Source of the DNA: Leptolyngbya sp. SIO1E4 | Lineage (GTDB): Bacteria; Cyanobacteriota; Cyanobacteriia; Phormidesmidales; Phormidesmidaceae | Length of the DNA stretch: 64,000 bases | Assembly: GCA_010672825.2 (NCBI GenBank) | Contig: JAAHFU020000005.1 | Location: 248,001 to 312,000, forward strand | Direction of reading: 5' to 3' | Shown here: positions 1-64,000 of the stretch, in pieces | How the letters are laid out: every line of letters begins with the position of its first letter | How positions within the stretch are numbered: the stretch's first letter is position 1 | The notes under the pieces: model-generated | What the model was told of the DNA's origin: nothing | What the model saw: the letters and a program-made list of their open reading frames with translations, nothing else | The model's database searches: none | Position numbers and translations under genes: made by a program

Positions 1-626
1 CTAAAGCCATTGGGGATCGAGCCGCCATCCAATTTGCTGGCCAGTTCTATCAAGCTTTAGCAGCAGGCAAGTCCTTTCTATTTGCCTACGAAGCTGCCAC
101 AGCAGGACTGGATTTATCTGGCAGTCATGAATCGACCACACCAGTTCTGTTGACCCGCAATGAAGATGAAGATCCCTTCGGGATTTTGCAAACCAAATCT
201 GAAACGTCACCAGAAATTACCCAACCCCCAATGCCTGCACCGCAGTCCCAAAGCATTGGCAACATCACCATCAGTGGCAATAGCAATGCCTTTACCAATG
301 TTCAATCTGGGGGCGACGTAAATCTTACACGGAGTCAAAACCAGGAGCAAGCAAGCAATTCTGATTTGGAAGCAGCTTTAGCGGCCATCGCAAATCTAAA
401 ACAGAACATTGCTGCCACCGAAGACCTCAACCCTATTGAGAAGGCTACGGTCGAGGTACCAATCTCTATGCTGGAGACTGAGTTACAGAAACCTCAGCCT
501 GATAAGAGTTTGATTGATCAGGCGATCGCAGCCCTCCAGAAAAGCTTAAACGGCGTGGTCACATTGGCCGAGCCGGTAGCAAAGGTTGCCACTCTTGTCG
601 CAAAAGCTTGGGGAGGATTGCCATGA
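1..626 (+). CDS. CHAT-family protease C-terminal part with shared beta motif and helical module (5'-truncated)
   Basis: The reading frame is open from base 3 to the stop at 624-626 and has no start inside the window, so the gene begins upstream. The first ~45 residues (AIGDRAAIQFAGQFYQALA, then a GKSF...AYEAA stretch and a TPVLL end) resemble the C-terminal end of CHAT caspase-like domains. A low-complexity linker follows, then the 16-residue motif GNITISGNSNAFTNVQ at 258-305, and a helical module of about 65 residues with DLNPIEKAT and DKSLIDQAIAALQKSL. The same module ends the protein at 54503-55012. The stop overlaps the next start by 4 nt (ATGA), suggesting translational coupling to the STAND ATPase. 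CHAT domains are caspase-like proteases used in bacterial conflict systems. The CHAT catalytic His/Cys lie outside the window, so activity cannot be judged. The family call rests on a short fragment. Confidence 0.7.
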   Translation, partial: KAIGDRAAIQFAGQFYQALAAGKSFLFAYEAATAGLDLSGSHESTTPVLLTRNEDEDPFGILQTKSETSPEITQPPMPAPQSQSIGNITISGNSNAFTNVQSGGDVNLTRSQNQEQASNSDLEAALAAIANLKQNIAATEDLNPIEKATVEVPISMLETELQKPQPDKSLIDQAIAALQKSLNGVVTLAEPVAKVATLVAKAWGGLP

Positions 627-3600
627 ACCCTAAAAATTTCGATGAGGTACCCCTAAGCCAACAACAATCCCTAGGAGATATCAAGATTGATGGTGATGGC
701 AACACTATCAATAATTTCCAAGCAAAGCAAATCATCGTTAATTCGAATTCTGATAAAGAAATTAGAGTCCAAGAGCAACTTGACACCAAATCTCCCTATA
801 AAGGATTGGAAGCCTTTGACCTATATGATAGAGACCGCTTTTTTGGTCGTGATCAACTTTGCAATCAATTAGTTGATGAATTGAATAAAACAAACTTAGT
901 TTTGTTATTGGGTGCATCTGGTAGTGGCAAGTCCTCAATAGCAAAAGCAGGTCTTATTCCACATTACTTAAAGAAATACAGCAACAACTTTTTTGGACTA
1001 GTATTTACGCCAGATCAAGATCCCTTTGAGGCACTCTATAGCAATCTAAGCAATCAAAAATATACTCAATCTGAATCTTCGATAGCCAAAAAGGCAAGTA
1101 AGAAGACATTATGTCAAGTAGTTGGCAAACTAAAGAAATCCAATGAATTTTGGCTTATCTTTATCGATCAATTTGAAGAGATTTTCACTACAAGCGAGCC
1201 AGAAAAACGAGATGCTTTTATTTATAGTTTAGTAGAACTTAGTGACAATTACAGGAATGATTCTAATCTCAAGATTATAGTTGCTATGCGGTCTGACTTT
1301 TTAGATCGACTCGACTCAAACCCTGCCAATCTTCTAGCTAGAGCTACTGAGGGGCATCGCCCGTTGATTACGCAGATGCATCAGGATGAACTTCGTTTAG
1401 CTATAGAGAAACCTGCGGCCCAGCATGGGGTTAAGTTTGAAGTTGGCCTAACAGAGGAAATAATCAAATCTGTACAAGGTCAAGCAGGATATTTACCGCT
1501 ATTGCAATACACGCTTGATCTGCTTTGGGTAACAGAGGGGATACAGGAGCATAATCGGACTTTACATATTAATACTTACCGTAAATTGGGTGGAGTACGC
1601 GAAGCGTTAAAGCAACGGGTAGATGAGATATATAATACCTTATCTAAACAAGGAAAGTTAGCGGCTAAACGCATTTTCCTAAAGCTCGTAGAAATTGGAG
1701 GTGATGCTGAATCAGTTACCGAGTGGCAAACTGTACGGCGAAGAGCAACTTTGTCTGAATTTACTGATGTGATCGAGAAAAAGGTCTTGGTGAAGTTGAT
1801 TAACGCTAAGCTCCTAGTGAGTGATTCTGATCTATCAAAAAAATCTAAAAGCGAAAAAACAAACCTTAAAATTTCTACAGTAGAAGTTGCTCATGAAGTT
1901 TTGCTCACTTGTTGGCCACTCCTAAATGATTGGATTAAAGAGAATCGACAAAATATTGCTCTCTATAACCGATTAAAAGAAGATGCAGCTCATTGGAAAA
2001 TCAGAAAAACTCATCCGTCAACTAAAGATAAATTTACTGATCACCCAGACAGTGAGCTTTGGAGTGGATCAAAACTTGAGAAGGCTCAAGAGCTAGAAAG
2101 AGATCCTATATTTAGGGAGGTTTTAGGGGGATTTAACGACGAGGAGAAGGAGTTCGTCGAAAATAGTTTGAATCTGCGAGAACGGCAGCGGAGAAGGACA
2201 ATTATCAGTCTGGCTGGATTTTCAGCATTTTCTTTGCTATTAGCAAGTTTTGCTGGAATTGGATGGAGACAGGCAGAAATCGGACAAATTCAGGCTTTCG
2301 TTCAATCGTCAGAAGCAAAGTTTATGTTAAATAGAGATTCTTTCAATCCTTTAATTGATGCTTTGGCGGCTGGAGAACGACTGCAACGACTGCCATTAAA
2401 AAACAATAATTCTAAGCTTCACTCTGATGTCATGAAAGCTTTGACTCAGGCAATTTTCTGGGTGCAAGAAAAGAACCAATTACAAGGCCACAGAGACTTC
2501 ATTCAGAGGGTTGCTTTTAGCTCTAACAATGAGGTTATAGCTACGGCTAGTTATGATCACACAATCAAATTATGGCAACCAAATGGAAATCAAATCACTA
2601 CACTAAATGGGCATTCAGCACCTATTCTAGATATCAGTTTTAGCTCAGATGATCAACGGATTGCTTCAGCTAGCGAAGACCATACAGTTATTATTTGGGA
2701 TCTGCAAGGTAATGCGTTACAGACCCTTGAAGGGCATCAGGACTGGGTAAATAGCGTGAACTTTAGTCCTGATGGCTCTAAACTTGTGTCTGCAAGTGAC
2801 GATATGACAATCAAGATATGGGATAGCACTGGAAATCTACTAAATACAATTCTCGCGCATAATCAACCTGTATTAGCAGTAGCTTATAGCCCCGATAATA
2901 CAATGCTAGCAACTGCTAGCTTGGATGGAACTGCTAAACTTTGGGACGCGCGGGGCAATCTTCTTAAGATTCTAGAAGGCCATAAAGATATTCTTCTAGA
3001 TTTAGAATTTAGTCCAGATAGCGAAATTCTAGCAACTGCTAGTAAGGATGGAACGATAAAACTTTGGAACCGTAAAGGAGAGCCAAACAGAACTCTTTTC
3101 GATCCTGAAGATTCCAGAAGTGATCCAGAAGGTTTCCTGGATATTACCTTCAGCCCAGATGGCAAAATAATTACAGCAGCTTCTTCAGACAATACTATCA
3201 AGGTTTGGAATTTAGAGGAGAATCTAATTTCTCGATTACAAGCTCACTCTTCTCGCATAAATAGTGTTGACTTTAGTCCAGACGGTAAGACTCTTGCTTC
3301 TGCTAGCAATGACCTGACTGCAAAGCTTTGGCAGATAGAACGCCCTCGACTCAATATTATTCCCGAGGCTGGAGAAGTTTATAGTATTGATGTTGCCCAA
3401 AATGATGAGTTTATTGCATCAACATCAATTTCTACTGATGTTGATAAGGGTAATTATGTCAAGCTTTGGGATACCCAAGGCAGCTTAATTAGAAAGTGGA
3501 AAGTAGACTCTTGGCTCTACAGTTTAGCAGTGAGTTCTACAAGGAATTTAATACTAGGTTCAGATTCTGAAGGAAGAATATGGTTGTGGGATCAAAACGG

Positions 3601-4309
3601 CAAACTTCTAAATTCAATTACTGCCCATGAGAGAGCAGTCCAAGAAGTGATCTTCAGCCAAGATGACAGCATGATTGCTACTGCTAGTGAGGATGGGACG
3701 GCAAGAATTTTCAAGCCAACTGGGGAAGTTCTGAGTCCACCAATGGAGCACACTGGAACAGTTACAAGTGTGAGCTTTAATCCTAAAAGCTCCTTGATTG
3801 CAACCGCTAGTAGCGACGGCACTATCAAATTCTGGGATCTTAATGGGACTTTAATTCAGACACTCGAAGGACATGAGAAAGGTGTTTTAATGGTGCGATT
3901 CAGCGCAAATGGCCACTTATTAGCAAGTGCTGGACAGGATCGTACAGTAAAGTTATGGAATTCTGAAGGAAAACTAGTAAAAACAATGGAAGGACATGAT
4001 GCTGCTGTAACAAGCATAGCTTTTTCAACTAGTGGTGACCTTCTAGCTAGTGGCAGTGATGATGGAACTGTAATGCTTTGGAATATTGAAGGCGAATTGC
4101 TTACGACCCTTTCGGGGCATAAGGGCGACGTGAATACAGTCACATTTTCGAGTGATAGTCTTTTTCTTATTTCTGGAGGTGCAGATAATCGAGTTCTTCT
4201 GTGGAAGATTGAGCACTTAACACTAGAAGGACTGATAAGCGAGGGATGCGAATGGCTATATGAATTTTTAATGTCACATCCTGATAGGCGAAAAGGTTTG
4301 TGTCGTTAA
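623..4309 (+). CDS. nSTAND1-type ATPase with TM helix and 14 WD40 repeats (cassette A sensor)
   Basis: I place the start at ATG 623, which follows GGGGAGG and overlaps the upstream stop; an in-frame TTG at 608 is less likely. The product has 1228 residues. Residues 18-33 (GDIKIDGDGNTINNFQ) match a motif in the upstream protein. SPYKGLEAF and DRFFGRDQL open an nSTAND1-type NTPase with Walker A GASGSGKS at 97-104, Walker B LIFIDQFEE near 178-186 and a MRSDFLDRL segment. A hydrophobic helix at about 527-549 separates the ATPase from 14 WD40 blades (about 620-1200), enough for two seven-bladed propellers. The tail contains HLTLEGLISEGCEWL. STAND ATPases act as ligand-gated switches, with WD40 domains as the usual sensor; membrane anchoring is inferred. 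Codon use is AT-rich compared with the NB-ARC gene downstream. The protein at 55009-58776 is a full-length paralogue. Confidence 0.88.
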   Translation: MNPKNFDEVPLSQQQSLGDIKIDGDGNTINNFQAKQIIVNSNSDKEIRVQEQLDTKSPYKGLEAFDLYDRDRFFGRDQLCNQLVDELNKTNLVLLLGASGSGKSSIAKAGLIPHYLKKYSNNFFGLVFTPDQDPFEALYSNLSNQKYTQSESSIAKKASKKTLCQVVGKLKKSNEFWLIFIDQFEEIFTTSEPEKRDAFIYSLVELSDNYRNDSNLKIIVAMRSDFLDRLDSNPANLLARATEGHRPLITQMHQDELRLAIEKPAAQHGVKFEVGLTEEIIKSVQGQAGYLPLLQYTLDLLWVTEGIQEHNRTLHINTYRKLGGVREALKQRVDEIYNTLSKQGKLAAKRIFLKLVEIGGDAESVTEWQTVRRRATLSEFTDVIEKKVLVKLINAKLLVSDSDLSKKSKSEKTNLKISTVEVAHEVLLTCWPLLNDWIKENRQNIALYNRLKEDAAHWKIRKTHPSTKDKFTDHPDSELWSGSKLEKAQELERDPIFREVLGGFNDEEKEFVENSLNLRERQRRRTIISLAGFSAFSLLLASFAGIGWRQAEIGQIQAFVQSSEAKFMLNRDSFNPLIDALAAGERLQRLPLKNNNSKLHSDVMKALTQAIFWVQEKNQLQGHRDFIQRVAFSSNNEVIATASYDHTIKLWQPNGNQITTLNGHSAPILDISFSSDDQRIASASEDHTVIIWDLQGNALQTLEGHQDWVNSVNFSPDGSKLVSASDDMTIKIWDSTGNLLNTILAHNQPVLAVAYSPDNTMLATASLDGTAKLWDARGNLLKILEGHKDILLDLEFSPDSEILATASKDGTIKLWNRKGEPNRTLFDPEDSRSDPEGFLDITFSPDGKIITAASSDNTIKVWNLEENLISRLQAHSSRINSVDFSPDGKTLASASNDLTAKLWQIERPRLNIIPEAGEVYSIDVAQNDEFIASTSISTDVDKGNYVKLWDTQGSLIRKWKVDSWLYSLAVSSTRNLILGSDSEGRIWLWDQNGKLLNSITAHERAVQEVIFSQDDSMIATASEDGTARIFKPTGEVLSPPMEHTGTVTSVSFNPKSSLIATASSDGTIKFWDLNGTLIQTLEGHEKGVLMVRFSANGHLLASAGQDRTVKLWNSEGKLVKTMEGHDAAVTSIAFSTSGDLLASGSDDGTVMLWNIEGELLTTLSGHKGDVNTVTFSSDSLFLISGGADNRVLLWKIEHLTLEGLISEGCEWLYEFLMSHPDRRKGLCR

Positions 4310-4351
4310 TTTAATCATTTGTAAAAGAGAAAATTATTGGAGGAGATTTTC

Positions 4352-7300
4352 ATGGATCTTAATGATAAAGCCTTCTACACTCAAAATTCAGATTTAACTG
4401 AGAAGGAAAGGATAACGCGATTAAAACGAAAGGGATTAGGATGGTTACCTGACTACCCTGAGGTTGATGATCCTAGATCTGAGAGAGGAAAATCAAAAAA
4501 TAAAAGTAAGATCAATCAATCTGAATCGACTCAGTCAATTGAAAATATAGCTACATCTTTAGAAATCTTAACCGATCATTTTATTCGCTTTACAGAATTA
4601 GTAGAAAGTAAAGAACAGACGAATGGTCAAATAGATAATTTTAGAAATACGCTTACAAATCTGAAAGCAGAAATATCTTCTGAAATCCAAGAAGATTTAA
4701 ATGTATTTAAGGTCAAGTCTTATAGAGTTTTGAAAAGAGGTTCTTCTAGTCAAGAAGTTCTGAAGGTTAAGAATGCTCTTTATTTTCTCACTAGTCGGCA
4801 GACTCCTGATAAAAATAGTTTCCAAAAATTGGCAGTTGAAAATCGGCAAATGCAAAACTCAGGTGTCAACTTGTGGATGTGGCTTACTGACAACTCTTTT
4901 GATTCTTGGACAGAACGACTAGTCATGGCCTTTCAGGAAGATTCTCATATTACAGCTGATGGAATTGTAGGACTAGAAACTTATACTGCTATCAGCTATT
5001 ATTTAAAGGGGTCAAATGGCTCATCAGAAGACCTTAGTAGTCGGATTAAAGAGCTTCCTTTATCTTCTTCTATTCCACCTAGAATGGTTTATAAAGTTCG
5101 AGAAGAGTTGATGAACTATTTAGAATCTGAAACTCATGTTTTAACTTCTAAATGGGAAGATTCAAGAGAAAATAAAGCAAAATATACTAAGCGTTTTCCT
5201 GACAACTCACACAAACAGTTCTCTGACTTTTGGACAGCTCTTGATGGCAGAAATCTCGCCAGCTTTTGCAAAATTATTTCAAATAGAGATCAAAATTATA
5301 TACCTATATATTATAAAGAATTAAAAGAAGTCACAGCTTTTTCAGCAGCAATATATAGACTTTTCCAGGCCACTCCACTAGCCCACGAAAGAGACTCATC
5401 ACACAAGTCAGTTGGTGAGGATACTTTAAATGATAAGTTGTTAGTTGATTTCATCTTCGAGATCGTTGATGACATTAAGAATTGGCATAATAAACTCAAA
5501 GAAAATAAGACGTGGGAATTCTTCTCTGATAAAGGAAATTTTATATTCCCTAACAGAGAAAATTATTTAGATGATATTAAGCTTAAAAGGAAAGAGGTGA
5601 TCGAAGGATTTCCAGAGATAGAAAAATCAATAGATTTACTGAATAAGACATCATATGCTAAAAAACTAAGTCAATTCGAAAGGGAACTATCTGATTCCAG
5701 TCCAGAAAATCTCTTGAGTGCCCTGGAAAATATATTGCAAAAATTGAGAATAGAAACTAGTGTAAAAGATCAGACAACTCTTAGAGAAATTTGCAAAAAT
5801 CGGACTCACCCTAATGAGTACAATGATTACATTGTTAGTTTCCTAGAATATTCGATTCTAGATAGATTATTTCTTGATCTACAGGAAAAGATAAACTCCT
5901 TTATTAATAATCTAGCAGCTTTACAAAGCTCGTGGTTTGACTTAAACAGAAATTCTCAAGAGCAATCTAGTCAGAGTGATGGAAACCTGTTTTTTCAATT
6001 CGAAGAAAATGGAACCTCAAAAAAAGTCACTCTAAAAGACTTTAGTGAATTAGTGGTTTTGAATCAAGGTGTTTATCGACCTGAAGAATTATTCACAGAC
6101 TTTGAAGATAAATTTAATGCTATACCAACGAGTAGTAGTTCGTTGAGAAGACAAATAGAAGAAGTTTGTAAGGCTTTTGCTACTCGAATAACAAATGCTA
6201 CCCCTCAAGAATTAGAGGAAGAAGAGGGTGTGAGGGATCCTACGCCTAATATATTTAAAATTTTGAGTAGAGGCGAGCTAGTTTTCTCACTCAACAGATT
6301 ATATCTAGATACTAGAAGGCCAAATACGCTAACAAATATCATTGAAATTCATAAGATCTCCTCTAAAAACAAAGGGGAGCTGAGTTCAATAGACCGTAAG
6401 AATTTAAATGTAATCTTACAGAATTTAAGAGAAAATGAGTTGATTTATGAAGATTTACTTTCCTTACTTTCGATTACAGCTTGGCCTCTACCTGCAGATG
6501 ACTTTGTTAACGCCTTTAATGAACTTTTTAATATTCTTGATCCTTTTATCTCGGTTTTTCTTCGAAGAATTTATCCCATAGCTCAATTCGATAATTTGAA
6601 TGCGGCTTTCGAAAAAATAAAAGAAGACCTGCGCCAACTAGCTGAACTGTCTCCTGTCCTTCGAACTCAATTGCTGTCTCAAAATGAGTTTTCTTCTGAA
6701 GATGAGTCGAAAGAAGATTTCAATATTGTTCAGAAACTTGTAGAGCTATATAAGCTACTGGGTTCCAATTCAACTATTGCTGACTTTGAAATCTTTCGTC
6801 AGGATATTTCTGAGGCATGTAAGAAAATTGAAATTGATTTAACACTACGATTAAATCAACTTTACATCGACAATCTGCTAATTCAAGAAAGGAAGATAGA
6901 TGAAGAGGAAATAATAGATGATGAATTTATTAAAAAAGTTTCATCAATTCCACGTTTTCATGTGCATGAGCTTGGCAAAGATAAAATTATTCAAATGAGG
7001 AAAATCGAAACTTTATTTAGTAAAAAAGAGATAGAAAGAAGACAACAAAAATTTAAACAAGAGAATCTACATAGAGACTTTAGCCTAAAAGCAGCCAAGA
7101 TTCGCAATTTAAGTAAAATTTGTATCATTAAATTTATTCTATCTCTAATTAAGATGTCAAAGTCACAATCTTTGATTGATGAACCTGATGAAAAAGAATT
7201 TTTATACGATGGTCAAATTTCAAATAAGGAGCAGTTAATTGAAGTTGAATATGGAAGCTCTTCTGGAGTCAGAGATTTACAAAAACCGAATGATGATTGT

Positions 7301-8209
7301 TCAGACAATAGATCTATCTTGTTTGAACCTGACAACTTCAGTCTTCCTGTTAGTAAAAGTGTTCTGCTGATTAATTCGCAAATACCTAATAACAGGGAAA
7401 AACGTTACTTCTATCTGCCCAGATATGTTGACTGGAGCTTCTGGTTTCCTGTTGTTCGTGATCAAGGTGTCTTGAATTCCTGTACGGCTTTCTCTTGTAT
7501 TTCATTGATGGAATACTATTTTCGTAAGAGGTTTGGTAAACATACATCTCTATCCCCCTTGTTTCTTTACAAAGTGTCTCGTAGTTTGATGCAGTGCGAG
7601 GGTGATACTGGAGCTTCTATTCGTGAAACCTTCAGAGCAATGGAAGCTTATGGTGTAACGCCAGAAGCCTATTGGCCCTATTTTCAGGAGGCCTATGATG
7701 AAGAACCAAGTGCGTCATGTTACATCTATGCGCAGAGCTTTCAAGTCCAAAAATATTTTCGAGTTGGTCACGCTAGTCTTTCTACAGATAACCTGCTCTT
7801 CCGTGTGAAAGCTGTTCTTGCGAGTGGTTTTCCTTGCATCTTTGGTTTCACTCTTTACAGTTCCAGTCGGGAGAACCAAAACCTTGTTAATGGATATTTC
7901 CCATTCCCTGGAGAAAGAGATAGCGTGCTGGGCGGTCATGTTGTTGTAGCCGTTGGATATGATGATGATGCGATTGTTCCGTCCCAGGATGGATATAATG
8001 ATGCCTCGAAAGGTGCTTTACTCATTCGTAACTCTTGGGGAACTGATTGGGGGCGTAATGGCTACGGTTGGCTACCTTATGACTATGTCTTGAAAGGACT
8101 GACTGCCGACTGGTGGTCTTTACTCAAGGCAGAATGGTTTGAAACAGGTCAATTCGGTGTAGAGTCAAAAGAACCTGGTACTAAGAGACGCTCTTCCCAG
8201 AGAGGCTAA
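4352..8209 (+). CDS. Giant papain-like (C1A) cysteine protease with peptidoglycan-binding-like domain (cassette A effector)
   Basis: ATG 4352 follows GGAGGAG at 4339-4345 and gives 1285 residues. Near the N-terminus is KGLGWLPDYPEVDDP, a segment often seen ahead of bacterial papain-fold domains. Next comes a peptidoglycan-binding-1-like region (LKRGSSSQEVLKVKNAL, then VMAFQEDSHITADGIVG), then about 750 residues of mostly charged helical sequence without recognised domains. The C-terminal ~240 residues form a C1A peptidase with Gln1038 (DQG), Cys1044 (NSCTAFS), His1196 (GGHVVVAVGYD) and Asn1227 (RNSWGTDWG), so the catalytic set is complete. The segment LFEPDNFSLPVS precedes the protease and is conserved in the paralogue at 58776-61664. 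No signal peptide is visible. It lies 42 nt after the STAND gene and is probably its effector. The sequence is strikingly AT-rich. The C1A call is firm; the substrate is unknown. Confidence 0.87.
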   Translation: MDLNDKAFYTQNSDLTEKERITRLKRKGLGWLPDYPEVDDPRSERGKSKNKSKINQSESTQSIENIATSLEILTDHFIRFTELVESKEQTNGQIDNFRNTLTNLKAEISSEIQEDLNVFKVKSYRVLKRGSSSQEVLKVKNALYFLTSRQTPDKNSFQKLAVENRQMQNSGVNLWMWLTDNSFDSWTERLVMAFQEDSHITADGIVGLETYTAISYYLKGSNGSSEDLSSRIKELPLSSSIPPRMVYKVREELMNYLESETHVLTSKWEDSRENKAKYTKRFPDNSHKQFSDFWTALDGRNLASFCKIISNRDQNYIPIYYKELKEVTAFSAAIYRLFQATPLAHERDSSHKSVGEDTLNDKLLVDFIFEIVDDIKNWHNKLKENKTWEFFSDKGNFIFPNRENYLDDIKLKRKEVIEGFPEIEKSIDLLNKTSYAKKLSQFERELSDSSPENLLSALENILQKLRIETSVKDQTTLREICKNRTHPNEYNDYIVSFLEYSILDRLFLDLQEKINSFINNLAALQSSWFDLNRNSQEQSSQSDGNLFFQFEENGTSKKVTLKDFSELVVLNQGVYRPEELFTDFEDKFNAIPTSSSSLRRQIEEVCKAFATRITNATPQELEEEEGVRDPTPNIFKILSRGELVFSLNRLYLDTRRPNTLTNIIEIHKISSKNKGELSSIDRKNLNVILQNLRENELIYEDLLSLLSITAWPLPADDFVNAFNELFNILDPFISVFLRRIYPIAQFDNLNAAFEKIKEDLRQLAELSPVLRTQLLSQNEFSSEDESKEDFNIVQKLVELYKLLGSNSTIADFEIFRQDISEACKKIEIDLTLRLNQLYIDNLLIQERKIDEEEIIDDEFIKKVSSIPRFHVHELGKDKIIQMRKIETLFSKKEIERRQQKFKQENLHRDFSLKAAKIRNLSKICIIKFILSLIKMSKSQSLIDEPDEKEFLYDGQISNKEQLIEVEYGSSSGVRDLQKPNDDCSDNRSILFEPDNFSLPVSKSVLLINSQIPNNREKRYFYLPRYVDWSFWFPVVRDQGVLNSCTAFSCISLMEYYFRKRFGKHTSLSPLFLYKVSRSLMQCEGDTGASIRETFRAMEAYGVTPEAYWPYFQEAYDEEPSASCYIYAQSFQVQKYFRVGHASLSTDNLLFRVKAVLASGFPCIFGFTLYSSSRENQNLVNGYFPFPGERDSVLGGHVVVAVGYDDDAIVPSQDGYNDASKGALLIRNSWGTDWGRNGYGWLPYDYVLKGLTADWWSLLKAEWFETGQFGVESKEPGTKRRSSQRG

Positions 8210-8335
8210 AGGTATATAGTTCGCTCACTACAACACTTTTTATTGTTGCAATATATTGGCACAGGTAGATAAGGTAAGTAGCATTGACTGAACTAGATCA
8301 CTTAGCGACTACTTACTGGCCTTACTACATTTTCT

Positions 8336-11300
8336 ATGGCAAGAGTCAATCTTGGCCCCCAAGCTCACAGACGCACAAGGCAGCTTTTGCATGTGCTAAT
8401 GACCTATGCCAATGATGAAATTGAAGGGTGTGAACACCTTGAGTCCTACATCAAAACCCAATGGCAGTCTTCAAAGCGCTTGGTGGTGAGTACTAAGGTT
8501 CGATATTTGGAAGAATTATCCAACCTGGGTGATGGAGGACTGCAACTGAATCGGAGTCATATCAGAGAAGCGTTGAAGCGCTTAAATGACCATGTAAAAA
8601 TTCTGGAAGACAATCGAGTGTCCTCCCAAGGATCTGACCTTTGGCACTTTACCCTGAATCTCTGGCATCCCGGCGATGAAATAGATCGCAACCTGCACCA
8701 ATTCGATACAGCTTGGGAAGCGGCTCGCCCAGCAAAATCCAAGCAAGTAGCAGAGCCGATTGTTAATGCTGATCAGAGCCTTGGCAATTCGCCTTCCCGT
8801 AAAAGTTCAATCTTAGACTGGGGAGACGCCCTGGATATTTCGGGCTTCTACGGTAGAGAACCAGAACTAAAAACGCTTCAACAATGGATTGGGGAGGATT
8901 TTTGTCGCCTGATACTCCTGCTAGGCATGGGGGGCATTGGGAAAACAGCTCTTTCAGTCAAACTGGCCCAAACCTTGCAGGGTCAGTTTGACTACGTCAT
9001 CTGGCGATCGCTCAGAAACCAACGTCCCCTTCAAGACCTGTTAGATGACTTACTACTAACGCTGTCAGAGCATCAGCTGATCGATTTACCTCAGACCATC
9101 GATAACCGCATTTTGTTATTGCTGGACTATCTACGGACATCGCGATGCTTGATTGTGCTAGATAACTACGAATCAACCCTACAGAGTGGCGAACTCTTCG
9201 GGCACTATCAGTCCGGCTATGAAGAATATGGTCATCTGCTACGTAGTCTTGGCGAAAGTAACCACCAGAGTTGTTTACTCCTAACCAGCCGTGAACAACC
9301 TACTGGGTTAACAGTCAAAGTAGGATCAAACCTTCCCATCCGTGCCTTTCATCTAACGGGCGTCGATGAGGCAACCGCCACCGCAATATCCCAGGATAAA
9401 GGCTTTGACATATCGACAGAAGCCGGACTGCAGTTGGTTAGACACTACAACGGTAATCCCCTAGCACTCAAAATTGCTGTGACGACCATTCAAGATCTGT
9501 TTGATGGTGATTTAGTCAGTTTCTTGGAAGAAGGAACGGTGGTGTTTGGGGATATCTCAGAGCTCCTCCAGCAACAGATTGGTCGACTCTCTGATTTGGA
9601 ACTGCAGCTCATGCGGTGGCTGGCGATCGCTAGAGAGTGGATTAGCCTGACCGAGCTGAAACAAAAGCTGGTGCCCGTTGCCTCTTCTAAAACTCTGATT
9701 GAAGCGCTCGACTCCTTGCAGCGGCGATCACTGATTGAAAAACGTGGTAAAGCCTTTACCCAGCAACCCGTGGTGATGGAATACCTGACAGAGCAGATCG
9801 TGAAACAAGCTGTTGAGGCCATTCTTCAAGGGCAGGTGAGTCTCTTGGATACCCTTGCTTTGTGTGAGGCCCAAGCCAAAGACTACATCCGACAGATCCA
9901 GAGCCGATTAATTTTGCAACCTGTGGCAGATTGCTTGATCCAACAACTCGGAACGGCTACTGCGCTTAAGCAGCCCATTGATCAGATTCTAGAAACCCTT
10001 AAGAATCGACCCTCTAAACAGCCTAGCTATGCTGCAGGGAACCTGATCAACCTCATGAGTCACCTCAATCTGGAGCTCAGGGGTTACGACTTTTCACATT
10101 TAGCAGTATGGCAAGTCTATTTGCAAGCATTGCGGTTACCACAGGTGAATTTCTCAGAAGCGGACCTTAGCCGCTCAGTGTTTACTCAAACCATTGGTGG
10201 CTTTTTTGCTGCAGCCTATAGTCCTGATGGACAACATCTAGCGACAGGACTTACTAACGAGATCGTGGTTTGGAATCTCAGTCAAAATCAGCAGCAGTTC
10301 ACATGTGAAGGGCATTCTGCCTGGGTAATGTGTGTAGACTATCATCCCTCCCAGCCCATATTGGCCAGCGGTAGTAACGACCAAACGATTAGACTCTGGG
10401 ATGCCATAACAGGACAAGGTTTGAAAACCTTAAAGGGACATGACAGTTGGATTCAGGCAATTCGCTTCAGTCCCAATGGACGCTGGCTTGCCAGTGGCAG
10501 CAATGATGCTGATGTCAGGCTTTGGGACATTACCAGTAGCCGATGTGAAAAAATCCTCACAGGTCATCGCGATCGAGTACTTTCTGTCCATTGGCTATCG
10601 GATAGCCAGACCCTGGTCACCAGCAGTCAGGATCAAACCGTGCGAATGTGGGATGTGCAAACAGGGAACTGTCGCCAAGCCTTCTCGATTCCAGTGAACT
10701 GGGCTTTGGCAATAGATATCAGTCCCGATCAACAGACACTGGTTACGGGGGCCGATGCTAAGGCGATTAAGTTTTGGAATTTGACCTCAGGAGACTGTTT
10801 AGGTGTGCTCCCGAACTATCAGACTCAGGTCTGGAGCGTTCAATTTAGTCCCGATGGCCGGAGTATAGCCACTGGCAGCGAAGACAAAAGCATCAAGCTT
10901 TGGGATGTAGCTACAGGAGACTGCGACAAGACGCTACTGGGGCATACCCATCGAGTGTGGTTAACAATATATAGTCCAGACGGTCATTCCCTAACCAGTG
11001 CCAGTGATGATCAGACTTTAAAGATCTGGGATGTGGAATCTGGACAGTGCCTCAAAACATTTAATTCTTACGGCAATTGGATGCAATCAGTCGCCTTTAG
11101 TCCTGATGGTCAGCACCTTGCTAGCAGTAGCGAGGACAAGCTGATTCGTCTCTGGCATCCTCAGACAGGGGAGTGTCTAAAGATACTCAAGGGGCATACT
11201 AACCTAATTGCTTCTGTAAAATTTAGCCCCAATAGCAGCTGGCTCACTAGTGCCAGTGATGATGGCACCATTCGACTTTGGGAGGTCGCTTCTGGAAGCT

Positions 11301-12043
11301 GTATTCGAATTTTACGAGGTCATGACAGTTGGGTGCAGTCGGTGATGTTTAGTCCCGATGGCCAGACTTTGGTTAGCGGTAGCAATGATCGAACGGTCAA
11401 ACTCTGGGAAGTGAAGTCTGGAGAATGCTTGCAAACCTGGGAGGGCCATATCGGTCGAGTCAAAGCGGTTGCTTTCTCCCCCAGAGGCAATTGGGTTGCC
11501 AGTGCCAGTGACGACAAAACAGTGCGAGTGTGGGAAGTTAACTCAGGTGTTTGCATTCAAGCTTTGGAAGGTCACATCGATTGGGTCTCTTCGGTCACGT
11601 TCCATCCCTCTGAACCTATATTGGCCAGCGCCAGTAGCGATCGCATGCTCAAGCTCTGGGATTGTCAAACGGGAGAATATCTGGAGACTCTGGAAGGCCA
11701 TAGCCACCGAGTAAGGGCAGTGCTCTTTTCACCCGATGGGAAATGGTTGGCTAGCTGTGGGGATGATCGCACCGTACGGCTATGGAATGTGTCATCTCGA
11801 TTGTGTGAACAGGTTTTGGAAGGGCATCAGCAAGCAGTGTGGTCTCTGGCCTTTAGCCCAGATGGTCACGTCTTGGCCAGTTGCAGCGAGGATGAAACCC
11901 TACGGCTGTGGCAAATAGAAACAGGCAAATGCTGTCGTGTGTTGCGGCCCGAGCGCCCCTACGAAGATATGAATATTTCAAATGCAGTAGGCTTAACGCT
12001 AGCTCAGCAGAGAACTCTACATGCCCTTGGAGCCATTGGATAA
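8336..12043 (+). CDS. NB-ARC (AP-ATPase) protein with 14 WD40 repeats
   Basis: The 1235-residue product begins at ATG 8336 with about 150 residues of helical domain that I do not recognise (it contains QGSDLWHFTLNLW). The NB-ARC ATPase follows: the entry segment FYGREPELKTLQQWI, Walker A GMGGIGKTAL, Walker B CLIVLDNYES and LLLTSREQP. A hinge with GYAAGN/NLINLMSHLNLELRGYDFSH-like sequence and pentapeptide-like residues (NFSEADLSRSVF) leads into 14 WD40 blades. The tail RPYEDMNISNAVGLTLAQQ recurs in the 46899-50498 protein. It sits 126 nt downstream of the papain gene on the same strand but has more balanced base composition, so it may be an independent neighbour rather than a cassette member. 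Function is inferred only from STAND family logic: ligand-triggered oligomerisation with the propellers as sensor. No effector domain is recognisable. Confidence 0.85.
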   Translation: MARVNLGPQAHRRTRQLLHVLMTYANDEIEGCEHLESYIKTQWQSSKRLVVSTKVRYLEELSNLGDGGLQLNRSHIREALKRLNDHVKILEDNRVSSQGSDLWHFTLNLWHPGDEIDRNLHQFDTAWEAARPAKSKQVAEPIVNADQSLGNSPSRKSSILDWGDALDISGFYGREPELKTLQQWIGEDFCRLILLLGMGGIGKTALSVKLAQTLQGQFDYVIWRSLRNQRPLQDLLDDLLLTLSEHQLIDLPQTIDNRILLLLDYLRTSRCLIVLDNYESTLQSGELFGHYQSGYEEYGHLLRSLGESNHQSCLLLTSREQPTGLTVKVGSNLPIRAFHLTGVDEATATAISQDKGFDISTEAGLQLVRHYNGNPLALKIAVTTIQDLFDGDLVSFLEEGTVVFGDISELLQQQIGRLSDLELQLMRWLAIAREWISLTELKQKLVPVASSKTLIEALDSLQRRSLIEKRGKAFTQQPVVMEYLTEQIVKQAVEAILQGQVSLLDTLALCEAQAKDYIRQIQSRLILQPVADCLIQQLGTATALKQPIDQILETLKNRPSKQPSYAAGNLINLMSHLNLELRGYDFSHLAVWQVYLQALRLPQVNFSEADLSRSVFTQTIGGFFAAAYSPDGQHLATGLTNEIVVWNLSQNQQQFTCEGHSAWVMCVDYHPSQPILASGSNDQTIRLWDAITGQGLKTLKGHDSWIQAIRFSPNGRWLASGSNDADVRLWDITSSRCEKILTGHRDRVLSVHWLSDSQTLVTSSQDQTVRMWDVQTGNCRQAFSIPVNWALAIDISPDQQTLVTGADAKAIKFWNLTSGDCLGVLPNYQTQVWSVQFSPDGRSIATGSEDKSIKLWDVATGDCDKTLLGHTHRVWLTIYSPDGHSLTSASDDQTLKIWDVESGQCLKTFNSYGNWMQSVAFSPDGQHLASSSEDKLIRLWHPQTGECLKILKGHTNLIASVKFSPNSSWLTSASDDGTIRLWEVASGSCIRILRGHDSWVQSVMFSPDGQTLVSGSNDRTVKLWEVKSGECLQTWEGHIGRVKAVAFSPRGNWVASASDDKTVRVWEVNSGVCIQALEGHIDWVSSVTFHPSEPILASASSDRMLKLWDCQTGEYLETLEGHSHRVRAVLFSPDGKWLASCGDDRTVRLWNVSSRLCEQVLEGHQQAVWSLAFSPDGHVLASCSEDETLRLWQIETGKCCRVLRPERPYEDMNISNAVGLTLAQQRTLHALGAIG

Positions 12044-12530
12044 ACAGTTTTCGTTTCATAACTTGCTATTCATAGGTTTGAACCCTATCAGCCACCCTCA
12101 TTTATCAGCAAAAAGTTCACTGGTCGAGATGACGACAGGTACATTCAGACATCACTCCGCCCAAAAAAGGCGAAATGCTTGCTCGGCAATGGTGCGATCG
12201 CATCTGTGGGCACTATGAATTGTGATTTGGTTGAATCCAAACAATCAAGATATTAACGGAAACAGCAGCAAAACACATTCTGCATAACAAGATTATGCGT
12301 CCTGCACAAAAGCTTATGACATTGTCAGAATTCCTTCGGAAAGGCGTGGCACTTCGGGCCTTAAGCTGTTGTGCTCTTCTTCAACGTTTGTGTTCTCCCT
12401 AGAAAATCAAGGTTTGCTTCATACTGTACGTAGCGTCTTATGATGATTTTCTGTCATGTCTTGGCGCTACTGACAGCTATCACTGTATGCCTTGGGAACT
12501 GCAATCAAGCTGCCTATAGCCCTTAGCAAT
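12044..12530 (+). other. Gene-free interval between the NB-ARC-WD40 gene and the queuosine block
   Basis: No open frame with a plausible start and ribosome site was found in these 487 bases. A T-arm-like hairpin at 12072-12088 was examined and rejected as a tRNA. No convincing terminator or repeat is visible. The interval presumably holds the promoter for queE/queC. Confidence 0.5.
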
Positions 12531-12644
12531 ATGCCCAAATGGAAACTCTCTGCTGAATTTACCTTCGATGCAGCCCATTTTATCCGCGATTACGATGGCC
12601 CTTGTGGACGAATGCAGAGTCATACCTATCGAGGTGGAGTATGA
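12531..12644 (+). pseudogene. queD: queD remnant (6-carboxytetrahydropterin synthase N-terminus)
   Basis: ATG 12531 opens a 37-codon frame starting MPKWKLSAEFTFDAAHFI and continuing with DYDGPCGRMQSHTYR. This matches the start of QueD/6-pyruvoyl-tetrahydropterin synthase homologues, which are about 120-140 residues long. The usual HGH zinc-ligand segment reads QSH here, and the frame stops right afterwards (GGV-stop). The rest of the gene is absent, because queE starts 2 nt later. I read it as a deletion remnant of a former queD-queE-queC operon. A short leader peptide role cannot be excluded. Confidence 0.75.
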
Positions 12645-12646
12645 AG

Positions 12647-13309
12647 ATGATTAATTCCTCAACGATTTACACAGACATAATCCCCCCATCGACGGATACG
12701 CCTTCTGAGTTGCCGACAGTTTTGCCTATTGTCGAAACCTTCCACTCAGTTCAAGGTGAAGGTTTCTGGACAGGGACAAATGCTTTCTTCATTCGCCTGG
12801 CCGGATGTAATGTCGGCTGTCCCTGGTGCGATACCAAGCATTCTTGGCATGCGGAACGTCATCATCAGCGAGCCCTCAGTGAGTTAGTGGCTGAGGCCCG
12901 TGCGGCTAATCCCAAAATCGTCGTCATCACCGGGGGAGAACCCCTTATGCACGATTTGTCTGCCTTAACCGATCGCCTGAAGGCTGTTGATCTACCTACT
13001 CATCTGGAAACCTCGGGCTCGTATCCCTTCAGCGGTGTCTTTGACTGGGTGACGTTTTCACCAAAGCGATTCAAATTACCTCACCCCAGCGTTTATCCCC
13101 ATGTCAGTGAGCTAAAAGTTGTCATTGTAGATGAGTCAGATTTGGTTTGGGCAGAACAGCAAGCGGCTCAGACTCCCCTGCATACCGTCAAGGTGCTACA
13201 GCCAGAATGGGGGACTCCTGGCAGTCGTGACATGGTGTTCAACTACGTCTTAAAGCACCCAGAGTGGCGCGTCAGTCTACAAACCCACAAATTCTTGGGA
13301 GTTCAATAA
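12647..13309 (+). CDS. queE: 7-carboxy-7-deazaguanine synthase (radical SAM)
   Basis: QueE converts 6-carboxy-tetrahydropterin to 7-carboxy-7-deazaguanine in preQ0/queuosine biosynthesis. The 220-residue product has [15 protein letters not shown], which is diagnostic of the family, then the radical-SAM cluster motif CNVGCPWC (CX3CX2C), the glycine-rich [10 protein letters not shown] and the LETSGSYPF segment. I choose ATG 12647 because GGAG at 12636-12639 is 7 nt upstream; ATG 12641 is too close to it. The gene follows the queD remnant and is 2 nt ahead of queC, indicating an operon. Loss of the adjacent queD means its substrate must come from a QueD encoded elsewhere. Confidence 0.93.
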
Positions 13310-13311
13310 TC

Positions 13312-14034
13312 ATGCAAAAGCCCAAAGCTATTGTGTTACTGTCTGGTGGTCTGGACTCTGCGACGTCAGCAGCGCAAGCGATCGCCGATGGCTACGCTCC
13401 CATTGCCCTCTCCTTTCAGTATGGGCAACGTCATGCGCGAGAACTGGACGCGGCTCGGCAAGTTGCAGCTCGGCTCGACCTTCACGAGCATTACGTAATG
13501 GAGGTCAACTTAGCCCAGTGGGGAGGGTCTTCCCTCACCGATTTGGATGAGACCCTGCCTCAAGATGGCATTCAGTCTGACATCATTCCCTCTACTTACG
13601 TGCCAGGTCGAAACACAGTGTTCATTTCCATTGCACTTTCCCTCGCTGAAGCGAAGGGGGCTGAAGCCATCTATCTGGGGATCAATGCCGTGGATTACTC
13701 TGGCTACCCTGATTGTCGGCCTGAATATCTAGAGGCTTTTCAGCAACTTGCTACCCTGTCTTCTAAGGCTGGCTTAGAAGGTAAGGATCCCAAACTGGTG
13801 GCCCCACTGGTGATGGATTCGAAAGTAGACATCGTCCATCGCGCTATGAGGTTAGGTGTCCCTATTGAAGACACCTGGTCTTGCTACCAGGGAGGGCAAG
13901 AGCCCTGCGGATTATGCGATTCTTGCCGCATTCGGGATAAGGCTCTGATTGAGGCTGGACGCCCGGATCTGGCAACGTTGCCAGGCCGAAAATTACATGC
14001 TCAGGAGTCCGAACCGCTTACCCCTGTGTCTTAG
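13312..14034 (+). CDS. queC: 7-cyano-7-deazaguanine (preQ0) synthase
   Basis: QueC performs the ATP- and ammonia-dependent conversion of 7-carboxy-7-deazaguanine to preQ0. The 240-residue protein starts [18 protein letters not shown], containing the PP-loop SGGLDS, followed by [14 protein letters not shown]. The zinc site is visible near the end as [15 protein letters not shown]. Start ATG 13312 has GGGAG about 10 nt upstream, and the gene lies 2 nt after queE. Length and motifs are normal, so the gene looks intact. Confidence 0.95.
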
Positions 14035-14167
14035 TTATTGCACCTGAAGTGCCGGTTAGGACAGTCAGATTTCCTAGAATCCTTATGCAGCAAGGCTTTG
14101 ACTTCTGCCTTTTGCCTTCTGATTTCTGTTTTGCTACATGACATCCTGCCTTGGCTACTGCTTATAC

Positions 14168-14266
14168 ATATAGCGGTATGCAGGCTAATCAAGCACACCC
14201 TAGACCCCAAACCCTAGACCCTGTCTTAACCCAGATGTACTGGACTCAACTGAACAAGGCTATAAG
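14168..14266 (+). repeat. Dispersed ~98-bp element, copy 1
   Basis: This intergenic block begins TATAGCGGTATGCAGGCTAA and ends with AACAAGGCTATAAG. It is nearly the same sequence as 35873-35970 and, inverted, 15531-15626. The ends carry a short inverted repeat (clear as CTATAGC/GCTATAG in copy 3). There is no coding capacity, so it is MITE-like or REP-like. Confidence 0.8.
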
Positions 14267-14296
14267 TCCTGGTCTGATCCAGAAGCGTGCTGGCGA

Positions 14297-14370
14297 CCCC
14301 CTCTAACTCCCCCTGACTCAAGGGGAGAACAGGATTTCCCCCCTTGAGAAGGCGGAATTAAGGGAGGTGA
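14297..14370 (+). repeat. Imperfect palindromic C-rich/G-rich repeat
   Basis: A left arm containing CTAACTCCCCCTGACTCAAG is answered by an inverted right arm with CCTTGAGAAGGCGGAATTAA. The transcript would fold into a long imperfect hairpin. Such CCCCTCTAACTCCCC-type repeats are common between cyanobacterial genes. It could also end transcription from queC, although no U-run follows. Confidence 0.5.
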
Positions 14371-14427
14371 TGCAGCATTGAGGTTCATCCATTTGAGATG
14401 TGTATAAGCGGCAGCCTGCATGAGGTA

Positions 14428-14628
14428 TCAGATAGTGGCTCTAAAGGCGATCGCCGCCACGGTGGTTACAAAACCCACCATGGCGAACCGACCACTCCAA
14501 AGTTCGACTTTTTTGGGAGGACTTAACGGCTGCATTTCAACAATGTCTAAATCAGGTTGCGTTTCATCAGACTGCACTGGAACAGGATTTAGAGAGGTTT
14601 CAAAAAGGGATTTCATTGGGTTCACCAT
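14428..14628 (-). CDS. Hlip/SCP-type single-helix chlorophyll-binding-like protein
   Basis: The 66-residue reading (start ATG 14628, MVNPMKSLFETSL) ends in one hydrophobic helix with ELWSGRFAMVGFVTT. This matches the high-light-inducible ExxNGRxAMxGF signature, with Ser in place of Asn. A longer frame reaching 14724 exists, but its extra N-terminus looks non-coding. Hlips bind chlorophyll and carotenoid and protect photosystems or pigment-synthesis complexes. This copy sits downstream of cpcL and the CP43-like genes on the same strand, which suggests a role with the stress antenna. No strong ribosome site is visible, and Met at 14616 is an alternative start. Confidence 0.7.
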   Translation of the reverse strand: MVNPMKSLFETSLNPVPVQSDETQPDLDIVEMQPLSPPKKVELWSGRFAMVGFVTTVAAIAFRATI

Positions 14629-14775
14629 GATAAGCGTGTCTTGAAAATACTGATTCGCAGCTCCCGATTGCCGTCGGGAAAGCTTGCGACATCCTCGGCT
14701 TCCTAAAAGCCGGGGAGCGGCCATCCTTGAATGTGTTGGAGTGCCGCTGCGGCAGCATAGGCATTGCTGCCAAAA

Positions 14776-15492
14776 TCACGATGGGGGTGCAGCAACCAGA
14801 ATTAGCGTTGCCACGAGTACAGCAACCGCAGTCGTGGGTACCAGGAAAAGAACCTTCCGGTAAACAGCCGCGCTACGGTCGACTACACCTGTACTAAATT
14901 TCCGCAGCTGCCCTGATCGATAGAGTTGATCAAGGTGATAGCTGTCATAACGGGCCATCCGTGCAAAGGGCATCTCTCCCTGAGCGCGTTGAGGCAAAAT
15001 TCGCCGACGTTGGTAAGGCACTATGTTGTCACCAAAGTGAGTGGTGTACTCTTCGCTGTATAACAACGCATCGACAAAGCCTTGCAGCCCTTTGGTCGCT
15101 AACACAATCGACCAAGACAGCTTCTCAGCATTGTTATAAACAGGCCGTCCTAATACCCGTTGAATGCACAGTTCAGCAAAGCGGTAGTTATTGTTGGTTT
15201 CGTAGTTCAGCCGCCGGAATGAGTCTGAGAGCAGCAGACCTCGAATGAAATCTTGCAGCGTAATTTGCCCATTACGCAACTGAGACTCCAGGACAACCTG
15301 CCGATGAGCAGCAATCACCTGCTGCTCATTAAAGATTTGCCGATAGGCCGCCCAAATAATGTCGTCCGTTTCTGCCTCATTGGGCAGGTTGTCTAACGTA
15401 TATTGTCGAGGCTGTTCATCCCCAGGTACCTCAAACCCACCAACGCGCTGATTTTGGCTAGAGGGGGGATAGTTCAGTAAAGGAATGGCCAT
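14776..15492 (-). CDS. cpcL: CpcL (CpcG2-type) membrane-anchored phycobilisome rod linker
   Basis: CpcL attaches phycocyanin rods to photosystem I without an allophycocyanin core. The 238-residue protein starts MAIPLLNYPPSSQNQRVGGF, the typical CpcG-family N-terminus. A PBS-linker domain follows (roughly residues 20-150: IIWAAYRQIFNEQQ, FIRGLLLSDSFRRLNYETNN, RFAELCIQRVLGR). The last ~28 residues are hydrophobic (VLFLVPTTAVAVLVATLILV), and this C-terminal helix distinguishes CpcL from core-binding CpcG. It lies 271 nt downstream of the IsiA-PsaL fusion on the same strand, so the neighbourhood consistently points to PSI. A hairpin around 14694-14716 may end the transcript. Confidence 0.9.
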   Translation of the reverse strand: MAIPLLNYPPSSQNQRVGGFEVPGDEQPRQYTLDNLPNEAETDDIIWAAYRQIFNEQQVIAAHRQVVLESQLRNGQITLQDFIRGLLLSDSFRRLNYETNNNYRFAELCIQRVLGRPVYNNAEKLSWSIVLATKGLQGFVDALLYSEEYTTHFGDNIVPYQRRRILPQRAQGEMPFARMARYDSYHLDQLYRSGQLRKFSTGVVDRSAAVYRKVLFLVPTTAVAVLVATLILVAAPPS

Positions 15493-15530
15493 GGGTTAGA
15501 TATCTCCGTGTGAATTAAGTGTGTGAAGTG

Positions 15531-15626
15531 TGGCTGTGTTCAGTTGAGTCCAGTACATCTTGGCCAAGGCAGGGTCTAGGGTTTGGGGCCTAGGGTGTAC
15601 TTGATCAGCCTGCATACCGCTATGTA
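15531..15626 (-). repeat. Dispersed ~98-bp element, copy 2
   Basis: Inverted relative to copy 1: it reads CAGTTGAGTCCAGTACATCT through to GCCTGCATACCGCTAT on the plus strand. It sits between cpcL and the isiA-psaL fusion and could affect their co-transcription. Confidence 0.8.
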
Positions 15627-15718
15627 GTCGGATAGGTGGTTGCAGTGGGGAGAGTTGGGGAGCGGTAGGAGTGGAGGGAGCGGGGGAAGAAAGAGGGAGC
15701 GAGCAGTCTCTACTCTTC

Positions 15719-15760
15719 ACCCCTCAATCCCTTCACCCCTCTACCCATCCACCCCTCACC
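15719..15760 (+). repeat. Short tandem degenerate repeats (CCCATCCACCCCT type)
   Basis: C-rich heptamer-like units (CACCCCTCAATCCCTTCACC, then CTACCCATCCACCCCTCACC) lie immediately after the stop of the IsiA-PsaL gene. Related tracts occur at 18445-18480, 29915-29953, 32851-32913 and inside 37090-37132. They resemble the short tandemly repeated sequences of filamentous cyanobacteria. Confidence 0.6.
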
Positions 15761-15763
15761 TCC

Positions 15764-17326
15764 CTAGACAATCCCCGATCGCCCAATTTCCAGCAGAATG
15801 AAACAGGCGAAGATCACGCCGCCGAGACCGCCGATGAGGAACCCTGAAGTAAACAGGCTCCAGTCTCCGTAGGTTTGTATATTGGCGGGGAGGTTGCCTC
15901 TAGGCTTACCTTGACCCTGAAACACTGCGCCTCCATAGAGGAACAAACACACGCTCAAAATCACGACCAGTCCAGATGCACCACCGAATCCGGCAAGGAG
16001 AGCTTGATCACTATTACGCAGGGGCCCCAACTTGAGGAACGGCCCGAGCAATAAATAGCCGTGGGCCATACCAATTTCTAACCCGCGTGTGATAGGGGAA
16101 AGGCCCTTGCGGTAGATGGGTAAGTTCTTGATCCAGGTGAGAGAAAGGGCACTGGCGCTAATGGGGGTTGCCAGGGTGCCGACCTGAGGATCATTGTGTG
16201 AAGGCTGCACAAGGCCTGAAACCAGAGACTCGTGATTGAACTGGGTGTCTCCATATAAGGCCCCGGTATTGAACCTCATTTTGCTGAAGCTGAAGCCCGC
16301 TGCGATCGCCCGCGCCCGCAGACCATGCCAAAAGTGCCCGGCCAACAGCAAACTGGCAAAAATCAGGTGGAATAGCATCAGCCAGGTGCGGGGCGTAATG
16401 ACCCCATCAACAGTCAGGGCACCAACCGGCCCGTAAAACACCTCAGGGTATACCGTGCCGTTAACCCAGACAAAATAGGCTGCAAAATACCCCATGTAGG
16501 CTAACGCTGCCTGACTGTACGCCAGATACGCCTCGCCTGACCAGACAAACACCCCTTCTGCCCAGCGGGTTGGGGCAGTGCGAATGTGCCAGAGGCCGCC
16601 CAAAATCAGGATGGCCCCGATCCAGAGATGGCCACCCACCACATCTTCTAGCGTATTGACGGCAGCCATCCCCGTTAGCGTCCAACCCTCAGGGGTAATG
16701 CCCACCAAGTAGCCGAAGATAGTGAGTGGGTTAAGGGTCGGTTGGGCAACGAGCCGAACCTCCGCCACGGCAGGGTCGTATAGCCCCCCGGCAAACACCG
16801 CTTTCACTACCAGCAATAGCGCCCCAACCCCCAACAACACCAGATGGATGCCAAGGATGGTGGTCATTTTGCGTTTATCAGCCCAGTCGTAGCCGAAGCC
16901 TTTTGTATCCAGCTTTTCTGGCCCTAACACCGCGTGGTAAACGCCCCCGGCTCCCAAAATCGCTGAGCTGATGAGATGCACAACGCCAATGGCAAAGTAC
17001 GGGTAGATATCTACAATCTGACCATCAGCGCCAACGCCAATGCCCAAAGTTGCCAGGTGGGGCAGCAAAATCAACCCCTGGCCAGCCATGGGCAGATTGG
17101 GGTTAAAGCGCGACAGCTCGAACAGGGTCATGGCCCCCGCCCAGAGTACAATCAGCCCGGCATGAGCAACGTGTGCCCCCAGCAGTTTGCCAGACAGATT
17201 GGCAAATCGAAAGTTGCCCGCCCACCAGGAATAGGGATCGAGAGAATCGACAACGTAGGTATTAGGCGCTGCCGTATCGGTTGAAAACCCCAACGGCTTG
17301 AGCGGATTAGATTGAGTCACTGTCAT
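15764..17326 (-). CDS. CP43/IsiA-family chlorophyll-binding protein fused to a PsaL domain
   Basis: The 520-residue product joins two parts. Residues ~30-350 are a six-helix CP43'-type chlorophyll antenna ([75 protein letters not shown]). Residues ~367-520 are PsaL-like ([44 protein letters not shown], then two TM segments). PsaL is the PSI subunit at the trimer centre. IsiA-PsaL fusions are known in some cyanobacteria (the CBPV type) and would place antenna chlorophyll directly in the PSI ring. The gene starts 2 nt after the upstream isiA-like stop, with GGGGAG as ribosome site, so the two are co-translated. Iron regulation is inferred from the palindrome upstream of the operon. Confidence 0.92.
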
Positions 17327-17328
17327 GG

Positions 17329-18363
17329 CTAGCTCATCTCCCCACGGGTAGATTCCATAACTCTGCCTTCGGTGAAGCTATAGCCCGCTGCCCGCAACGC
17401 ATGGAAGATATGCCCCTGCAGGAAGAAGAAGCCTAACCAGAAATGCCCATTGGCTAACCACACCCGATTGGTTGCAACCCCATCAGGACTGACGAACACC
17501 GGAAAGCGATCGAACACCAAGCTTAAAGTGGGGCCAAAAAATTCTGTCGGAAAGACCAGGGAGTTGACAGACACAAACAGCGTCGCCACAAACGCCATCA
17601 AGCTCACAGCGCCAACGCTGTAAGACAGATAGGCCTCGCCCGACCAAACAAACAAATTTTTTGTCCAGGAGAAGGGGGCCGTCGCAATATGCCACAGCCC
17701 TCCCAAAATGCAGATGGCACCAATCCAAATGTGGCCACCTACGACGTCTTCTAGGGTGTCAACCCCCGCCAGCCAGAAGCGCCCTTCTGTGCCAAACAGG
17801 TAACCAAAAATTGTGGCCGGATTCAGCGTCGGGTTAGCAATGACCCGCACATCTTGAAGCGCCGGATCGTACAACCCGCCTAAGGCGATCGCCTTAGCCA
17901 CCAGCAGGAACGCACCGATACCTAACAGCACCAGGTGAATGCCCAAAATCGTGGTCATTTTGCGGCGATCGCTCCAGTCATAGCCAAAAAAGGAAAATTT
18001 ACCCTCTAGTTTTGCAGGGCCTTTCAGCGCATGAAAGATGCCCCCTGCGCCCAAAAATGCTGAGCTAATTAAATGCAGGGCACCAATCACAAAATAGGGA
18101 TAAGTATCAACTACCTGGCCACCTGCCCCCATGCCGAGCCCTAAACGGGCCAGGTTAGGCAGGACAATAAGACCCTGCTCAGACATCGGTAGGGATGGAT
18201 CAAACTGGCCAACTTCAAATAGGGTAATGGCTCCGGCCCAGAGCACGATCAGCCCCGCATGGGCCACATGGGCCCCTAAAAGCCTGCCCGATAAATCGAC
18301 CAGCCGAGCATTCCCCGCTCGCCAGGGAATTTTTGTATTGATATCGTCAGTTGCAACTGCCAT
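17329..18363 (-). CDS. isiA: IsiA/CP43'-like chlorophyll a-binding antenna protein
   Basis: I start at ATG 18363 ([20 protein letters not shown]), which follows AAGGAACC; the open frame reaching 18528 would add an unlikely N-terminus. The 344-residue length fits IsiA. It has the six-helix CP43' fold without the large lumenal loop of Psb[27 protein letters not shown] and GGHIWIG histidines, and a C-terminal [20 protein letters not shown]. IsiA rings PSI and dissipates or harvests light under iron shortage. It follows the 18572-19705 gene by 208 nt and precedes the PsaL fusion by 2 nt. Whether this copy or the first one is the functional orthologue of classical isiA cannot be told here; no isiB (flavodoxin) follows. 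Confidence 0.88.
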
Positions 18364-18444
18364 TGAAAGGTTCCTTGAAGTCGAAATAGTCAAGTCGAAA
18401 TGGTCAAATTGATGAAGTGCTATCAGCCCTGATGGCAGGGTGAA

Positions 18445-18480
18445 TAAGGGGATGGGTAGGAGGGGGTGGAGGAGTGGATA
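18445..18480 (+). repeat. Short tandem degenerate repeats (GGGATGGGTAGGAGG type)
   Basis: G-rich tract GGGGATGGGTAGGAGGGGGT followed by GGAGGAGTGGATAAG. It lies between two CP43-like genes and is the reverse-strand form of the C-rich tracts at 15719 and 29915. Confidence 0.55.
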
Positions 18481-18571
18481 AGTTTTGAATGTTGCATTGA
18501 ACTCAACACTCAACCTTGGGAACTCCAAATCCGATTCCCTATTTCCCTCTTGCCTATTTCCCCGTCACTGC

Positions 18572-19705
18572 CTACGTCACTGAATTGCCTGCTGCAGTCG
18601 GGGGGCTCTTCGTCATGAAGTCAAAGAAGGTGCCGTAGTCCGGACTGACGGAAGTGCTAATAGATCGATAGGCGTGCCACAGGTGCCCCAGTAGGGCGAG
18701 GAAGCCTAAGGCGGCGTGAACGCTGGCGAGGGCCGCTCGTAAGGATTCACCCGCCCCCCCAACTGGGCCGTAGAAAACACTGGGATAGGCCACCTCATTA
18801 ACGGAGACAAAGACGGCTACGCTGAAGCCCGCGATCGCCAGAGCCCCCAGGCTGTAGGACAAATAAGCTTCTCCTGACCAGATCAGTCGCTGCTTGGCCC
18901 AGGCCATGGGCTTCGAAATAATGTGGAAAATCCCGCCGCTGATGCAGAGGATGCCAACCCAGACGTGACCCCCCACAATATCTTCCAGGGTGTTCACGCT
19001 GGCCATGCCGGTAATCGTCCAGCCGTTAGGGCTAATGCCGAACAGATAACCAAAAATACGCCCTGGGTCGAGGTTGGGCTGTACGAGCCGTACCTGATCT
19101 AGCACTGGGTCATACAGGCCGCCAAATCGGGTCGCCTTCAGTACCAACAGCAGCGCGCCAAGACCCAACAGCACCAGGTGAATGCCCAAAATCGTGGTCA
19201 TTTTGTTGCCGTCTTGCCAGTCGTAGCCAAAGCCCTTGGGATTGAGCCTTTCTGGCCCCAGCACAGCATGATAGATGCCGCCAGCTCCCAGCACAGCAGA
19301 GCTAATCAAATGCACAATGCCGATCGCGTAGTAGGGATAGGTATCAATCACTTCACCGCCCGCACCGACCCCAATCCCGAGAGCCGCCAAATGGGGCAAC
19401 AAAATCAGGTTTTGATCGTACATCGGCAGACTGGGGTCAAAGCGTGATAGCTCAAACAGCGTCATGGCCCCCGCCCACAACACAATCAGCCCTGCATGGG
19501 CCACATGGGCTCCGAGTAACCGCCCAGACAGATCTTTGAAACGGATATTGCCTGCCAGTAAAGGCGCGCCTACGTACTGTGTGGCCTCAAAAGACCAGCC
19601 TAGCGATCGCAAAAACGGGGTCCAGAAAATACCGCTTCCGTAAGTTGCAGAGTCATCTGCCCCTACGGAGCCCCTGGCTTGAGTGTCAGAGGTTTGCATA
19701 GACAT
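18572..19705 (-). CDS. CP43/IsiA-family (Pcb/CBP-type) chlorophyll-binding protein, first gene of the antenna cluster
   Basis: The 377-residue protein has a longer hydrophilic N-terminus (about 55 residues) than IsiA, then the same six-helix antenna core: [60 protein letters not shown] and [11 protein letters not shown]. It lacks the large PsbC lumenal loop, so it is a light-harvesting paralogue rather than a photosystem II core protein. Start ATG 19705 follows GAGGACAT; ATG 19699 is an equally spaced alternative. It is the first gene of the minus-strand series ending at the Hlip. The promoter region contains the palindrome TTGAGAAGTGTTCTCAA 38 nt upstream of the start, so Fur control is likely but inferred. 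Confidence 0.9.
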
Positions 19706-19742
19706 ATGTCCTCAATGAAGAGACTCCAACTTGAGAAATTTA

Positions 19743-19759
19743 TTGAGAAGTGTTCTCAA
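19743..19759. promoter_or_regulatory. Candidate Fur box upstream of the antenna operon
   Basis: TTGAGAAGTGTTCTCAA is a perfect 7-3-7 palindrome. Its core TGAGAAG-T-GTTCTCA differs from the common Fur form TGAGAAT-N-ATTCTCA at two positions. It lies 38-54 nt upstream of the 19705 start, where a repressor would block the promoter under iron-replete conditions. Confidence 0.55.
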
Positions 19760-19983
19760 CAGGTCGATCTCAACATAGATCAGAATAAGTCGCAATAAGA
19801 AAGGAATAAAGTTTTGTATCAATGTGGCGGCAAATTAAGGTTGTCTGGTTTTTGGCAAAGGCACTAAATCATTCATCTAAAAGTCTTGTATTCAGACCAA
19901 TGTGCCCTGTTGGATGGTCTGGGTAGGTCAGAGTCTATTGAGTCAATAAGGCGAGACTCTCCGATTAAGCTAGGACAATTTAA

Positions 19984-20000
19984 TTGAGAAATGTTTCTAG
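19984..20000. promoter_or_regulatory. Weak Fur-like site upstream of the TPR gene
   Basis: TTGAGAAATGTTTCTAG resembles the 19743 palindrome with more mismatches and is followed by AATGATAATATCTC. It is 49 nt before the TPR protein start and may serve the divergent promoter. Confidence 0.3.
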
Positions 20001-20048
20001 CTAATGATAATATCTCCCATAACTGCCCGTTGTGGAGCATTGTCGCTT

Positions 20049-20690
20049 ATGAGAGCACTCCGACAGTTTCACTGGTTGCTGTCCGCATTCCTGCTTGTGT
20101 CAATACCGGTGCTGCCCGTTGCGGCTCAATCAGCCCGAGAGGTTGCTCAAGAGGGCATTGAAGCCTATCAATCTGGGGATTATGAAGCCGCTGCTGCCGC
20201 CTGGCGACAGCTGATTGAACTGGAACCTGATAACCCCGATGCCCATAACAATTTGGGGGCAACGCTCTATTTTTTAGGCGATTTAGAAGGGTCTGCTGCG
20301 GCCTATCGGCGGGCCATTGAACTCGACCCCGATAGTGCCACTATCTACAACAATCTGGGGGTCGTTTTGGTTGAGCAGGAGGCCTATGAAGCGGCAATCG
20401 CCGCCTATCAGCAGGCCCTTGAAATTGACCCTGATTTGGCTGAGGTCTATAACAATTTGGGCAACTTGCTGGGCGGGGAAGAGGCGATCGCCGCCTACCA
20501 GCGGGCTGTGGAACTTAAGCCTGACTATGCCGAAGCCTTCAACAATTTAGGCACAGCCTTAGCCAATCTAGAACGGTATGAAGAGGCCCTAGTTGCCTAT
20601 GAGCAAGCCCTTGAGATTGAGCCTGATTTTACTGCTGCCCAAGAAAACTTTAGGGCTGTGCAGGAGAGAGTTGAGGATACGACTGAATAA
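20049..20690 (+). CDS. Secreted tetratricopeptide-repeat protein
   Basis: I start at ATG 20049, which gives a clean signal peptide (MRALRQFHWLLSAFLLVSIP to VLPVAAQSA) with GGAG upstream; an ATG at 20004 in the same frame would bury the signal. The mature part of about 185 residues holds four to five TPR units, recognisable by AYQSGDYEAAAAAWRQLIEL and DNPDAHNNLGATLYFLGDLE and their repeats with NNLG in each. TPRs mediate protein-protein contacts, and the protein should be periplasmic. It diverges from the antenna operon and may share its regulatory region. No specific function can be named. Confidence 0.82.
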   Translation: MRALRQFHWLLSAFLLVSIPVLPVAAQSAREVAQEGIEAYQSGDYEAAAAAWRQLIELEPDNPDAHNNLGATLYFLGDLEGSAAAYRRAIELDPDSATIYNNLGVVLVEQEAYEAAIAAYQQALEIDPDLAEVYNNLGNLLGGEEAIAAYQRAVELKPDYAEAFNNLGTALANLERYEEALVAYEQALEIEPDFTAAQENFRAVQERVEDTTE

Positions 20691-20819
20691 GGTGCACCGT
20701 CAGGGAGAGTGTTCGCAGTTGGCGACTGCGGTTGTGTCATCGGGAGGGGTTGGCGTCTACGGTGCACTTTATCCGAATGAAAGCCGCTGTAAATTTGGGC
20801 TGCGAATCCAGCGTGTTCG

Positions 20820-21917
20820 CTACAGGCTGGCGGTGACTTGCTCGCAATGACTGACTCGATATTGCTTGGCCGGAGCCAGCGTCATTTTTTCGTTGGCTTT
20901 AGCTGCTGAGCTACGCGCAGTCATGATTTCGCCATTTTCCTCAATGCGGATCTGATAGCGCCCACTCCCCGAGGCAGTGTCATAGGTCACATCAACGTCA
21001 ACCCAATTGGCGTCACGCGTCCAGCGCTCTAACCAAAGCTGCAATAGTTTAATCGGTAGCCAACGTAATACCGGATACAGCCAGCGTTTCCGACCGGTTA
21101 GCCCTTTACGAAGGGTCTGGGCAGTTCGGGGATAGGTGAGCCAATCCCAACCTTCCTGCATCCAGGCTTCGCGCTCGGCGATCTGCTCGAATCGATTGAC
21201 ACCCGTCCAGCCCCGATAGAAGCGCCCCATTTGCCGGTGGTCGTTATTGCGATAAATTAGCTGCGGCAGGACGTCCATTTCTAAATGGCCCCAGAGTTGC
21301 CCGGTCGGCAAGTCGATTAAAGTAGGCGCAAATTGATGGCCGCCAAAGTGGGTGCTTTGCCAGACACGTAGCGGTTGGTCAGGCTGGCCATAGGTTTTAC
21401 GTAGGTGACGGTAAACGGGTGTACCAAAACGACCACAGGCGAGGTCTACCTGAGTATGCGTACAGACCAATATTTCTCGCACCGCCTGCGTATCCTGCTG
21501 ATAAGGCGTGAATTGGGATACCTCTCCAGACCGGTTCAATAGACGGGTGAGCAAGGCCGTCACCAACGGTAAAGTCTGGTCGTCGGGGACAACGTACTCT
21601 TGCTTATCGTATTCAGCAAACTGCCGAGCTGGACGCCAATAATAGATCACCCGCGTGTAACCCGGCTTAGAGTAATCAGGGTCAGGGGCGATCGCCAGCG
21701 GCCTCACCATAACACCCCGCTTAAAGATCAGTTTCTTAATCAGAGGAATCATCTGCTTGATGAGTGGATGCTCAGTAAACATTGCGGTGGGCCAAGGCTG
21801 AGGAAATTCCACGAGAATCCAGTAATCGACCGTTGGGGCAGAACCGATAGGGTCTTCTTGATTGGCTTTTGAAACGTCAGAGCAATATCGGCAAGCGTCA
21901 ATATCTATAGCTACCAT
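20820..21917 (-). CDS. Sucrase/ferredoxin-like (Suc_Fer-like) thioredoxin-fold protein
   Basis: Start ATG 21917 follows AAGGAAAAGG and gives 365 residues; the frame extends to 21944 through a TTG. Early cysteines (DACRYCSD) are followed by YWILVEFPQPWP. The later VCTHTQVDLACGRFGTPVYR, with WQSTHFGGHQFAPTLIDLP, is the characteristic thioredoxin-like 2Fe-2S segment of the Suc_Fer-like family. The C-terminal ~140 residues are extra. The family's biochemical role is poorly defined; members occur near siderophore uptake genes, which fits here. A Fur-like site (TTGAGAATGAATCTAAG on the coding strand) lies 11 nt upstream of the start. Confidence 0.72.
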   Translation of the reverse strand: MVAIDIDACRYCSDVSKANQEDPIGSAPTVDYWILVEFPQPWPTAMFTEHPLIKQMIPLIKKLIFKRGVMVRPLAIAPDPDYSKPGYTRVIYYWRPARQFAEYDKQEYVVPDDQTLPLVTALLTRLLNRSGEVSQFTPYQQDTQAVREILVCTHTQVDLACGRFGTPVYRHLRKTYGQPDQPLRVWQSTHFGGHQFAPTLIDLPTGQLWGHLEMDVLPQLIYRNNDHRQMGRFYRGWTGVNRFEQIAEREAWMQEGWDWLTYPRTAQTLRKGLTGRKRWLYPVLRWLPIKLLQLWLERWTRDANWVDVDVTYDTASGSGRYQIRIEENGEIMTARSSAAKANEKMTLAPAKQYRVSHCEQVTASL

Positions 21918-21927
21918 CACCCTTTTC

Positions 21928-21944
21928 CTTAGATTCATTCTCAA
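21928..21944 (-). promoter_or_regulatory. Candidate Fur box before the Suc_Fer-like gene
   Basis: On the minus strand this reads TTGAGAATGAATCTAAG. The core TGAGAAT-G-AATCTAA has two mismatches to TGAGAAT-N-ATTCTCA. Its position between ribosome site and promoter is typical of a repressor site. Confidence 0.45.
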
Positions 21945-22141
21945 TTAGAGTCAGTTTAGAAGCATCCTAGCGTCTTCCTCAAGCTCATTGACGACTCCAA
22001 TGCTGCCGCTTGTCACCCAACCCAACCTCATCAGTGGTTTGCGCGGCAGCACTCTATACGGACACCTTCAGCAATTTCGCTGGGCCAGAATCCAGCCGCC
22101 CATAGACCCCTCATAGAGGGAGTTCAATTTTTATCGCCGCT

Positions 22142-22162
22142 TAATGCTAATGTTTATCATTA
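22142..22162. promoter_or_regulatory. Weak Fur-like palindrome upstream of the decayed binding-protein region
   Basis: TAATGCTAATGTTTATCATTA has TAATG/CATTA ends and NATWAT-like hexamers. It lies about 60 nt upstream of the small frame at 22221. On its own the match is weak. Confidence 0.28.
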
Positions 22163-22220
22163 AGAAGACAGACTCTCAAGCCGCCACTGCACATCCTCAG
22201 CGTTTAACAGAACATCAACC

Positions 22221-22385
22221 ATGACGACTACCCTTTCACGGCAAGCATTCCTGGCCCTCTTTCAAGAGGATGTTCAACATCAGCTATCTTCTGTGAATGG
22301 TGATCAGGCTGAAGCGTTTATGCAACGTCATCCGCAGACTCCTAACCCGCCGAGAATTTTGGCCCACAGCTGCCGGGATGTTTAG
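22221..22385 (+). CDS. Small 54-residue open frame of unknown nature
   Basis: The frame reads MTTTLSRQAFLALFQEDVQH and ends after LAHSCRDV. The first ~38 residues look protein-like (an amphipathic helical segment), whereas the end overlaps the lipoprotein frame at 22297 and is probably out-of-frame reading. No ribosome site is evident. It may be the surviving N-terminus of a broken gene and is not recognised. Confidence 0.3.
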   Translation: MTTTLSRQAFLALFQEDVQHQLSSVNGDQAEAFMQRHPQTPNPPRILAHSCRDV

Positions 22386-22593
22386 TCTGGTGGTCGGCTG
22401 CAGTCGCCCTCAAACTGTGTCAGAAAGTTCTCTCACCAGCCTACCGCCCTCTGCGTCTCGCTCCATCCCCCATGCTCTGGACACTACCCGCGTCCCTCAG
22501 GTGCCGCAGCGTCTTGTTGCCCTCACGGGCACCTCCGAGCTTCAGTCACTACAAAAAGCAAGCGTACCTGGTTCTGGCAAAGTTGAGGCTTAG
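22297..22593 (+). pseudogene. Decayed FecB-like siderophore-binding lipoprotein (N-terminal fragment)
   Basis: The 98-residue frame contains a lipobox-like SLVVGCS after a hydrophobic stretch, then HALDTTRVPQVPQRLVAL and TSELQSL. This matches the start of the mature FecB-like proteins in this window (HAMGETVVPQMPERVVLL at 26769 and HIMGTSQVPLSPERVVVI at 36127). Similarity stops after about 20 further residues and the remaining ~250 residues of the family are missing. I read it as a truncated third paralogue. Confidence 0.55.
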
Positions 22594-22737
22594 TAATATG
22601 CGCCATAGCATCGCGATCGCATGCAATATTAGGCTTTCCCAAAGGTTGTTTCAGTCTCTATGGAAGGGGCTCAATGGCCCCATCGATGCGAAGCTGAGCC
22701 TGAAGCCACTCCGTCAAATTCTCTAGTCATCCTATAA

Positions 22738-22752
22738 TGAAAGCTATTCTCA
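22738..22752. promoter_or_regulatory. Candidate Fur box upstream of the first AraC-type regulator
   Basis: TGAAAGCTATTCTCA has an intact ATTCTCA half-site and three mismatches to the 7-1-7 consensus. It lies 33 nt before ATG 22785. Confidence 0.42.
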
Positions 22753-22784
22753 ATTAACAGCTAACTCTTGACCCAAGTACCTCT

Positions 22785-23876
22785 ATGAAAGTGCCATTGG
22801 TCTTGAATCGTTCCAATGATTGGCTTTTGCCCGGCAGCCCCAGCGATTCACGGCTGTTTCATGCCGATGAGACTGATGTCATTGAGGTTCTTTCGTCTCA
22901 AGTTGGGCAAGGTTATAGCCAATTCATTCCACTGCAAGATGATTTGGCCCTTAGCATTCACGACTATAGTCTCAATCAGCATCGGGTTATTGGCCGGGTA
23001 GATAGCCATAATTCCCTAGAATTTGAGTTTCGATTAGCTGGTCGTGATGCTGGATATAGCTCTTTTATTCCGCATTTTGGCCTGAGAGAGTTTGAAATCA
23101 AGCCTGCACAAAAACGGTTTTCCAACATTGAAGTTTGGTTTAAGCAACCTGCTCTCACGACCTATTGTCAAGCATTCGTAGAGCGTTTGTCACCTCAAAC
23201 CCAAAGCAACACCGAGTGCATCATTCAATCAATATATCGATACCAGGGGGGCGGCTCACGCTCAACCTTGATGGGAATGCTCAACCAGATTTTCAACCGG
23301 GAAAAGGCACCTGGGCCTCAGCTCACCCTTGAACACATTTTGACCGATGCGCTCTATGACGATGTTCTGACCTTCGGAGACTCTTCCCGCAGCCCGATAA
23401 CCCCTGCAATGGAGCAAGTGATCGGGCAGATTTTCAGTTGTCCGTACCAGGGCGCAACCCGCCGCACTTACTTAGAGCACCAAGCCCTAGCCCTGGTGAA
23501 GCTTTATCTCGAGGCGATAGTACACCATCGTCGGCACGAAGCTGACCTTGACTATGTTTACCAGGCAGGCGCTATTTTAAGAAACCAGATTGCGAATCCT
23601 CCCCCAATTGAAGCGCTGGCCCGACAAGTCGGCACCAATCGGCTCACACTGACCCAGGGCTTCCACACACTATACGGAACGACGCCCTTTGGCTACTTGC
23701 GTGACTGTCGTCTGTTGCAGGCCAAGCGACTGTTAATGACCTCAACCCTATCAGTCGCAGAAGTTGCAGCGGCTGTTGGCTATGCCAGCCGTAATCGCTT
23801 TGCCACGGCTTTTCGTCAAAAAATTGGGCTTAACCCCAAAGCGTTTCAGATGCGGGTTTGGCAGCAGGCTAGTTAG
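22785..23876 (+). CDS. AraC-family transcriptional regulator, PchR type
   Basis: The 363-residue protein has an N-terminal effector region without a recognised motif and a C-terminal AraC DNA-binding domain of two helix-turn-helix units. Its visible segments are IEALARQVGTNRLTLTQGFH, YGTTPFGYLRDCRLLQAKRL and SVAEVAAAVGYASRNRFATA, followed by FRQKIGLNPKAF. PchR-like regulators sense an incoming ferri-siderophore and activate its receptor and transport genes. The placement just before a TonB receptor and a FecB-like protein supports that role. A Fur-like site precedes it. It is paralogous to the 31862-32854 regulator, so two related siderophore circuits are present. Confidence 0.88.
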   Translation: MKVPLVLNRSNDWLLPGSPSDSRLFHADETDVIEVLSSQVGQGYSQFIPLQDDLALSIHDYSLNQHRVIGRVDSHNSLEFEFRLAGRDAGYSSFIPHFGLREFEIKPAQKRFSNIEVWFKQPALTTYCQAFVERLSPQTQSNTECIIQSIYRYQGGGSRSTLMGMLNQIFNREKAPGPQLTLEHILTDALYDDVLTFGDSSRSPITPAMEQVIGQIFSCPYQGATRRTYLEHQALALVKLYLEAIVHHRRHEADLDYVYQAGAILRNQIANPPPIEALARQVGTNRLTLTQGFHTLYGTTPFGYLRDCRLLQAKRLLMTSTLSVAEVAAAVGYASRNRFATAFRQKIGLNPKAFQMRVWQQAS

Positions 23877-23924
23877 CCCCGGCCTGATTTGCAGGAAGTA
23901 TTGAAATCTGGGCAAAAGAATTGC

Positions 23925-23946
23925 GTTTGGGGCCCGAAATCGCTAG
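23925..23946 (+). promoter_or_regulatory. Conserved 22-bp upstream box, copy 1 (candidate AraC/PchR site)
   Basis: The box begins GTTTGGGGCCCGAAATC and ends GCTAG. It matches 27937-27958, upstream of the ABC transporter pair, at 18 of 22 positions. Both sit in non-coding DNA ahead of putative siderophore genes, consistent with a shared activator site. Confidence 0.45.
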
Positions 23947-23975
23947 AAAGCGATCGCAAAGTCTCCTACGCTAGC

Positions 23976-23990
23976 TGAGAATAATTCGCT
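23976..23990 (+). promoter_or_regulatory. Candidate Fur box upstream of the first TonB receptor
   Basis: TGAGAATAATTCGCT has two mismatches to TGAGAAT-N-ATTCTCA. It lies 88 nt before the receptor start at 24079 and next to the conserved 22-bp box. Confidence 0.5.
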
Positions 23991-24078
23991 TCAAGCTCAA
24001 TCACTCAATCTTGGTGGCGGCGCGTCATGTCGTCTGCCAGATTTTCTGTTGAGCGCAAATAGCCGTGTGAGGAACCTG

Positions 24079-26754
24079 ATGGGAAAGTCGTTACAGAATT
24101 GGAATTACCTCTGGATTTTAGCCGCAGCTAGCCTCCCAATGGCTGTTGCAGAAACGGCTGGAGCACGAGAGTTATCGGATAGAGTGTCGGTTAATCGTGA
24201 CTTATTATTCGATCAGCCTCAAGGCCCCGCAAACGATGTTTCTCCCTACGTAACTTCGCCCGCTGGCTTCGTCGCTAAGAACCACGAACCAAGACTCAAG
24301 AACCCACAACGATTAACCGTCTCAGACTCAATTGCTCAAACCGAAACTGCCCCCATCCAAATCATCGGCGTCCAACTGGAGGAAACTGAGACAGGCTTGC
24401 AGGTTTTGTTGGCCATCGCCGACGGTGAATTGCTAACGCCGACCACAACGGTGTCGGGCGATGCACTGATTGTCGACATTGCCAATGCGGTGTTATCGCT
24501 GCCCGATAGCGACGAGTTTTTAGCGTTTGCCCCTGCTGAGGGCATTGCCCTCGTGCAAGTCACAGCCCTGCCGGGAAACCGGGTGCAAGTGGTGATTACA
24601 GGAGCAGATGCTGCCCCCACTGCCGAAGCCGAGACCGCAGCCACTGGATTGGAACTCAGCGTGGTGCCGGGAGTGGCTCAAGCAGGTGAAGATGATGAAG
24701 CCTTGAGAATTGTAGTTACTGGCGAAGAAGACCGGGGCTATGCCGAATCTAACACTACCACCGCCACTCGCACCGATACGCCACTGATCGAGATTCCCCA
24801 ATCAATCCAGGTTATACCGGAAGCTGTTCTCGAAGATCAGCAGGTCATCCGCCTGAATGATGCGTTACGAAACGTGCCGGGCGTGGTACCGGGCAATAAC
24901 TTTGGCGGCGGTCTCGATATTTTTACGATTCGTGGGTTCGAGGGAGCAGCCATTCTCCGCGATGGCTTTCGGGCTAGTGAAGCTGGCAGTGTGGGTCAAG
25001 GGGGGCTTCAGGAAACCGCCAATCTGGAACGCATTGAGGTGTTGCGGGGGCCGGCTTCGATTCTCTATGGCAATGTCGAGCCGGGTGGCATCATTAATCT
25101 GGTGACCAAGCAGCCTTTGGACACCCCATTTGCTGAGGTGACGACTCAGTTTGGTAGCTATGGACTCTTTCGGCCCACGCTCGATGTTACGGGCCCGCTC
25201 GACGCTGCGGGCAATATTCGCTATCGACTGAATGCAGCCTATGAGCGGGCGGATGGGTTTCGCGATTATGACACCGACACCACGCGAGTATTCTTAGCCC
25301 CGGTGATTGCCTTTGATTTGGGCGATCGCACCGACCTGACACTAGATTTGGAGTACCTCAACGACCAGCGCCCGTATGACAAAGGGATTCCTCCAATCGG
25401 GGATGAGCTGGCCGATGTCCCCCTCGATACGATTATCGGCGAACCCGACGACTTCTTTAGGACACAAAGTACCCGTATCGGCTACCGCTTAGAGCATCGC
25501 TTTAGTGAGAACTGGCGGCTCCGCAACCGCTTTCGCTATACCAACAGTAACTCTGAGAACCGCCGGACTCAGCTAGAGGAAAGCTTGGGGGGTCTGAATG
25601 AAGCAACCGGTGAGATTATCCGCCTCTATTACTTCAGTGATAGTGACCTTGATAGCTACGAGTTCCAGACGGAGGTGATTGGAGAATTTGCGACGGGCTC
25701 GATCAATCACACCCTATTAGCGGGGGTCGATGTGTTTTTTGATGACGGGGACTTTTTTGTTGCCAATGATCTAGCCCTCCCGGTCAACCTATTCGATCCA
25801 GAGATTGGTGTCGTCCCCCGTCCAGATCTGCCGTTGACATTTACGTCGACTGATACCACCGCGAGTCGCAGCCGGGTAGGACTGCTGCTGCAGGATCAAA
25901 TCGAACTCTTGCCAGAGGTCACTCTGCTGCTAGGCGGGCGGGTTGATTTCTTTACCCAAAGCAGCACTGCAGCAGCCATTTCCATTCCGGGCATCTTGGA
26001 AACGCCCGCCAGCGATGATGAACAGTCTCAAACGGCGTTTACGCCTCGAGTGGGCATTGTCTATCAGCCGATACCCGAACTTGCCTTGTATGCCAGCTAT
26101 AGCCGCTCCTTTGAGCCCAATATCTTAACAGCCACCACGATTGACGGCGAGTTTCTTGACCCGGAGGAAGGTGAACAGTTTGAGGTCGGTCTGAAGACGG
26201 AGCTGTTCGACGGGCGGCTCGCGGCCACTCTCTCCTTCTTCGACATTACCCAAACCAACGTGGCCGCTGCAGATCCTGACAATGCCAACTTTGTGGTACC
26301 GATTGGTGAGCAGACGAGTCGGGGGATGGAATTTAATGTGACTGGCGAAATCTTGCCAGGGTGGAATGTTCTGGCGGGTTTGAGTTTATTGGATGCCGAA
26401 ATTGAAGAAAGTGCCAATTTTGCAGCGGGCGCTACGCCACCCAATGTCCCGGAAACTTCGGCAAGTCTGTGGACAACCTACGAAATTCAGTCCGGTGACC
26501 TAGCGGGACTGGGTTTTGGATTGGGCCTTTACTACGTGGGCGAACGCCAAGGGGATAATGCCAATACTTTCACGATGGACGAATACCTGCGTACCGATGC
26601 GGCCATTTACTACCGGCAGGAAGATTTCCGCCTCGGGCTCAACTTTCGCAATCTCTTCGACATCGACTATTTCGTGAGTACCGAGGCGGGGCGGGGCGGC
26701 ACGACACCGGGTGAGCCTTTCACCGTCGTGGGCAGTGTTTCCGTCACGTTTTAG
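24079..26754 (+). CDS. AMIN-domain TonB-dependent siderophore receptor
   Basis: I choose ATG 24079, preceded by GAGGA, giving 891 residues with a signal peptide (SLQNWNYLWILAAASLPMAV, cleavage near AETAGA). Residues ~92-200 form an AMIN domain (IQIIGVQLEETETGLQVLL), the usual N-terminal extension of cyanobacterial receptors. The plug begins near residue 236 (IEIPQSIQVIPEAVLEDQQV, then LRNVPGVV, IEVLRGPASILYGNVEPGG). A 22-strand-type barrel follows and ends in a terminal Phe (SVSVTF), as expected for outer-membrane insertion. It should import a ferric siderophore driven by TonB-ExbBD, none of which is in the window. It is followed after 14 nt by a FecB-like lipoprotein. The ligand cannot be predicted. 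Confidence 0.92.
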   Translation: MGKSLQNWNYLWILAAASLPMAVAETAGARELSDRVSVNRDLLFDQPQGPANDVSPYVTSPAGFVAKNHEPRLKNPQRLTVSDSIAQTETAPIQIIGVQLEETETGLQVLLAIADGELLTPTTTVSGDALIVDIANAVLSLPDSDEFLAFAPAEGIALVQVTALPGNRVQVVITGADAAPTAEAETAATGLELSVVPGVAQAGEDDEALRIVVTGEEDRGYAESNTTTATRTDTPLIEIPQSIQVIPEAVLEDQQVIRLNDALRNVPGVVPGNNFGGGLDIFTIRGFEGAAILRDGFRASEAGSVGQGGLQETANLERIEVLRGPASILYGNVEPGGIINLVTKQPLDTPFAEVTTQFGSYGLFRPTLDVTGPLDAAGNIRYRLNAAYERADGFRDYDTDTTRVFLAPVIAFDLGDRTDLTLDLEYLNDQRPYDKGIPPIGDELADVPLDTIIGEPDDFFRTQSTRIGYRLEHRFSENWRLRNRFRYTNSNSENRRTQLEESLGGLNEATGEIIRLYYFSDSDLDSYEFQTEVIGEFATGSINHTLLAGVDVFFDDGDFFVANDLALPVNLFDPEIGVVPRPDLPLTFTSTDTTASRSRVGLLLQDQIELLPEVTLLLGGRVDFFTQSSTAAAISIPGILETPASDDEQSQTAFTPRVGIVYQPIPELALYASYSRSFEPNILTATTIDGEFLDPEEGEQFEVGLKTELFDGRLAATLSFFDITQTNVAAADPDNANFVVPIGEQTSRGMEFNVTGEILPGWNVLAGLSLLDAEIEESANFAAGATPPNVPETSASLWTTYEIQSGDLAGLGFGLGLYYVGERQGDNANTFTMDEYLRTDAAIYYRQEDFRLGLNFRNLFDIDYFVSTEAGRGGTTPGEPFTVVGSVSVTF

Positions 26755-26768
26755 GAGACTGATACAGC

Positions 26769-27773
26769 ATGCATATTCGAGTCAAAGTCAAGACGATGGC
26801 GCTTTTCTTAGCGGCTTTAGTGGCGGTTGTGACGGTTGCCGCATGTGGTGCGAACCAACTCCGCAACGAGCCGATTCCCGTTGTGGACGGGCGCACGATT
26901 CAACATGCGATGGGTGAAACCGTCGTGCCCCAAATGCCCGAACGGGTAGTGCTGCTGTGGTCAGCGGTGGACGCGCTGGCACTGGGAGTAGAACCTGCTG
27001 GGGCGGTTCTACTCGCGTCGCCTCAAATCATTGGGGATGAGGCGACGCCCATGTTTAGCGATCGCACCGAGGGCATCGCTGCAGTGGGCAATTTTGCACA
27101 GCCTAATTTAGAGACCATTGTTGAGCTGCAGCCTGATTTGATTCTGGGCACAACGTTTGCTGAAAGCTTTTATCCGCGTTTGGCGCAAATTGCTCCCACC
27201 GTTATCGTAGATATCTCAGGCGGACCAGCCGCTTGGAAAGAGCACGTACTTGAAGCAGCAACCGCCTTCGGGAAACCCGATGAAGCCCAGGCCCTGATTC
27301 AACAGTACGAGCAGCGCATCGCCCAGTTTCAGCAGGCGATGGGCGATCGCCTCGACACTACTGTTGTCTCCGTAACACGGTTTCTCCCCGATCAGATTCA
27401 CATCTACCAAAAAGATAGCCTGCCGGGAGTGGTGTTAGCCGAGGCGGGGCTGCCGCGCCCGGAGAGTCAGCAGCGAAACAACCACGATGAAATCATCAGC
27501 CTCGAAAGTCTCCCCAGCATCGATGGCGACGTGCTGTTCTTCGTGCAAGACAATCCTGAAGAATCGACCTTGGCCCAGGCTCAGGAGAGTCAACTGTGGT
27601 CTCAACTCGATGTGGTGCAGCGCGGCCAGGTGCATGAGGTATCGGCAGAGGTTTGGTTCCTCAATCCGGGCATTGTCAGCGCTCATATGATGTTAAATGA
27701 CCTGTTTCGCACCCTCGTCCCCGATGGCGAGCAGTATGTCATCCATCAGGTCGGCGAGTTGACCCTGCCGTGA
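26769..27773 (+). CDS. FecB-like siderophore-binding lipoprotein
   Basis: The 334-residue protein starts with a lipoprotein signal (MALFLAALVAVVTVAACG; lipobox VAAC). A ferric-siderophore-binding fold of the FecB/FepB class follows: HAMGETVVPQMPERVVLLW, VGNFAQPNLETIVELQPDLI, YPRLAQIAPTVIVD and a closing VWFLNPGIVSAHMMLNDL. It lies 14 nt after the receptor and probably takes the ligand in the periplasm. No FecCD-type permease is in the window; the next transport genes are two half ABC transporters. It is paralogous to 36127-37245. Confidence 0.88.
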   Translation: MHIRVKVKTMALFLAALVAVVTVAACGANQLRNEPIPVVDGRTIQHAMGETVVPQMPERVVLLWSAVDALALGVEPAGAVLLASPQIIGDEATPMFSDRTEGIAAVGNFAQPNLETIVELQPDLILGTTFAESFYPRLAQIAPTVIVDISGGPAAWKEHVLEAATAFGKPDEAQALIQQYEQRIAQFQQAMGDRLDTTVVSVTRFLPDQIHIYQKDSLPGVVLAEAGLPRPESQQRNNHDEIISLESLPSIDGDVLFFVQDNPEESTLAQAQESQLWSQLDVVQRGQVHEVSAEVWFLNPGIVSAHMMLNDLFRTLVPDGEQYVIHQVGELTLP

Positions 27774-27936
27774 GCGCCAGCCCTTTGTCCCTGCAGACAT
27801 TTCCGACCCTTTGGCTGGAGAGTAAAAAAGTGGGGGTGTCACACCTTCTACGCAAACTCAGCAAAAACTCCGTCTACCCTACAAAAAGACTCCACCCACG
27901 ACACAAAGCAGCATTCAAAGAGGCCAAAGAAAGTGT

Positions 27937-27958
27937 GTTTGGGGTTCAAAATCTCTAG
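27937..27958 (+). promoter_or_regulatory. Conserved 22-bp upstream box, copy 2
   Basis: The box begins GTTTGGGGTTCAAAATC and ends TCTAG, the counterpart of 23925-23946. The surrounding 27774-28105 interval otherwise holds no gene. Degenerate AAAAACTCC-type units near 27862-27900 may be further regulator contacts. Confidence 0.42.
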
Positions 27959-28037
27959 TATTTTGCGCCCTTAAACCGTACCCTACTCGACGAACTCCAA
28001 GCTGTCGTGCGGCCTCTTTAAAGCGTTTCTGAATCCA

Positions 28038-28094
28038 GTGAGGTACACAGATCTACCTAGAACCCTTGATCTCAGGAAATAAGCTGTACCTCAC
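28038..28094. promoter_or_regulatory. Inverted repeat directly upstream of the ABC transporter pair
   Basis: GTGAGGTACA (28038-28047) is perfectly complemented by TGTACCTCAC (28085-28094) across a 37-nt interval, ending 11 nt before the ATG at 28106. It could be a dimer operator or an mRNA stem controlling initiation. No U-run follows. Confidence 0.45.
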
Positions 28095-28105
28095 CTAGAA
28101 AGGAA

Positions 28106-29890
28106 ATGCTGTATCTGATGAAATCAGCCCTTCGCCAGTTCGTGTTAAATCCCTACACGCTTCTACTGGGGCGCTATCTCAAGTCTCAGCGGCTGCGCGT
28201 CATCGCTTTGGCAATAGCACTACTGGTCAGTATTGTCCTGCAGCTCATCAACCCGCAAATTCTGCGTTACTTCATCGACACAGCCCTCAATCAAGGGACA
28301 GGGGCAAGGCTGCTGCAAGCCGCTCTCCTGTTCATCGGCATTGCCCTGGTAACGCAGGGCTTGACCCTGGCGAATACCTACTTAGGAGAAACCATTGCCT
28401 GGCAGGCTACCAATGCCCTGCGTGCGGATCTCACGGCCCATTGCCTACACCTTGATCTCTCCTTTCACCAGTCCCGCACCCCCGGTGAACTGGTTGAGCG
28501 AGTAGATGGGGATGTCACCACCCTGGCTCGCTTCTTTTCTCAATTTGCCCTCTATATTTTGGGCAACAGCCTGCTGCTACTCGGCATCCTCACTGTGCTG
28601 TGGTTTGAGGACTGGCGAGCCGGGTTAAGTTTGACCCTGTTTGTCCTGGTTGCCTTCGGCTTTTTGACGCGCCTCATTCGATTGGCCTTACCCGCCTGGG
28701 TAGCTTATCGCCAGCTCAGCGCTCGTTTCTTTGGGTTTCTGGGCGAGTACCTCACCGGCAGAGAAGACCTGCAGGCCAATGGCAGCATCAGTTATGTTAA
28801 ACATCGCTTCCATGGGATGCTGCAGCAGTGGCTGCCCATTTTCCATCGCGCCCGCCTGGCCCAAACGCTTCTCTGGGGTAGCTCAGTAGCGCTCTTAACC
28901 ACGGGTAATGTCATTGCGCTCAGTGTGGGCGCTTACCTCTGGTCTCAAAACGTGATTACCCTCGGTACGGTGTATCTGATTTTTTACTACGCCAACCAGT
29001 TGCGCCAGCCCATGGCCAGCATTTTGGGTGAACTGACCGATTTCCAACAGGCGCAGGCCAGCATCCTACGTGTGCAGGAGCTACTGACCACGCCGTCACG
29101 CCTCCCCCCCGCCGGAGAGCAAACCTTACCAGCTGGTGCCTTAACAGTAGCGTTTGACCAGGTGTGGTTTAGTTACGATGCTGACTCACCCCATGACTGG
29201 GCCTTGCAGGATGTATCTTGGTGCTTGCCAGCGGGCCAGGTGGTGGGGGTGGTGGGTCGTACCGGCAGTGGCAAAACCACGTTGACCCGCCTGCTGTTGC
29301 GGTTCTATGCATCTCAAACCGGGACGATTCGCTTAGGTCGAGTGCCCCTTGAGACTATCGCCACGGCCTGCTTGCGGCAGCGAGTTGGCATCGTCACTCA
29401 GGAGGTGCAGCTATTCCAGGCCACCATACGCGATAATTTGAGGCTCTTTGACCCGGCTATTGAGGATGACCAAATTCAGCACGCCTTAGGTGAACTGGGG
29501 CTGCTTGATTGGCTGCGATCGCACCCCCAAGGGCTAGATACCCTACTAGCCGCCGACAGTGGCGGCCTGTCAGCGGGCGAAGCCCAGCTCCTAGCCTTTG
29601 CCCGCATCTGGCTCAGGGACCCAAGTCTAGTGATTCTGGATGAAGCCTCCTCCCGGCTCGACCCCCTGACCGAACGCCGCATTGAGCAAGCCACGAAACA
29701 GTTAATGCAAGGGCGCACAGGCATCATCATTGCCCATCGCCTCAGCACCCTCCAACACGTTGATTACATCCTGGTCTTAGACCAGGGAAAAGTCGTCGAA
29801 TACGGTCGCCGCCAAGATCTCGCTAACCAACCCACCTCACGCTTCGCTCACCTCTTACAGATGAACCGAACCCACACCTCCCTCTCCTAA
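28106..29890 (+). CDS. Half ABC transporter (exporter fold), first of a heterodimer
   Basis: The 594-residue protein has an N-terminal six-helix type I ABC exporter domain (SQRLRVIALAIALLVSIVLQ, LDLSFHQSRTPGELVERVDG). The nucleotide-binding domain has Walker A GRTGSGKTTL near 384, a non-standard signature LSAGEAQ near 489 and Walker B LVILDEAS with its catalytic Glu. Start is ATG 28106, or ATG 28118, which has better spacing from AGGAAA. A 63-nt gap separates it from the second half transporter. Pairs of this architecture beside PchR-type regulators and TonB receptors (PchHI, YbtPQ, IrtAB types) move ferric siderophores across the inner membrane. Direction of transport and ligand are inferred from context only. 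Confidence 0.87.
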   Translation: MLYLMKSALRQFVLNPYTLLLGRYLKSQRLRVIALAIALLVSIVLQLINPQILRYFIDTALNQGTGARLLQAALLFIGIALVTQGLTLANTYLGETIAWQATNALRADLTAHCLHLDLSFHQSRTPGELVERVDGDVTTLARFFSQFALYILGNSLLLLGILTVLWFEDWRAGLSLTLFVLVAFGFLTRLIRLALPAWVAYRQLSARFFGFLGEYLTGREDLQANGSISYVKHRFHGMLQQWLPIFHRARLAQTLLWGSSVALLTTGNVIALSVGAYLWSQNVITLGTVYLIFYYANQLRQPMASILGELTDFQQAQASILRVQELLTTPSRLPPAGEQTLPAGALTVAFDQVWFSYDADSPHDWALQDVSWCLPAGQVVGVVGRTGSGKTTLTRLLLRFYASQTGTIRLGRVPLETIATACLRQRVGIVTQEVQLFQATIRDNLRLFDPAIEDDQIQHALGELGLLDWLRSHPQGLDTLLAADSGGLSAGEAQLLAFARIWLRDPSLVILDEASSRLDPLTERRIEQATKQLMQGRTGIIIAHRLSTLQHVDYILVLDQGKVVEYGRRQDLANQPTSRFAHLLQMNRTHTSLS

Positions 29891-29914
29891 CGTAAAATCC
29901 AACCCCGCCACTTC

Positions 29915-29953
29915 CCCCCTACCTACCCATCCACTCATCCACTCCTCACCCCC
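29915..29953 (+). repeat. Short tandem degenerate repeats (CATCCACTCATCCACTCC)
   Basis: The C-rich tract CTACCTACCCATCCACTCAT continues with CCACTCCTCACCCCC and fills the gap between the two ABC genes. It belongs to the same family as the tracts at 15719 and 32851 (opposite strand). It may have been inserted between coupled genes. Confidence 0.6.
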
Positions 29954-31804
29954 ATGACATCCCCCGCCAAACTCCCCATCCGGCCCTTACTCTGGCGCTT
30001 AATTACCTACACCCCCAAATTGGCTCTCATGGATGCTGGGCTATGGATGTTGATTTCAGGTGTCTTTCCAGCCATCCCAGGGCTAATTATCCAAGGCTTT
30101 TTCGATGCCCTGACCGAGACCGCCCCCCTTGACCTCTCGCCTCTAGTCTTTTTGGGTTTACTGGTCGCAACTAGCATGGGCGAAATTGTCGCTATCTTTG
30201 CCGGTCAGTGGGTACGAACCCAGTACCGCTTTAACTTGCGATCGCTGCTGCGCCATAACCTCTTAGACAAACTGCTACAGCAACCCGGTGCTCAACCCCT
30301 CTCGATTGACGACTCACAGCAGCAGACGATCTCACCTGGAGAGGCGATTGCCTACTTCCGCGAAGATCCAGAACTTATCGAACAAACGATCGCCAAAACA
30401 GCGGACTTGATAGGGCAGGGACTCTTTGCATTGGGCGCGATCGCCCTCTTACTGAGTATCAACGCCCGGATCACCCTAATTGTCTTTCTCCCGTTGGCCG
30501 TTATCTCCATAGCCGTTCAGCAAGCTCAACAAAAGATTAAGCAATACCGCCGAGCCAGCCGTCAGGCCACACAAGCCGTAACCGGCTTTCTGGGAGAAAT
30601 CTTTGCGGCGGTTCAAGTCCTCAAAGCCACCGGCACAGAAACCGCTGCCCTTAGCCATCTGCAACAGATTAATCAACACCGTCAGCAACAAATGGTGAAA
30701 GACCAACTGCTGACAACAGTCCTCAACTCCAGCTTCGAGAACCTGATCAATCTAGGGATTGGCCTAATTTTGCTAATTGTGGCGATCGCCAGCAACCCGG
30801 CTATCAATTCCCTCTCAGTGGGTGATTTTGCCCTCTTTATTTACTATCTGGCTTTCGTGACGACGTCTTTTCGTGCCTTCGGCCAGTACCTAACCGGGTT
30901 AAAGCAAACCGAAGTTTCCTTTGACCGCTTAAGTGCCCTACACAGTGAAGCCACAGCCACAGAGTACAGTTATCCCCAATCTTCCTCAGCCTTGGTACTT
31001 GTGGCTCATAAACCGCTTTATTTTGCGGGGCTTTTGGGTCGCCAACCCCAACTGCCTCCCATCGAGCAACCCGCTCCAGACACCGAGTCTTATTTAGAAG
31101 AACTCACCGTTGTCGATCTGAGCTATCGCCATCCCCACTCGGAGCGGGGGATTGAAGCCATTAGTTTTTCACTGTTGCGAGGCAGCCTCACCGTCATTAC
31201 TGGCCCGATTGGTTCTGGCAAAACCACCTTGCTACGCGTTTTATTAGGACTCCTACCCCGGCAAGCTGGCAGCATTTACTGGAACGGGCAAACTGTCGAG
31301 AATCCAGCCATTTTTTTCAGACCACCCCGCAGTGCTTATACACCCCAAGTGCCGCATCTATTTAGCAATACCCTACGCAACAACCTGCTGCTGGGGCTAG
31401 AAAAATCAGATGCGATTCTCCGAGAGGTTCTCCATCTATCCGTTTTCGAACAAGATGTCGCCGCCATGCCGACAGGTTTAGCCACCCTAGTGGGTACCCG
31501 AGGGGTTCGGCTCTCAGGTGGGCAACTCCAGCGAGCCGCCGCCGCGCGGATGCTGGTGCGCCAGCCCGAACTTCTGGTCTTCGATGATCTATCCAGTGCT
31601 CTGGATGTTGAGACAGAGCACCGATTATGGGAGCGGCTGTTTAAAGCTGAACGGCCAACCACTGGAGAGTGGCAGCCAACTTGCCTGGTTACCTCTAATC
31701 GACCCGGTGTATTGTGCCGTGCTGACCATATCATTGTCCTCAACGAAGGGCAGATCGAGGCCATGGGCCGCTTTGACGAAGTATCACTTACAACATTTTC
31801 TTGA
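29954..31804 (+). CDS. Half ABC transporter (exporter fold), second of a heterodimer
   Basis: The 616-residue protein has an N-terminal membrane domain (LALMDAGLWMLISGVFPAIP, then an IGQGLFALGAIALLLSINAR stretch) and a nucleotide-binding domain with Walker A GPIGSGKTTLL near 417 and canonical signature LSGGQLQRAAAARML near 522. Walker B reads LLVFDDLSSALD, so Asp replaces the catalytic Glu. With the partner's LSAGE signature and intact Glu, the dimer has one proper and one degenerate ATP site, typical of heterodimeric transporters. An insert of about 60 residues (AATATEYSY-like to ESYLEEL) lies before the ATPase. It sits between the first half transporter and the second AraC regulator. Confidence 0.87.
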   Translation: MTSPAKLPIRPLLWRLITYTPKLALMDAGLWMLISGVFPAIPGLIIQGFFDALTETAPLDLSPLVFLGLLVATSMGEIVAIFAGQWVRTQYRFNLRSLLRHNLLDKLLQQPGAQPLSIDDSQQQTISPGEAIAYFREDPELIEQTIAKTADLIGQGLFALGAIALLLSINARITLIVFLPLAVISIAVQQAQQKIKQYRRASRQATQAVTGFLGEIFAAVQVLKATGTETAALSHLQQINQHRQQQMVKDQLLTTVLNSSFENLINLGIGLILLIVAIASNPAINSLSVGDFALFIYYLAFVTTSFRAFGQYLTGLKQTEVSFDRLSALHSEATATEYSYPQSSSALVLVAHKPLYFAGLLGRQPQLPPIEQPAPDTESYLEELTVVDLSYRHPHSERGIEAISFSLLRGSLTVITGPIGSGKTTLLRVLLGLLPRQAGSIYWNGQTVENPAIFFRPPRSAYTPQVPHLFSNTLRNNLLLGLEKSDAILREVLHLSVFEQDVAAMPTGLATLVGTRGVRLSGGQLQRAAAARMLVRQPELLVFDDLSSALDVETEHRLWERLFKAERPTTGEWQPTCLVTSNRPGVLCRADHIIVLNEGQIEAMGRFDEVSLTTFS

Positions 31805-31816
31805 GAACTATTACCA
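31802..31816 (+). promoter_or_regulatory. Weak Fur-like site upstream of the second AraC-type regulator
   Basis: TGAGAACTATTACCA overlaps the stop codon of the preceding ABC gene and has three mismatches to the 7-1-7 form. It is 46 nt before ATG 31862. Confidence 0.33.
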
Positions 31817-31861
31817 ATAGTGCAATAATCTCAAGCAATGATTCTGATGCCGCTCCGTTGA

Positions 31862-32854
31862 ATGGTTAAGGTTCTGACTGGTTACGAAGTGAACGAAATT
31901 ATGGCAGAATGCCGTGCCAACGGCGAAGTTTCAGAATACACCGAAGGATCTGAATACTTCTGGCAAATGCCATCGTTATTGGGCTGGGGCTATGGGCGTC
32001 AAATTCAACTGAGGTCTGGCTTATGGCTAACCGTGGGTGATTATAAAAAGCGCCAAACCCACACCTACAAAGGTCCTCATCAACAGACCATGCCGATAAC
32101 GCTGGCCTTTTACCTATCGGGGGGCATGCGGGTTGATAACTCAGGGTTAAACACGGTTCAAGAAGAAGTGGCTGGGAAAAGCTACCTTTATTGTTTGCCC
32201 AATACTTTTGAGATTGAGGAGTATCCAGCGGCGCAGCAGACGTGTGCCGTTAGGATTCAGATTTTGCCAGAGCTGATACCCACCCTGAGCGATCGCATCC
32301 ACGAATTACCGACCCATCTCCAAAGGGCCATCAAGCAGCCAAAACAAGCGTTGCTATACCACTCAACCAACATCACTCCAGCACAGCACCATGTGCTGCA
32401 GCAAATTTTGCAGTGGCCTTACCAGGGCGTGACTCGCTACCTCTACTTAGAAGGCAAAGTGTTGGAACTGCTGGCCTTGCATTTTGAGCTGATGCTGTCT
32501 TCCGCATCAGACTACAGCCTCCCTTTAGTCGCCAAAGACATTGACCGCATCTATCAGGCTCGAGACATCCTGATTCACAATATGGCCAGTCCCCCCTCTT
32601 TGCCGGAGCTTTCCAAACAAGTTCAGTTGAATGAGCGCAAGCTTAAGCAGGGATTTCGTCAAGTCTTCAACACCACTGTGTTTGGCTACTTGCATGATCA
32701 CCGTATGGAGCAGGCTCGGCAATTACTGCAAACAGGGCAGCTCAATATTCAAGAAACGGCTCGTTGGGTTGGCTATGCCAGTCGCAGCTCATTTGTAGTG
32801 GCCTTTAAGAAGAAGTTTCAGGTAGCTCCGAGTTGTTATTTGAAAGGACTGTGA
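31862..32854 (+). CDS. AraC-family transcriptional regulator, PchR type (second copy)
   Basis: The 330-residue protein has an N-terminal part with MPITLAFYLSGGMRVDNSGL-like beta sequence. The AraC domain includes LPELSKQVQLNERKLKQGFR, VFNTTVFGYLHDHRMEQARQ, IQETARWVGYASRSSFVVAF and KKKFQVAPSCYLKGL. It resembles the 22785-23876 regulator in domain order and spacing. No good ribosome site precedes ATG 31862, so the start is uncertain. It lies between the ABC pair and the second TonB receptor, whose upstream DNA carries tandem 21-bp repeats that could be its target. Confidence 0.86.
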   Translation: MVKVLTGYEVNEIMAECRANGEVSEYTEGSEYFWQMPSLLGWGYGRQIQLRSGLWLTVGDYKKRQTHTYKGPHQQTMPITLAFYLSGGMRVDNSGLNTVQEEVAGKSYLYCLPNTFEIEEYPAAQQTCAVRIQILPELIPTLSDRIHELPTHLQRAIKQPKQALLYHSTNITPAQHHVLQQILQWPYQGVTRYLYLEGKVLELLALHFELMLSSASDYSLPLVAKDIDRIYQARDILIHNMASPPSLPELSKQVQLNERKLKQGFRQVFNTTVFGYLHDHRMEQARQLLQTGQLNIQETARWVGYASRSSFVVAFKKKFQVAPSCYLKGL

Positions 32855-32913
32855 TGGGGAAATGGGTGGATGGGGAGATGTGTGGATGAGGAGATGTGTG
32901 GATGGGGAGATGG
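32851..32913 (+). repeat. Four tandem 15/16-bp units starting on the AraC stop codon
   Basis: Units GTGATGGGGAAATGG, GTGGATGGGGAGATGT, GTGGATGAGGAGATGT and GTGGATGGGGAGATGG follow each other without gaps. The first overlaps the TGA stop of the regulator. This is the G-rich strand of the family also seen at 15719, 18445, 29915 and 37090. Confidence 0.8.
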
Positions 32914-32963
32914 GATCAGGGATTGAGGGCTAGGGCGCCCTTTATCTGAATGCCAGCTACTCA

Positions 32964-33005
32964 AAAAGTCCTGCTAGAAAACACAAAAGTCCCGCTAGAG
33001 AACAC
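32964..33005 (+). promoter_or_regulatory. Two tandem 21-bp direct repeats upstream of the second TonB receptor
   Basis: Copy one spans 32964-32984 (AAAAGTCCTGCTAGAAAAC, then AC) and copy two spans 32985-33005 (AAAAGTCCCGCTAGAGAAC, then AC), with two mismatches. A 21-bp period places both on the same DNA face, as in AraC-family operators. The GCTAGAAA core also occurs beside the first receptor's 22-bp box. Confidence 0.55.
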
Positions 33006-33040
33006 CTGTCGCCTTTGGGGAGCCTCTCAGCAGTCTAATA

Positions 33041-33057
33041 TTGAGAACAATTCTTAA
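33041..33057 (+). promoter_or_regulatory. Candidate Fur box upstream of the second TonB receptor
   Basis: TTGAGAACAATTCTTAA is nearly palindromic, and its core has two mismatches to TGAGAAT-N-ATTCTCA. It lies 87 nt before ATG 33144 and downstream of the tandem 21-bp repeats, a typical activator-then-repressor arrangement. Confidence 0.52.
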
Positions 33058-33143
33058 CTAGGGTTTAGACAAAACCATCCACTGACGTCTGTTTTGGATG
33101 CATGGTTTTCTGCAACACCCCAGGATATTAGGTGTGAGGATTC

Positions 33144-35840
33144 ATGAAAGCTCCCATTAAACCGCTCGGCTACAGCGTGTTGGTCAGCCTCATTTCAGCC
33201 ATGGCTGCTCATCCGGCTTGGGCTCAAGTTTTAGCGATCGCCCCGGCTGCCGCTAGCCAACCTGCAGACGCGCTAGACGTGACAACGAATGCCCCCCTGC
33301 CAGCCTTGGGCGCAACTACTCACAAAATTAACCATGATGACCGCGCCACCCCTTTGGCTAAGACGCAGCCAACTCACTGGCTTGCGCAAGGGGAAAATGA
33401 ACAGGCCGTGATTACTGATGTGCAGATTACCCCCACGTCAGAGGGGCTAACGGTTACGCTCATCTCTGAACAAGCTTTAGCTAACGGAACTTCTCGGGTT
33501 GAGGGCAATGCTCTGATTACTGAAATTCCCAACGCTCGCTTAGCGCTCACGAACGCGACGGCTGCCGAACAGTTTGACCCCGCTGATGGGATTGCTTTGG
33601 TTCAAGTATCGAGCCTGCCCACTGGTGGGATACGAGTTGTGATTACGGGAACCGAAGCCCCACCAGAAGCTGAAGTCAGCGCCCAGGCAGATAGTTGGGT
33701 GCTGAGCGTGGTACCGGGTGCAGCCGCAACTGGAACCGAGGCTCCAGACGCTATCCAAGTGGTGGTGACGGCAACCCGTACTGAAGAAAGCGTTTTAGAC
33801 GTGCCTCGCTCAGTCACCGTGATTGAACGAGAACAAATTGAGCAGCAGCTTTCATTCACCAACAATCTACCCGATGTCTTAGGCAAATTGGTGCCAGGGT
33901 TATCGGCTCCCCCCTTTACAAACTCGACGTCTGAATTAGCGCTGCGGGGGCGTCCCGTCGTAATTTTCATTGATGGAGTGCCCCAAACCCCGAATAGCAA
34001 CGGCAACGCGGCCGATTTGAGAATCATTGATCCAGCGTTGGTAGAACGCATTGAAGTGCTACGTGGCCCGAGTGCGATTTACGGCGACGGCGGCACTGGT
34101 GGCATTATCAATATCATCACACGAGCCCCGACAGAGGACGCGATCGCGTATACCTTCAGTACCGGTGCTAGTACCAGCCTGACCTCTTTTGGCGGAGACA
34201 GCTTTGGTTACAACGTTCAGATGGGGGTGTCGGCCTCGGATGAACAGGCGGACGGTCTTTTGTCTCTGTCTTACGACGCTGTCAACAGTCAATACGATGC
34301 TGATGGCGATCGCATCATCCCCACCAACGTCAGCGACACCAGCCGTCTAGGGCTCTTAGCCAAACTGGGCTATAACTTCGACGAGCAGCAACGGTTAGCG
34401 TTGACCTACAGTTTTTATCGGGATTCGCTGGATACAGAGTTCATCCCCGACGAGCGCATCACCCAAGTTCCGGGCTTACAAAAGGGAAGAACCTTCCGGA
34501 TTGGCTCGGTTGACTATGAAAGCGAGCCTCGGCAGATCAACCACGTCATAGACCTAACCTACCGTCATGCCAACGTGTTTGGTTCGGAACTCAATGCTCA
34601 ATTCTATTACCGCGATCGGGAATTGGTTCAAAGATTTACCGACCTTCGCCTTAACCCGCTTAGTCAGCTGCCAATACTCGACCCTTTTCCGGATGTGTGG
34701 CAAACGGGGCTAGATGCTACGGAATGGGGCGGTCGCCTCCAAATGGATACCCCTTTAAGCGAATCAGCCAGCCTCCTATGGGGCGTTGATTACTCTAGCG
34801 AACGCAACAATCGACCGCTACGGGTATCCGATAACGCGGCCTTTGATGCCAACCGCGAATTAAACATTGTGGATACCAGCCTGACCCAGGGAGGCCCCTA
34901 CACACTGAGAAGCGTAGGTTTGTTTACCCAGGGGAGCTGGGACATTACGGAACAATGGCAAATTAGTGGGGGGCTGCGCTACGAAAACTTCAATGTGTCC
35001 GTAGATGATTATCGACTGGCCTTTGTCACCACGTCTAATCTGCCGCGTGAGCGCCAGGGCGGCGACAATAACTTCGACGATGTAGCGTTTAACGCCGGGC
35101 TAATTTATCGTCCGATTCCCGAAATCGGCTTGTTTGCCAATTTCTCCCAAGGGTTTTCGATTCCGGATGTGGGCAGTGTTTTGGGAGGCGTTGCTTCTAC
35201 GTTCGATATCAATAGTGACCTCTTGTTAGAGCCACAAAAAGTCGACAACTATGAAGTGGGTATTCGCGCTGAATTTGGCCGCGTGCAGGCTACTGTAACG
35301 GGTTTCTACAGTGAGTCTGATTTAGGCAACAGCATCGTTATCGACGAAAACGGTCTTGGGACTCTGGTTCGAGCCCCCCAACGTAACTATGGGGTAGAGG
35401 CAACTGTTGATTGGCAACCCAGCAATACCTGGCGCTTAGGTGGCCTCTTTAGCTGGAATGAAGGAGAAAATGACGTGGATGAGGATGGGGATTTCGATCC
35501 CCTCGGGAGTGTGAATGTACAGCCCTATAAGGTAGGACTGTACATCGAGAATGACACGACTCCTGGCTGGACAAATCGGTTAGAGCTGTTGGCCATCGGT
35601 AGTCGCGATCGCGCCGCTGATGAAGGGATTGATGATGTCGCGATTGACGGTTATGTCACAGTCGATTTTCTCAGCCGCATTCAGCTAGGGGGCGGACAGC
35701 TTACCCTGGGCATTGGCAACCTCTTCAATAACCAATACTTACCCGTAGCCACCCAAGTGCTCACGGCCCCTGGCGTAGAAGCCCGACGTGCGGCGGCTCC
35801 AGGGCGCACTGTCAGTTTGCGCTATGCCATTGAATTCTAG
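33144..35840 (+). CDS. AMIN-domain TonB-dependent receptor (second copy)
   Basis: The 898-residue protein has a signal peptide (GYSVLVSLISAMAAHPAWAQ). An AMIN domain spans about 88-190 (ITDVQITPTSEGLTVTLISE). The plug starts near 218 (DVPRSVTVIEREQIEQQL; LRGRPVVIFIDGVPQTPNS; IEVLRGPSAIYGDGGTGGII) and a beta-barrel follows, ending SLRYAIEF with the terminal Phe. The plug is closer to FecA/catecholate-type receptors (FIDGVPQ segment) than the first receptor, so a different ligand is likely. GTGAGG precedes ATG 33144. It is separated from the second FecB-like gene by 286 nt containing a repeat element. Confidence 0.91.
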   Translation: MKAPIKPLGYSVLVSLISAMAAHPAWAQVLAIAPAAASQPADALDVTTNAPLPALGATTHKINHDDRATPLAKTQPTHWLAQGENEQAVITDVQITPTSEGLTVTLISEQALANGTSRVEGNALITEIPNARLALTNATAAEQFDPADGIALVQVSSLPTGGIRVVITGTEAPPEAEVSAQADSWVLSVVPGAAATGTEAPDAIQVVVTATRTEESVLDVPRSVTVIEREQIEQQLSFTNNLPDVLGKLVPGLSAPPFTNSTSELALRGRPVVIFIDGVPQTPNSNGNAADLRIIDPALVERIEVLRGPSAIYGDGGTGGIINIITRAPTEDAIAYTFSTGASTSLTSFGGDSFGYNVQMGVSASDEQADGLLSLSYDAVNSQYDADGDRIIPTNVSDTSRLGLLAKLGYNFDEQQRLALTYSFYRDSLDTEFIPDERITQVPGLQKGRTFRIGSVDYESEPRQINHVIDLTYRHANVFGSELNAQFYYRDRELVQRFTDLRLNPLSQLPILDPFPDVWQTGLDATEWGGRLQMDTPLSESASLLWGVDYSSERNNRPLRVSDNAAFDANRELNIVDTSLTQGGPYTLRSVGLFTQGSWDITEQWQISGGLRYENFNVSVDDYRLAFVTTSNLPRERQGGDNNFDDVAFNAGLIYRPIPEIGLFANFSQGFSIPDVGSVLGGVASTFDINSDLLLEPQKVDNYEVGIRAEFGRVQATVTGFYSESDLGNSIVIDENGLGTLVRAPQRNYGVEATVDWQPSNTWRLGGLFSWNEGENDVDEDGDFDPLGSVNVQPYKVGLYIENDTTPGWTNRLELLAIGSRDRAADEGIDDVAIDGYVTVDFLSRIQLGGGQLTLGIGNLFNNQYLPVATQVLTAPGVEARRAAAPGRTVSLRYAIEF

Positions 35841-35872
35841 GCGTTGCGATGGGTCATATCACACCTGAGAGG

Positions 35873-35970
35873 CTATAGCGGTATGCAGGCTAATCAAGCA
35901 CACCCTAAACCCCAAACCCTAGCCCCTGCCTTGACCCAGATATGCTGGACCCACCTGAACAAGGCTATAG
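35873..35970 (+). repeat. Dispersed ~98-bp element, copy 3 (best-preserved ends)
   Basis: Starts CTATAGCGGTATGCAGGCTA and ends CTGAACAAGGCTATAG, giving 7-bp terminal inverted repeats CTATAGC/GCTATAG. It sits between the second TonB receptor and its FecB-like neighbour, which probably belonged to one operon. No other gene is seen in 35841-36126. Confidence 0.82.
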
Positions 35971-36126
35971 TTCGAACCATCAGATTTCCTGGAATTTTTA
36001 TGCTGCGAGGTTGTGATTGCGGCCTTTTGCCTTTTGCCATGTCATTCTCGTCAGGCATTGCGCCGATCAAAATCTCCCAATGGTCTTCTTGGGTAAGAGG
36101 AACAGTGATAGCCAGAGGACAAACTA

Positions 36127-37245
36127 ATGGGCATCTTTCCATCCCTTCAGTCTCAGCCTATTGGCAGAAACAGGGTAGGGCTTGTTGCTGCAGCACTGCT
36201 GGCAGCTTGCCAGCAGCATTCAGACATCCCCCCGCCGCTTGATCCAACCGTGCCCACGCGGGCCGTGGAGCACATCATGGGAACGTCCCAGGTGCCTCTT
36301 TCACCGGAGCGAGTGGTGGTGATTGATACCACCCCTTTAGACGCCGCCATAGCGCTTGGGATTCAGCCCGTGGGCACCATTCGCTATGGGGCACCCCCTG
36401 GTTATTTGGGCGATGCTGTCACTGAAATTGAAGTGGTGGGGCAATACAACCAACCCAATCTCGAAACCATTCTGCGGCTTGACCCTGATCTAATTTTGGG
36501 GGCTAAGAGCATTTCTGCCAGCTTGTACCCCCGGCTTTCCCGCATTGCGCCGACGGTCTTCATTGAGGGGGCTGGCCGCAGTTGGGACTGGAAGAATAAT
36601 TTCCGGTTGTTTGCAGAGGCGTTGGGAGAATCGGAGCAAGCGGAGAATCTGTTAGCCAACTATCAGCAACAGTTGGAGGCGCTTAAAACATCCCTGAACG
36701 CGCCTCCCCAAACCATTACAGTTTCAGTGTTGGTCTCGACGCCGCAAGGTTTAGTGGCTCATACCCCCAAAAGTTTTTCGGGGTCGGTGCTGCAAGAGAT
36801 TGGCTTTACCCGTAACTCAACCCAAGGCAATGATGAGCAATTTTTTGTAAGACTCCCCCGCGAAGATTTCGAGAGCCCTGACGGAGACATCGTGTTTTTG
36901 ATCCACAATCCTGAATGGGATGGTGATTCTAAAGCAGAATTTGTTAACGATCCGCTGTGGTCGCAGCTAGACGCTGTAAAGCGCGGGGCCATTTGCGAAG
37001 TTGCCGGGGATGTTTGGGGTTCAGGGCGAAGCATCCTAGCCGCGAATCAGATTTTGGCGGACGTTGAAAGGTGTTTAGAGCAGTCAACAACGTCGTTTCC
37101 TCATCCCTCATCCCCTTCACCCTCAAGCATGCACTCAAAGGTTAAAGACTCTCTCGACTCTGGGCGGTCTCTTCACCTTGAGGCGTCAATGCAGGGTGTT
37201 GACGCCGTGCCAACCCCGCAAAAACAGCACTGGTTGCAAACATAA
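36127..37245 (+). CDS. FecB-like siderophore-binding lipoprotein with abnormal C-terminal extension
   Basis: ATG 36127 follows AGAGGAC. A lipoprotein signal ends at LLAACQQ, and the FecB-like domain is clear: HIMGTSQVPLSPERVVVID, VGQYNQPNLETILRLDPDLI, YPRLSRIAPTVFIE, SQLDAVKRGAICEVAGDVWG and ILAANQILADVERCL. The family normally ends about there, near residue 316. The remaining ~55 residues begin FPHPSSPSPSS, encoded by a short tandem repeat tract (37090-37132), then run antisense through the end of the symporter gene for about 100 nt. I infer that a repeat insertion removed the original stop. The core should still fold and bind ligand. Confidence 0.85.
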   Translation: MGIFPSLQSQPIGRNRVGLVAAALLAACQQHSDIPPPLDPTVPTRAVEHIMGTSQVPLSPERVVVIDTTPLDAAIALGIQPVGTIRYGAPPGYLGDAVTEIEVVGQYNQPNLETILRLDPDLILGAKSISASLYPRLSRIAPTVFIEGAGRSWDWKNNFRLFAEALGESEQAENLLANYQQQLEALKTSLNAPPQTITVSVLVSTPQGLVAHTPKSFSGSVLQEIGFTRNSTQGNDEQFFVRLPREDFESPDGDIVFLIHNPEWDGDSKAEFVNDPLWSQLDAVKRGAICEVAGDVWGSGRSILAANQILADVERCLEQSTTSFPHPSSPSPSSMHSKVKDSLDSGRSLHLEASMQGVDAVPTPQKQHWLQT

Positions 37246-38056
37246 TGAGGCTATATATCGCCGCTGGAATGGCCATGGTTGGCGCATTTAAGAAAGTCTG
37301 GGCGCTGGCAATGGTAATGGCTAAGGTGCCGTTTTGAATGCCCACTTCGATCGTAATGGCTTTTGCACTGCGGATATCCAGTTTAGCCAGGGCGGCGATC
37401 GCAAAGCCCAGGGCCATCGTGACCACATTCAAGGTGAGCGTAACCCACCCCACCTGTACAAAAAAGCTGGCGACATTGGCACGTTCTCTTGCGAGTAGGC
37501 CCACAATAATCAGGGCTAAGAAGAACAGCGATACCCACTTGACCCAGCGCTCAACTTTTGCGGCAAACCGAGGCGTGTAGTGGTGAAGCAACATCCCGAT
37601 CGCCACTGGGATGAGCGTAATAATCGCAATCTGGATAACCGTCGTTAAAAACGGCAACCGGAGGGTGACGGCTTCTCCCATAAAGGTTTGCATAGACAGG
37701 TTAACAACCAACGGAATGGTGAATACCGTGATCAGGCTGCTAATTGCCGTGAGCGTAATCGAGAGGGCCACATTCCCCCGCACCAAATAAGTCACCATAT
37801 TCGAGGTCGGGCCACCGGGGCAGGCCACTAAAACCATCACGCCGACGGCTAATTCTGGCGAGAGGGGAAAGAGGTTGGCCAGCAAAAAGCCGACCACCGG
37901 CAGCATCATTAACTGAGCAATGAGCCCAAGCATGACCGCTTTGGGTTCAATCAAGATTCGCTTGAAATCATTGATCGTGAGCCCAAGCCCCATGCCCAAC
38001 ATAATGATGAACAGGGCCAGCGGCAGAAAAACAGCCGTTAAAAAACTTGATTCCAT
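37142..38056 (-). CDS. Bile acid:sodium symporter (SBF/BASS) family transporter
   Basis: The 304-residue reading from ATG 38056 (AAGGTGG 8 nt upstream) is better placed than the GTG at 38068. The protein is almost entirely hydrophobic with nine to ten TM helices. Family segments include LFIIMLGMGLGLTINDFKRI, VMVLVACPGGPTSNMVTYL (the conserved GG-P substrate/sodium region) and TIEVGIQNGTLAITIA. SBF proteins co-transport sodium with organic anions such as pyruvate, pantothenate or 2-keto acids; no ligand can be deduced. Its 3' end overlaps the convergent FecB-like frame by 104 nt, probably because that frame is extended. Confidence 0.88.
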   Translation of the reverse strand: MESSFLTAVFLPLALFIIMLGMGLGLTINDFKRILIEPKAVMLGLIAQLMMLPVVGFLLANLFPLSPELAVGVMVLVACPGGPTSNMVTYLVRGNVALSITLTAISSLITVFTIPLVVNLSMQTFMGEAVTLRLPFLTTVIQIAIITLIPVAIGMLLHHYTPRFAAKVERWVKWVSLFFLALIIVGLLARERANVASFFVQVGWVTLTLNVVTMALGFAIAALAKLDIRSAKAITIEVGIQNGTLAITIASAQTFLNAPTMAIPAAIYSLIMFATSAVFAGLARRQHPALTPQGEETAQSRESL

Positions 38057-38133
38057 TGCTCCATCCACCTTGATGCTTTCGACATCACTTCTATCACAAT
38101 GAGCCTCCTCAACATTCTCAACTTTTATGGGGG

Positions 38134-38829
38134 CTAGGGTATTGAGTTGCCCTTCAGATGACCCATAAAGGCATTAGCAACAATGGCCGCCTGGGTGCGA
38201 TCGCGCAAATTCAAACGACTCAAAATATTAGAAATGTGGTTACGCACTGTGCCCTCAGACAAAAACAAACTCGCTGCAATTTCTTTGTTGTTGGCGCCTT
38301 GGGCAACCAGTTGCAGCACTTCTTTTTCTTTAGGGGTCAGGGATTCAAACCCTGGTGGCAGGTCTGGTAACGGCTGAGGGGAGATCGGAGACGAGTTCGG
38401 AGCCTGATCCGCAATCATCTTTTCTAAAATACCGGGGCCAAACTGGGTATAGCCTCTGGCAATGGAGCGAATAACATCTGCCAACTCTTCTAAAGGGGTG
38501 TCTTTTAAGAGATAGCCCTTAGCTCCGTAACGCAAGGCTTGGGCCACAAATTGATTATCTTCAAACGTGGTTAGGACAACGATTTTGGCCTCTGGAAATT
38601 GTTGTGTAATGGCTTGAGTAGCCGCTACGCCATCCATCACGGGCATTTTAATATCCATCATGACCACATCCGGTAGTTTTTCTTCAGAGGCCAGGTCAAT
38701 CATCTGATCAATCGCCTGCTGACCGTTCTCAGCTTCGTTAACAATTTCTATATCAGCTTGGGTGTCTAGTAAGAGTCTCAAGCCCCGCCGGACAATTTCT
38801 TGATCTTCTACTAGCAAGATACGAATCAT
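38134..38829 (-). CDS. NarL/LuxR-type response regulator
   Basis: Start ATG 38829 gives MIRILLVEDQEIVRRGLRLL with the receiver beginning immediately; the open frame reaching 38859 adds unlikely residues. Phosphoacceptor Asp59 lies in VVMMDIKMPVMDG, with the conserved Lys in KGYLLKDTPLEEL. A C-terminal LuxR helix-turn-helix (LTPKEKEVLQLVAQGANNKE, SEGTVRNHISNILSRLNLRD) follows, for 231 residues in total. The likely partner is the HisKA_3 kinase encoded 346 nt upstream on the same strand, a standard NarL-type pair. Targets are unknown. Confidence 0.91.
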   Translation of the reverse strand: MIRILLVEDQEIVRRGLRLLLDTQADIEIVNEAENGQQAIDQMIDLASEEKLPDVVMMDIKMPVMDGVAATQAITQQFPEAKIVVLTTFEDNQFVAQALRYGAKGYLLKDTPLEELADVIRSIARGYTQFGPGILEKMIADQAPNSSPISPQPLPDLPPGFESLTPKEKEVLQLVAQGANNKEIAASLFLSEGTVRNHISNILSRLNLRDRTQAAIVANAFMGHLKGNSIP

Positions 38830-38955
38830 GATTTGTGATGCATAACGCCGGTTTTCCAATCGTCTGCGTTTGGGTAATCTGGGTAATCGGTGGATCCGCT
38901 TCTTTTTCTAATCGAGTCTGATCTAGAGTGCTTATCACCCTTTTTAGTCAAGTAC

Positions 38956-38990
38956 AGTACACCTGGGCTGAGGCAAGGTCTAGGGATTAA
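38956..38990 (-). repeat. Degenerate fragment of the ~98-bp element (copy 4)
   Basis: AGTACACCTGGGCTGAGGCA followed by AGGTCTAGGG aligns with AGTACATCTTGGCCAAGGCA and GGGTCTAGGG of copy 2. It lies in the 346-nt gap between regulator and kinase, in which I see no gene. Confidence 0.5.
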
Positions 38991-39175
38991 GACTCTAGAA
39001 TTTGCCTGACTAAGGTAAGAAATGCTGTCTATTTCGACGGCGATTTCACTTAACGGACAAGTTCAGGATTTTATAATTCATTACTTTTATCCTCGAATGG
39101 CCGCCCTTTTAGATAGCCTCAGTTTTTTGGTTGAGAACTGAGGGTTGTTAATCAGTTAACAGTGTGCATCGAAGA

Positions 39176-40300
39176 TTACGATATCAGCCGAGGAAAGTGG
39201 GCAAACAGTTTGCATCCCTGACCAGGGTCGCTTTTCACATCGAGGGTGCCCCCCAACGCTACGACCCTTTCTCGCATACCCTTTAGCCCAAACCCTGCTT
39301 GACTGTGATGCGTGCAGAACCCTTTGCCATCATCGGTGAGGGTGATGTGCAAGGCATCAGCCGTTGTCTGCAGGGTTAAGCCGACAGCCGTTGCCTCAGC
39401 GTGTTTACAAATGTTGGTAAATCCCTCCTGCACAATGCGATATACCACCACGTTGACTGAATTCGGAAACGGCAAAGACAGGTCAATATGGGCAGTGGGC
39501 GTAATCTGAGTGGCTTGCTGAAATTCTTGAATCAGCCCCTCCAGCGCTTGTTCCAACAGTTTCCCCTGCAGGGTATCAGAACGCATGTCTGTCACTGAGG
39601 TTCTGACGGCGGTTAAGGCTTCAGACCCGAGTTGTTTCGATTCCTGCAGGGCTTTATAGGCTTGATCCGGCGCCTGGGTCCATAGGGTCAGCGCCGCTTC
39701 TATCTGGATATTGAGCGCCACTAACGCATGACCGAGGGAATCGTGAATGTCACGGGCGATGCGATGGCGCTCTTCCAGCGTGGTCATTTCGGCAATCTTT
39801 TCATTCAGCAGGCGCTCTTGAATCAGGGCGCGGCTGAGGTCAGATTCAGCGGTTTGCAAGCGCTCATTTTGGTGTCGTAGCTGGGTTTGTAGCCGTTGGA
39901 TAGCCAATTGATTTTCGATGCGGGCAAAGACTTCTTCAACCTGAAAGGGTTTGGTGATATAGTCAACGCCACCGATCGTAAACGCCTGAACTTTATCGAA
40001 TACCTCATTCAGAGCGCTGATAAAGATGATTGGAATGTGCTGAGTTTTAGGGCTTCGTTTCAGGCGTTGACAGACCTCGTAGCCATTCATCTCGGGCATG
40101 TTGATGTCTAGCAAAATTAAGTCGGGGGGCTGTGCCTCTGCCCCCATTAGGGCCGCTGTGCCTGTCGCTACCCCCCGGACGGTATAGCCTCGCTGACGGA
40201 GTAAGGCGGTTAACACGCGCAAATTATCTAGGGTGTCATCGACTAAAAGAATGTCTCCAGGGAGTGCCGCGGGTGGTGGTTCAACCGAGATCTGATTCAT
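39176..40300 (-). CDS. Receiver-HisKA_3 hybrid sensor histidine kinase (soluble)
   Basis: The 374-residue protein has an N-terminal receiver domain (ILLVDDTLDNLRVL; Asp65 in LILLDINMPEMNGYE; KPFQVEEV), a short coiled coil, a HisKA_3 dimerisation domain with His186 (ERHRIARDIHDSLGHAL) and a HATPase_c domain (QEGFTNICKHAEATAVGL, DDGKGF, GFGLKGMRERV). It has no membrane segment, so it senses through its receiver or a partner. GGGGAGG precedes ATG 40300. It is upstream of, and on the same strand as, the NarL-type regulator. It diverges from the peroxidase gene. Confidence 0.91.
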   Translation of the reverse strand: MNQISVEPPPAALPGDILLVDDTLDNLRVLTALLRQRGYTVRGVATGTAALMGAEAQPPDLILLDINMPEMNGYEVCQRLKRSPKTQHIPIIFISALNEVFDKVQAFTIGGVDYITKPFQVEEVFARIENQLAIQRLQTQLRHQNERLQTAESDLSRALIQERLLNEKIAEMTTLEERHRIARDIHDSLGHALVALNIQIEAALTLWTQAPDQAYKALQESKQLGSEALTAVRTSVTDMRSDTLQGKLLEQALEGLIQEFQQATQITPTAHIDLSLPFPNSVNVVVYRIVQEGFTNICKHAEATAVGLTLQTTADALHITLTDDGKGFCTHHSQAGFGLKGMRERVVALGGTLDVKSDPGQGCKLFAHFPRLIS

Positions 40301-40380
40301 GGAACCTCCCCTGTTCGATTGAGGGTGAACGGTCAGTCAAAGGCAAGATGACAGTAAGATACACTCGTATGTAATCACGA

Positions 40381-40482
40381 GCGGAAACGAAACGGCTGTG
40401 AGGGGGTTTCCGCGATGAGGAATCTTTCTGTATTCAACGATCGCTGCGTAGATCTTATGCGGAAACGAAACTGCAATGAGGG
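40381..40482 (+). repeat. Two copies of a 24-31-bp repeat spanning the peroxidase start codon
   Basis: GCGGAAACGAAACGGCTGTG + AGGG (40381-40404) recurs as GCGGAAACGAAACTGCAATG + AGGG (40459-40482), three mismatches in 24. The similarity extends about 7 nt into TTTCC/CTTCC. The second copy contains the ATG at 40476. The first copy folds back: GCGGAAAC (40381-40388) pairs with GTTTCCGC (40406-40413). Confidence 0.7.
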
Positions 40483-41570
40483 AGCTTCCCAACAATCAAC
40501 GAATACGCCGTCGATTTTATCTCGCTGGCCTGGTGCTGCTGGCGGTTCTGGTGGCCCTGGTATGGCAACAGATTCAAGCCCCCCGTGGTTCACTGCTGAC
40601 GGTGGCAGAGACCCCACACGTTAACCCTATTAGTGAGCCCATTCAGCCGCTGCCAGGTGCGATCGCCGTGGCAGCCGACAAGTTTGCCCTGGGGGAAACG
40701 CTCTTTAACGAAACGCGCTTGTCCCAGGACGGGCAGATTTCCTGTGCCAGCTGCCATAGTCTGCAGGCGGGTGGGGCCGATCTCACACAATATTCCATCG
40801 GGGTCCATGGGGCAGTAGGCGCCGTCAATGCCCCCACAGTATTCAATGTGGCCTACAACTTTCGATTTAACTGGGACGGCAAATTTAGTAACCTGCCCGA
40901 TCATACCGATGCCCTGATGCAGCGAGAGACGGTGATGGGTATCTACTGGCCAGAGTTATTAAAAACCCTAGAAACCGTGCCAGACTATCGGCAAGCCTTC
41001 ACAGATATCTATGACGATGGCATTACCCAGGCCAATGTGATCGACGCGATCGTGGCCTATGAAGCCGCCCTCATTACCCCAAATGCGCCTTTCGACCAAT
41101 ACCTCCAGGGCAATCAGGCCGCACTATCACCCGCGGAGCAAGCGGGCTATGGGTTGTTCAAAGCCTATGGCTGCATTAGCTGCCACCAAGGGATGAACGT
41201 CGGGGGCAACATGTTCCAAAAATTTGGCGTCATCGGAGACTATTTTGCCGATCGAGGCAATGTGACCGAGGCCGACTATGGTCGCTTTAATGCGACCCAA
41301 GATGAAGCCGATCGCTATGTCTTTCGAGTGCCGAGCCTGCGCAATGTTGCCGTAACGCCCCCCTATTTCCATGACGGCACGGCAGACACCCTAGAGCAGG
41401 CCATTGAAATCATGGTGAAGTATCAGCTGGGTCGTCCCATTCCGCCAGAGCATGTTCAGCAAATCGCCCAGTTTCTTAAAACCCTAACGGGGGAGTATCA
41501 AGGGGAGCCTCTTAGCAGCATGGTTGCACCCCAGCGGGCTAGATCGGCCCGCTGGGCAGCCGCACCATAA
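40476..41570 (+). CDS. Di-haem cytochrome c peroxidase (CcpA/MauG family)
   Basis: The 364-residue protein has an N-terminal hydrophobic signal/anchor (FYLAGLVLLAVLVALVW) and two c-type haem sites: CASCH (Cys90, Cys93, His94) and CISCH (Cys233, Cys236, His237). Other family segments are FNETRLSQDGQISCASCHSL, NAPTVFNVAYNFRFNWDG, YFHDGTADTLEQAIEIM and FLKTLTG. Such enzymes reduce hydrogen peroxide to water in the periplasm using small c-type electron donors. Start ATG 40476 lies inside a duplicated sequence and no strong ribosome site is visible. A hybrid histidine kinase starts 29 nt downstream, suggesting an operon in which the kinase reads peroxide or redox state. Confidence 0.92.
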   Translation: MRELPNNQRIRRRFYLAGLVLLAVLVALVWQQIQAPRGSLLTVAETPHVNPISEPIQPLPGAIAVAADKFALGETLFNETRLSQDGQISCASCHSLQAGGADLTQYSIGVHGAVGAVNAPTVFNVAYNFRFNWDGKFSNLPDHTDALMQRETVMGIYWPELLKTLETVPDYRQAFTDIYDDGITQANVIDAIVAYEAALITPNAPFDQYLQGNQAALSPAEQAGYGLFKAYGCISCHQGMNVGGNMFQKFGVIGDYFADRGNVTEADYGRFNATQDEADRYVFRVPSLRNVAVTPPYFHDGTADTLEQAIEIMVKYQLGRPIPPEHVQQIAQFLKTLTGEYQGEPLSSMVAPQRARSARWAAAP

Positions 41571-41599
41571 ACAGGATTATCCTTGGGAGCTATCTGGCT

Positions 41600-44353
41600 A
41601 TGGTCTGGTCCACTTTCAAGCAGCGCTGGTATCGCGTTCATCAGGCTTTGACCGGAGAGTCGCCCAAAGCCCACAGGTTAATGGCGGTGCTGAATGGGTA
41701 TGTTCTCCCCACAGGCGCGGTGCTGCTGCTGCTGCTGTTCTGGATCAAATCTCAAGCGGTGAACCTCCCCCAACACAACCGCTATGTCGATGCTCTGCGA
41801 CAGCTGCAAGAACTGGATGCTCGGATTAATCAAAATTTGCTCCAGGTGCGCCTCGGTCTGCTGGACCATTACGACCCCATCGTGAATGAGCAGGCAGATC
41901 TTCAGGCGCTGCAGCAGGTTCTGGAGACGCCCCCGAGCTTTGTTGGCACCACCCGTCAAACGTTGCAGACCCAGGTGCAGGAGAATGTTCAACTTTGGCA
42001 AGAAAAAGATGATTTGATCCAGCAGTTCAAATCAAGGCATGCCGTCCTACAAAACTCCCTGGCCTATTTCCCCATTGCCGTGGCCGATTTCTCTAATCAG
42101 CCGAATGTGCCCCCGGAACTCGCGGGTGATCTCAACGCCTTGCTCCAGGATATTTTGCTCTTTAATCTGTCTACCAACAAAGATTTAATCCCTCCGCTGG
42201 AAGCCGATATTCAGCAGCTTCGCACTCGGGCCAGGCGTCTTGAAGCAGCCAATGAAACCCTCTCGATTCCGCTGGCCCATGCTGACATCATCTTGGAGAA
42301 TAAGCTGACAACCAATGACCTGATGGGCACGCTTCTGGATCTACCCACCCGGCAACAGGGCATAGAGCTGGCGGAGACCTATGATATGGCCTATCAGCAG
42401 GCAATTCGGTCAGCCAATCGATATCGGTTAGGGCTTTATCTTCTCTCCACGGTGCTGGTTATCGCGGTTGCCGCCTCCATTATCTCGCGACTGAGATCAG
42501 CGACGATGACCCTGCAGCAGCGTGAAACCCAACTGCGCAATATTTTTGACAATACCCAGGTGGGGATTTTTCAATCCCAGCTGGATGATGGGCTCGTGCT
42601 CGCGGCTAACCAGTTTTTTGTCTCAATGATGGGGTATGAAACCGTCGATGATGTGGTGGGCGTGAAGCGATCCACTGATTTTTATGTGGATGTTAAGGCG
42701 CGGCAGCAGGTCCTCAAAAAGGTGCTGCGCACGGGTGAGGTACACAACGTTGAAACCCAGTTTCGCAAACAAGATGGCAGCCTTTGCTGGGTGCTATTTT
42801 CTTGCCGGGTGAATCGGGCCGAAAACTGTCTGGATAAGGTGGTAGCCGACATCAGCGATCGCAAACAGGCCGAAGTCGAACTGCAGCAGGCGACAGAAGC
42901 AGCCCAGGTGGCTAACCGAGCGAAGAGTCAGTTTTTGTCTAACATGAGCCACGAGCTGCGCACCCCTCTCAACGTCATCCTGGGCTTCACCCAGCTCATG
43001 AGCCGGGGTCACGACCTCAACCGGCAACAGCAAGGCTACCTCAACTCGATTAATCAAAGTGGCGAACACCTGCTCACCCTGATCAACGACGTGCTGGAAA
43101 TGTCCAAAATTGAGGCCGGGAAAGTGAGCCTCAACCCGAGCGATTTTGACCTGTATGGTCTGCTATCGGGCATTCATTTAATGTTCCAGTTCAAGGCCAA
43201 TTCCAAAGGTGTTGATCTGCGTCTGGAACGAGCAGCCAATTTGCCTCAATACATTCGTACCGACGAGAGTAAGCTGCGCCAGGTTCTCGTTAACCTGGTG
43301 GGCAATGCGGTGAAGTTTACCGCCTCAGGTCATATCTGCCTGCGGGCATCAGGCCCGACCCCTGAACCAGCCAGCACCCCTGAGAGCGTGCAGGCAGATT
43401 CCCCACCACCCCCAGTACTGCACTTTGCGGTAGAAGATACCGGAGCTGGCATTGAACCCACAGAGCTAGAGGCTCTCTTTGAACCGTTTGTCCAGGCTAA
43501 ACACCACCAACCTTCGCAAGCAGGCACGGGCCTGGGGTTACCCATCAGCCGCAAGTTTGTAGAACTGATGGGGGGTGAAATGACGGTTTCTAGCCGGTTG
43601 GGGCAGGGCAGCCAGTTTCGGTTTTCTATCCAGACTGAAGGGGTCTGCCACCCGATGACGGGGCGATCGCGCCAGGGCCGCCCCGTCATCGGCCTGGAGC
43701 CCGGTCAGCCCCCTTATCGCATTTTGATAGCCGAGGATGTGCCGGAAAATCGGCAGGTGCTGGTCGATTTGCTGCAACCCGTTGGGTTTGAATTGAGGGA
43801 AGCCAAAAATGGTCTAGAAGCTGTACTCATCTGGCAACGCTGGATGCCTCACCTCATTTGGATGGACTTGCGGATGCCGGTAATGGATGGGTATGAGGCT
43901 ACCAAGCAGATTAAGGCCATTGGTGAAAATGCGCCTGTGGTCATTGCGATCACCGGCAGCGTCTTCAAAGAAGAGCAAACCCTGGCGATGGCAGCGGGCT
44001 GTGACGACTTTATCTGCAAACCGTTTCGGACTGGGGTGATTTTTGAAAAGATGACCGAATTCCTGGATGTCCGGTACGTATATGGCCCTATTGCCACATC
44101 TGACGCTGATCTCAGTCAGCCTGGCACCACCCCGTCAGAGAGCGCCCTCGGGAACCTGACTAGTGACGATTTTCAGGGAATGCCTTTGGAGTGGATAGCG
44201 CGTTTACACCAGGCAGCCATCAGAGTTGATGGGCAAGAAATTACTGACCTGATTGCAGAGATCCCCCCCGAGCAGGCAGAGCTAAGCCATGATTTGACGC
44301 GACTGGTCGAAAACTTTAGTTTTGAGGAAATCGTAGCGATAACCAGGTCATAA
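41600..44353 (+). CDS. Membrane hybrid sensor histidine kinase (helical sensor-PAS-HisKA-HATPase-REC)
   Basis: The 917-residue protein has TM1 near 30-49 (VLNGYVLPTGAVLLLLLFWI) and a periplasmic, mostly alpha-helical sensor region of about 220 residues that resembles DAHL-type sensors. TM2 is near 275-298. A PAS domain begins near 312 (IFDNTQVGIFQSQ). His451 lies in SNMSHELRTPLNVILGFTQL, and the HATPase motifs are VLVNLVGNAVKFTA, DTGAGI and GTGLGLPISRKF. The receiver has Asp756 (WMDLRMPVMDGYE), and a tail of about 120 residues follows. The internal receiver suggests a phosphorelay. It is 29 nt after the cytochrome c peroxidase gene and presumably monitors the same periplasmic process. Confidence 0.9.
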   Translation: MVWSTFKQRWYRVHQALTGESPKAHRLMAVLNGYVLPTGAVLLLLLFWIKSQAVNLPQHNRYVDALRQLQELDARINQNLLQVRLGLLDHYDPIVNEQADLQALQQVLETPPSFVGTTRQTLQTQVQENVQLWQEKDDLIQQFKSRHAVLQNSLAYFPIAVADFSNQPNVPPELAGDLNALLQDILLFNLSTNKDLIPPLEADIQQLRTRARRLEAANETLSIPLAHADIILENKLTTNDLMGTLLDLPTRQQGIELAETYDMAYQQAIRSANRYRLGLYLLSTVLVIAVAASIISRLRSATMTLQQRETQLRNIFDNTQVGIFQSQLDDGLVLAANQFFVSMMGYETVDDVVGVKRSTDFYVDVKARQQVLKKVLRTGEVHNVETQFRKQDGSLCWVLFSCRVNRAENCLDKVVADISDRKQAEVELQQATEAAQVANRAKSQFLSNMSHELRTPLNVILGFTQLMSRGHDLNRQQQGYLNSINQSGEHLLTLINDVLEMSKIEAGKVSLNPSDFDLYGLLSGIHLMFQFKANSKGVDLRLERAANLPQYIRTDESKLRQVLVNLVGNAVKFTASGHICLRASGPTPEPASTPESVQADSPPPPVLHFAVEDTGAGIEPTELEALFEPFVQAKHHQPSQAGTGLGLPISRKFVELMGGEMTVSSRLGQGSQFRFSIQTEGVCHPMTGRSRQGRPVIGLEPGQPPYRILIAEDVPENRQVLVDLLQPVGFELREAKNGLEAVLIWQRWMPHLIWMDLRMPVMDGYEATKQIKAIGENAPVVIAITGSVFKEEQTLAMAAGCDDFICKPFRTGVIFEKMTEFLDVRYVYGPIATSDADLSQPGTTPSESALGNLTSDDFQGMPLEWIARLHQAAIRVDGQEITDLIAEIPPEQAELSHDLTRLVENFSFEEIVAITRS

Positions 44354-44493
44354 AATGAATGATTTTTCATAGCTACGAGCATTACAGCGTTTCTCACTCA
44401 AAAACCAATTAGCAGCAAAAATTTTCCATGTCAAAAAAATAAATTACATCTCTCAAAACAACTACTATTCCCAATCAAGCTCGACAAGAATAA

Positions 44494-44919
44494 CTAATCT
44501 TTTAATTTTTCAAATACATATGTTGTTGCCACCGAGCACCCTGTCAAAAGAACAGTCAGGCCAAAAACGATAACTGTTTCAATAGAATTATTGGAATCAA
44601 ACGCAAGAGCTTTAGGATCTATCTCTGTACCGAATGGATGTTTTTCTATAACATAGACAACACCACCTATGAGCGTAGTGAAAGCATCTATCGCGAGAGC
44701 AATAAACCAGAGCATCTTAAGGAAGATCGAGGAATTCTTCGAAAAGATAGCTTGATGTGACATCGCCATTCCTGTAAGAACAAATCCGCCACCAAAACAA
44801 AGCGTCCAAGCCAAAAGATTGGATGGAGCGAGTAATCCAGCAAGTGCCGTAACACCTAGAAGTGCATCAGAAATCGACGCAATTATAGTTACTATCGCTA
44901 TGCATATCCACGCTATCAT
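44494..44919 (-). CDS. Small four-TM membrane protein, unknown
   Basis: The 141-residue protein starts at ATG 44919 with AGAGGAA 8-9 nt upstream. It has four hydrophobic segments, near residues 1-22, 30-55, 66-92 and 113-135 (for example MIAWICIAIVTIIASISDAL and TVIVFGLTVLLTGCSVATTY). A polar loop (EKHPFGTEIDPKALAFDSNN) lies between helices 3 and 4. I do not recognise a family. It lies 16 nt after the 137-residue gene on the same strand, so the two are probably co-expressed. Confidence 0.6.
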   Translation of the reverse strand: MIAWICIAIVTIIASISDALLGVTALAGLLAPSNLLAWTLCFGGGFVLTGMAMSHQAIFSKNSSIFLKMLWFIALAIDAFTTLIGGVVYVIEKHPFGTEIDPKALAFDSNNSIETVIVFGLTVLLTGCSVATTYVFEKLKD

Positions 44920-44935
44920 GGCATGAATTCCTCTT

Positions 44936-45349
44936 TCAGTGAATTGAAAAGCAAGTACCAGATATTTGGGGTCGAAAATCTCGGATTACATAGAAAATGC
45001 CAAGACCTTCAGAGTTGACTACTGGAATAACTGGATATTTTCTCCAATGAGGTAATCCCTCCTTTTCAAAATCAATAGCAATAACAGAACCTTTAGGAAC
45101 CAAACTATCTGCATCAAATTGATCTCCTAAATCATTTACATGATTGACCAAAGCAGATGCGATATGATGGCTTACCGGCCCAATCAATAAAGTCCTGAAT
45201 TTAGATTCAGCAATGCTAGATTCACAGATTATAGCGTTATCATTAAATGATTTAAATATCATGAAAGAACCAATTAAAAAACCTAAAATTGGAGCGGCTA
45301 TGACAAGGCTTCTCAGTAATGAAATAAACACATTTAAAGGATTCTTCAT
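44936..45349 (-). CDS. Single-TM protein with extracytoplasmic domain, unknown
   Basis: 137 residues: an N-terminal TM helix (SLVIAAPILGFLIGSFMIFK), then about 100 residues of mixed alpha/beta sequence with two cysteines (IICESS, GTCFSIH) that could pair outside the cytoplasm. No family is recognised. It is directly upstream (16 nt) of the four-TM gene. Base composition is AT-rich and the ribosome site (GAGTGAAGC) is weak. Confidence 0.55.
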   Translation of the reverse strand: MKNPLNVFISLLRSLVIAAPILGFLIGSFMIFKSFNDNAIICESSIAESKFRTLLIGPVSHHIASALVNHVNDLGDQFDADSLVPKGSVIAIDFEKEGLPHWRKYPVIPVVNSEGLGIFYVIRDFRPQISGTCFSIH

Positions 45350-45577
45350 GCTTCACTCACATAGACTTTGATTCTCTGTATTTCTATATTAGTCGTACTG
45401 ATATGAGAAGGAGAAAGCACTCTATGTCTCTACAAATCGGCAGTAATGATACGCAAAAAGTCTAATCTGACTTTTCCTGTCGTCTTTTTGAGAGAAAATC
45501 CGGCAGGATCTGACTACCCTGAAAACCTGAAAACTTGTTGGCAATTCTCCTCTCAGAACCTTGGACATTTGGTCATC

Positions 45578-45973
45578 TTAAGATTTGGTGGGAAAAGTTA
45601 GGTTTAACAAACTTATCGCAGTCACAAACACGAGGGTGACCACACCATAGAGGACTGAATGGCTCAAGAAGCTTTCCCCTCTAAAAAGTTGATCAAGAAT
45701 TGCTCTGATGCCACTCAACAACGCAGCAAATATCGTCAGCAATGTGACAACAACGCCAACGATCAATCTCAGCTTTCCTTTAACCAACCAACTACAATAC
45801 ACTCCGATAAAAATCGCCCCTAAAAATGTCGCAAATGGGAAAAAAGGGTTTCCATCAGGACATCCCGCAGCAAAAACGCAAAGAGAAGTACTCAGGATAT
45901 AGGTTCCTAAGCCTATCGCAGTCCCTACAAAGAAGCTGGTTTTATTGGGATATAGCTGCAAAAACTCAAACAT
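45578..45973 (-). CDS. Small multi-TM membrane protein, unknown
   Basis: 131 residues with four likely TM helices (FFVGTAIGLGTYILSTSLCV, FATFLGAIFIGVYCSWLVKG, LIVGVVVTLLTIFAALLSGI, VLYGVVTLVFVTAISLLNL). AGGGGTC precedes ATG 45973. There are no conserved motifs I can name. It is separated from the 44936-45349 gene by 228 nt in which nothing further is seen. Confidence 0.55.
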   Translation of the reverse strand: MFEFLQLYPNKTSFFVGTAIGLGTYILSTSLCVFAAGCPDGNPFFPFATFLGAIFIGVYCSWLVKGKLRLIVGVVVTLLTIFAALLSGIRAILDQLFRGESFLSHSVLYGVVTLVFVTAISLLNLTFPTKS

Positions 45974-46029
45974 AATGACCCCTGATTTTTGACTGACATC
46001 ACGACAGCATTTCTCACTCTGATGAAGGA

Positions 46030-46112
46030 CTAACCTTAAACTCCAAACCCCAGACTCTAGACCCGATTGCGACCAGGATGTCCCTCACTCAGCCAAAAAA
46101 GGCTGTATATCA
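46030..46112 (+). repeat. Degenerate copy of the ~98-bp element (copy 5)
   Basis: CCTTAAACTCCAAACCCCAG and ACTCTAGACCC, then GACCAGGATG and AAAGGCTGTATA, align with CCTAGACCCCAAACCCTAGA, CCCAGATG and AAGGCTATAA of copy 1. The left end is missing. Confidence 0.45.
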
Positions 46113-46199
46113 ATGGCGGTAACAGGCTGATCCGAGCACCTTCTTGAAAAAAACAGCGATAAACCTCGCCCAATCAGAAGCAAAAACGACGAGACAAAT

Positions 46200-46469
46200 T
46201 TATCTTTTCACATCCTCACACTGTAAGATTCGCTCTAAGTTAGCCCGCTGTTGGAGTTGGCTAACGTCCTGCTTAAATATGTACTTTCGATATAAGTGAG
46301 CAACGAGGCAAACGGCAAAGAAAATTAAAGCTGGGGTCATACACATCACTTGAATTAAGAGAAGCGTATCTCCAGTGAGCGAATTACTAAACGAGTGAGT
46401 GACTGCCTGCTGATAGGCATAGTGAGGATGTTTGAACTGATCGAGGTGTGAAGAAGCAACGGTTTTCAT
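46200..46469 (-). CDS. Small single-TM protein, unknown (doubtful)
   Basis: Start ATG 46469 (MKTVASSHLDQFKHPHYAYQ) gives 89 residues with one TM helix (LIQVMCMTPALIFFAVCLVA) and a charged C-terminus. The open frame continues to a TTG at 46505 without improving the start. There is no ribosome site and no recognisable family. Coding status rests on the clean TM segment only. Confidence 0.4.
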   Translation of the reverse strand: MKTVASSHLDQFKHPHYAYQQAVTHSFSNSLTGDTLLLIQVMCMTPALIFFAVCLVAHLYRKYIFKQDVSQLQQRANLERILQCEDVKR

Positions 46470-46717
46470 AAGACAATATTGCTTAAGTGAGCATATGGAA
46501 GGCAAATACAGCCCTTGGTGATATCCAGATCCTGAGTTTGACTCAAGGAGGACATCTGATTTCCAAATTGGATGTCATTTAGCTTCAGGTACAATGCCTC
46601 GATACTCGTCATATTCTTGCGACTAAAAAAACCCGTAGACTCGCAGACTGCTAACGATTTAAACCTTGTGTTGAAGGTTAATTTCAAGATAAAAAACGAG
46701 CCGCTTAAGGACATCGA

Positions 46718-46775
46718 ACATTTGTCACTCTTGATGCATGACAAATGTCATTGACGATTGACACTTACGGTCAAT
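46718..46775. promoter_or_regulatory. Two nested inverted repeats upstream of the second NB-ARC-WD40 gene
   Basis: ACATTTGTCA (46718-46727) is perfectly complemented by TGACAAATGT (46739-46748), and ATTGAC (46757-46762) by GTCAAT (46770-46775). The set resembles a double operator or the TGACA/TGTCA end repeats of Tn7-like elements. The rest of 46470-46898 shows no gene. A TTGACA at 46758 could be a -35 box, but no fitting -10 is seen. Confidence 0.45.
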
Positions 46776-46898
46776 ATCTCGCCAATGTTTTAATTACTTA
46801 CCACTTCTATTGCTGATTTGTATATTTTCTAGCCGCCTCAGTTTTTCTTTGACAAACTGATAGGCGATTGAGGGTTGCTACTCCAGGAAAGGTTATGT

Positions 46899-49800
46899 AT
46901 GGCGTCTCTTAAAGCTTCGCAACAGGGGTTAACTCAGATTAAACAAGCCATTGCCCAAAAGGGCTGGAAAGTGGGCAGCGATCGCTGGCTGGTAGAAGCC
47001 AGCAAAGTGATTGAACCCCAGGGTGACTGGCCTGAATCAGGCCCCTATGCCTATGGATGTAGTGCCCAAACCTGGGAGCGCTTCTTGCAAGGGACAGCGA
47101 TTCGAGAGCGCAGCTTCATGGCCTTTTGCCAGGTGCTCTTCATCAATCCTGAGGACGTGGTTGAATCTCCCCATCCCCTGCGAGAAGATTGGGGCGAAGC
47201 CCCAGATGTCTCTACTTTTTACGGACGTGACCAGGAACTCTCTACCCTACAGCAATGGCTATTCAATGACCACTGCCAGCTGATTGCCATTGTGGGGCTG
47301 GCTGGCATCGGCAAAACTCGCTTAGTCAGAGGCGGGATTGGCAAAACAGATTTGTCTTTACACCTTGCCCACCAAGTACGTGACGAGTTTGACTGCTTAA
47401 GCTGGCGACGCCTGTTGAATGCCCCCCCACCAGAAGCAGTCCTGACAGAGCTGATTGAATTTGTCTCGGACAATCAAACAACCGTGTTGGCCGACACCTT
47501 AGATGGCTTAATCACCCAGTTGCTGCACCATTTGAAGCAGCGCCGCTGTTTGCTGATTCTGGACAATGTGGAGTCTATTCTGCAGGGTAGTGTGGGTGAA
47601 ACACCGCTGCAAGCAGGCCGCTCGGGCACTTATCGGCCCGGATATGAGGGCTATGGCAATTTTTTCAGGCGGATCGGCGAAACAGCGCATCAGAGCTGCT
47701 TGCTGTTAACCAGTCGGGAAAAGCCCCAAGACATTGAAAACATGGAAGGGGGGCGGCTCGTGCGATCGCTCCAGCTCGGTGGCGTCGATAAAGCCGCTGG
47801 TCAAGCCATTTTCCAAAGCATCGCCAATGCCTACGATGCCAGCTTTCAAGGGTCTGAGGAAGCGTGGGAAGACTTGATTGCTTTCTACTGTGGTAATCCG
47901 TTAGTTTTAGAAGTTGTCGCCAGACACATTCTGAAACTTTTTGATGGCAACCTGGCTGCATTCTTAGCGCAGAATTTAAGAGTCTTTGGCAAAATTCGCG
48001 ACTTGCTAGATTGGCACTTTGAGCGCTTTTCTGACGCTGAAAAAGAAATCATGTATTGGTTAACCATTAATCGAGAAGCGGTCTCGATTTCAGAACTGCA
48101 GGAAGATGTTCTGCTGCCGTTCGCCCAAAAACATATTCCAGAAACCCTAGACACCTTAGAAAGACACATTCCTATCGAGAAAAGCAACAAACAATTCACG
48201 CTGCAGCCTGTCTTGATTGAATATATGACCGATCGCTTTATCAAAGAAATCTGCCAGGAATTACAGACGGGCAACCTGCAACTGTTTAATCGCCACGCTC
48301 TGATTAAAGTCTCGGCAAAAGAATATGTGAGAAACAGTCAAATTCGTATGATTCTTCGTCCCATCAGTGAGCAAGTTATTCCGATTTTAGGATTAGAAAA
48401 TCAAAATTGCTTAGACAATCAGCTCTCCCAAATCCTTTCAAATTTGCAGCAAACTTACCAAAAGCGGCCAGGCTATGCCGCCGGCAACCTGCTCAATCTG
48501 ATGCGCTATGGAGGGCTGGATCTCAGCGGCTACGATTTTTCCACCCTGGCCATTTGGCAGGCCGATCTTCAGGATGTCAATTTGCATGAGGTCAACTTTA
48601 CGGCCTGTGAGTTTGATCGATCTCGCTTCACCCAAGACTTTGGCTGCGTGTATTCCATTGCCTTTAGCCCCGATCAAACGCTGTTTGCAGTCGGCGACTC
48701 CATGGCTGGCATTCGGCTGTTTCGTCTCAAAGATGGACAGCCCTTTACCTATCTGCAAGGCCATAAAGAGGGCATTGTTGCAGACCTATCGTTTAGTCCC
48801 GATGGCAAATTGCTCGCCAGCAGCAGTATGGACAATACGGTAAAACTCTGGGATGTCCAGACAGGCCAATGTGTGAGAACGCTGATAGGTCACGAAAAGT
48901 GGGTTCGGACGGTAGCCTTTAGCGCCGATGGGCAGACGGTGGCCAGTGGTGGCGATGACGATACGATCAGGCTTTGGCATATCTCTAACGGAGACTGCCG
49001 AGTCCTAGAGGGGCACACAGCATGGATTTGGGCCCTATCCTTTCACCCACGGGAGAATCTCCTGGCCAGTGGCTCACAGGATGGAACGATCCGGTTGTGG
49101 CATGCCACCACTGGGGAATGTTGCCAGGTTTTGCACGATCATGAACACGCCGTTCTCTCGGTTGCCTTTCACCCTAACGGTGAAACGTTAGTCAGCGGCG
49201 GTGCAGACCACACCCTCCACCTGTGGGATGTCCAGACTGGTGAGTGTTTGAAGACCTTGAAAGGTCATACCCAAGAAGTGTACGCAACAGCCTTTAACGG
49301 CGACGGTCACATGATTGCCAGTGGCAGCCATGACCAAAGCGCAAAAGTATGGAATGCCCAAACGGGTGAGCTTTTAAAGACCTTGAAGGGACATCATGAA
49401 CGGGTACGTGCCCTAGCGTTTGCTCCCCATAAAAACCTACTGGCCACTTCCAGCGAGAATCAGCTGATAAAACTGTGGGATGTCGATACTGGAGACTGTC
49501 TTAAAACCTGGCACGGCTATAACAATTTAGTCTGGACGATTGACATCTCTCCTGACGGGCAATGGCTTGCCAGCTGCAGCCAAGATGACTTTGTCAGCCT
49601 TTGGGACCTACATACCCGGACGCTAACGGCAAAGCTGGTGGGACACCATAATTGGATCGGGGCTGTTGCCTTTAGTCCTGACGGGCAAATTTTAGCCAGC
49701 GCTAGCTATGACGAAACCATCAAGCTCTGGGATATCAAGACTCGGCAGTGCCGCAACACGCTTTATGGGTATGCCAAGGGGGGATGGGCTGCAGGCTTTA

Positions 49801-50498
49801 GCCCCAATAATCAGTGGTTAGCGGCGGGCAGCAAAAGTGGGACTGTTCATCTTTGGGATACAACAACCGGAGAACATGTGCGATCGATTGCAGCCCATAG
49901 TCACGGCCATCCCGTTTGGTTTGTCGCCTTTAGCGCTGATAGTCGAACATGCGCCAGCTGCAGCGAAGATAAAACAATCAAGCTCTGGGATGTTGAGACG
50001 GGGGCGTGCTGCCTCACCATCACAGACCCCACCAGTAAAGTCAGGGCGATCGCGTTTCATCCCGATGGTCAATGTCTTATCAGTGGAGGAGATGATCATC
50101 ACATTAAGCTTTGGGATCTCTCGACCGGCAAATTAATACAAACCTTTCAAGGACATACTGACCGGGTTTTGGGTCTATGCTTGAGCCCCTATGAAAACAT
50201 CTTGGTCAGTGCTGGTCGAGATGCCACCGTTCGCCTTTGGGACGTTCATACCGGACACAGTATTCGCATCTTGAAAGGTCACCGCTCTGCGGTCAGAGGG
50301 CTGGCCTTCACCCCTGACGGGCAAACCCTGGCCAGCAGCAGCACCGACAACACCATTCGACTCTGGGATATGGAAACTGAGCAAACGCTGAAAGTGCTGC
50401 GCTCTCAGAGACCTTACGAGGGGATGAAGATTGCAGATGTGCAGGGGTTGACGATAGCTCAAAAAGACATGCTGATAGCCCTAGGCGCAATTGGCTGA
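46899..50498 (+). CDS. NB-ARC protein with N-terminal HTH-like domain, 14 WD40 repeats and duplicated P-loop
   Basis: ATG 46899 lies 6 nt after AGGAAAGG and gives 1199 residues; an upstream in-frame TTG at 46875 is unlikely. The N-terminus (LTQIKQAIAQKGWKVGSDRW, SAQTWERFLQGTAIRERSF) resembles the HTH-like domain found ahead of many cyanobacterial STAND ATPases. NB-ARC follows from FYGRDQELSTLQQWL. The P-loop region is odd: GLAGIGKTRLVRGGIGKTDL contains two GIGKT motifs where the 8336 protein has one GMGGIGKTAL. Walker B (CLLILDNVES) and LLLTSREKP are normal. Fourteen WD40 blades and the tail RPYEGMKIADVQGLTIAQK match the 8336 protein's plan. A two-TM protein is encoded 99 nt downstream. Function is inferred as a conflict or signalling switch. 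Confidence 0.85.
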   Translation: MASLKASQQGLTQIKQAIAQKGWKVGSDRWLVEASKVIEPQGDWPESGPYAYGCSAQTWERFLQGTAIRERSFMAFCQVLFINPEDVVESPHPLREDWGEAPDVSTFYGRDQELSTLQQWLFNDHCQLIAIVGLAGIGKTRLVRGGIGKTDLSLHLAHQVRDEFDCLSWRRLLNAPPPEAVLTELIEFVSDNQTTVLADTLDGLITQLLHHLKQRRCLLILDNVESILQGSVGETPLQAGRSGTYRPGYEGYGNFFRRIGETAHQSCLLLTSREKPQDIENMEGGRLVRSLQLGGVDKAAGQAIFQSIANAYDASFQGSEEAWEDLIAFYCGNPLVLEVVARHILKLFDGNLAAFLAQNLRVFGKIRDLLDWHFERFSDAEKEIMYWLTINREAVSISELQEDVLLPFAQKHIPETLDTLERHIPIEKSNKQFTLQPVLIEYMTDRFIKEICQELQTGNLQLFNRHALIKVSAKEYVRNSQIRMILRPISEQVIPILGLENQNCLDNQLSQILSNLQQTYQKRPGYAAGNLLNLMRYGGLDLSGYDFSTLAIWQADLQDVNLHEVNFTACEFDRSRFTQDFGCVYSIAFSPDQTLFAVGDSMAGIRLFRLKDGQPFTYLQGHKEGIVADLSFSPDGKLLASSSMDNTVKLWDVQTGQCVRTLIGHEKWVRTVAFSADGQTVASGGDDDTIRLWHISNGDCRVLEGHTAWIWALSFHPRENLLASGSQDGTIRLWHATTGECCQVLHDHEHAVLSVAFHPNGETLVSGGADHTLHLWDVQTGECLKTLKGHTQEVYATAFNGDGHMIASGSHDQSAKVWNAQTGELLKTLKGHHERVRALAFAPHKNLLATSSENQLIKLWDVDTGDCLKTWHGYNNLVWTIDISPDGQWLASCSQDDFVSLWDLHTRTLTAKLVGHHNWIGAVAFSPDGQILASASYDETIKLWDIKTRQCRNTLYGYAKGGWAAGFSPNNQWLAAGSKSGTVHLWDTTTGEHVRSIAAHSHGHPVWFVAFSADSRTCASCSEDKTIKLWDVETGACCLTITDPTSKVRAIAFHPDGQCLISGGDDHHIKLWDLSTGKLIQTFQGHTDRVLGLCLSPYENILVSAGRDATVRLWDVHTGHSIRILKGHRSAVRGLAFTPDGQTLASSSTDNTIRLWDMETEQTLKVLRSQRPYEGMKIADVQGLTIAQKDMLIALGAIG

Positions 50499-50597
50499 TG
50501 ATGACATTTATCATGCCTTGACAATGACAATGATCAGATGCTCTCGAAAGCACTACCTCCTATAAAGACATCAAAGCTGTTATTTAGGAGGATACGC

Positions 50598-51038
50598 ATG
50601 TCAACTGAGCCCAACCCTTCGCCCCATAGTTCTAATCATGAGCACAGTGCATTAAGACAACAAATTCAACAGAGCTTGCAGAAAGCAGAGACGCAAAAGA
50701 AACGCCTCAAATCAACTGACCGTCGATACACTATTACTAATTTGGTTTTGAGTGCGATCGCGACCTTTATTGCTGGCGAGTCTGCGATTTCAGGTGAGCC
50801 TATTATGGGTAACTGGCGATTTACGGCCATGATGGCATCCGTTTGTACCTTAGGCGCGACACTCGCAGCCGGGATTCATAAACAAATTGCTTCTCCCGAC
50901 CAATTGCTAGAGACCAGCGAATGTGCGGCCAAGCTGAAAGTGCTCAAGATAGAAACCATTTCTGAGGACTACGAACTGGATGCCGTGAATGCAGAATATC
51001 AGCATATTCTCTCTGAATTTGCCCGAGTAGATTGCTAA
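50598..51038 (+). CDS. Two-TM protein with flanking helices, SLATT-like topology
   Basis: ATG 50598 follows a strong TTAGGAGG and gives 146 residues. A helical N-terminus (ALRQQIQQSLQKAETQKKRL) leads into two hydrophobic segments (ITNLVLSAIATFIAGESAIS and FTAMMASVCTLGATLAAGI) and a helical C-terminal part of about 50 residues. This order (helix, two TM, helix) is that of SLATT-type pore-forming effectors of bacterial conflict systems, but I see no decisive sequence match. Its position 99 nt after an NB-ARC-WD40 gene on the same strand makes an effector role worth testing. Confidence 0.6.
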   Translation: MSTEPNPSPHSSNHEHSALRQQIQQSLQKAETQKKRLKSTDRRYTITNLVLSAIATFIAGESAISGEPIMGNWRFTAMMASVCTLGATLAAGIHKQIASPDQLLETSECAAKLKVLKIETISEDYELDAVNAEYQHILSEFARVDC

Positions 51039-51223
51039 ACCCCATCCGATGTGAAAACCAGGGTTTTTCCTCGGGTAAAAATTAGGGGTCTGGAGGTGGC
51101 CAAGGTATCAACCCAGGCGTGCAAAATCTTGTGAAGTTAACCCGATGAGTGTGTCTGTAGTAAGCTTCAATACTCCGGTAACACTCATCAATTTAATTCA
51201 CAATAAATTTTGGTAAGCATACG

Positions 51224-52345
51224 ATGAAACGCCGAGAAATCATCAACTACCTTGCTGTGGGCTCTGGCACCGCCATTGGAGTCGCGGCCTGTGGGGATAA
51301 CTCTGCGCCCACTTCTGCCCAGGACGACGCCAGCTCCCCTGCCTTCCCTTCTGTGTCCTGGCGAATGGCCACAAGTTGGCCTCAGGCACTGGATACTATC
51401 TATGGCGGGGCTCAGACCATCAGCGATCGGGTTGGGGAACTCACGGGGGGGCGCTTCACCATCGAACCCTATGCCGCTGGCGAAATTGTTCCGGGTCTAG
51501 AAGTCCTCGATGCTGTGCAGGGGGGCACCGTCGAGTGTGGGCATACGGCCAGCTATTACTACGTAGGCAAAAATCCAGCCCTCGCCTTTGGCACAACCGT
51601 TCCCTTTGGACTCAATGCCCAACAGCAAAATTCCTGGTTTTACCACGGGGGCGGACTGGATGCGATGCACAAACTCTACGCTGACTTCGGCGTGATTAAC
51701 TTCCCGGCAGGCAATACCGGCGTACAGATGGGCGGCTGGTTTAAGCGCGAAGTCAATTCCCTATCTGACCTGCAAGGGTTGAAGATGCGCATCCCGGGTT
51801 TAGGGGGTGAAGTGATGGCGTCTCTAGGGGTGAACGTGCAGGTCTTGCCAGGGGGCGAAATCTTTCTGGCGCTGGATCGCAATGCGATTGATGCAGCGGA
51901 GTTCGTTGGCCCCTACGATGATGAGAAGCTGGGCCTGGCGGATGCCGCCGACTTTTACTACTATCCTGGCTGGTGGGAGCCGGGTGCTGCCCTGGAAGTA
52001 CAAGTCAATCTACAAGCGTGGAGTAGTCTGCCGTCGGAATATCAGGAGGCTCTTAAAACAGCCGCGTTTGAGGCCAACTTGAACATGCTGTCAAAATATG
52101 ACGCCCTCAATGGGGCCGCGCTCAAGCGACTGGTCGATAAGGGGGTCAAGCTTACGCCCTACAGTAACGAGATTTTGCAGGCCGCTGAGCAAGCCTCATT
52201 TGAGATTTATGAGCAGAATGCCAGTAATGATGCAACGTTCAAGGAGATCTATGACAGCTGGCGGGCGTTTCGCGATGACGTCTACGGTTGGAATCGAATT
52301 AACGAGCTCAGCTTTTCTAGCTTTGTCAACAAGGGTGAAGCATGA
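51224..52345 (+). CDS. dctP: TRAP transporter substrate-binding subunit (DctP/TakP type)
   Basis: The 373-residue protein starts with a twin-arginine pair and lipobox-like end ([20 protein letters not shown], then AACG), so it is exported and perhaps lipid-anchored. The DctP fold shows in [60 protein letters not shown] and [12 protein letters not shown]. The WPQALD and GPYDDEKLG segments are those of TakP-like, 2-keto-acid-binding members, while cyanobacterial relatives (Gtr) take glutamate. It overlaps the small membrane subunit by 4 nt (ATGA). The ligand remains unproven. Confidence 0.9.
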
Positions 52346-52914
52346 GTCAGCTGCTCATCCTGTCTTACTGGATCGATCGAATTAACACGGGCATCGGTCG
52401 GCTAGCCGGTTGGCTGGTGTTGGTAATGATTGGCGTGGGCTGCTGGAACGTCCTTGGCCGTTATGTCGGGCAGGCAGTCGGGCGTAATCTCAGTTCAAAC
52501 GCGCTGATCGAGACACAGTGGTATTTATTTAGCGTGGTGTTTTTGTTGGGAGCAGCCTATACGCTACGCCAGAACGGGCATGTGCGGGTAGACGTCTTTC
52601 AGTCGCGCTGGGGAGTGCGGCGTAAAGCATTCGCAGAGCTCGTGGGAACCTTGCTGTTTCTGCTGCCGTTTGCGGGGCTGCTGTTAGCGTTTTCGTGGCG
52701 GTGGGTGCTGGCTTCATGGCGCATTTGGGAGACCTCACCGGATCCGGGGGGGCTGCCACGCTACCCCGTGAAGTCCCTGATTTTGGTGGGCTTTGTCGTC
52801 CTGCTGCTACAGGGGCTGTCTGAGGCGATTAAGAATCTGGCAGTGCTGATGGGCGATCGCACACCGGAGTTGGAACCACTCGACCCACAGGAACCCACCG
52901 GAGGAGACGCTTAA
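52342..52914 (+). CDS. dctQ: TRAP transporter small membrane subunit
   Basis: 190 residues with four TM helices ([80 protein letters not shown]) and the DctQ-type segment [13 protein letters not shown]. It forms the membrane complex with DctM. It overlaps dctP by 4 nt and dctM by 1 nt (TAATG), so the three genes are translationally coupled. Confidence 0.92.
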
Positions 52915-54245
52915 TGGATTGGCTAGGGCCAAGCATGTTTGTTGGGGCGCTGGTGCTGCTGTCACTGGGCTACCCGGTAGCCTTTTCACTGGGCGGTGTG
53001 GCGATTTTGTTTGGCCTGATTGGGGTAGCGCTGGATGTGTTTAATCCAGTGCTCATGGCGGCGATGCCACAGCGGATTTTTGGCATCATGAACAACTTTA
53101 CGCTGCTGGCCATTCCCTACTTCATTTTTATGGGAGCAATGCTGCAGAAATCTGGCATTGCCGAAAATCTGCTGGAGACCATGGGGCAGGTATTTGGTCG
53201 GGTCAGGGGGGGGCTGGCGATCGCCGTCATCACCGTGGGGGCGCTGCTGGCGGCCACCACCGGTGTGGTGGCCGCCACCGTCGTAACCATGGGCCTGATT
53301 TCACTGCCTACGATGCTCCGCTACGGCTACAACAAAGACCTCTCTGTAGGCGTGATTGCCGCCTCAGGCACCCTCGGGCAGATTATTCCCCCCAGTATTG
53401 TGCTGGTGGTCTTGGCAGACCAGCTTGGTATTTCCGTGGGAGATTTGTTCGTGGGCTCCATCATTCCTGGGCTGTTGATGGCGGGCGCATTTATTACCCA
53501 CGTCGTTGTTATTTCGGCGATTCGGCCCGATCTGGTACCGGCCCTGCCGAAGGAGCTGCTCGCCGTCAGAGGGAAGGCACTGCTCACTAAGGTTGTGCGG
53601 GTGATGATACCGCCACTGCTCTTGATTTTGCTGGTGCTCGGCAGCATTTTCTTTGGGGTGGCAACACCTACTGAAGCGGGCGCTCTCGGGGCGGTAGGCG
53701 CCATAGTTTTAGCCTGGTGCAACGGGCAGCTTTCGCGACAAACCCTGTGGGAAGTCTGCGATCGCACCCTGCGCACAACCAGCATGGTGATGTTCATTCT
53801 GATTGGTTCAACGGCGTTCAGCCTGGTATTTCGAGGGCTGCGCGGCGATCGGTTTATCTTCAACCTCCTGACTCAGTTACCGGGTGGGCAAGTCGGGTTT
53901 TTATTGGTCAGTATGCTGACCATCTTTGTGTTGGGCTTCTTTATTAGCTTCTTCGAGATTGCCTTTATTGTGGTGCCACTGTTCGCCCCGATCGCCGAGC
54001 AGCTCTATGGCTTTGGGGGGTTGGTCTGGTACGGGGTAATTATCGGGGCCAACATGCAGACCTCGTTTCTCACACCCCCGTTTGGCTTCGCCCTGTTTTA
54101 TCTGCGCGGCGTCACCCCACCCGAAATCACAACGGGCAATATCTATCGCGGGGTCGTCCCGTTTATCTTGTTGCAGCTAATCATATTGTTGATGATTATT
54201 ATTTTCCCCATCCTGGTCAACTTCTTACCGTCTTTGAGCAGCTAG
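52914..54245 (+). CDS. dctM: TRAP transporter large membrane subunit
   Basis: 443 residues with about 12 TM helices, of normal length for DctM. Typical segments are GPSMFVGALVLLSLGYPVAF, PYFIFMGAMLQKSGIAENLL, GALLAATTGVVAATVVTMGL, GTLGQIIPPSIVLVVLADQL, ATPTEAGALGAVGAI and TSFLTPPFGFALFYLRGV. It is the sodium-driven elevator subunit moving the ligand delivered by DctP. It is the last gene of the TRAP operon; the 257 nt after it hold no gene. Confidence 0.93.
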   Translation: MDWLGPSMFVGALVLLSLGYPVAFSLGGVAILFGLIGVALDVFNPVLMAAMPQRIFGIMNNFTLLAIPYFIFMGAMLQKSGIAENLLETMGQVFGRVRGGLAIAVITVGALLAATTGVVAATVVTMGLISLPTMLRYGYNKDLSVGVIAASGTLGQIIPPSIVLVVLADQLGISVGDLFVGSIIPGLLMAGAFITHVVVISAIRPDLVPALPKELLAVRGKALLTKVVRVMIPPLLLILLVLGSIFFGVATPTEAGALGAVGAIVLAWCNGQLSRQTLWEVCDRTLRTTSMVMFILIGSTAFSLVFRGLRGDRFIFNLLTQLPGGQVGFLLVSMLTIFVLGFFISFFEIAFIVVPLFAPIAEQLYGFGGLVWYGVIIGANMQTSFLTPPFGFALFYLRGVTPPEITTGNIYRGVVPFILLQLIILLMIIIFPILVNFLPSLSS

Positions 54246-54502
54246 TTCTGCACACAAGGAGCTGCAGTTTATACACATCTCAATCTGTAAATCACTCTGA
54301 AATCACTTCCAACAACAATTTTGCTGTCCAAAACCATTGCCATCGTCCTGACTTTTGTTTGAACGCTTGCTTTTTTAGAGCTGTCGATATGATTGAGTTG
54401 TCGAAATTGTCTTACGTTCGCGTTTACAGACTTTTCAGGCTAGATATTGCCGTTCAGCTGAGACCAATACACGCTTGACTCTCTTATTTAGGACATCTAC
54501 CC

Positions 54503-55012
54503 ATGCCGAAATACACTGTGGAGGAAGTGCTAGAGATCATTCAGGGTCTTAGCCCAGAAGAAAAAGCCTCTCTCAAAACCCAACTCAGCAGCCTATTAGA
54601 TGGTGCTTCCCCAGCGTCTACCGTTCAGCAATCTCGTTCGATGACGGTGGGCGGCGATTTTCAGATTGGGGGGACGGGCGTCACGGTTGATATGAGTCAG
54701 CAACAAACCGTCGGCAGCCCCTCTCCTAGCAATGCCACTGAAAAGGCTAACACCACTCAGACCTTAATTCAGGCAATTAACGCACTCCATCAACAAGTCC
54801 TGGATTCCTCAGACCTAAATCCTGTCGAAAAGGCGACGGCTGAAATTCCCCTCAAAACTGCTACGGAAGAACTGCACAAGGACGCACCTGATAAAAGCCT
54901 AATTGATCAATCTATTGCAGCCCTCCAGAAAGGCTTAGAAGGCGTAGAAACTTTGACCGAACCGGTTATGCGGGTGGCTGCTCTGGTCGCTAAAGCCTGG
55001 TTAGTTCTATGA
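54503..55012 (+). CDS. Small adaptor-like protein with shared beta motif and helical module (cassette B, gene 1)
   Basis: The 169-residue protein starts at ATG 54503 after TTTAGGAC. A short helical N-terminus (EEVLEIIQGLSPEEKASLKT) is followed by GDFQIGGTGVTVDMSQ at residues 51-66. It ends with a helical module (DLNPVEKATAEIP, DKSLIDQSIAALQKGLEGVE, VMRVAALVAKAW) almost identical in pattern to the end of the CHAT protein at 1-626. Here no protease is attached. The stop overlaps the STAND start by 4 nt (ATGA), exactly as in cassette A. The 16-residue motif recurs in the STAND protein (residues 20-35), suggesting homotypic contact. No annotated domain is recognised. Confidence 0.75.
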   Translation: MPKYTVEEVLEIIQGLSPEEKASLKTQLSSLLDGASPASTVQQSRSMTVGGDFQIGGTGVTVDMSQQQTVGSPSPSNATEKANTTQTLIQAINALHQQVLDSSDLNPVEKATAEIPLKTATEELHKDAPDKSLIDQSIAALQKGLEGVETLTEPVMRVAALVAKAWLVL

Positions 55013-58000
55013 CGCTACCTGACCCTGAATCTCACCAAAACCAAGCCCAAGATGTCTCAATTGGGGGAAACTTTCAGGTCAGTGGCGAGGGTAACACGGT
55101 CGATTTTTCTCAGACTCATCTTGATCTGTCCCAGGCGACCCTTTCTCAGACCCAAATTTTGCAGGTCGCCTTCGATGAAATCAAGACCCGCCCTCTCATT
55201 GCCCGATCGCCCTACATTGGCCTGCGTAAGTTTGAAGTGCGAGACCGGGATTTATTTTTTGGGCGCGATCGCCTCGTCAGCCGTCTTCAAAATCGCCTCC
55301 AGCAACATTTTCTATTAGTTCTGGGAGCTTCCGGGAGTGGCAAATCTTCGCTGATCCGGGCTGGCCTCATTCCAAAACTGGCTGAGCAGCAAGGGGGCGG
55401 ATTTCGGGAGTTGGTTTTCACCCCAGATCGGGATCCGTTCGAGTCGTTTCGGGCCAGCCTCATCAGTGCTGGGTATCGGCAGTCGGCCACAGAATTTCTG
55501 TTATCTGGCCAGTCCAATGGGTTAGTCCAAGCCAGTCAAACCCTTAAGCAAGTGGATGAAGAGTGGCTGATCTTTATCGATCAGTTTGAGGAACTGTTCA
55601 CCCTTTGCCATGATTTGCAGAAGCGGCAGCACTTTATTGATGGTCTGCTGCAGTTAGCCAAAGCCCAGCTGCCAACGGTAGACATGGTGCTAGCGATGCG
55701 GGCAGATTTCCTGGATCGCCTCAGCGCCTATCCAGCCCTGAGGGGGATTCTTCAGCTATCGGAACTGGTCACCGACCTAGGGGATGATGAACTCCGCCTT
55801 GTGATCGAACAACCGGCAGCCCACCATGGCGTTGTCTTTGAACCAGGACTGGTGGGGGAAATTATTCAAGATCTCAAAGGCCGCACAGAGGCTGGCGAAT
55901 CCGACCGGATCTCCCTACCCTTACTGCAATACACCCTCAAGCTGCTGTGGGAAAGTAGCGGCAACCTCGGCGATCGCATCCTTCGCACGACCACCTACCG
56001 TCACTTAGGGGGTGTCCGAGGCGCACTGCAGCGGCGGGTTGACGATATTTACAGCAGCCTTTCTGCGGAAGAACAGCAGGCTGCTAAACGGATTTTTCTG
56101 CAGTTGGTCGATACTACCAGCGCTGATGCCGGGGCCACTGCCGTCGGTAAAGCCGTCAGTCACCGTGCTGCTTTGGGGGATTTTCGCGATGCTACCGTGC
56201 AAAAGGTGTTGAAACAGCTGATTGATGCCAGTTTGCTCATCAGCGATCGCCCCAGCCCTGACAGTACTAGTGTTGTCGAACTCGCCCACGAGACCCTCAT
56301 CGATTCCTGGGACACGCTCAAAAACTGGATTGAGGAAAGCAAACCCCTGATTCGCCTGCGCAACCAGCTCAAAGAAGACGCCAGCCGCTGGCATGATCTG
56401 TGTCAGAAAAAAAACACGCAGGCCGAGGCCGAGCTGTGGCATGGCTACAAACTAGAGTGGATTATCGATAGAAAGCAAGATATTCAATCCCAGTTTGGCT
56501 CCTTTACCTCAGCAGAGATAAGTTTTATCGAAGCAAGTGAAGAACTTCGTGATCGCCAACAGCAGGCAAAGATTGAACGTGAACGTAAGCAGAAATGGTT
56601 AATAGGTGGTATCGCTATAGCCACAATGGGGGCTCTAAATTTGGCCGTTGTGTCACTTTTAATGTGGAAAGCTGCTGAAAGTCAAACTATTCAAGCGGTA
56701 TCAAAAACATCGGCTATTGCGTTTGTCCAGAATCAGGACTCCTTTGATCCAGTTATTGAAGCGCTTAGAGCTGGGACCCAACTCCAGCGTTTGCCCTTCT
56801 TTTTGCGTCCTGCCGACCTTCAAGCCGACGTCATGACATCTTTAGCCCAGAGTGTGTACTGGGTGCAGGAACGCAACCGCCTAGAAGGTCATACCGATGA
56901 TGTTGAAGAAATTGTCTTTAGCCCCAACGGTGACATCATCGCCACCGTGAGCTACGACCAAACCCTTAGGCTTTGGAGCTCAACAGGTCGATTAGTAGTT
57001 GAGCAATCCCACAATAGCCAAGTTCTGAGCGTAGATTTCAGCCAAGACGGTCAGACGCTAGCCAGTGCCGACTTTAATGGTGAGATCCGACTGTGGACAG
57101 CAACCGGAGAGCCAATCTCAGCATTTTCAGCCCATAACGATTGGATTCACAGCGTTCGGTTTAATCCTGAACTAGAGTTGCTCGCCAGTGGCAGCGAAGA
57201 TGGCACCGTCAAGCTATGGGATTTACAAGGAAAGCCGAAACGTACCATCCCGGCCCACGATCACCCCGTGCGGGACATCGATTTCCATCCAGATGGGATA
57301 ACTATTGCCACTGCCAGTGCCGATGGAACTATCAAACTTTGGGATCTCTACGGCCAGCCCAAAGGGATGCCTTTGATAGGTCATCAAGATTGGGTGCTGA
57401 GCGTTCGCTTCAGCCCTGATGGGAAATGGCTAGCCTCCAGTGATAACAGCGGGATGGTTCGTCTTTGGAAAGCCAGTGGAGAACCTGTGCGAGCGTTTTC
57501 TCCGAGCGATGACAGCTCCGTCTACCAAGTGGCATTCAGCCCAGACAGCCAATACATTGCCGGAGCCCTGGCCAATCATTCGGTTATAGTCTGGGATATC
57601 CAGGGAAATGTTGTGGAAACTCTGCTGGGGCATTCCCTGAGAGTTAACGGCGTCAGTTTCAGTCCGGATGGCAAGATTCTTGCCTCTGCTAGTCGGGATG
57701 ACACCGTTAAACTCTGGCAGATGGATAAAACGCCACAGTTGAGGGTGCTGGAACCTCCCACTGCTGCACGGGGCATTGTATTCGGTATTAGCGTTGCCCC
57801 TGATGGCAGCCAAATAGCGACGACCCGCTCAGATGGTCAGGTTGCCCTCTGGAATCTAGAGAACCCCCAAGTCCCGACCTTGAAGCTACTACCGGGGGAC
57901 AGCGCTGGGAAGAGCATCAGTTTTAGCCCAGCAGGCGATCTCTTAGCCAGTGCTCATACAGACGGAGCGATCCGAGTCTGGACAGCTGAGGGGCAGATAC

Positions 58001-58776
58001 TGAACACCATTACCGAGGCCCATCAAGAAGGGGTCAATGGCCTCAGCTTTAGCCCCCACAATAACTTATTGGCCTCTGGCGGCGGTGATGGTTTGGTCAA
58101 ACTTTGGGACGCCACTAGCAGCGACCCCCCCAAAACACTTGCAGAACACACAGCAGCCGTTAACTGGGTGAGCTTTAACCATGATGGCAGCCGCCTCGCG
58201 AGCGCCAGTGATGACGGCACAGTTAAGATATTGAATCCCACCTCAGGTGAGCAATTCGTTTCCCTAGAAGGGCATGATGGGGCCTCTGTTTGGGAGGTGG
58301 CTTTTAGTCCTAGCGGAGATGCGATCGCAACTGCTGGGGGTGAAATGGTGCAGCTTTGGGACAAGAGCGGCCAGCACCTCCAGACACTGCCTAGCAGCAG
58401 TCACAGTGTTCAATTTAGCGACGATGGTCAGCAACTTTTCAGCACAGGCGGTGACACTATCCAAGTCTGGCAGCGGGATGGAACGCTCCTCACAACTTTG
58501 GTTGGTCATACCAGCTCCATCAATGGCATGCGCTTCAGCCAGTTGCCGATCTTGGCATCTGATCCTTCAGAGGGAGGGCTGGGCAAAATCCCGACCCTAG
58601 TCTCAGGCAGTTCAGATGGCCGGGTCATTCTTTGGAATCTTGAACATCTCACCTTAGATGGGCTTGTGAGTCAAGGATGTGCTTGGCTTCAAGACTACCT
58701 CCAAACCAACCTATCTGCCCCCACTGAACTGTGTGAGGGCGGGCAAACATCACAGGAAACCACAGGAGAAAAATAA
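55009..58776 (+). CDS. nSTAND1-type ATPase with TM helix and 14 WD40 repeats (cassette B sensor)
   Basis: 1255 residues from ATG 55009. Residues 20-35 (GNFQVSGEGNTVDFSQ) carry the shared motif. nSTAND1 follows: SPYIGLRKFEVRDRDLFFGR, Walker A GASGSGKS at 106-113, Walker B LIFIDQFEE at 187-195, and AMRADFLDRL. A TM helix near 530-553 (KWLIGGIAIATMGALNLAVV) precedes 14 WD40 blades. The tail HLTLDGLVSQGCAWLQDYL matches the cassette A protein. Order, spacing and blade number are the same as in 623-4309, but GC content is clearly higher, so the two copies diverged long ago or arrived separately. Its stop overlaps the papain gene start by one base. Confidence 0.9.
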   Translation: MTLPDPESHQNQAQDVSIGGNFQVSGEGNTVDFSQTHLDLSQATLSQTQILQVAFDEIKTRPLIARSPYIGLRKFEVRDRDLFFGRDRLVSRLQNRLQQHFLLVLGASGSGKSSLIRAGLIPKLAEQQGGGFRELVFTPDRDPFESFRASLISAGYRQSATEFLLSGQSNGLVQASQTLKQVDEEWLIFIDQFEELFTLCHDLQKRQHFIDGLLQLAKAQLPTVDMVLAMRADFLDRLSAYPALRGILQLSELVTDLGDDELRLVIEQPAAHHGVVFEPGLVGEIIQDLKGRTEAGESDRISLPLLQYTLKLLWESSGNLGDRILRTTTYRHLGGVRGALQRRVDDIYSSLSAEEQQAAKRIFLQLVDTTSADAGATAVGKAVSHRAALGDFRDATVQKVLKQLIDASLLISDRPSPDSTSVVELAHETLIDSWDTLKNWIEESKPLIRLRNQLKEDASRWHDLCQKKNTQAEAELWHGYKLEWIIDRKQDIQSQFGSFTSAEISFIEASEELRDRQQQAKIERERKQKWLIGGIAIATMGALNLAVVSLLMWKAAESQTIQAVSKTSAIAFVQNQDSFDPVIEALRAGTQLQRLPFFLRPADLQADVMTSLAQSVYWVQERNRLEGHTDDVEEIVFSPNGDIIATVSYDQTLRLWSSTGRLVVEQSHNSQVLSVDFSQDGQTLASADFNGEIRLWTATGEPISAFSAHNDWIHSVRFNPELELLASGSEDGTVKLWDLQGKPKRTIPAHDHPVRDIDFHPDGITIATASADGTIKLWDLYGQPKGMPLIGHQDWVLSVRFSPDGKWLASSDNSGMVRLWKASGEPVRAFSPSDDSSVYQVAFSPDSQYIAGALANHSVIVWDIQGNVVETLLGHSLRVNGVSFSPDGKILASASRDDTVKLWQMDKTPQLRVLEPPTAARGIVFGISVAPDGSQIATTRSDGQVALWNLENPQVPTLKLLPGDSAGKSISFSPAGDLLASAHTDGAIRVWTAEGQILNTITEAHQEGVNGLSFSPHNNLLASGGGDGLVKLWDATSSDPPKTLAEHTAAVNWVSFNHDGSRLASASDDGTVKILNPTSGEQFVSLEGHDGASVWEVAFSPSGDAIATAGGEMVQLWDKSGQHLQTLPSSSHSVQFSDDGQQLFSTGGDTIQVWQRDGTLLTTLVGHTSSINGMRFSQLPILASDPSEGGLGKIPTLVSGSSDGRVILWNLEHLTLDGLVSQGCAWLQDYLQTNLSAPTELCEGGQTSQETTGEK

Positions 58777-61664
58777 TGGTGCATGCAGAAAAGGCTTGGC
58801 AAAAAAAGGGATTTGGCTGGATTCCAGATTTGCCGGATGTGACTGATCCCAACCTTGAGTCGGTCCTGGAGAACAAACCCCGCATTCACACTCAAGAGGG
58901 TATCGGGCATCTAGAAGCGATTCTTGAGCACCTAATCGATAGCCTACAACAGCAGGAAGGACTCGACACCTCCGAGCTTCAAGACATCAAAAAACAGCTA
59001 TCTGGCGAAACGTGCTTTCCCTCAGTGCAGATCTATAAGATTTTGAGAGCAGGTAGAGTCTATCAGGGCAAAGAAGTTGTTCGGCTGAAGCTAGCAATTT
59101 ATGCTATCTACAAGAAATATAAAGAAGAAGGAAATCATATCCGAGAAGACTTCATCCAATGCTGTGAAGAACAGCTCGACATCAAAACCCCTGGCTTAAA
59201 TCTTATTCAATGGATTCAAGAGCCGACATTTGACCAAAAACTAGAGAAGCTAGTTATCGCTTTTCAAGCTTCCCAGAATTTAGTTTGTGATGGTATTGTT
59301 GGCCCCAGAAGTTACGCTGCTATTCAATCTACTCTAACTGAAAATGAACAAGCTCAGCCCGAGATAGCCCTCATTTGTCCACCTTCACTCATTCCACATG
59401 AGGTTTTAAAGGAAATCTTTCAGAACTTAACTTATCTTTGGCTTGAGGGTAAATTTAAGATTCAGCTTGACAATGCTTTTCTGCAGTTTTTTGAGAATCA
59501 ACCGCTTGATCCTATATTAGCTGAGAGAATCCAGTTGATTCGACGAGAGTTAGATAACGATATTAGCGAAGTACTCTTAATTACCAGTATCAAACTCAGA
59601 GAAGACACAGATACACTTAAAGATTCTAAGAAACTGCAGGAACATCAGGGCTCATTATCTGAGTCAGAACAGTCGGACAGAAAAGAACCTAGGGAAGAAC
59701 TGCAAGAAAAGTTGGAAGCTTTCTGTGCTTCTTTGCTTCAGACAATTCAAGGGCTGACAGGATATGATCCTGATAAAACTCAGGCCGAAAAACAGGGGAA
59801 CACTGATACCATAGAATATCCCGAAAAGACGAAGAGAATTCTATCGAAACTCAATGAATCGATTAGAGATTGCTTAGACCAGCTTATGGAGAATTCAGAG
59901 GCATTGACTAACAGCTTCATTCTCTGTTCTTACGAAAGATTTATATATCAGTTTGAGTATTGGTTTCAAACTATCGAGCCTTTTATTTCAGCCATACTCC
60001 AGGCGATATCTCCTTTAGCTAATTTTGACAACCTGAAAGAGGCTGTTAATAAAGGCTTTGAACGGTTAGATAGTGGCTTCCAATTGCACCATCTAGAGAA
60101 CCGGACAAGACTCGCGCCTTATAAGACCCTTCTGAGTGAATATTCGCCCATTTATCTAACCGACCCAATCGCTGAGTTGCGATCGCTAAAGTATTCGGCC
60201 ACTAATCTTTTTGAAGAAACGCTTGTCAAAATTGAACGCGAACTTTATGGAAATATTGAAATTAGACCTATCTTTATTGATACTTTAGCTGATTTCTCAA
60301 GAGATCGAGGAGTGTTGAGTAAAAAGAATAAGGATGCCTTTTTGAAAAAGGTTGAAGAAACAGTGAGGTCGGAATTTGGTTATACTGAAGATGAATTGAA
60401 TACATTGGTAAAACCTGCTGCAATCAAGTTCTTAGAGTTTAGAACCCGCCCAGATCGAGATAAGGATGCCGGAGAGGATTTACAAAATGAGAAGAAAGAC
60501 CTTGAAGAATATCTGTCTTTCTTCCAATTTTTAAAGGATATTCTGAGCAATCAATACAACGTCAAATACACAAGGGCACAAGCTGAATCCGACAAGGTAG
60601 ACAAGCAAACAGCTGTGCTGAAGTCTTTGTTAACGGACAAAGAAGAGTTTTTTGAAATCAGTCATTCAGATCTGGATGAGCAAGCGTCTAAAGGCTCTGC
60701 TTCGTCTAGCAAAATTCAGCGGACTGAACAAGCACTGTTTTTTGAGCCTGCTAGACTACAGTTGCCTGTTAGTACAAAACTTCTGAATACTTCTCTGCAG
60801 AGAAGAAAGAAAAACATCAAGTCTTACTTCTTCTTGCCAGGAGTTGTCGATCTCAGCTATTGGTGTTCTCCAGTTGAGGATCAAGGATCGCTGAATGCCT
60901 GCACCGCGTTTGCCGGTATTGCGCTGGTAGAATATTTTGCGCGGAAGCGTTATGGGAAATATATGAATCTTTCTCCCCGCTTCCTCTATAAAGCATCTCG
61001 TAATCTGATGGGGCGCTTGGATGATACTGGTGCATCTGTCCGGCAGACTATGAAAGCTTTAGTGCTCTTTGGGGTACCGCCCGAAGAAGTTTGGCCCTGG
61101 AATGATCAGGAATTTAACGAAGAGCCCCCCGCCTTTTGCTATGCCTACGCACAAAGTTATCAAGCACTCAAGTATTTTCGATTAGATTCTGCGGCGATCG
61201 CCTCAAAGGAGCTCCTGCTGTTCCAGATTAAAGCCGTTTTAGCCGCAGGGCTGCCTTGTATGTTTGGACTTACTGTTTACGATTCTTTCTACAAAGAGAG
61301 CAATATTCGCAGGGGACATATTCCCTATCCCAGCGATAGAGATCAGATCGTTGGCGGACATGCTGCCGTGGCTATTGGCTACAGCGATTACAAGCTCATT
61401 GATCGAGTGGATGGAAAACCCACTCAACCAGGAGCCATCTTAATTCGGAATTCTTGGGGAGCCAACTGGGGCAATGGAGGATATGGCTGGTTACCCTACG
61501 AATACATTTTGCAAGGGTTAACCGCTGACTGGTGGTCACTCTTGAAGTCAGAATGGTTTGATGGGGGTGCTTTTGGACTAGGGGCCGTTGATCCTGGGGC
61601 AACCAAGAACAATGGGGGTGGTAAAGATGAAAACCATGTAACAGATCCACCCACCAGAACTTGA
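58776..61664 (+). CDS. Papain-like (C1A) cysteine protease with peptidoglycan-binding-like domain (cassette B effector)
   Basis: 962 residues from ATG 58776, with AGGAG about 10 nt upstream and a TAATG overlap with the STAND gene. Near the N-terminus is KKGFGWIPDLPDVTDP. The peptidoglycan-binding-like part is ILRAGRVYQGKEVVRLKLAI and VIAFQASQNLVCDGIVGPRS. A helical middle region, about 320 residues shorter than in the cassette A paralogue, leads to FFEPARLQLPVS and the C1A domain. Gln703, Cys709 (NACTAFAG), His862 (GGHAAVAIGY) and Asn892 (RNSWGANWG) are all present. No signal peptide is seen, so the protein starts in the cytoplasm. I infer that it is the proteolytic output of the STAND switch. 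Confidence 0.88.
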   Translation: MVHAEKAWQKKGFGWIPDLPDVTDPNLESVLENKPRIHTQEGIGHLEAILEHLIDSLQQQEGLDTSELQDIKKQLSGETCFPSVQIYKILRAGRVYQGKEVVRLKLAIYAIYKKYKEEGNHIREDFIQCCEEQLDIKTPGLNLIQWIQEPTFDQKLEKLVIAFQASQNLVCDGIVGPRSYAAIQSTLTENEQAQPEIALICPPSLIPHEVLKEIFQNLTYLWLEGKFKIQLDNAFLQFFENQPLDPILAERIQLIRRELDNDISEVLLITSIKLREDTDTLKDSKKLQEHQGSLSESEQSDRKEPREELQEKLEAFCASLLQTIQGLTGYDPDKTQAEKQGNTDTIEYPEKTKRILSKLNESIRDCLDQLMENSEALTNSFILCSYERFIYQFEYWFQTIEPFISAILQAISPLANFDNLKEAVNKGFERLDSGFQLHHLENRTRLAPYKTLLSEYSPIYLTDPIAELRSLKYSATNLFEETLVKIERELYGNIEIRPIFIDTLADFSRDRGVLSKKNKDAFLKKVEETVRSEFGYTEDELNTLVKPAAIKFLEFRTRPDRDKDAGEDLQNEKKDLEEYLSFFQFLKDILSNQYNVKYTRAQAESDKVDKQTAVLKSLLTDKEEFFEISHSDLDEQASKGSASSSKIQRTEQALFFEPARLQLPVSTKLLNTSLQRRKKNIKSYFFLPGVVDLSYWCSPVEDQGSLNACTAFAGIALVEYFARKRYGKYMNLSPRFLYKASRNLMGRLDDTGASVRQTMKALVLFGVPPEEVWPWNDQEFNEEPPAFCYAYAQSYQALKYFRLDSAAIASKELLLFQIKAVLAAGLPCMFGLTVYDSFYKESNIRRGHIPYPSDRDQIVGGHAAVAIGYSDYKLIDRVDGKPTQPGAILIRNSWGANWGNGGYGWLPYEYILQGLTADWWSLLKSEWFDGGAFGLGAVDPGATKNNGGGKDENHVTDPPTRT

Positions 61665-61786
61665 TCTTCTAGCAGAGTCGTCACCACACGGTGAACCAAT
61701 CTGATACTTTTGGCTGTTCCCAAGCTTCAGCCATCCCCTCATGCTGTCCCCCAGTTTGGGCAGAGGCGTTGAGCATTTTAGTCAGA

Positions 61787-64000
61787 TTAGTTGCGATCGC
61801 AGTCTCTAGACTCAATTGACCGGTCAGGAAGTATGGTGTTGCAAAGAATTGCATTCTCTAAAGCATCATCTGCTAAATACGCTTCTGTGAGGTCAGCGTC
61901 TGTAAGGTCTGCGTCTGTGAGGTCTGCGTCTGTAAGGTCTGCGTCTGTGAGGTCTGCGTCTGTAAGGTCTGCGTCTGTGAGGTCTGCGTCTGTGAGGTCA
62001 GCTCTCCAAAGTCTAGCGCTTGTTAGATTAGCGCTGGTCAGGTCTGCGTCTCTTAGATTTGCACCTCTTAGATTTGCACCTCTTAGATTTGCACCTCTTA
62101 GATCATTTTCCGATAAATCAACCGCACTTAAGTCAACCTTACTTAAATCAACATGCGTTAAATTCTTGTCTACTGAATCAAGCCCCTTCAAGTTATCAAA
62201 CTTGGCCTCGCGTAGCTGATCTATTAGCTGCTTGGTTAAATAAGCTCCTGTGAGATCAGCTCCGATTAGATTTGCGTCTGTGAGGCCCCTAGCTCCGATT
62301 AGATTGGCACCTGTGAGGTTCGCCCTGTTGAGGTTCGCTCCTGTGAGGTTCGCTCCTGCGAGATAATTTTTGGATAAATCAATATCACTTAAATTAATCT
62401 CGCTTAAATCAGCATTCCTTAAACTCTTGTCTGCTTCATCAAGCCCCTTCAAGTTACTAAAATTAGCTTCGTGTAGCTGATCTATTAGCTGCTTGGTTAA
62501 ATAAGCTCCTGTGAGGTCAGCTTCCCCTAGATTAGCGTCTGTGAGGTCAGCTCCTATTAGATTAGCGTCTGTGAGGTCAGCTTCTCCTAGATTAGCGTCT
62601 GTGAGGTCAGCTCCTATTAGATTAGCGTCTGTGAGGTCAGCTTCTCCTAGATTAGCGTCTGTGAGGTCAGCTCCTATTAAATTAGCGTCTGTGAGGTCAG
62701 CTCCTATTAAATTAGCGTCTGTGAGGTCAGCTCCTATTAAATTAGCGTCTGTGAGGTCAGCTCCTATTAGATTAGCGTCTGTGAGGTCAGCTCCTATTAG
62801 ATTAGCGTCTGTGAGGTCAGCTCCTATTAAATTAGCGTCTGTGAGGTCAGCTCTTGACAGGTCAGCTCTTGTTAAATCCACATTTCTCAAATCAGCTTCG
62901 ATTAAGTTAGCACCCAACAAATTAGCCTCTTGTAAGCTTGCACCACGCTTAAAGATATTTGGTATCAACAATGATGGGATTTTGATGGAAGTATCTCCTT
63001 CTCGACTTCGACTTGGCAAGTAAGAGTCATCATGCTCAGAGCTGAATTTTGCACCTTCAAGAAAAGCTCCGCTAAAATTGGCCCGAGTGAGTACAGCTCC
63101 GCTAAAATCAGCATTTGTTAAATCAACTCCACCAAAATTGGCGTCAGTCAGATTAGCTCCCCTTAGATTAATCTCACGTAGGGTAAACTGGTCTCCAGAG
63201 TCTCTATTGTTTGAAGGCTCTGAAGAGTTCTCTACATGACTAGAGGATTCCGAATTGTCTGGTAGAGCTTGCGAAACATCTAAGCCAACTAAACCATCTC
63301 GGCTCGTTCGCAATTGCTCTAAATTAAAGCGATTAATGGATGTTCTCTCAGAAATCTCTGTATCGATATTAGGCTTAAGAAAGTTATTGACAAACGTGAT
63401 CACTGCAATGATAATTGAGAGCCGCCCTAGATTCTCCAGTAAAGGGAAAATATCTAACTCCCGTGTCCACTGATTGGCTTTCTCAATCCAGGGTTCAATT
63501 TCAAACCATAGAATTCTTTGCCACCACGAAGAGTTATGTTTGGCCAGCCATTTTTCACGCTGGTAGGCTCTAAACATTTCGCAGCATCGTTCCGGATCAA
63601 GCTGATATTTGCCTTCTGCTTCATTAGCAAATTTCTGAAGCTGATATTCTTTCTGAACTCGATTTCGGGTCAGCTCAATCTTGTGAAATCCCTCTCTGAT
63701 GGCTTTTATGCTGGCTGAATCTACTGCACTAATTGGCTGATTCCGCATTTGCTCAGCAAGAGACTTACCTTCTGACTCATCTTTTAAGACGATATTAACT
63801 TTTACCTCTTCCTCAGATTCATCTGAATTTAAATAAAGGTAGTCACATTTAGCCCCTGTAAAATCAGTTTTTTCATCGATTTGCCAATCCTGGATACGAA
63901 TACCCGTTAGTTGAGTGTGGCTTAAGTTGACTCCTTCCAAGATGCAGCCAGATAGGTTGGCACCTGTTAGATCAAGACCACTCAAGTTCGCTCGACTTAA
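61787..64000 (-). CDS. Pentapeptide-repeat membrane protein (5'-truncated at window edge)
   Basis: The frame is still open at base 64000 (LSRANLSGLDLTGANL), so the start is outside the window; a TTG at 63985 is internal to the repeats. At least 737 residues are visible. A first pentapeptide block is followed by a helical region with one TM segment (NLGRLSIIIAVITFVNNFLK). A long A(D/N)LXX solenoid then runs to the C-terminus, where ADLTD repeats give way to ILPDRSIESRDCDRN. Two copies of a KQLIDQL...NLKGLD block interrupt the solenoid. DNA-level tandem repeats (61884-62003, 62511-62840) indicate recent expansion. The role is unknown; such solenoids scaffold or mimic nucleic acid. It converges on the cassette B protease. 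Confidence 0.88.
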   Translation of the reverse strand, partial: LSRANLSGLDLTGANLSGCILEGVNLSHTQLTGIRIQDWQIDEKTDFTGAKCDYLYLNSDESEEEVKVNIVLKDESEGKSLAEQMRNQPISAVDSASIKAIREGFHKIELTRNRVQKEYQLQKFANEAEGKYQLDPERCCEMFRAYQREKWLAKHNSSWWQRILWFEIEPWIEKANQWTRELDIFPLLENLGRLSIIIAVITFVNNFLKPNIDTEISERTSINRFNLEQLRTSRDGLVGLDVSQALPDNSESSSHVENSSEPSNNRDSGDQFTLREINLRGANLTDANFGGVDLTNADFSGAVLTRANFSGAFLEGAKFSSEHDDSYLPSRSREGDTSIKIPSLLIPNIFKRGASLQEANLLGANLIEADLRNVDLTRADLSRADLTDANLIGADLTDANLIGADLTDANLIGADLTDANLIGADLTDANLIGADLTDANLIGADLTDANLGEADLTDANLIGADLTDANLGEADLTDANLIGADLTDANLGEADLTGAYLTKQLIDQLHEANFSNLKGLDEADKSLRNADLSEINLSDIDLSKNYLAGANLTGANLNRANLTGANLIGARGLTDANLIGADLTGAYLTKQLIDQLREAKFDNLKGLDSVDKNLTHVDLSKVDLSAVDLSENDLRGANLRGANLRGANLRDADLTSANLTSARLWRADLTDADLTDADLTDADLTDADLTDADLTDADLTDADLTEAYLADDALENAILCNTILPDRSIESRDCDRN
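61884..62003 (-). repeat. Eight tandem 15-bp units in the pentapeptide gene
   Basis: Units alternate between TCTGTGAGGTCTGCG and TCTGTAAGGTCTGCG, giving a 30-bp higher-order period. Each unit encodes one ADLTD pentapeptide on the minus strand. Near-identity suggests slippage or unequal exchange. Confidence 0.9.
62511..62840 (-). repeat. Eleven tandem 30-bp units in the pentapeptide gene
   Basis: Each unit is GTGAGGTCAGCTCCTATTAG + ATTAGCGTCT with small changes (CTCCTATTAA, CTTCTCCTAG). Each encodes two pentapeptides (LIGADLTDAN or LGEADLTDAN). The array is exactly 11 x 30 bp. Confidence 0.92.

Follow-up and report, generated by a model that had tools for sequence, protein, structure and literature searches.

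In fungal NWD2/HET-S and in the RHIM necrosome, the motif of an NLR or a kinase seeds the matching motif of an effector. In antiviral STAND proteins (Avs, bacterial NACHTs), the effector is usually fused to the sensor. In bacterial amyloid signaling, described in filamentous bacteria including cyanobacteria, the N terminus of an NLR and an adjacent effector, sometimes a CHAT protein, carry paired motifs (PMC7889193). In the EAD systems of multicellular bacteria, caspase, trypsin, and TIR effectors are recruited homotypically to a STAND core (PMC8195603).

Here, we describe two cassettes, A and B, in the window, a stretch of 64,000 nucleotides (positions 248001 to 312000 of its contig) from the 8.2-Mb genome of Leptolyngbya sp. 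SIO1E4. In each cassette, a STAND sensor and the protein encoded just upstream carry a matching short motif, which is the most informative feature of these loci and which the preliminary description of the window had missed.

Two cassettes with the same gene order

Both cassettes encode, in this order, a module protein, an nSTAND1-WD40 protein, and a papain-family protease (Table 1). The frame at the window edge (3 to 626) is completed by upstream sequence to a 341-residue ORF (L007:5601-6626), which starts ∼400 bases before the window. The upstream sequence, once fetched, bore out the earlier proposal that a CHAT domain precedes the module in cassette A: PF12770 matches at 38.0 bits (curated Pfam cutoff, 24), and the catalytic pair, H71 (VHFSGHGG) and C114 (LNACYS), is present and conserved across the CHAT-headed relatives. 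The sensors of the two cassettes score 355 and 357 bits with the nSTAND1 model of Pfam (cutoff, 27) and have the Walker A sequence GASGSGKS. The start codon of each STAND gene overlaps the stop codon of the preceding gene as ATGA (623 to 626 and 55009 to 55012). Because this overlap is found in both cassettes, the STAND A gene more likely starts at 623 than at the mechanically called 608.

Table 1 Features of cassettes A and B, in window coordinates
Feature	Position	Strand	Evidence
Cassette A effector: CHAT end, linker, motif, helical module (last 207 of 341 aa)	1..626	+	ORF 3-626
Shared motif, cassette A effector, QSQSIGNITISGNSNAFTNVQSGGDVNL	243..326	+	Match to STAND A N terminus
Helical module, cassette A (predicted four-helix bundle)	363..623	+	59% identity to cassette B module
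Cassette A sensor: motif, nSTAND1 NTPase, WD40 repeats	623..4309	+	nSTAND1 E=9e-106, WD40 E=2e-135
Matching motif, STAND A N terminus, QQQSLGDIKIDGDGNTINNFQ	659..721	+	Alignment to effector motif
Cassette A papain-family (C1) protease with PG_binding_1 domain	4337..8209	+	Peptidase_C1 E=4e-14
Cassette B adaptor/effector, 169 aa: 33-residue helical hairpin, motif, helical module	54503..55012	+
Cassette B head: hairpin type 1, MPKYTVEEVLEIIQGLSPEEKASLKTQLSSLLDG	54503..54604	+	Alignment of 10 relatives
Shared motif, cassette B adaptor, SMTVGGDFQIGGTGVTVDMSQQQTV	54638..54712	+	Match to STAND B N terminus
Helical module, cassette B: four helices, mostly pLDDT 75-85	54749..55009	+	AF2
Cassette B sensor: motif, nSTAND1, WD40	55009..58776	+	nSTAND1 E=2e-106
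Matching motif, STAND B N terminus, QAQDVSIGGNFQVSGEGNTVDFSQ	55042..55113	+	Alignment to adaptor motif
Cassette B papain-family (C1) protease (C709, H862, N892)	58776..61664	+	Peptidase_C1 E=3e-8

A short motif matches within loci and differs between them

The motif comprises 21 to 28 residues, is rich in Gly, Asn, Gln, and Val, and lies before the module in the partner protein and at the extreme N terminus in the STAND protein. In cassette A, QSQSIGNITISGNSNAFTNVQS of the effector pairs with QQQSLGDIKIDGDGNTINNFQA of the sensor (SW 60, shuffle z 6.8); in cassette B, MTVGGDFQIGGTGVTVDMSQ of the adaptor pairs with VSIGGNFQVSGEGNTVDFSQ (SW 77, shuffle z 9.9). The same correspondence recurs among relatives: motif flavors match within a locus and differ between loci. 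Over 27 loci, the mean local alignment score was 66.5 for cognate versus 40.9 for noncognate pairs (p=5e-5, i.e., no better shuffle in 20,000, also when shuffling was confined to head types). With 16 dereplicated loci, the scores were 64.8 for cognate versus 39.6 for mismatched pairs (p=5e-5; p=3.5e-4 within head type). Against letter-shuffled STAND N termini, z was ≥4.8 in 24 of the 27 loci; matching was weak in two, L076 and L078 (z 2.1 to 2.4). It crosses STAND classes, being found with nSTAND1, NACHT, and NB-ARC proteins. The motif is conserved between variable linkers; in the CHAT group, it holds 3.42 bits per column, compared to 2.42 for the linker before it. There are about five flavors overall, and since these are partly clade-bound, the independent matches are fewer than the loci. 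A conservative estimate from five flavors would put the chance of full matching at ∼1/120.

Comparison with the published BASS3, Methanothrix, and sigma peptides (PMC8086366) gave no convincing similarity (best z 2.7, p 0.02 among 21 comparisons; BASS3 peptide alone, at most z 2.6, p 0.016); filing these motifs under a specific BASS family is therefore unjustified.

Two further cassettes, found with PADLOC model PDLC04449 and by inspecting the host genome's eight nSTAND1 genes, bring the total of this genome to four (A, B, L088, and L158), each with a matched motif of its own. L088 encodes a 150-residue module protein followed by a NACHT protein (motifs MQLGQAGRD and VQLAQAGRD), and L158 a 139-residue module protein followed by an nSTAND1-WD40 protein (motifs VTGSAIVTGDNNTV and ATGNAIISGDGNTV). 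Each cognate pair scores highest in its row and column of the four-cassette matrix, for which the permutation floor is 1/24. A module protein is encoded directly upstream of all three motif-bearing nSTAND1 proteins, and at least one motif-less nSTAND1 protein carries a fused caspase-like domain instead. The use of a different tag in each cassette suggests that prion-like matching lets a sensor switch on only its own partner. The contig of L158, which also holds L092 (G000:C9, 38.6 kb), has genes that by eye are relaxase-like and MobC-like, and the fourth cassette may therefore be on a plasmid.

Distribution of the module and its linkage to STAND genes

A single-sequence search found the module in 27 of 390 cyanobacterial genomes. 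A profile search returned 31 core hits (E<1e-19), separated by a clear gap from distant relatives at 1e-9 to 1e-4. Among 29 evaluable core loci (L077 and L086 run into contig ends), 26 have a STAND gene directly downstream on the same strand, most with an overlap of 3 to 21 bp. In the other three, the STAND gene is 216 bp upstream (L074), 2.4 kb downstream (L072), or 3.5 kb upstream (L075). The pair is spread over several cyanobacterial families, with partners of the nSTAND1, NACHT (L085 and L082), and NB-ARC (L081) classes. Every core locus with an intact motif has the ∼90-residue module C-terminal to it.

The preliminary description took the module for a fixed adaptor of STAND loci. The linkage holds for the core family; among the distant relatives, by contrast, the majority are single chromosomal pentapeptide-repeat proteins with no neighboring STAND gene. 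The module is indeed constant, but it is probably not the part that meets the STAND protein: a search with the module profile recovers neither STAND A nor STAND B in this genome, and since the STANDs of the set lack the module, except for one fusion (L082), the contact is probably not made by the module. What both partners carry is the motif.

At loci L089, L090, L091, L122 to L129, and L133 to L137, the genes encode mostly pentapeptide-repeat proteins that end in a related motif and helical module, some with long Ala/Gly/Val-rich stretches, with no STAND next door. In L069 (1 to 5791) and L070 (7206 to 15867), two motif-bearing STANDs follow one CHAT-motif-module protein, as if two sensors shared one effector. 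L011, from an Acidimicrobiales MAG, was set aside as a module locus; it has no ORF resembling a module protein.

The helical module and its heads

The likeness of the two module proteins of the window, noted earlier for their ends, is far above chance (43% identity over 134 residues, E=6e-29, BLASTP). The match is about twice as long as the ∼65 residues first reported because it includes the motif region; the modules alone are ∼59% identical. An AF2 model of the cassette B protein (single chain, four-sequence alignment) has short helices at residues 6 to 12 and 18 to 33, and four helices spanning residues 75 to 168; in this monomer, residues 33 to 81, motif included, are predicted to be disordered (pLDDT <50). 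The head of this protein, previously described as a 35-residue helix, is thus short and helical as stated but is a 33-residue pair of helices. Attempts to assign the module to a known fold failed: the best E value was 0.09 for the profile against PDB sequences, and Foldseek with the AF2 model gave nothing at E≤0.001 (best E, 0.54). A PHROGs comparison yielded no convincing match. PADLOC HMMs PDLC04449 and PDLC04451 match the motif and module of both window proteins (E values of 2.9e-7 to 1.7e-4) and also match L088 (8e-9) and L089. The PDC-M14B HMM gives E=2.9e-7 with the CHAT protein and 1.6e-5 with P0002, covering only positions ∼152 to 257 of 267; a text search for PDC-M14 found no description of it among the papers covered.

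A profile-based listing of module partners, as proposed in the preliminary description, gave the following heads in the core family: CHAT, hairpin type 1 (MPKYTVxxVLEII, plus a MFKLTVEQILASIEALS subtype, from an alignment of 10 relatives), and hairpin type 2 (MSQVEMVLNMLRPVVASMS). Once, in L082, a NACHT domain stands behind the module, and this module-motif-NACHT protein adjoins a CHAT-motif-module protein. Minimal relatives consist of motif and bundle only (L158, 139 residues; L130 and L131, 129 residues). The tree of 24 modules contains at least four head changes (three being the minimum), and heads cluster on it far beyond shuffled labels, mostly tracking clades. The earlier idea of domain swapping is thus right in that heads vary, but with at least four changes in 24 loci, mostly following clades, swapping is only occasional; exchange of heads between modules does occur, but rarely. 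The hairpin head was considered as a second recruiting tag and rejected, as it occurs in a single copy in the genome.

The papain-family protease accompanies WD40 sensors

The papain-family proteases of cassettes A and B are 36% identical and retain Cys, His, and Asn (DQGxLNxCTAF, GGHxxVAxGY, IRNSWG). Among the module loci, such proteases are confined to these cassettes and their B-type relatives: the gene follows the STAND gene in A, B, and seven B-type relatives (L059 and L061 to L066), and for L060, where the contig ends, a different contig of that genome (L148) carries a matching protease, preceded by the end of an nSTAND1-WD40 protein. Relatives elsewhere (L141 to L147) adjoin WD40-repeat proteins with a TIR-like N terminus, checked with Pfam in L141, L142, and L145 (TIR_2 is listed for L141) and judged by N-terminal sequence only in L143, L144, L146, and L147. 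Since these relatives stand beside TIR-WD40 proteins, we conclude that the protease is associated with WD40 sensors rather than with the adaptor, both where the primary effector is fused to the sensor (TIR) and where it is a separate protein (motif). The two protease outputs once ascribed to cassette A are present as genes, with catalytic residues in both, but the papain-like one goes with the sensor. It is a lineage-limited second protease beside some WD40 sensors. An AF2 model of the protein (two-sequence alignment) had a mean pLDDT of 32 and was set aside.

Genomic surroundings

The region upstream of cassette A is a defense-island setting. Outside the window on this side, a Schlafen AlbA_2-TPR gene is followed by one for a reverse transcriptase (PADLOC RT-Protease_XI, E ∼1e-129; L007:713-3120). 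The CHAT gene is closely preceded by a gene for a LuxR-type regulator (L007:4641-5261, ∼1.36 to 0.74 kb before window base 1). In L077 and L080, genes with a similar C terminus likewise precede the CHAT genes, which suggests that the regulator is linked to CHAT cassettes.

Cassette A adjoins a gene for a WD40 protein that begins MAR.NyGPQ..qRTkrLL..LL.YAN (window 8336 to 12043). Neighbors with the same start recur at the CHAT cassettes L069 (7910 to 11626) and L070 (1254 to 4982), where they are on the opposite strand. Between the two cassettes, window positions 46875 to 51038 encode a WD40 protein with a STAND-like NTPase segment (46875 to 50498), followed by a 166-residue protein. The latter has two hydrophobic stretches and is possibly a SLATT-like membrane effector, a candidate at this stage.

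Discussion

Genes, domains, catalytic residues, start/stop overlaps, and the sharing, conservation, and within-locus matching of the motif were observed directly. The reading that we favor, and hold to be probable though well short of certain, is that each cassette is a split sensor-effector unit in which the motif templates signaling from STAND to effector. The STAND-WD40 protein would sense something through its WD40 repeats and oligomerize through nSTAND1. Once clustered, its N-terminal motifs would act as a template for the motif of the partner, a seed that would be short, homotypic, and either cross-beta (amyloid-like) or beta-solenoid in nature; a cross-beta contact is what we infer. The partner, a CHAT caspase-like protease in cassette A and a hairpin/helical-bundle protein in cassette B, would in this way be gathered and activated, CHAT presumably by proximity or clustering. 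Differences in motif flavor would insulate the four cassettes of this genome from one another. The helical bundle could be a regulator or a membrane-active output, and the outcome might be cell death or defense.

Could the helical module itself be a homotypic adaptor of the EAD kind that docks effectors on the STAND protein, with the motif merely a linker? The module is constant and its heads vary, EADs are small, mostly alpha-helical domains that couple effectors to STANDs (PMC8195603), and L082 has the module fused to NACHT beside a CHAT-motif-module protein. However, docking of the EAD kind requires that both partners have the domain in common, and here only the motif is on both: the module profile misses STANDs A and B, and no STAND of the set but L082 has a module. 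We therefore consider such docking unlikely. Another possibility, doubtful but deserving attention, makes the bundle a toxic output, membrane-active like Bell or HeLo and switched by the motif seed, with the heads as additions or regulators. The last module helix is hydrophobic (KD19 of 1.33 to 1.37 in A and B; in L088, it reaches 1.56), the small helical bundle of Bell also includes a hydrophobic helix (PMC7889193), and in the minimal relatives, the bundle is the sole part left to act because only it and the motif remain. Yet all KD19 values are under the usual transmembrane threshold of 1.6, the PDB fold match is insignificant, and most of the distant carriers of the bundle are STAND-less pentapeptide-repeat proteins, which does not point to a toxin.

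The motif might also have no part in signaling and be a beta-rich structural spacer that was duplicated and is kept alike within loci by gene conversion or shared descent. Both copies lie near the gene junction, repeats rich in Gly, Asn, and Ser are prone to drift and conversion, and heads, along with motif flavors, are partly clade-specific. We give this only a small chance: the copies belong to unrelated proteins and are ∼330 to 420 bases apart, a conserved module lies in between, matching persists within head types and across the three STAND classes, and conservation is higher in the motif than in the preceding linker. Most improbable to us is that these are ordinary operon neighbors, with CHAT and papain as independent defense-island proteases and the likeness of the cassettes a product of one old duplication. 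The reverse transcriptase and Schlafen/AlbA-TPR genes upstream, the further WD40 sensors inside the window, and the papain relatives beside TIR-WD40 proteins without an adaptor would fit such neighbors, but the adaptor-STAND pair is kept in 26 of 29 loci from several families, with overlapping start and stop codons and matched motifs.

A broader form of motif-templated signaling, which we put forward tentatively and as somewhat less than probable, is a cyanobacterial family of motif-coded STANDs. Several mutually exclusive beta motifs would serve as address labels, with several insulated channels per cell. Each would join one or more STANDs (of the nSTAND1, NACHT, or NB-ARC class) to a partner in which the motif is internal, flanked by an exchangeable head, either CHAT or hairpin, and by a conserved C-terminal bundle. 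The motifs would be new amyloid-signaling families, and the bundle, a widespread PDC-M14B-like module, would be a domain new to output or control. If motif-templated signaling is right, one genome offers four natural sensor-effector pairs that differ in the matching motif, and the specificity of bacterial prion-like signaling becomes directly testable by exchanging ∼25 residues. It would also bring CHAT proteases, STAND sensors, and an undescribed helical module into one activation scheme.

Comparison with known systems

The cassettes are closest to the BASS/Bell-NLR pairs (Dyrka 2020, reviewed in PMC7889193), with which they share adjacent or overlapping genes, a motif at the STAND N terminus, and a matching effector motif. 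BASS motifs are 20 to 40 residues long and fall into several unrelated families; BASS occurs in filamentous cyanobacteria, and CHAT and TIR are known there as less frequent effectors. Unlike in BASS/Bell, where the motif is at the effector C terminus, the motif here is internal and is followed by the ∼90-residue four-helix module. The head is CHAT or a 33-residue hairpin rather than Bell, and the bundle is C-terminal to the motif, whereas the Bell bundle is N-terminal and has a transmembrane helix. With PDC-M14B, a PADLOC phage defense candidate, the likeness is in the last ∼100 positions, and the first ∼150 (the head) differ; the C-terminal four-helix bundle appears to be related to this candidate.

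EAD systems follow the same logic of recruiting variable effectors to a STAND. They differ in that the shared element here is a short motif, not a globular domain, and the helical module is on one partner only. The likeness to NWD2/HET-S and RHIM lies in the principle of motif seeding, and the effector here is a protease or helical bundle instead of a HeLo domain or kinase. Like the antiviral STANDs (Avs, bacterial NACHTs), the sensors have a STAND core with C-terminal sensor repeats; unlike in those proteins, the effector here is split off and linked to the sensor by the motif.
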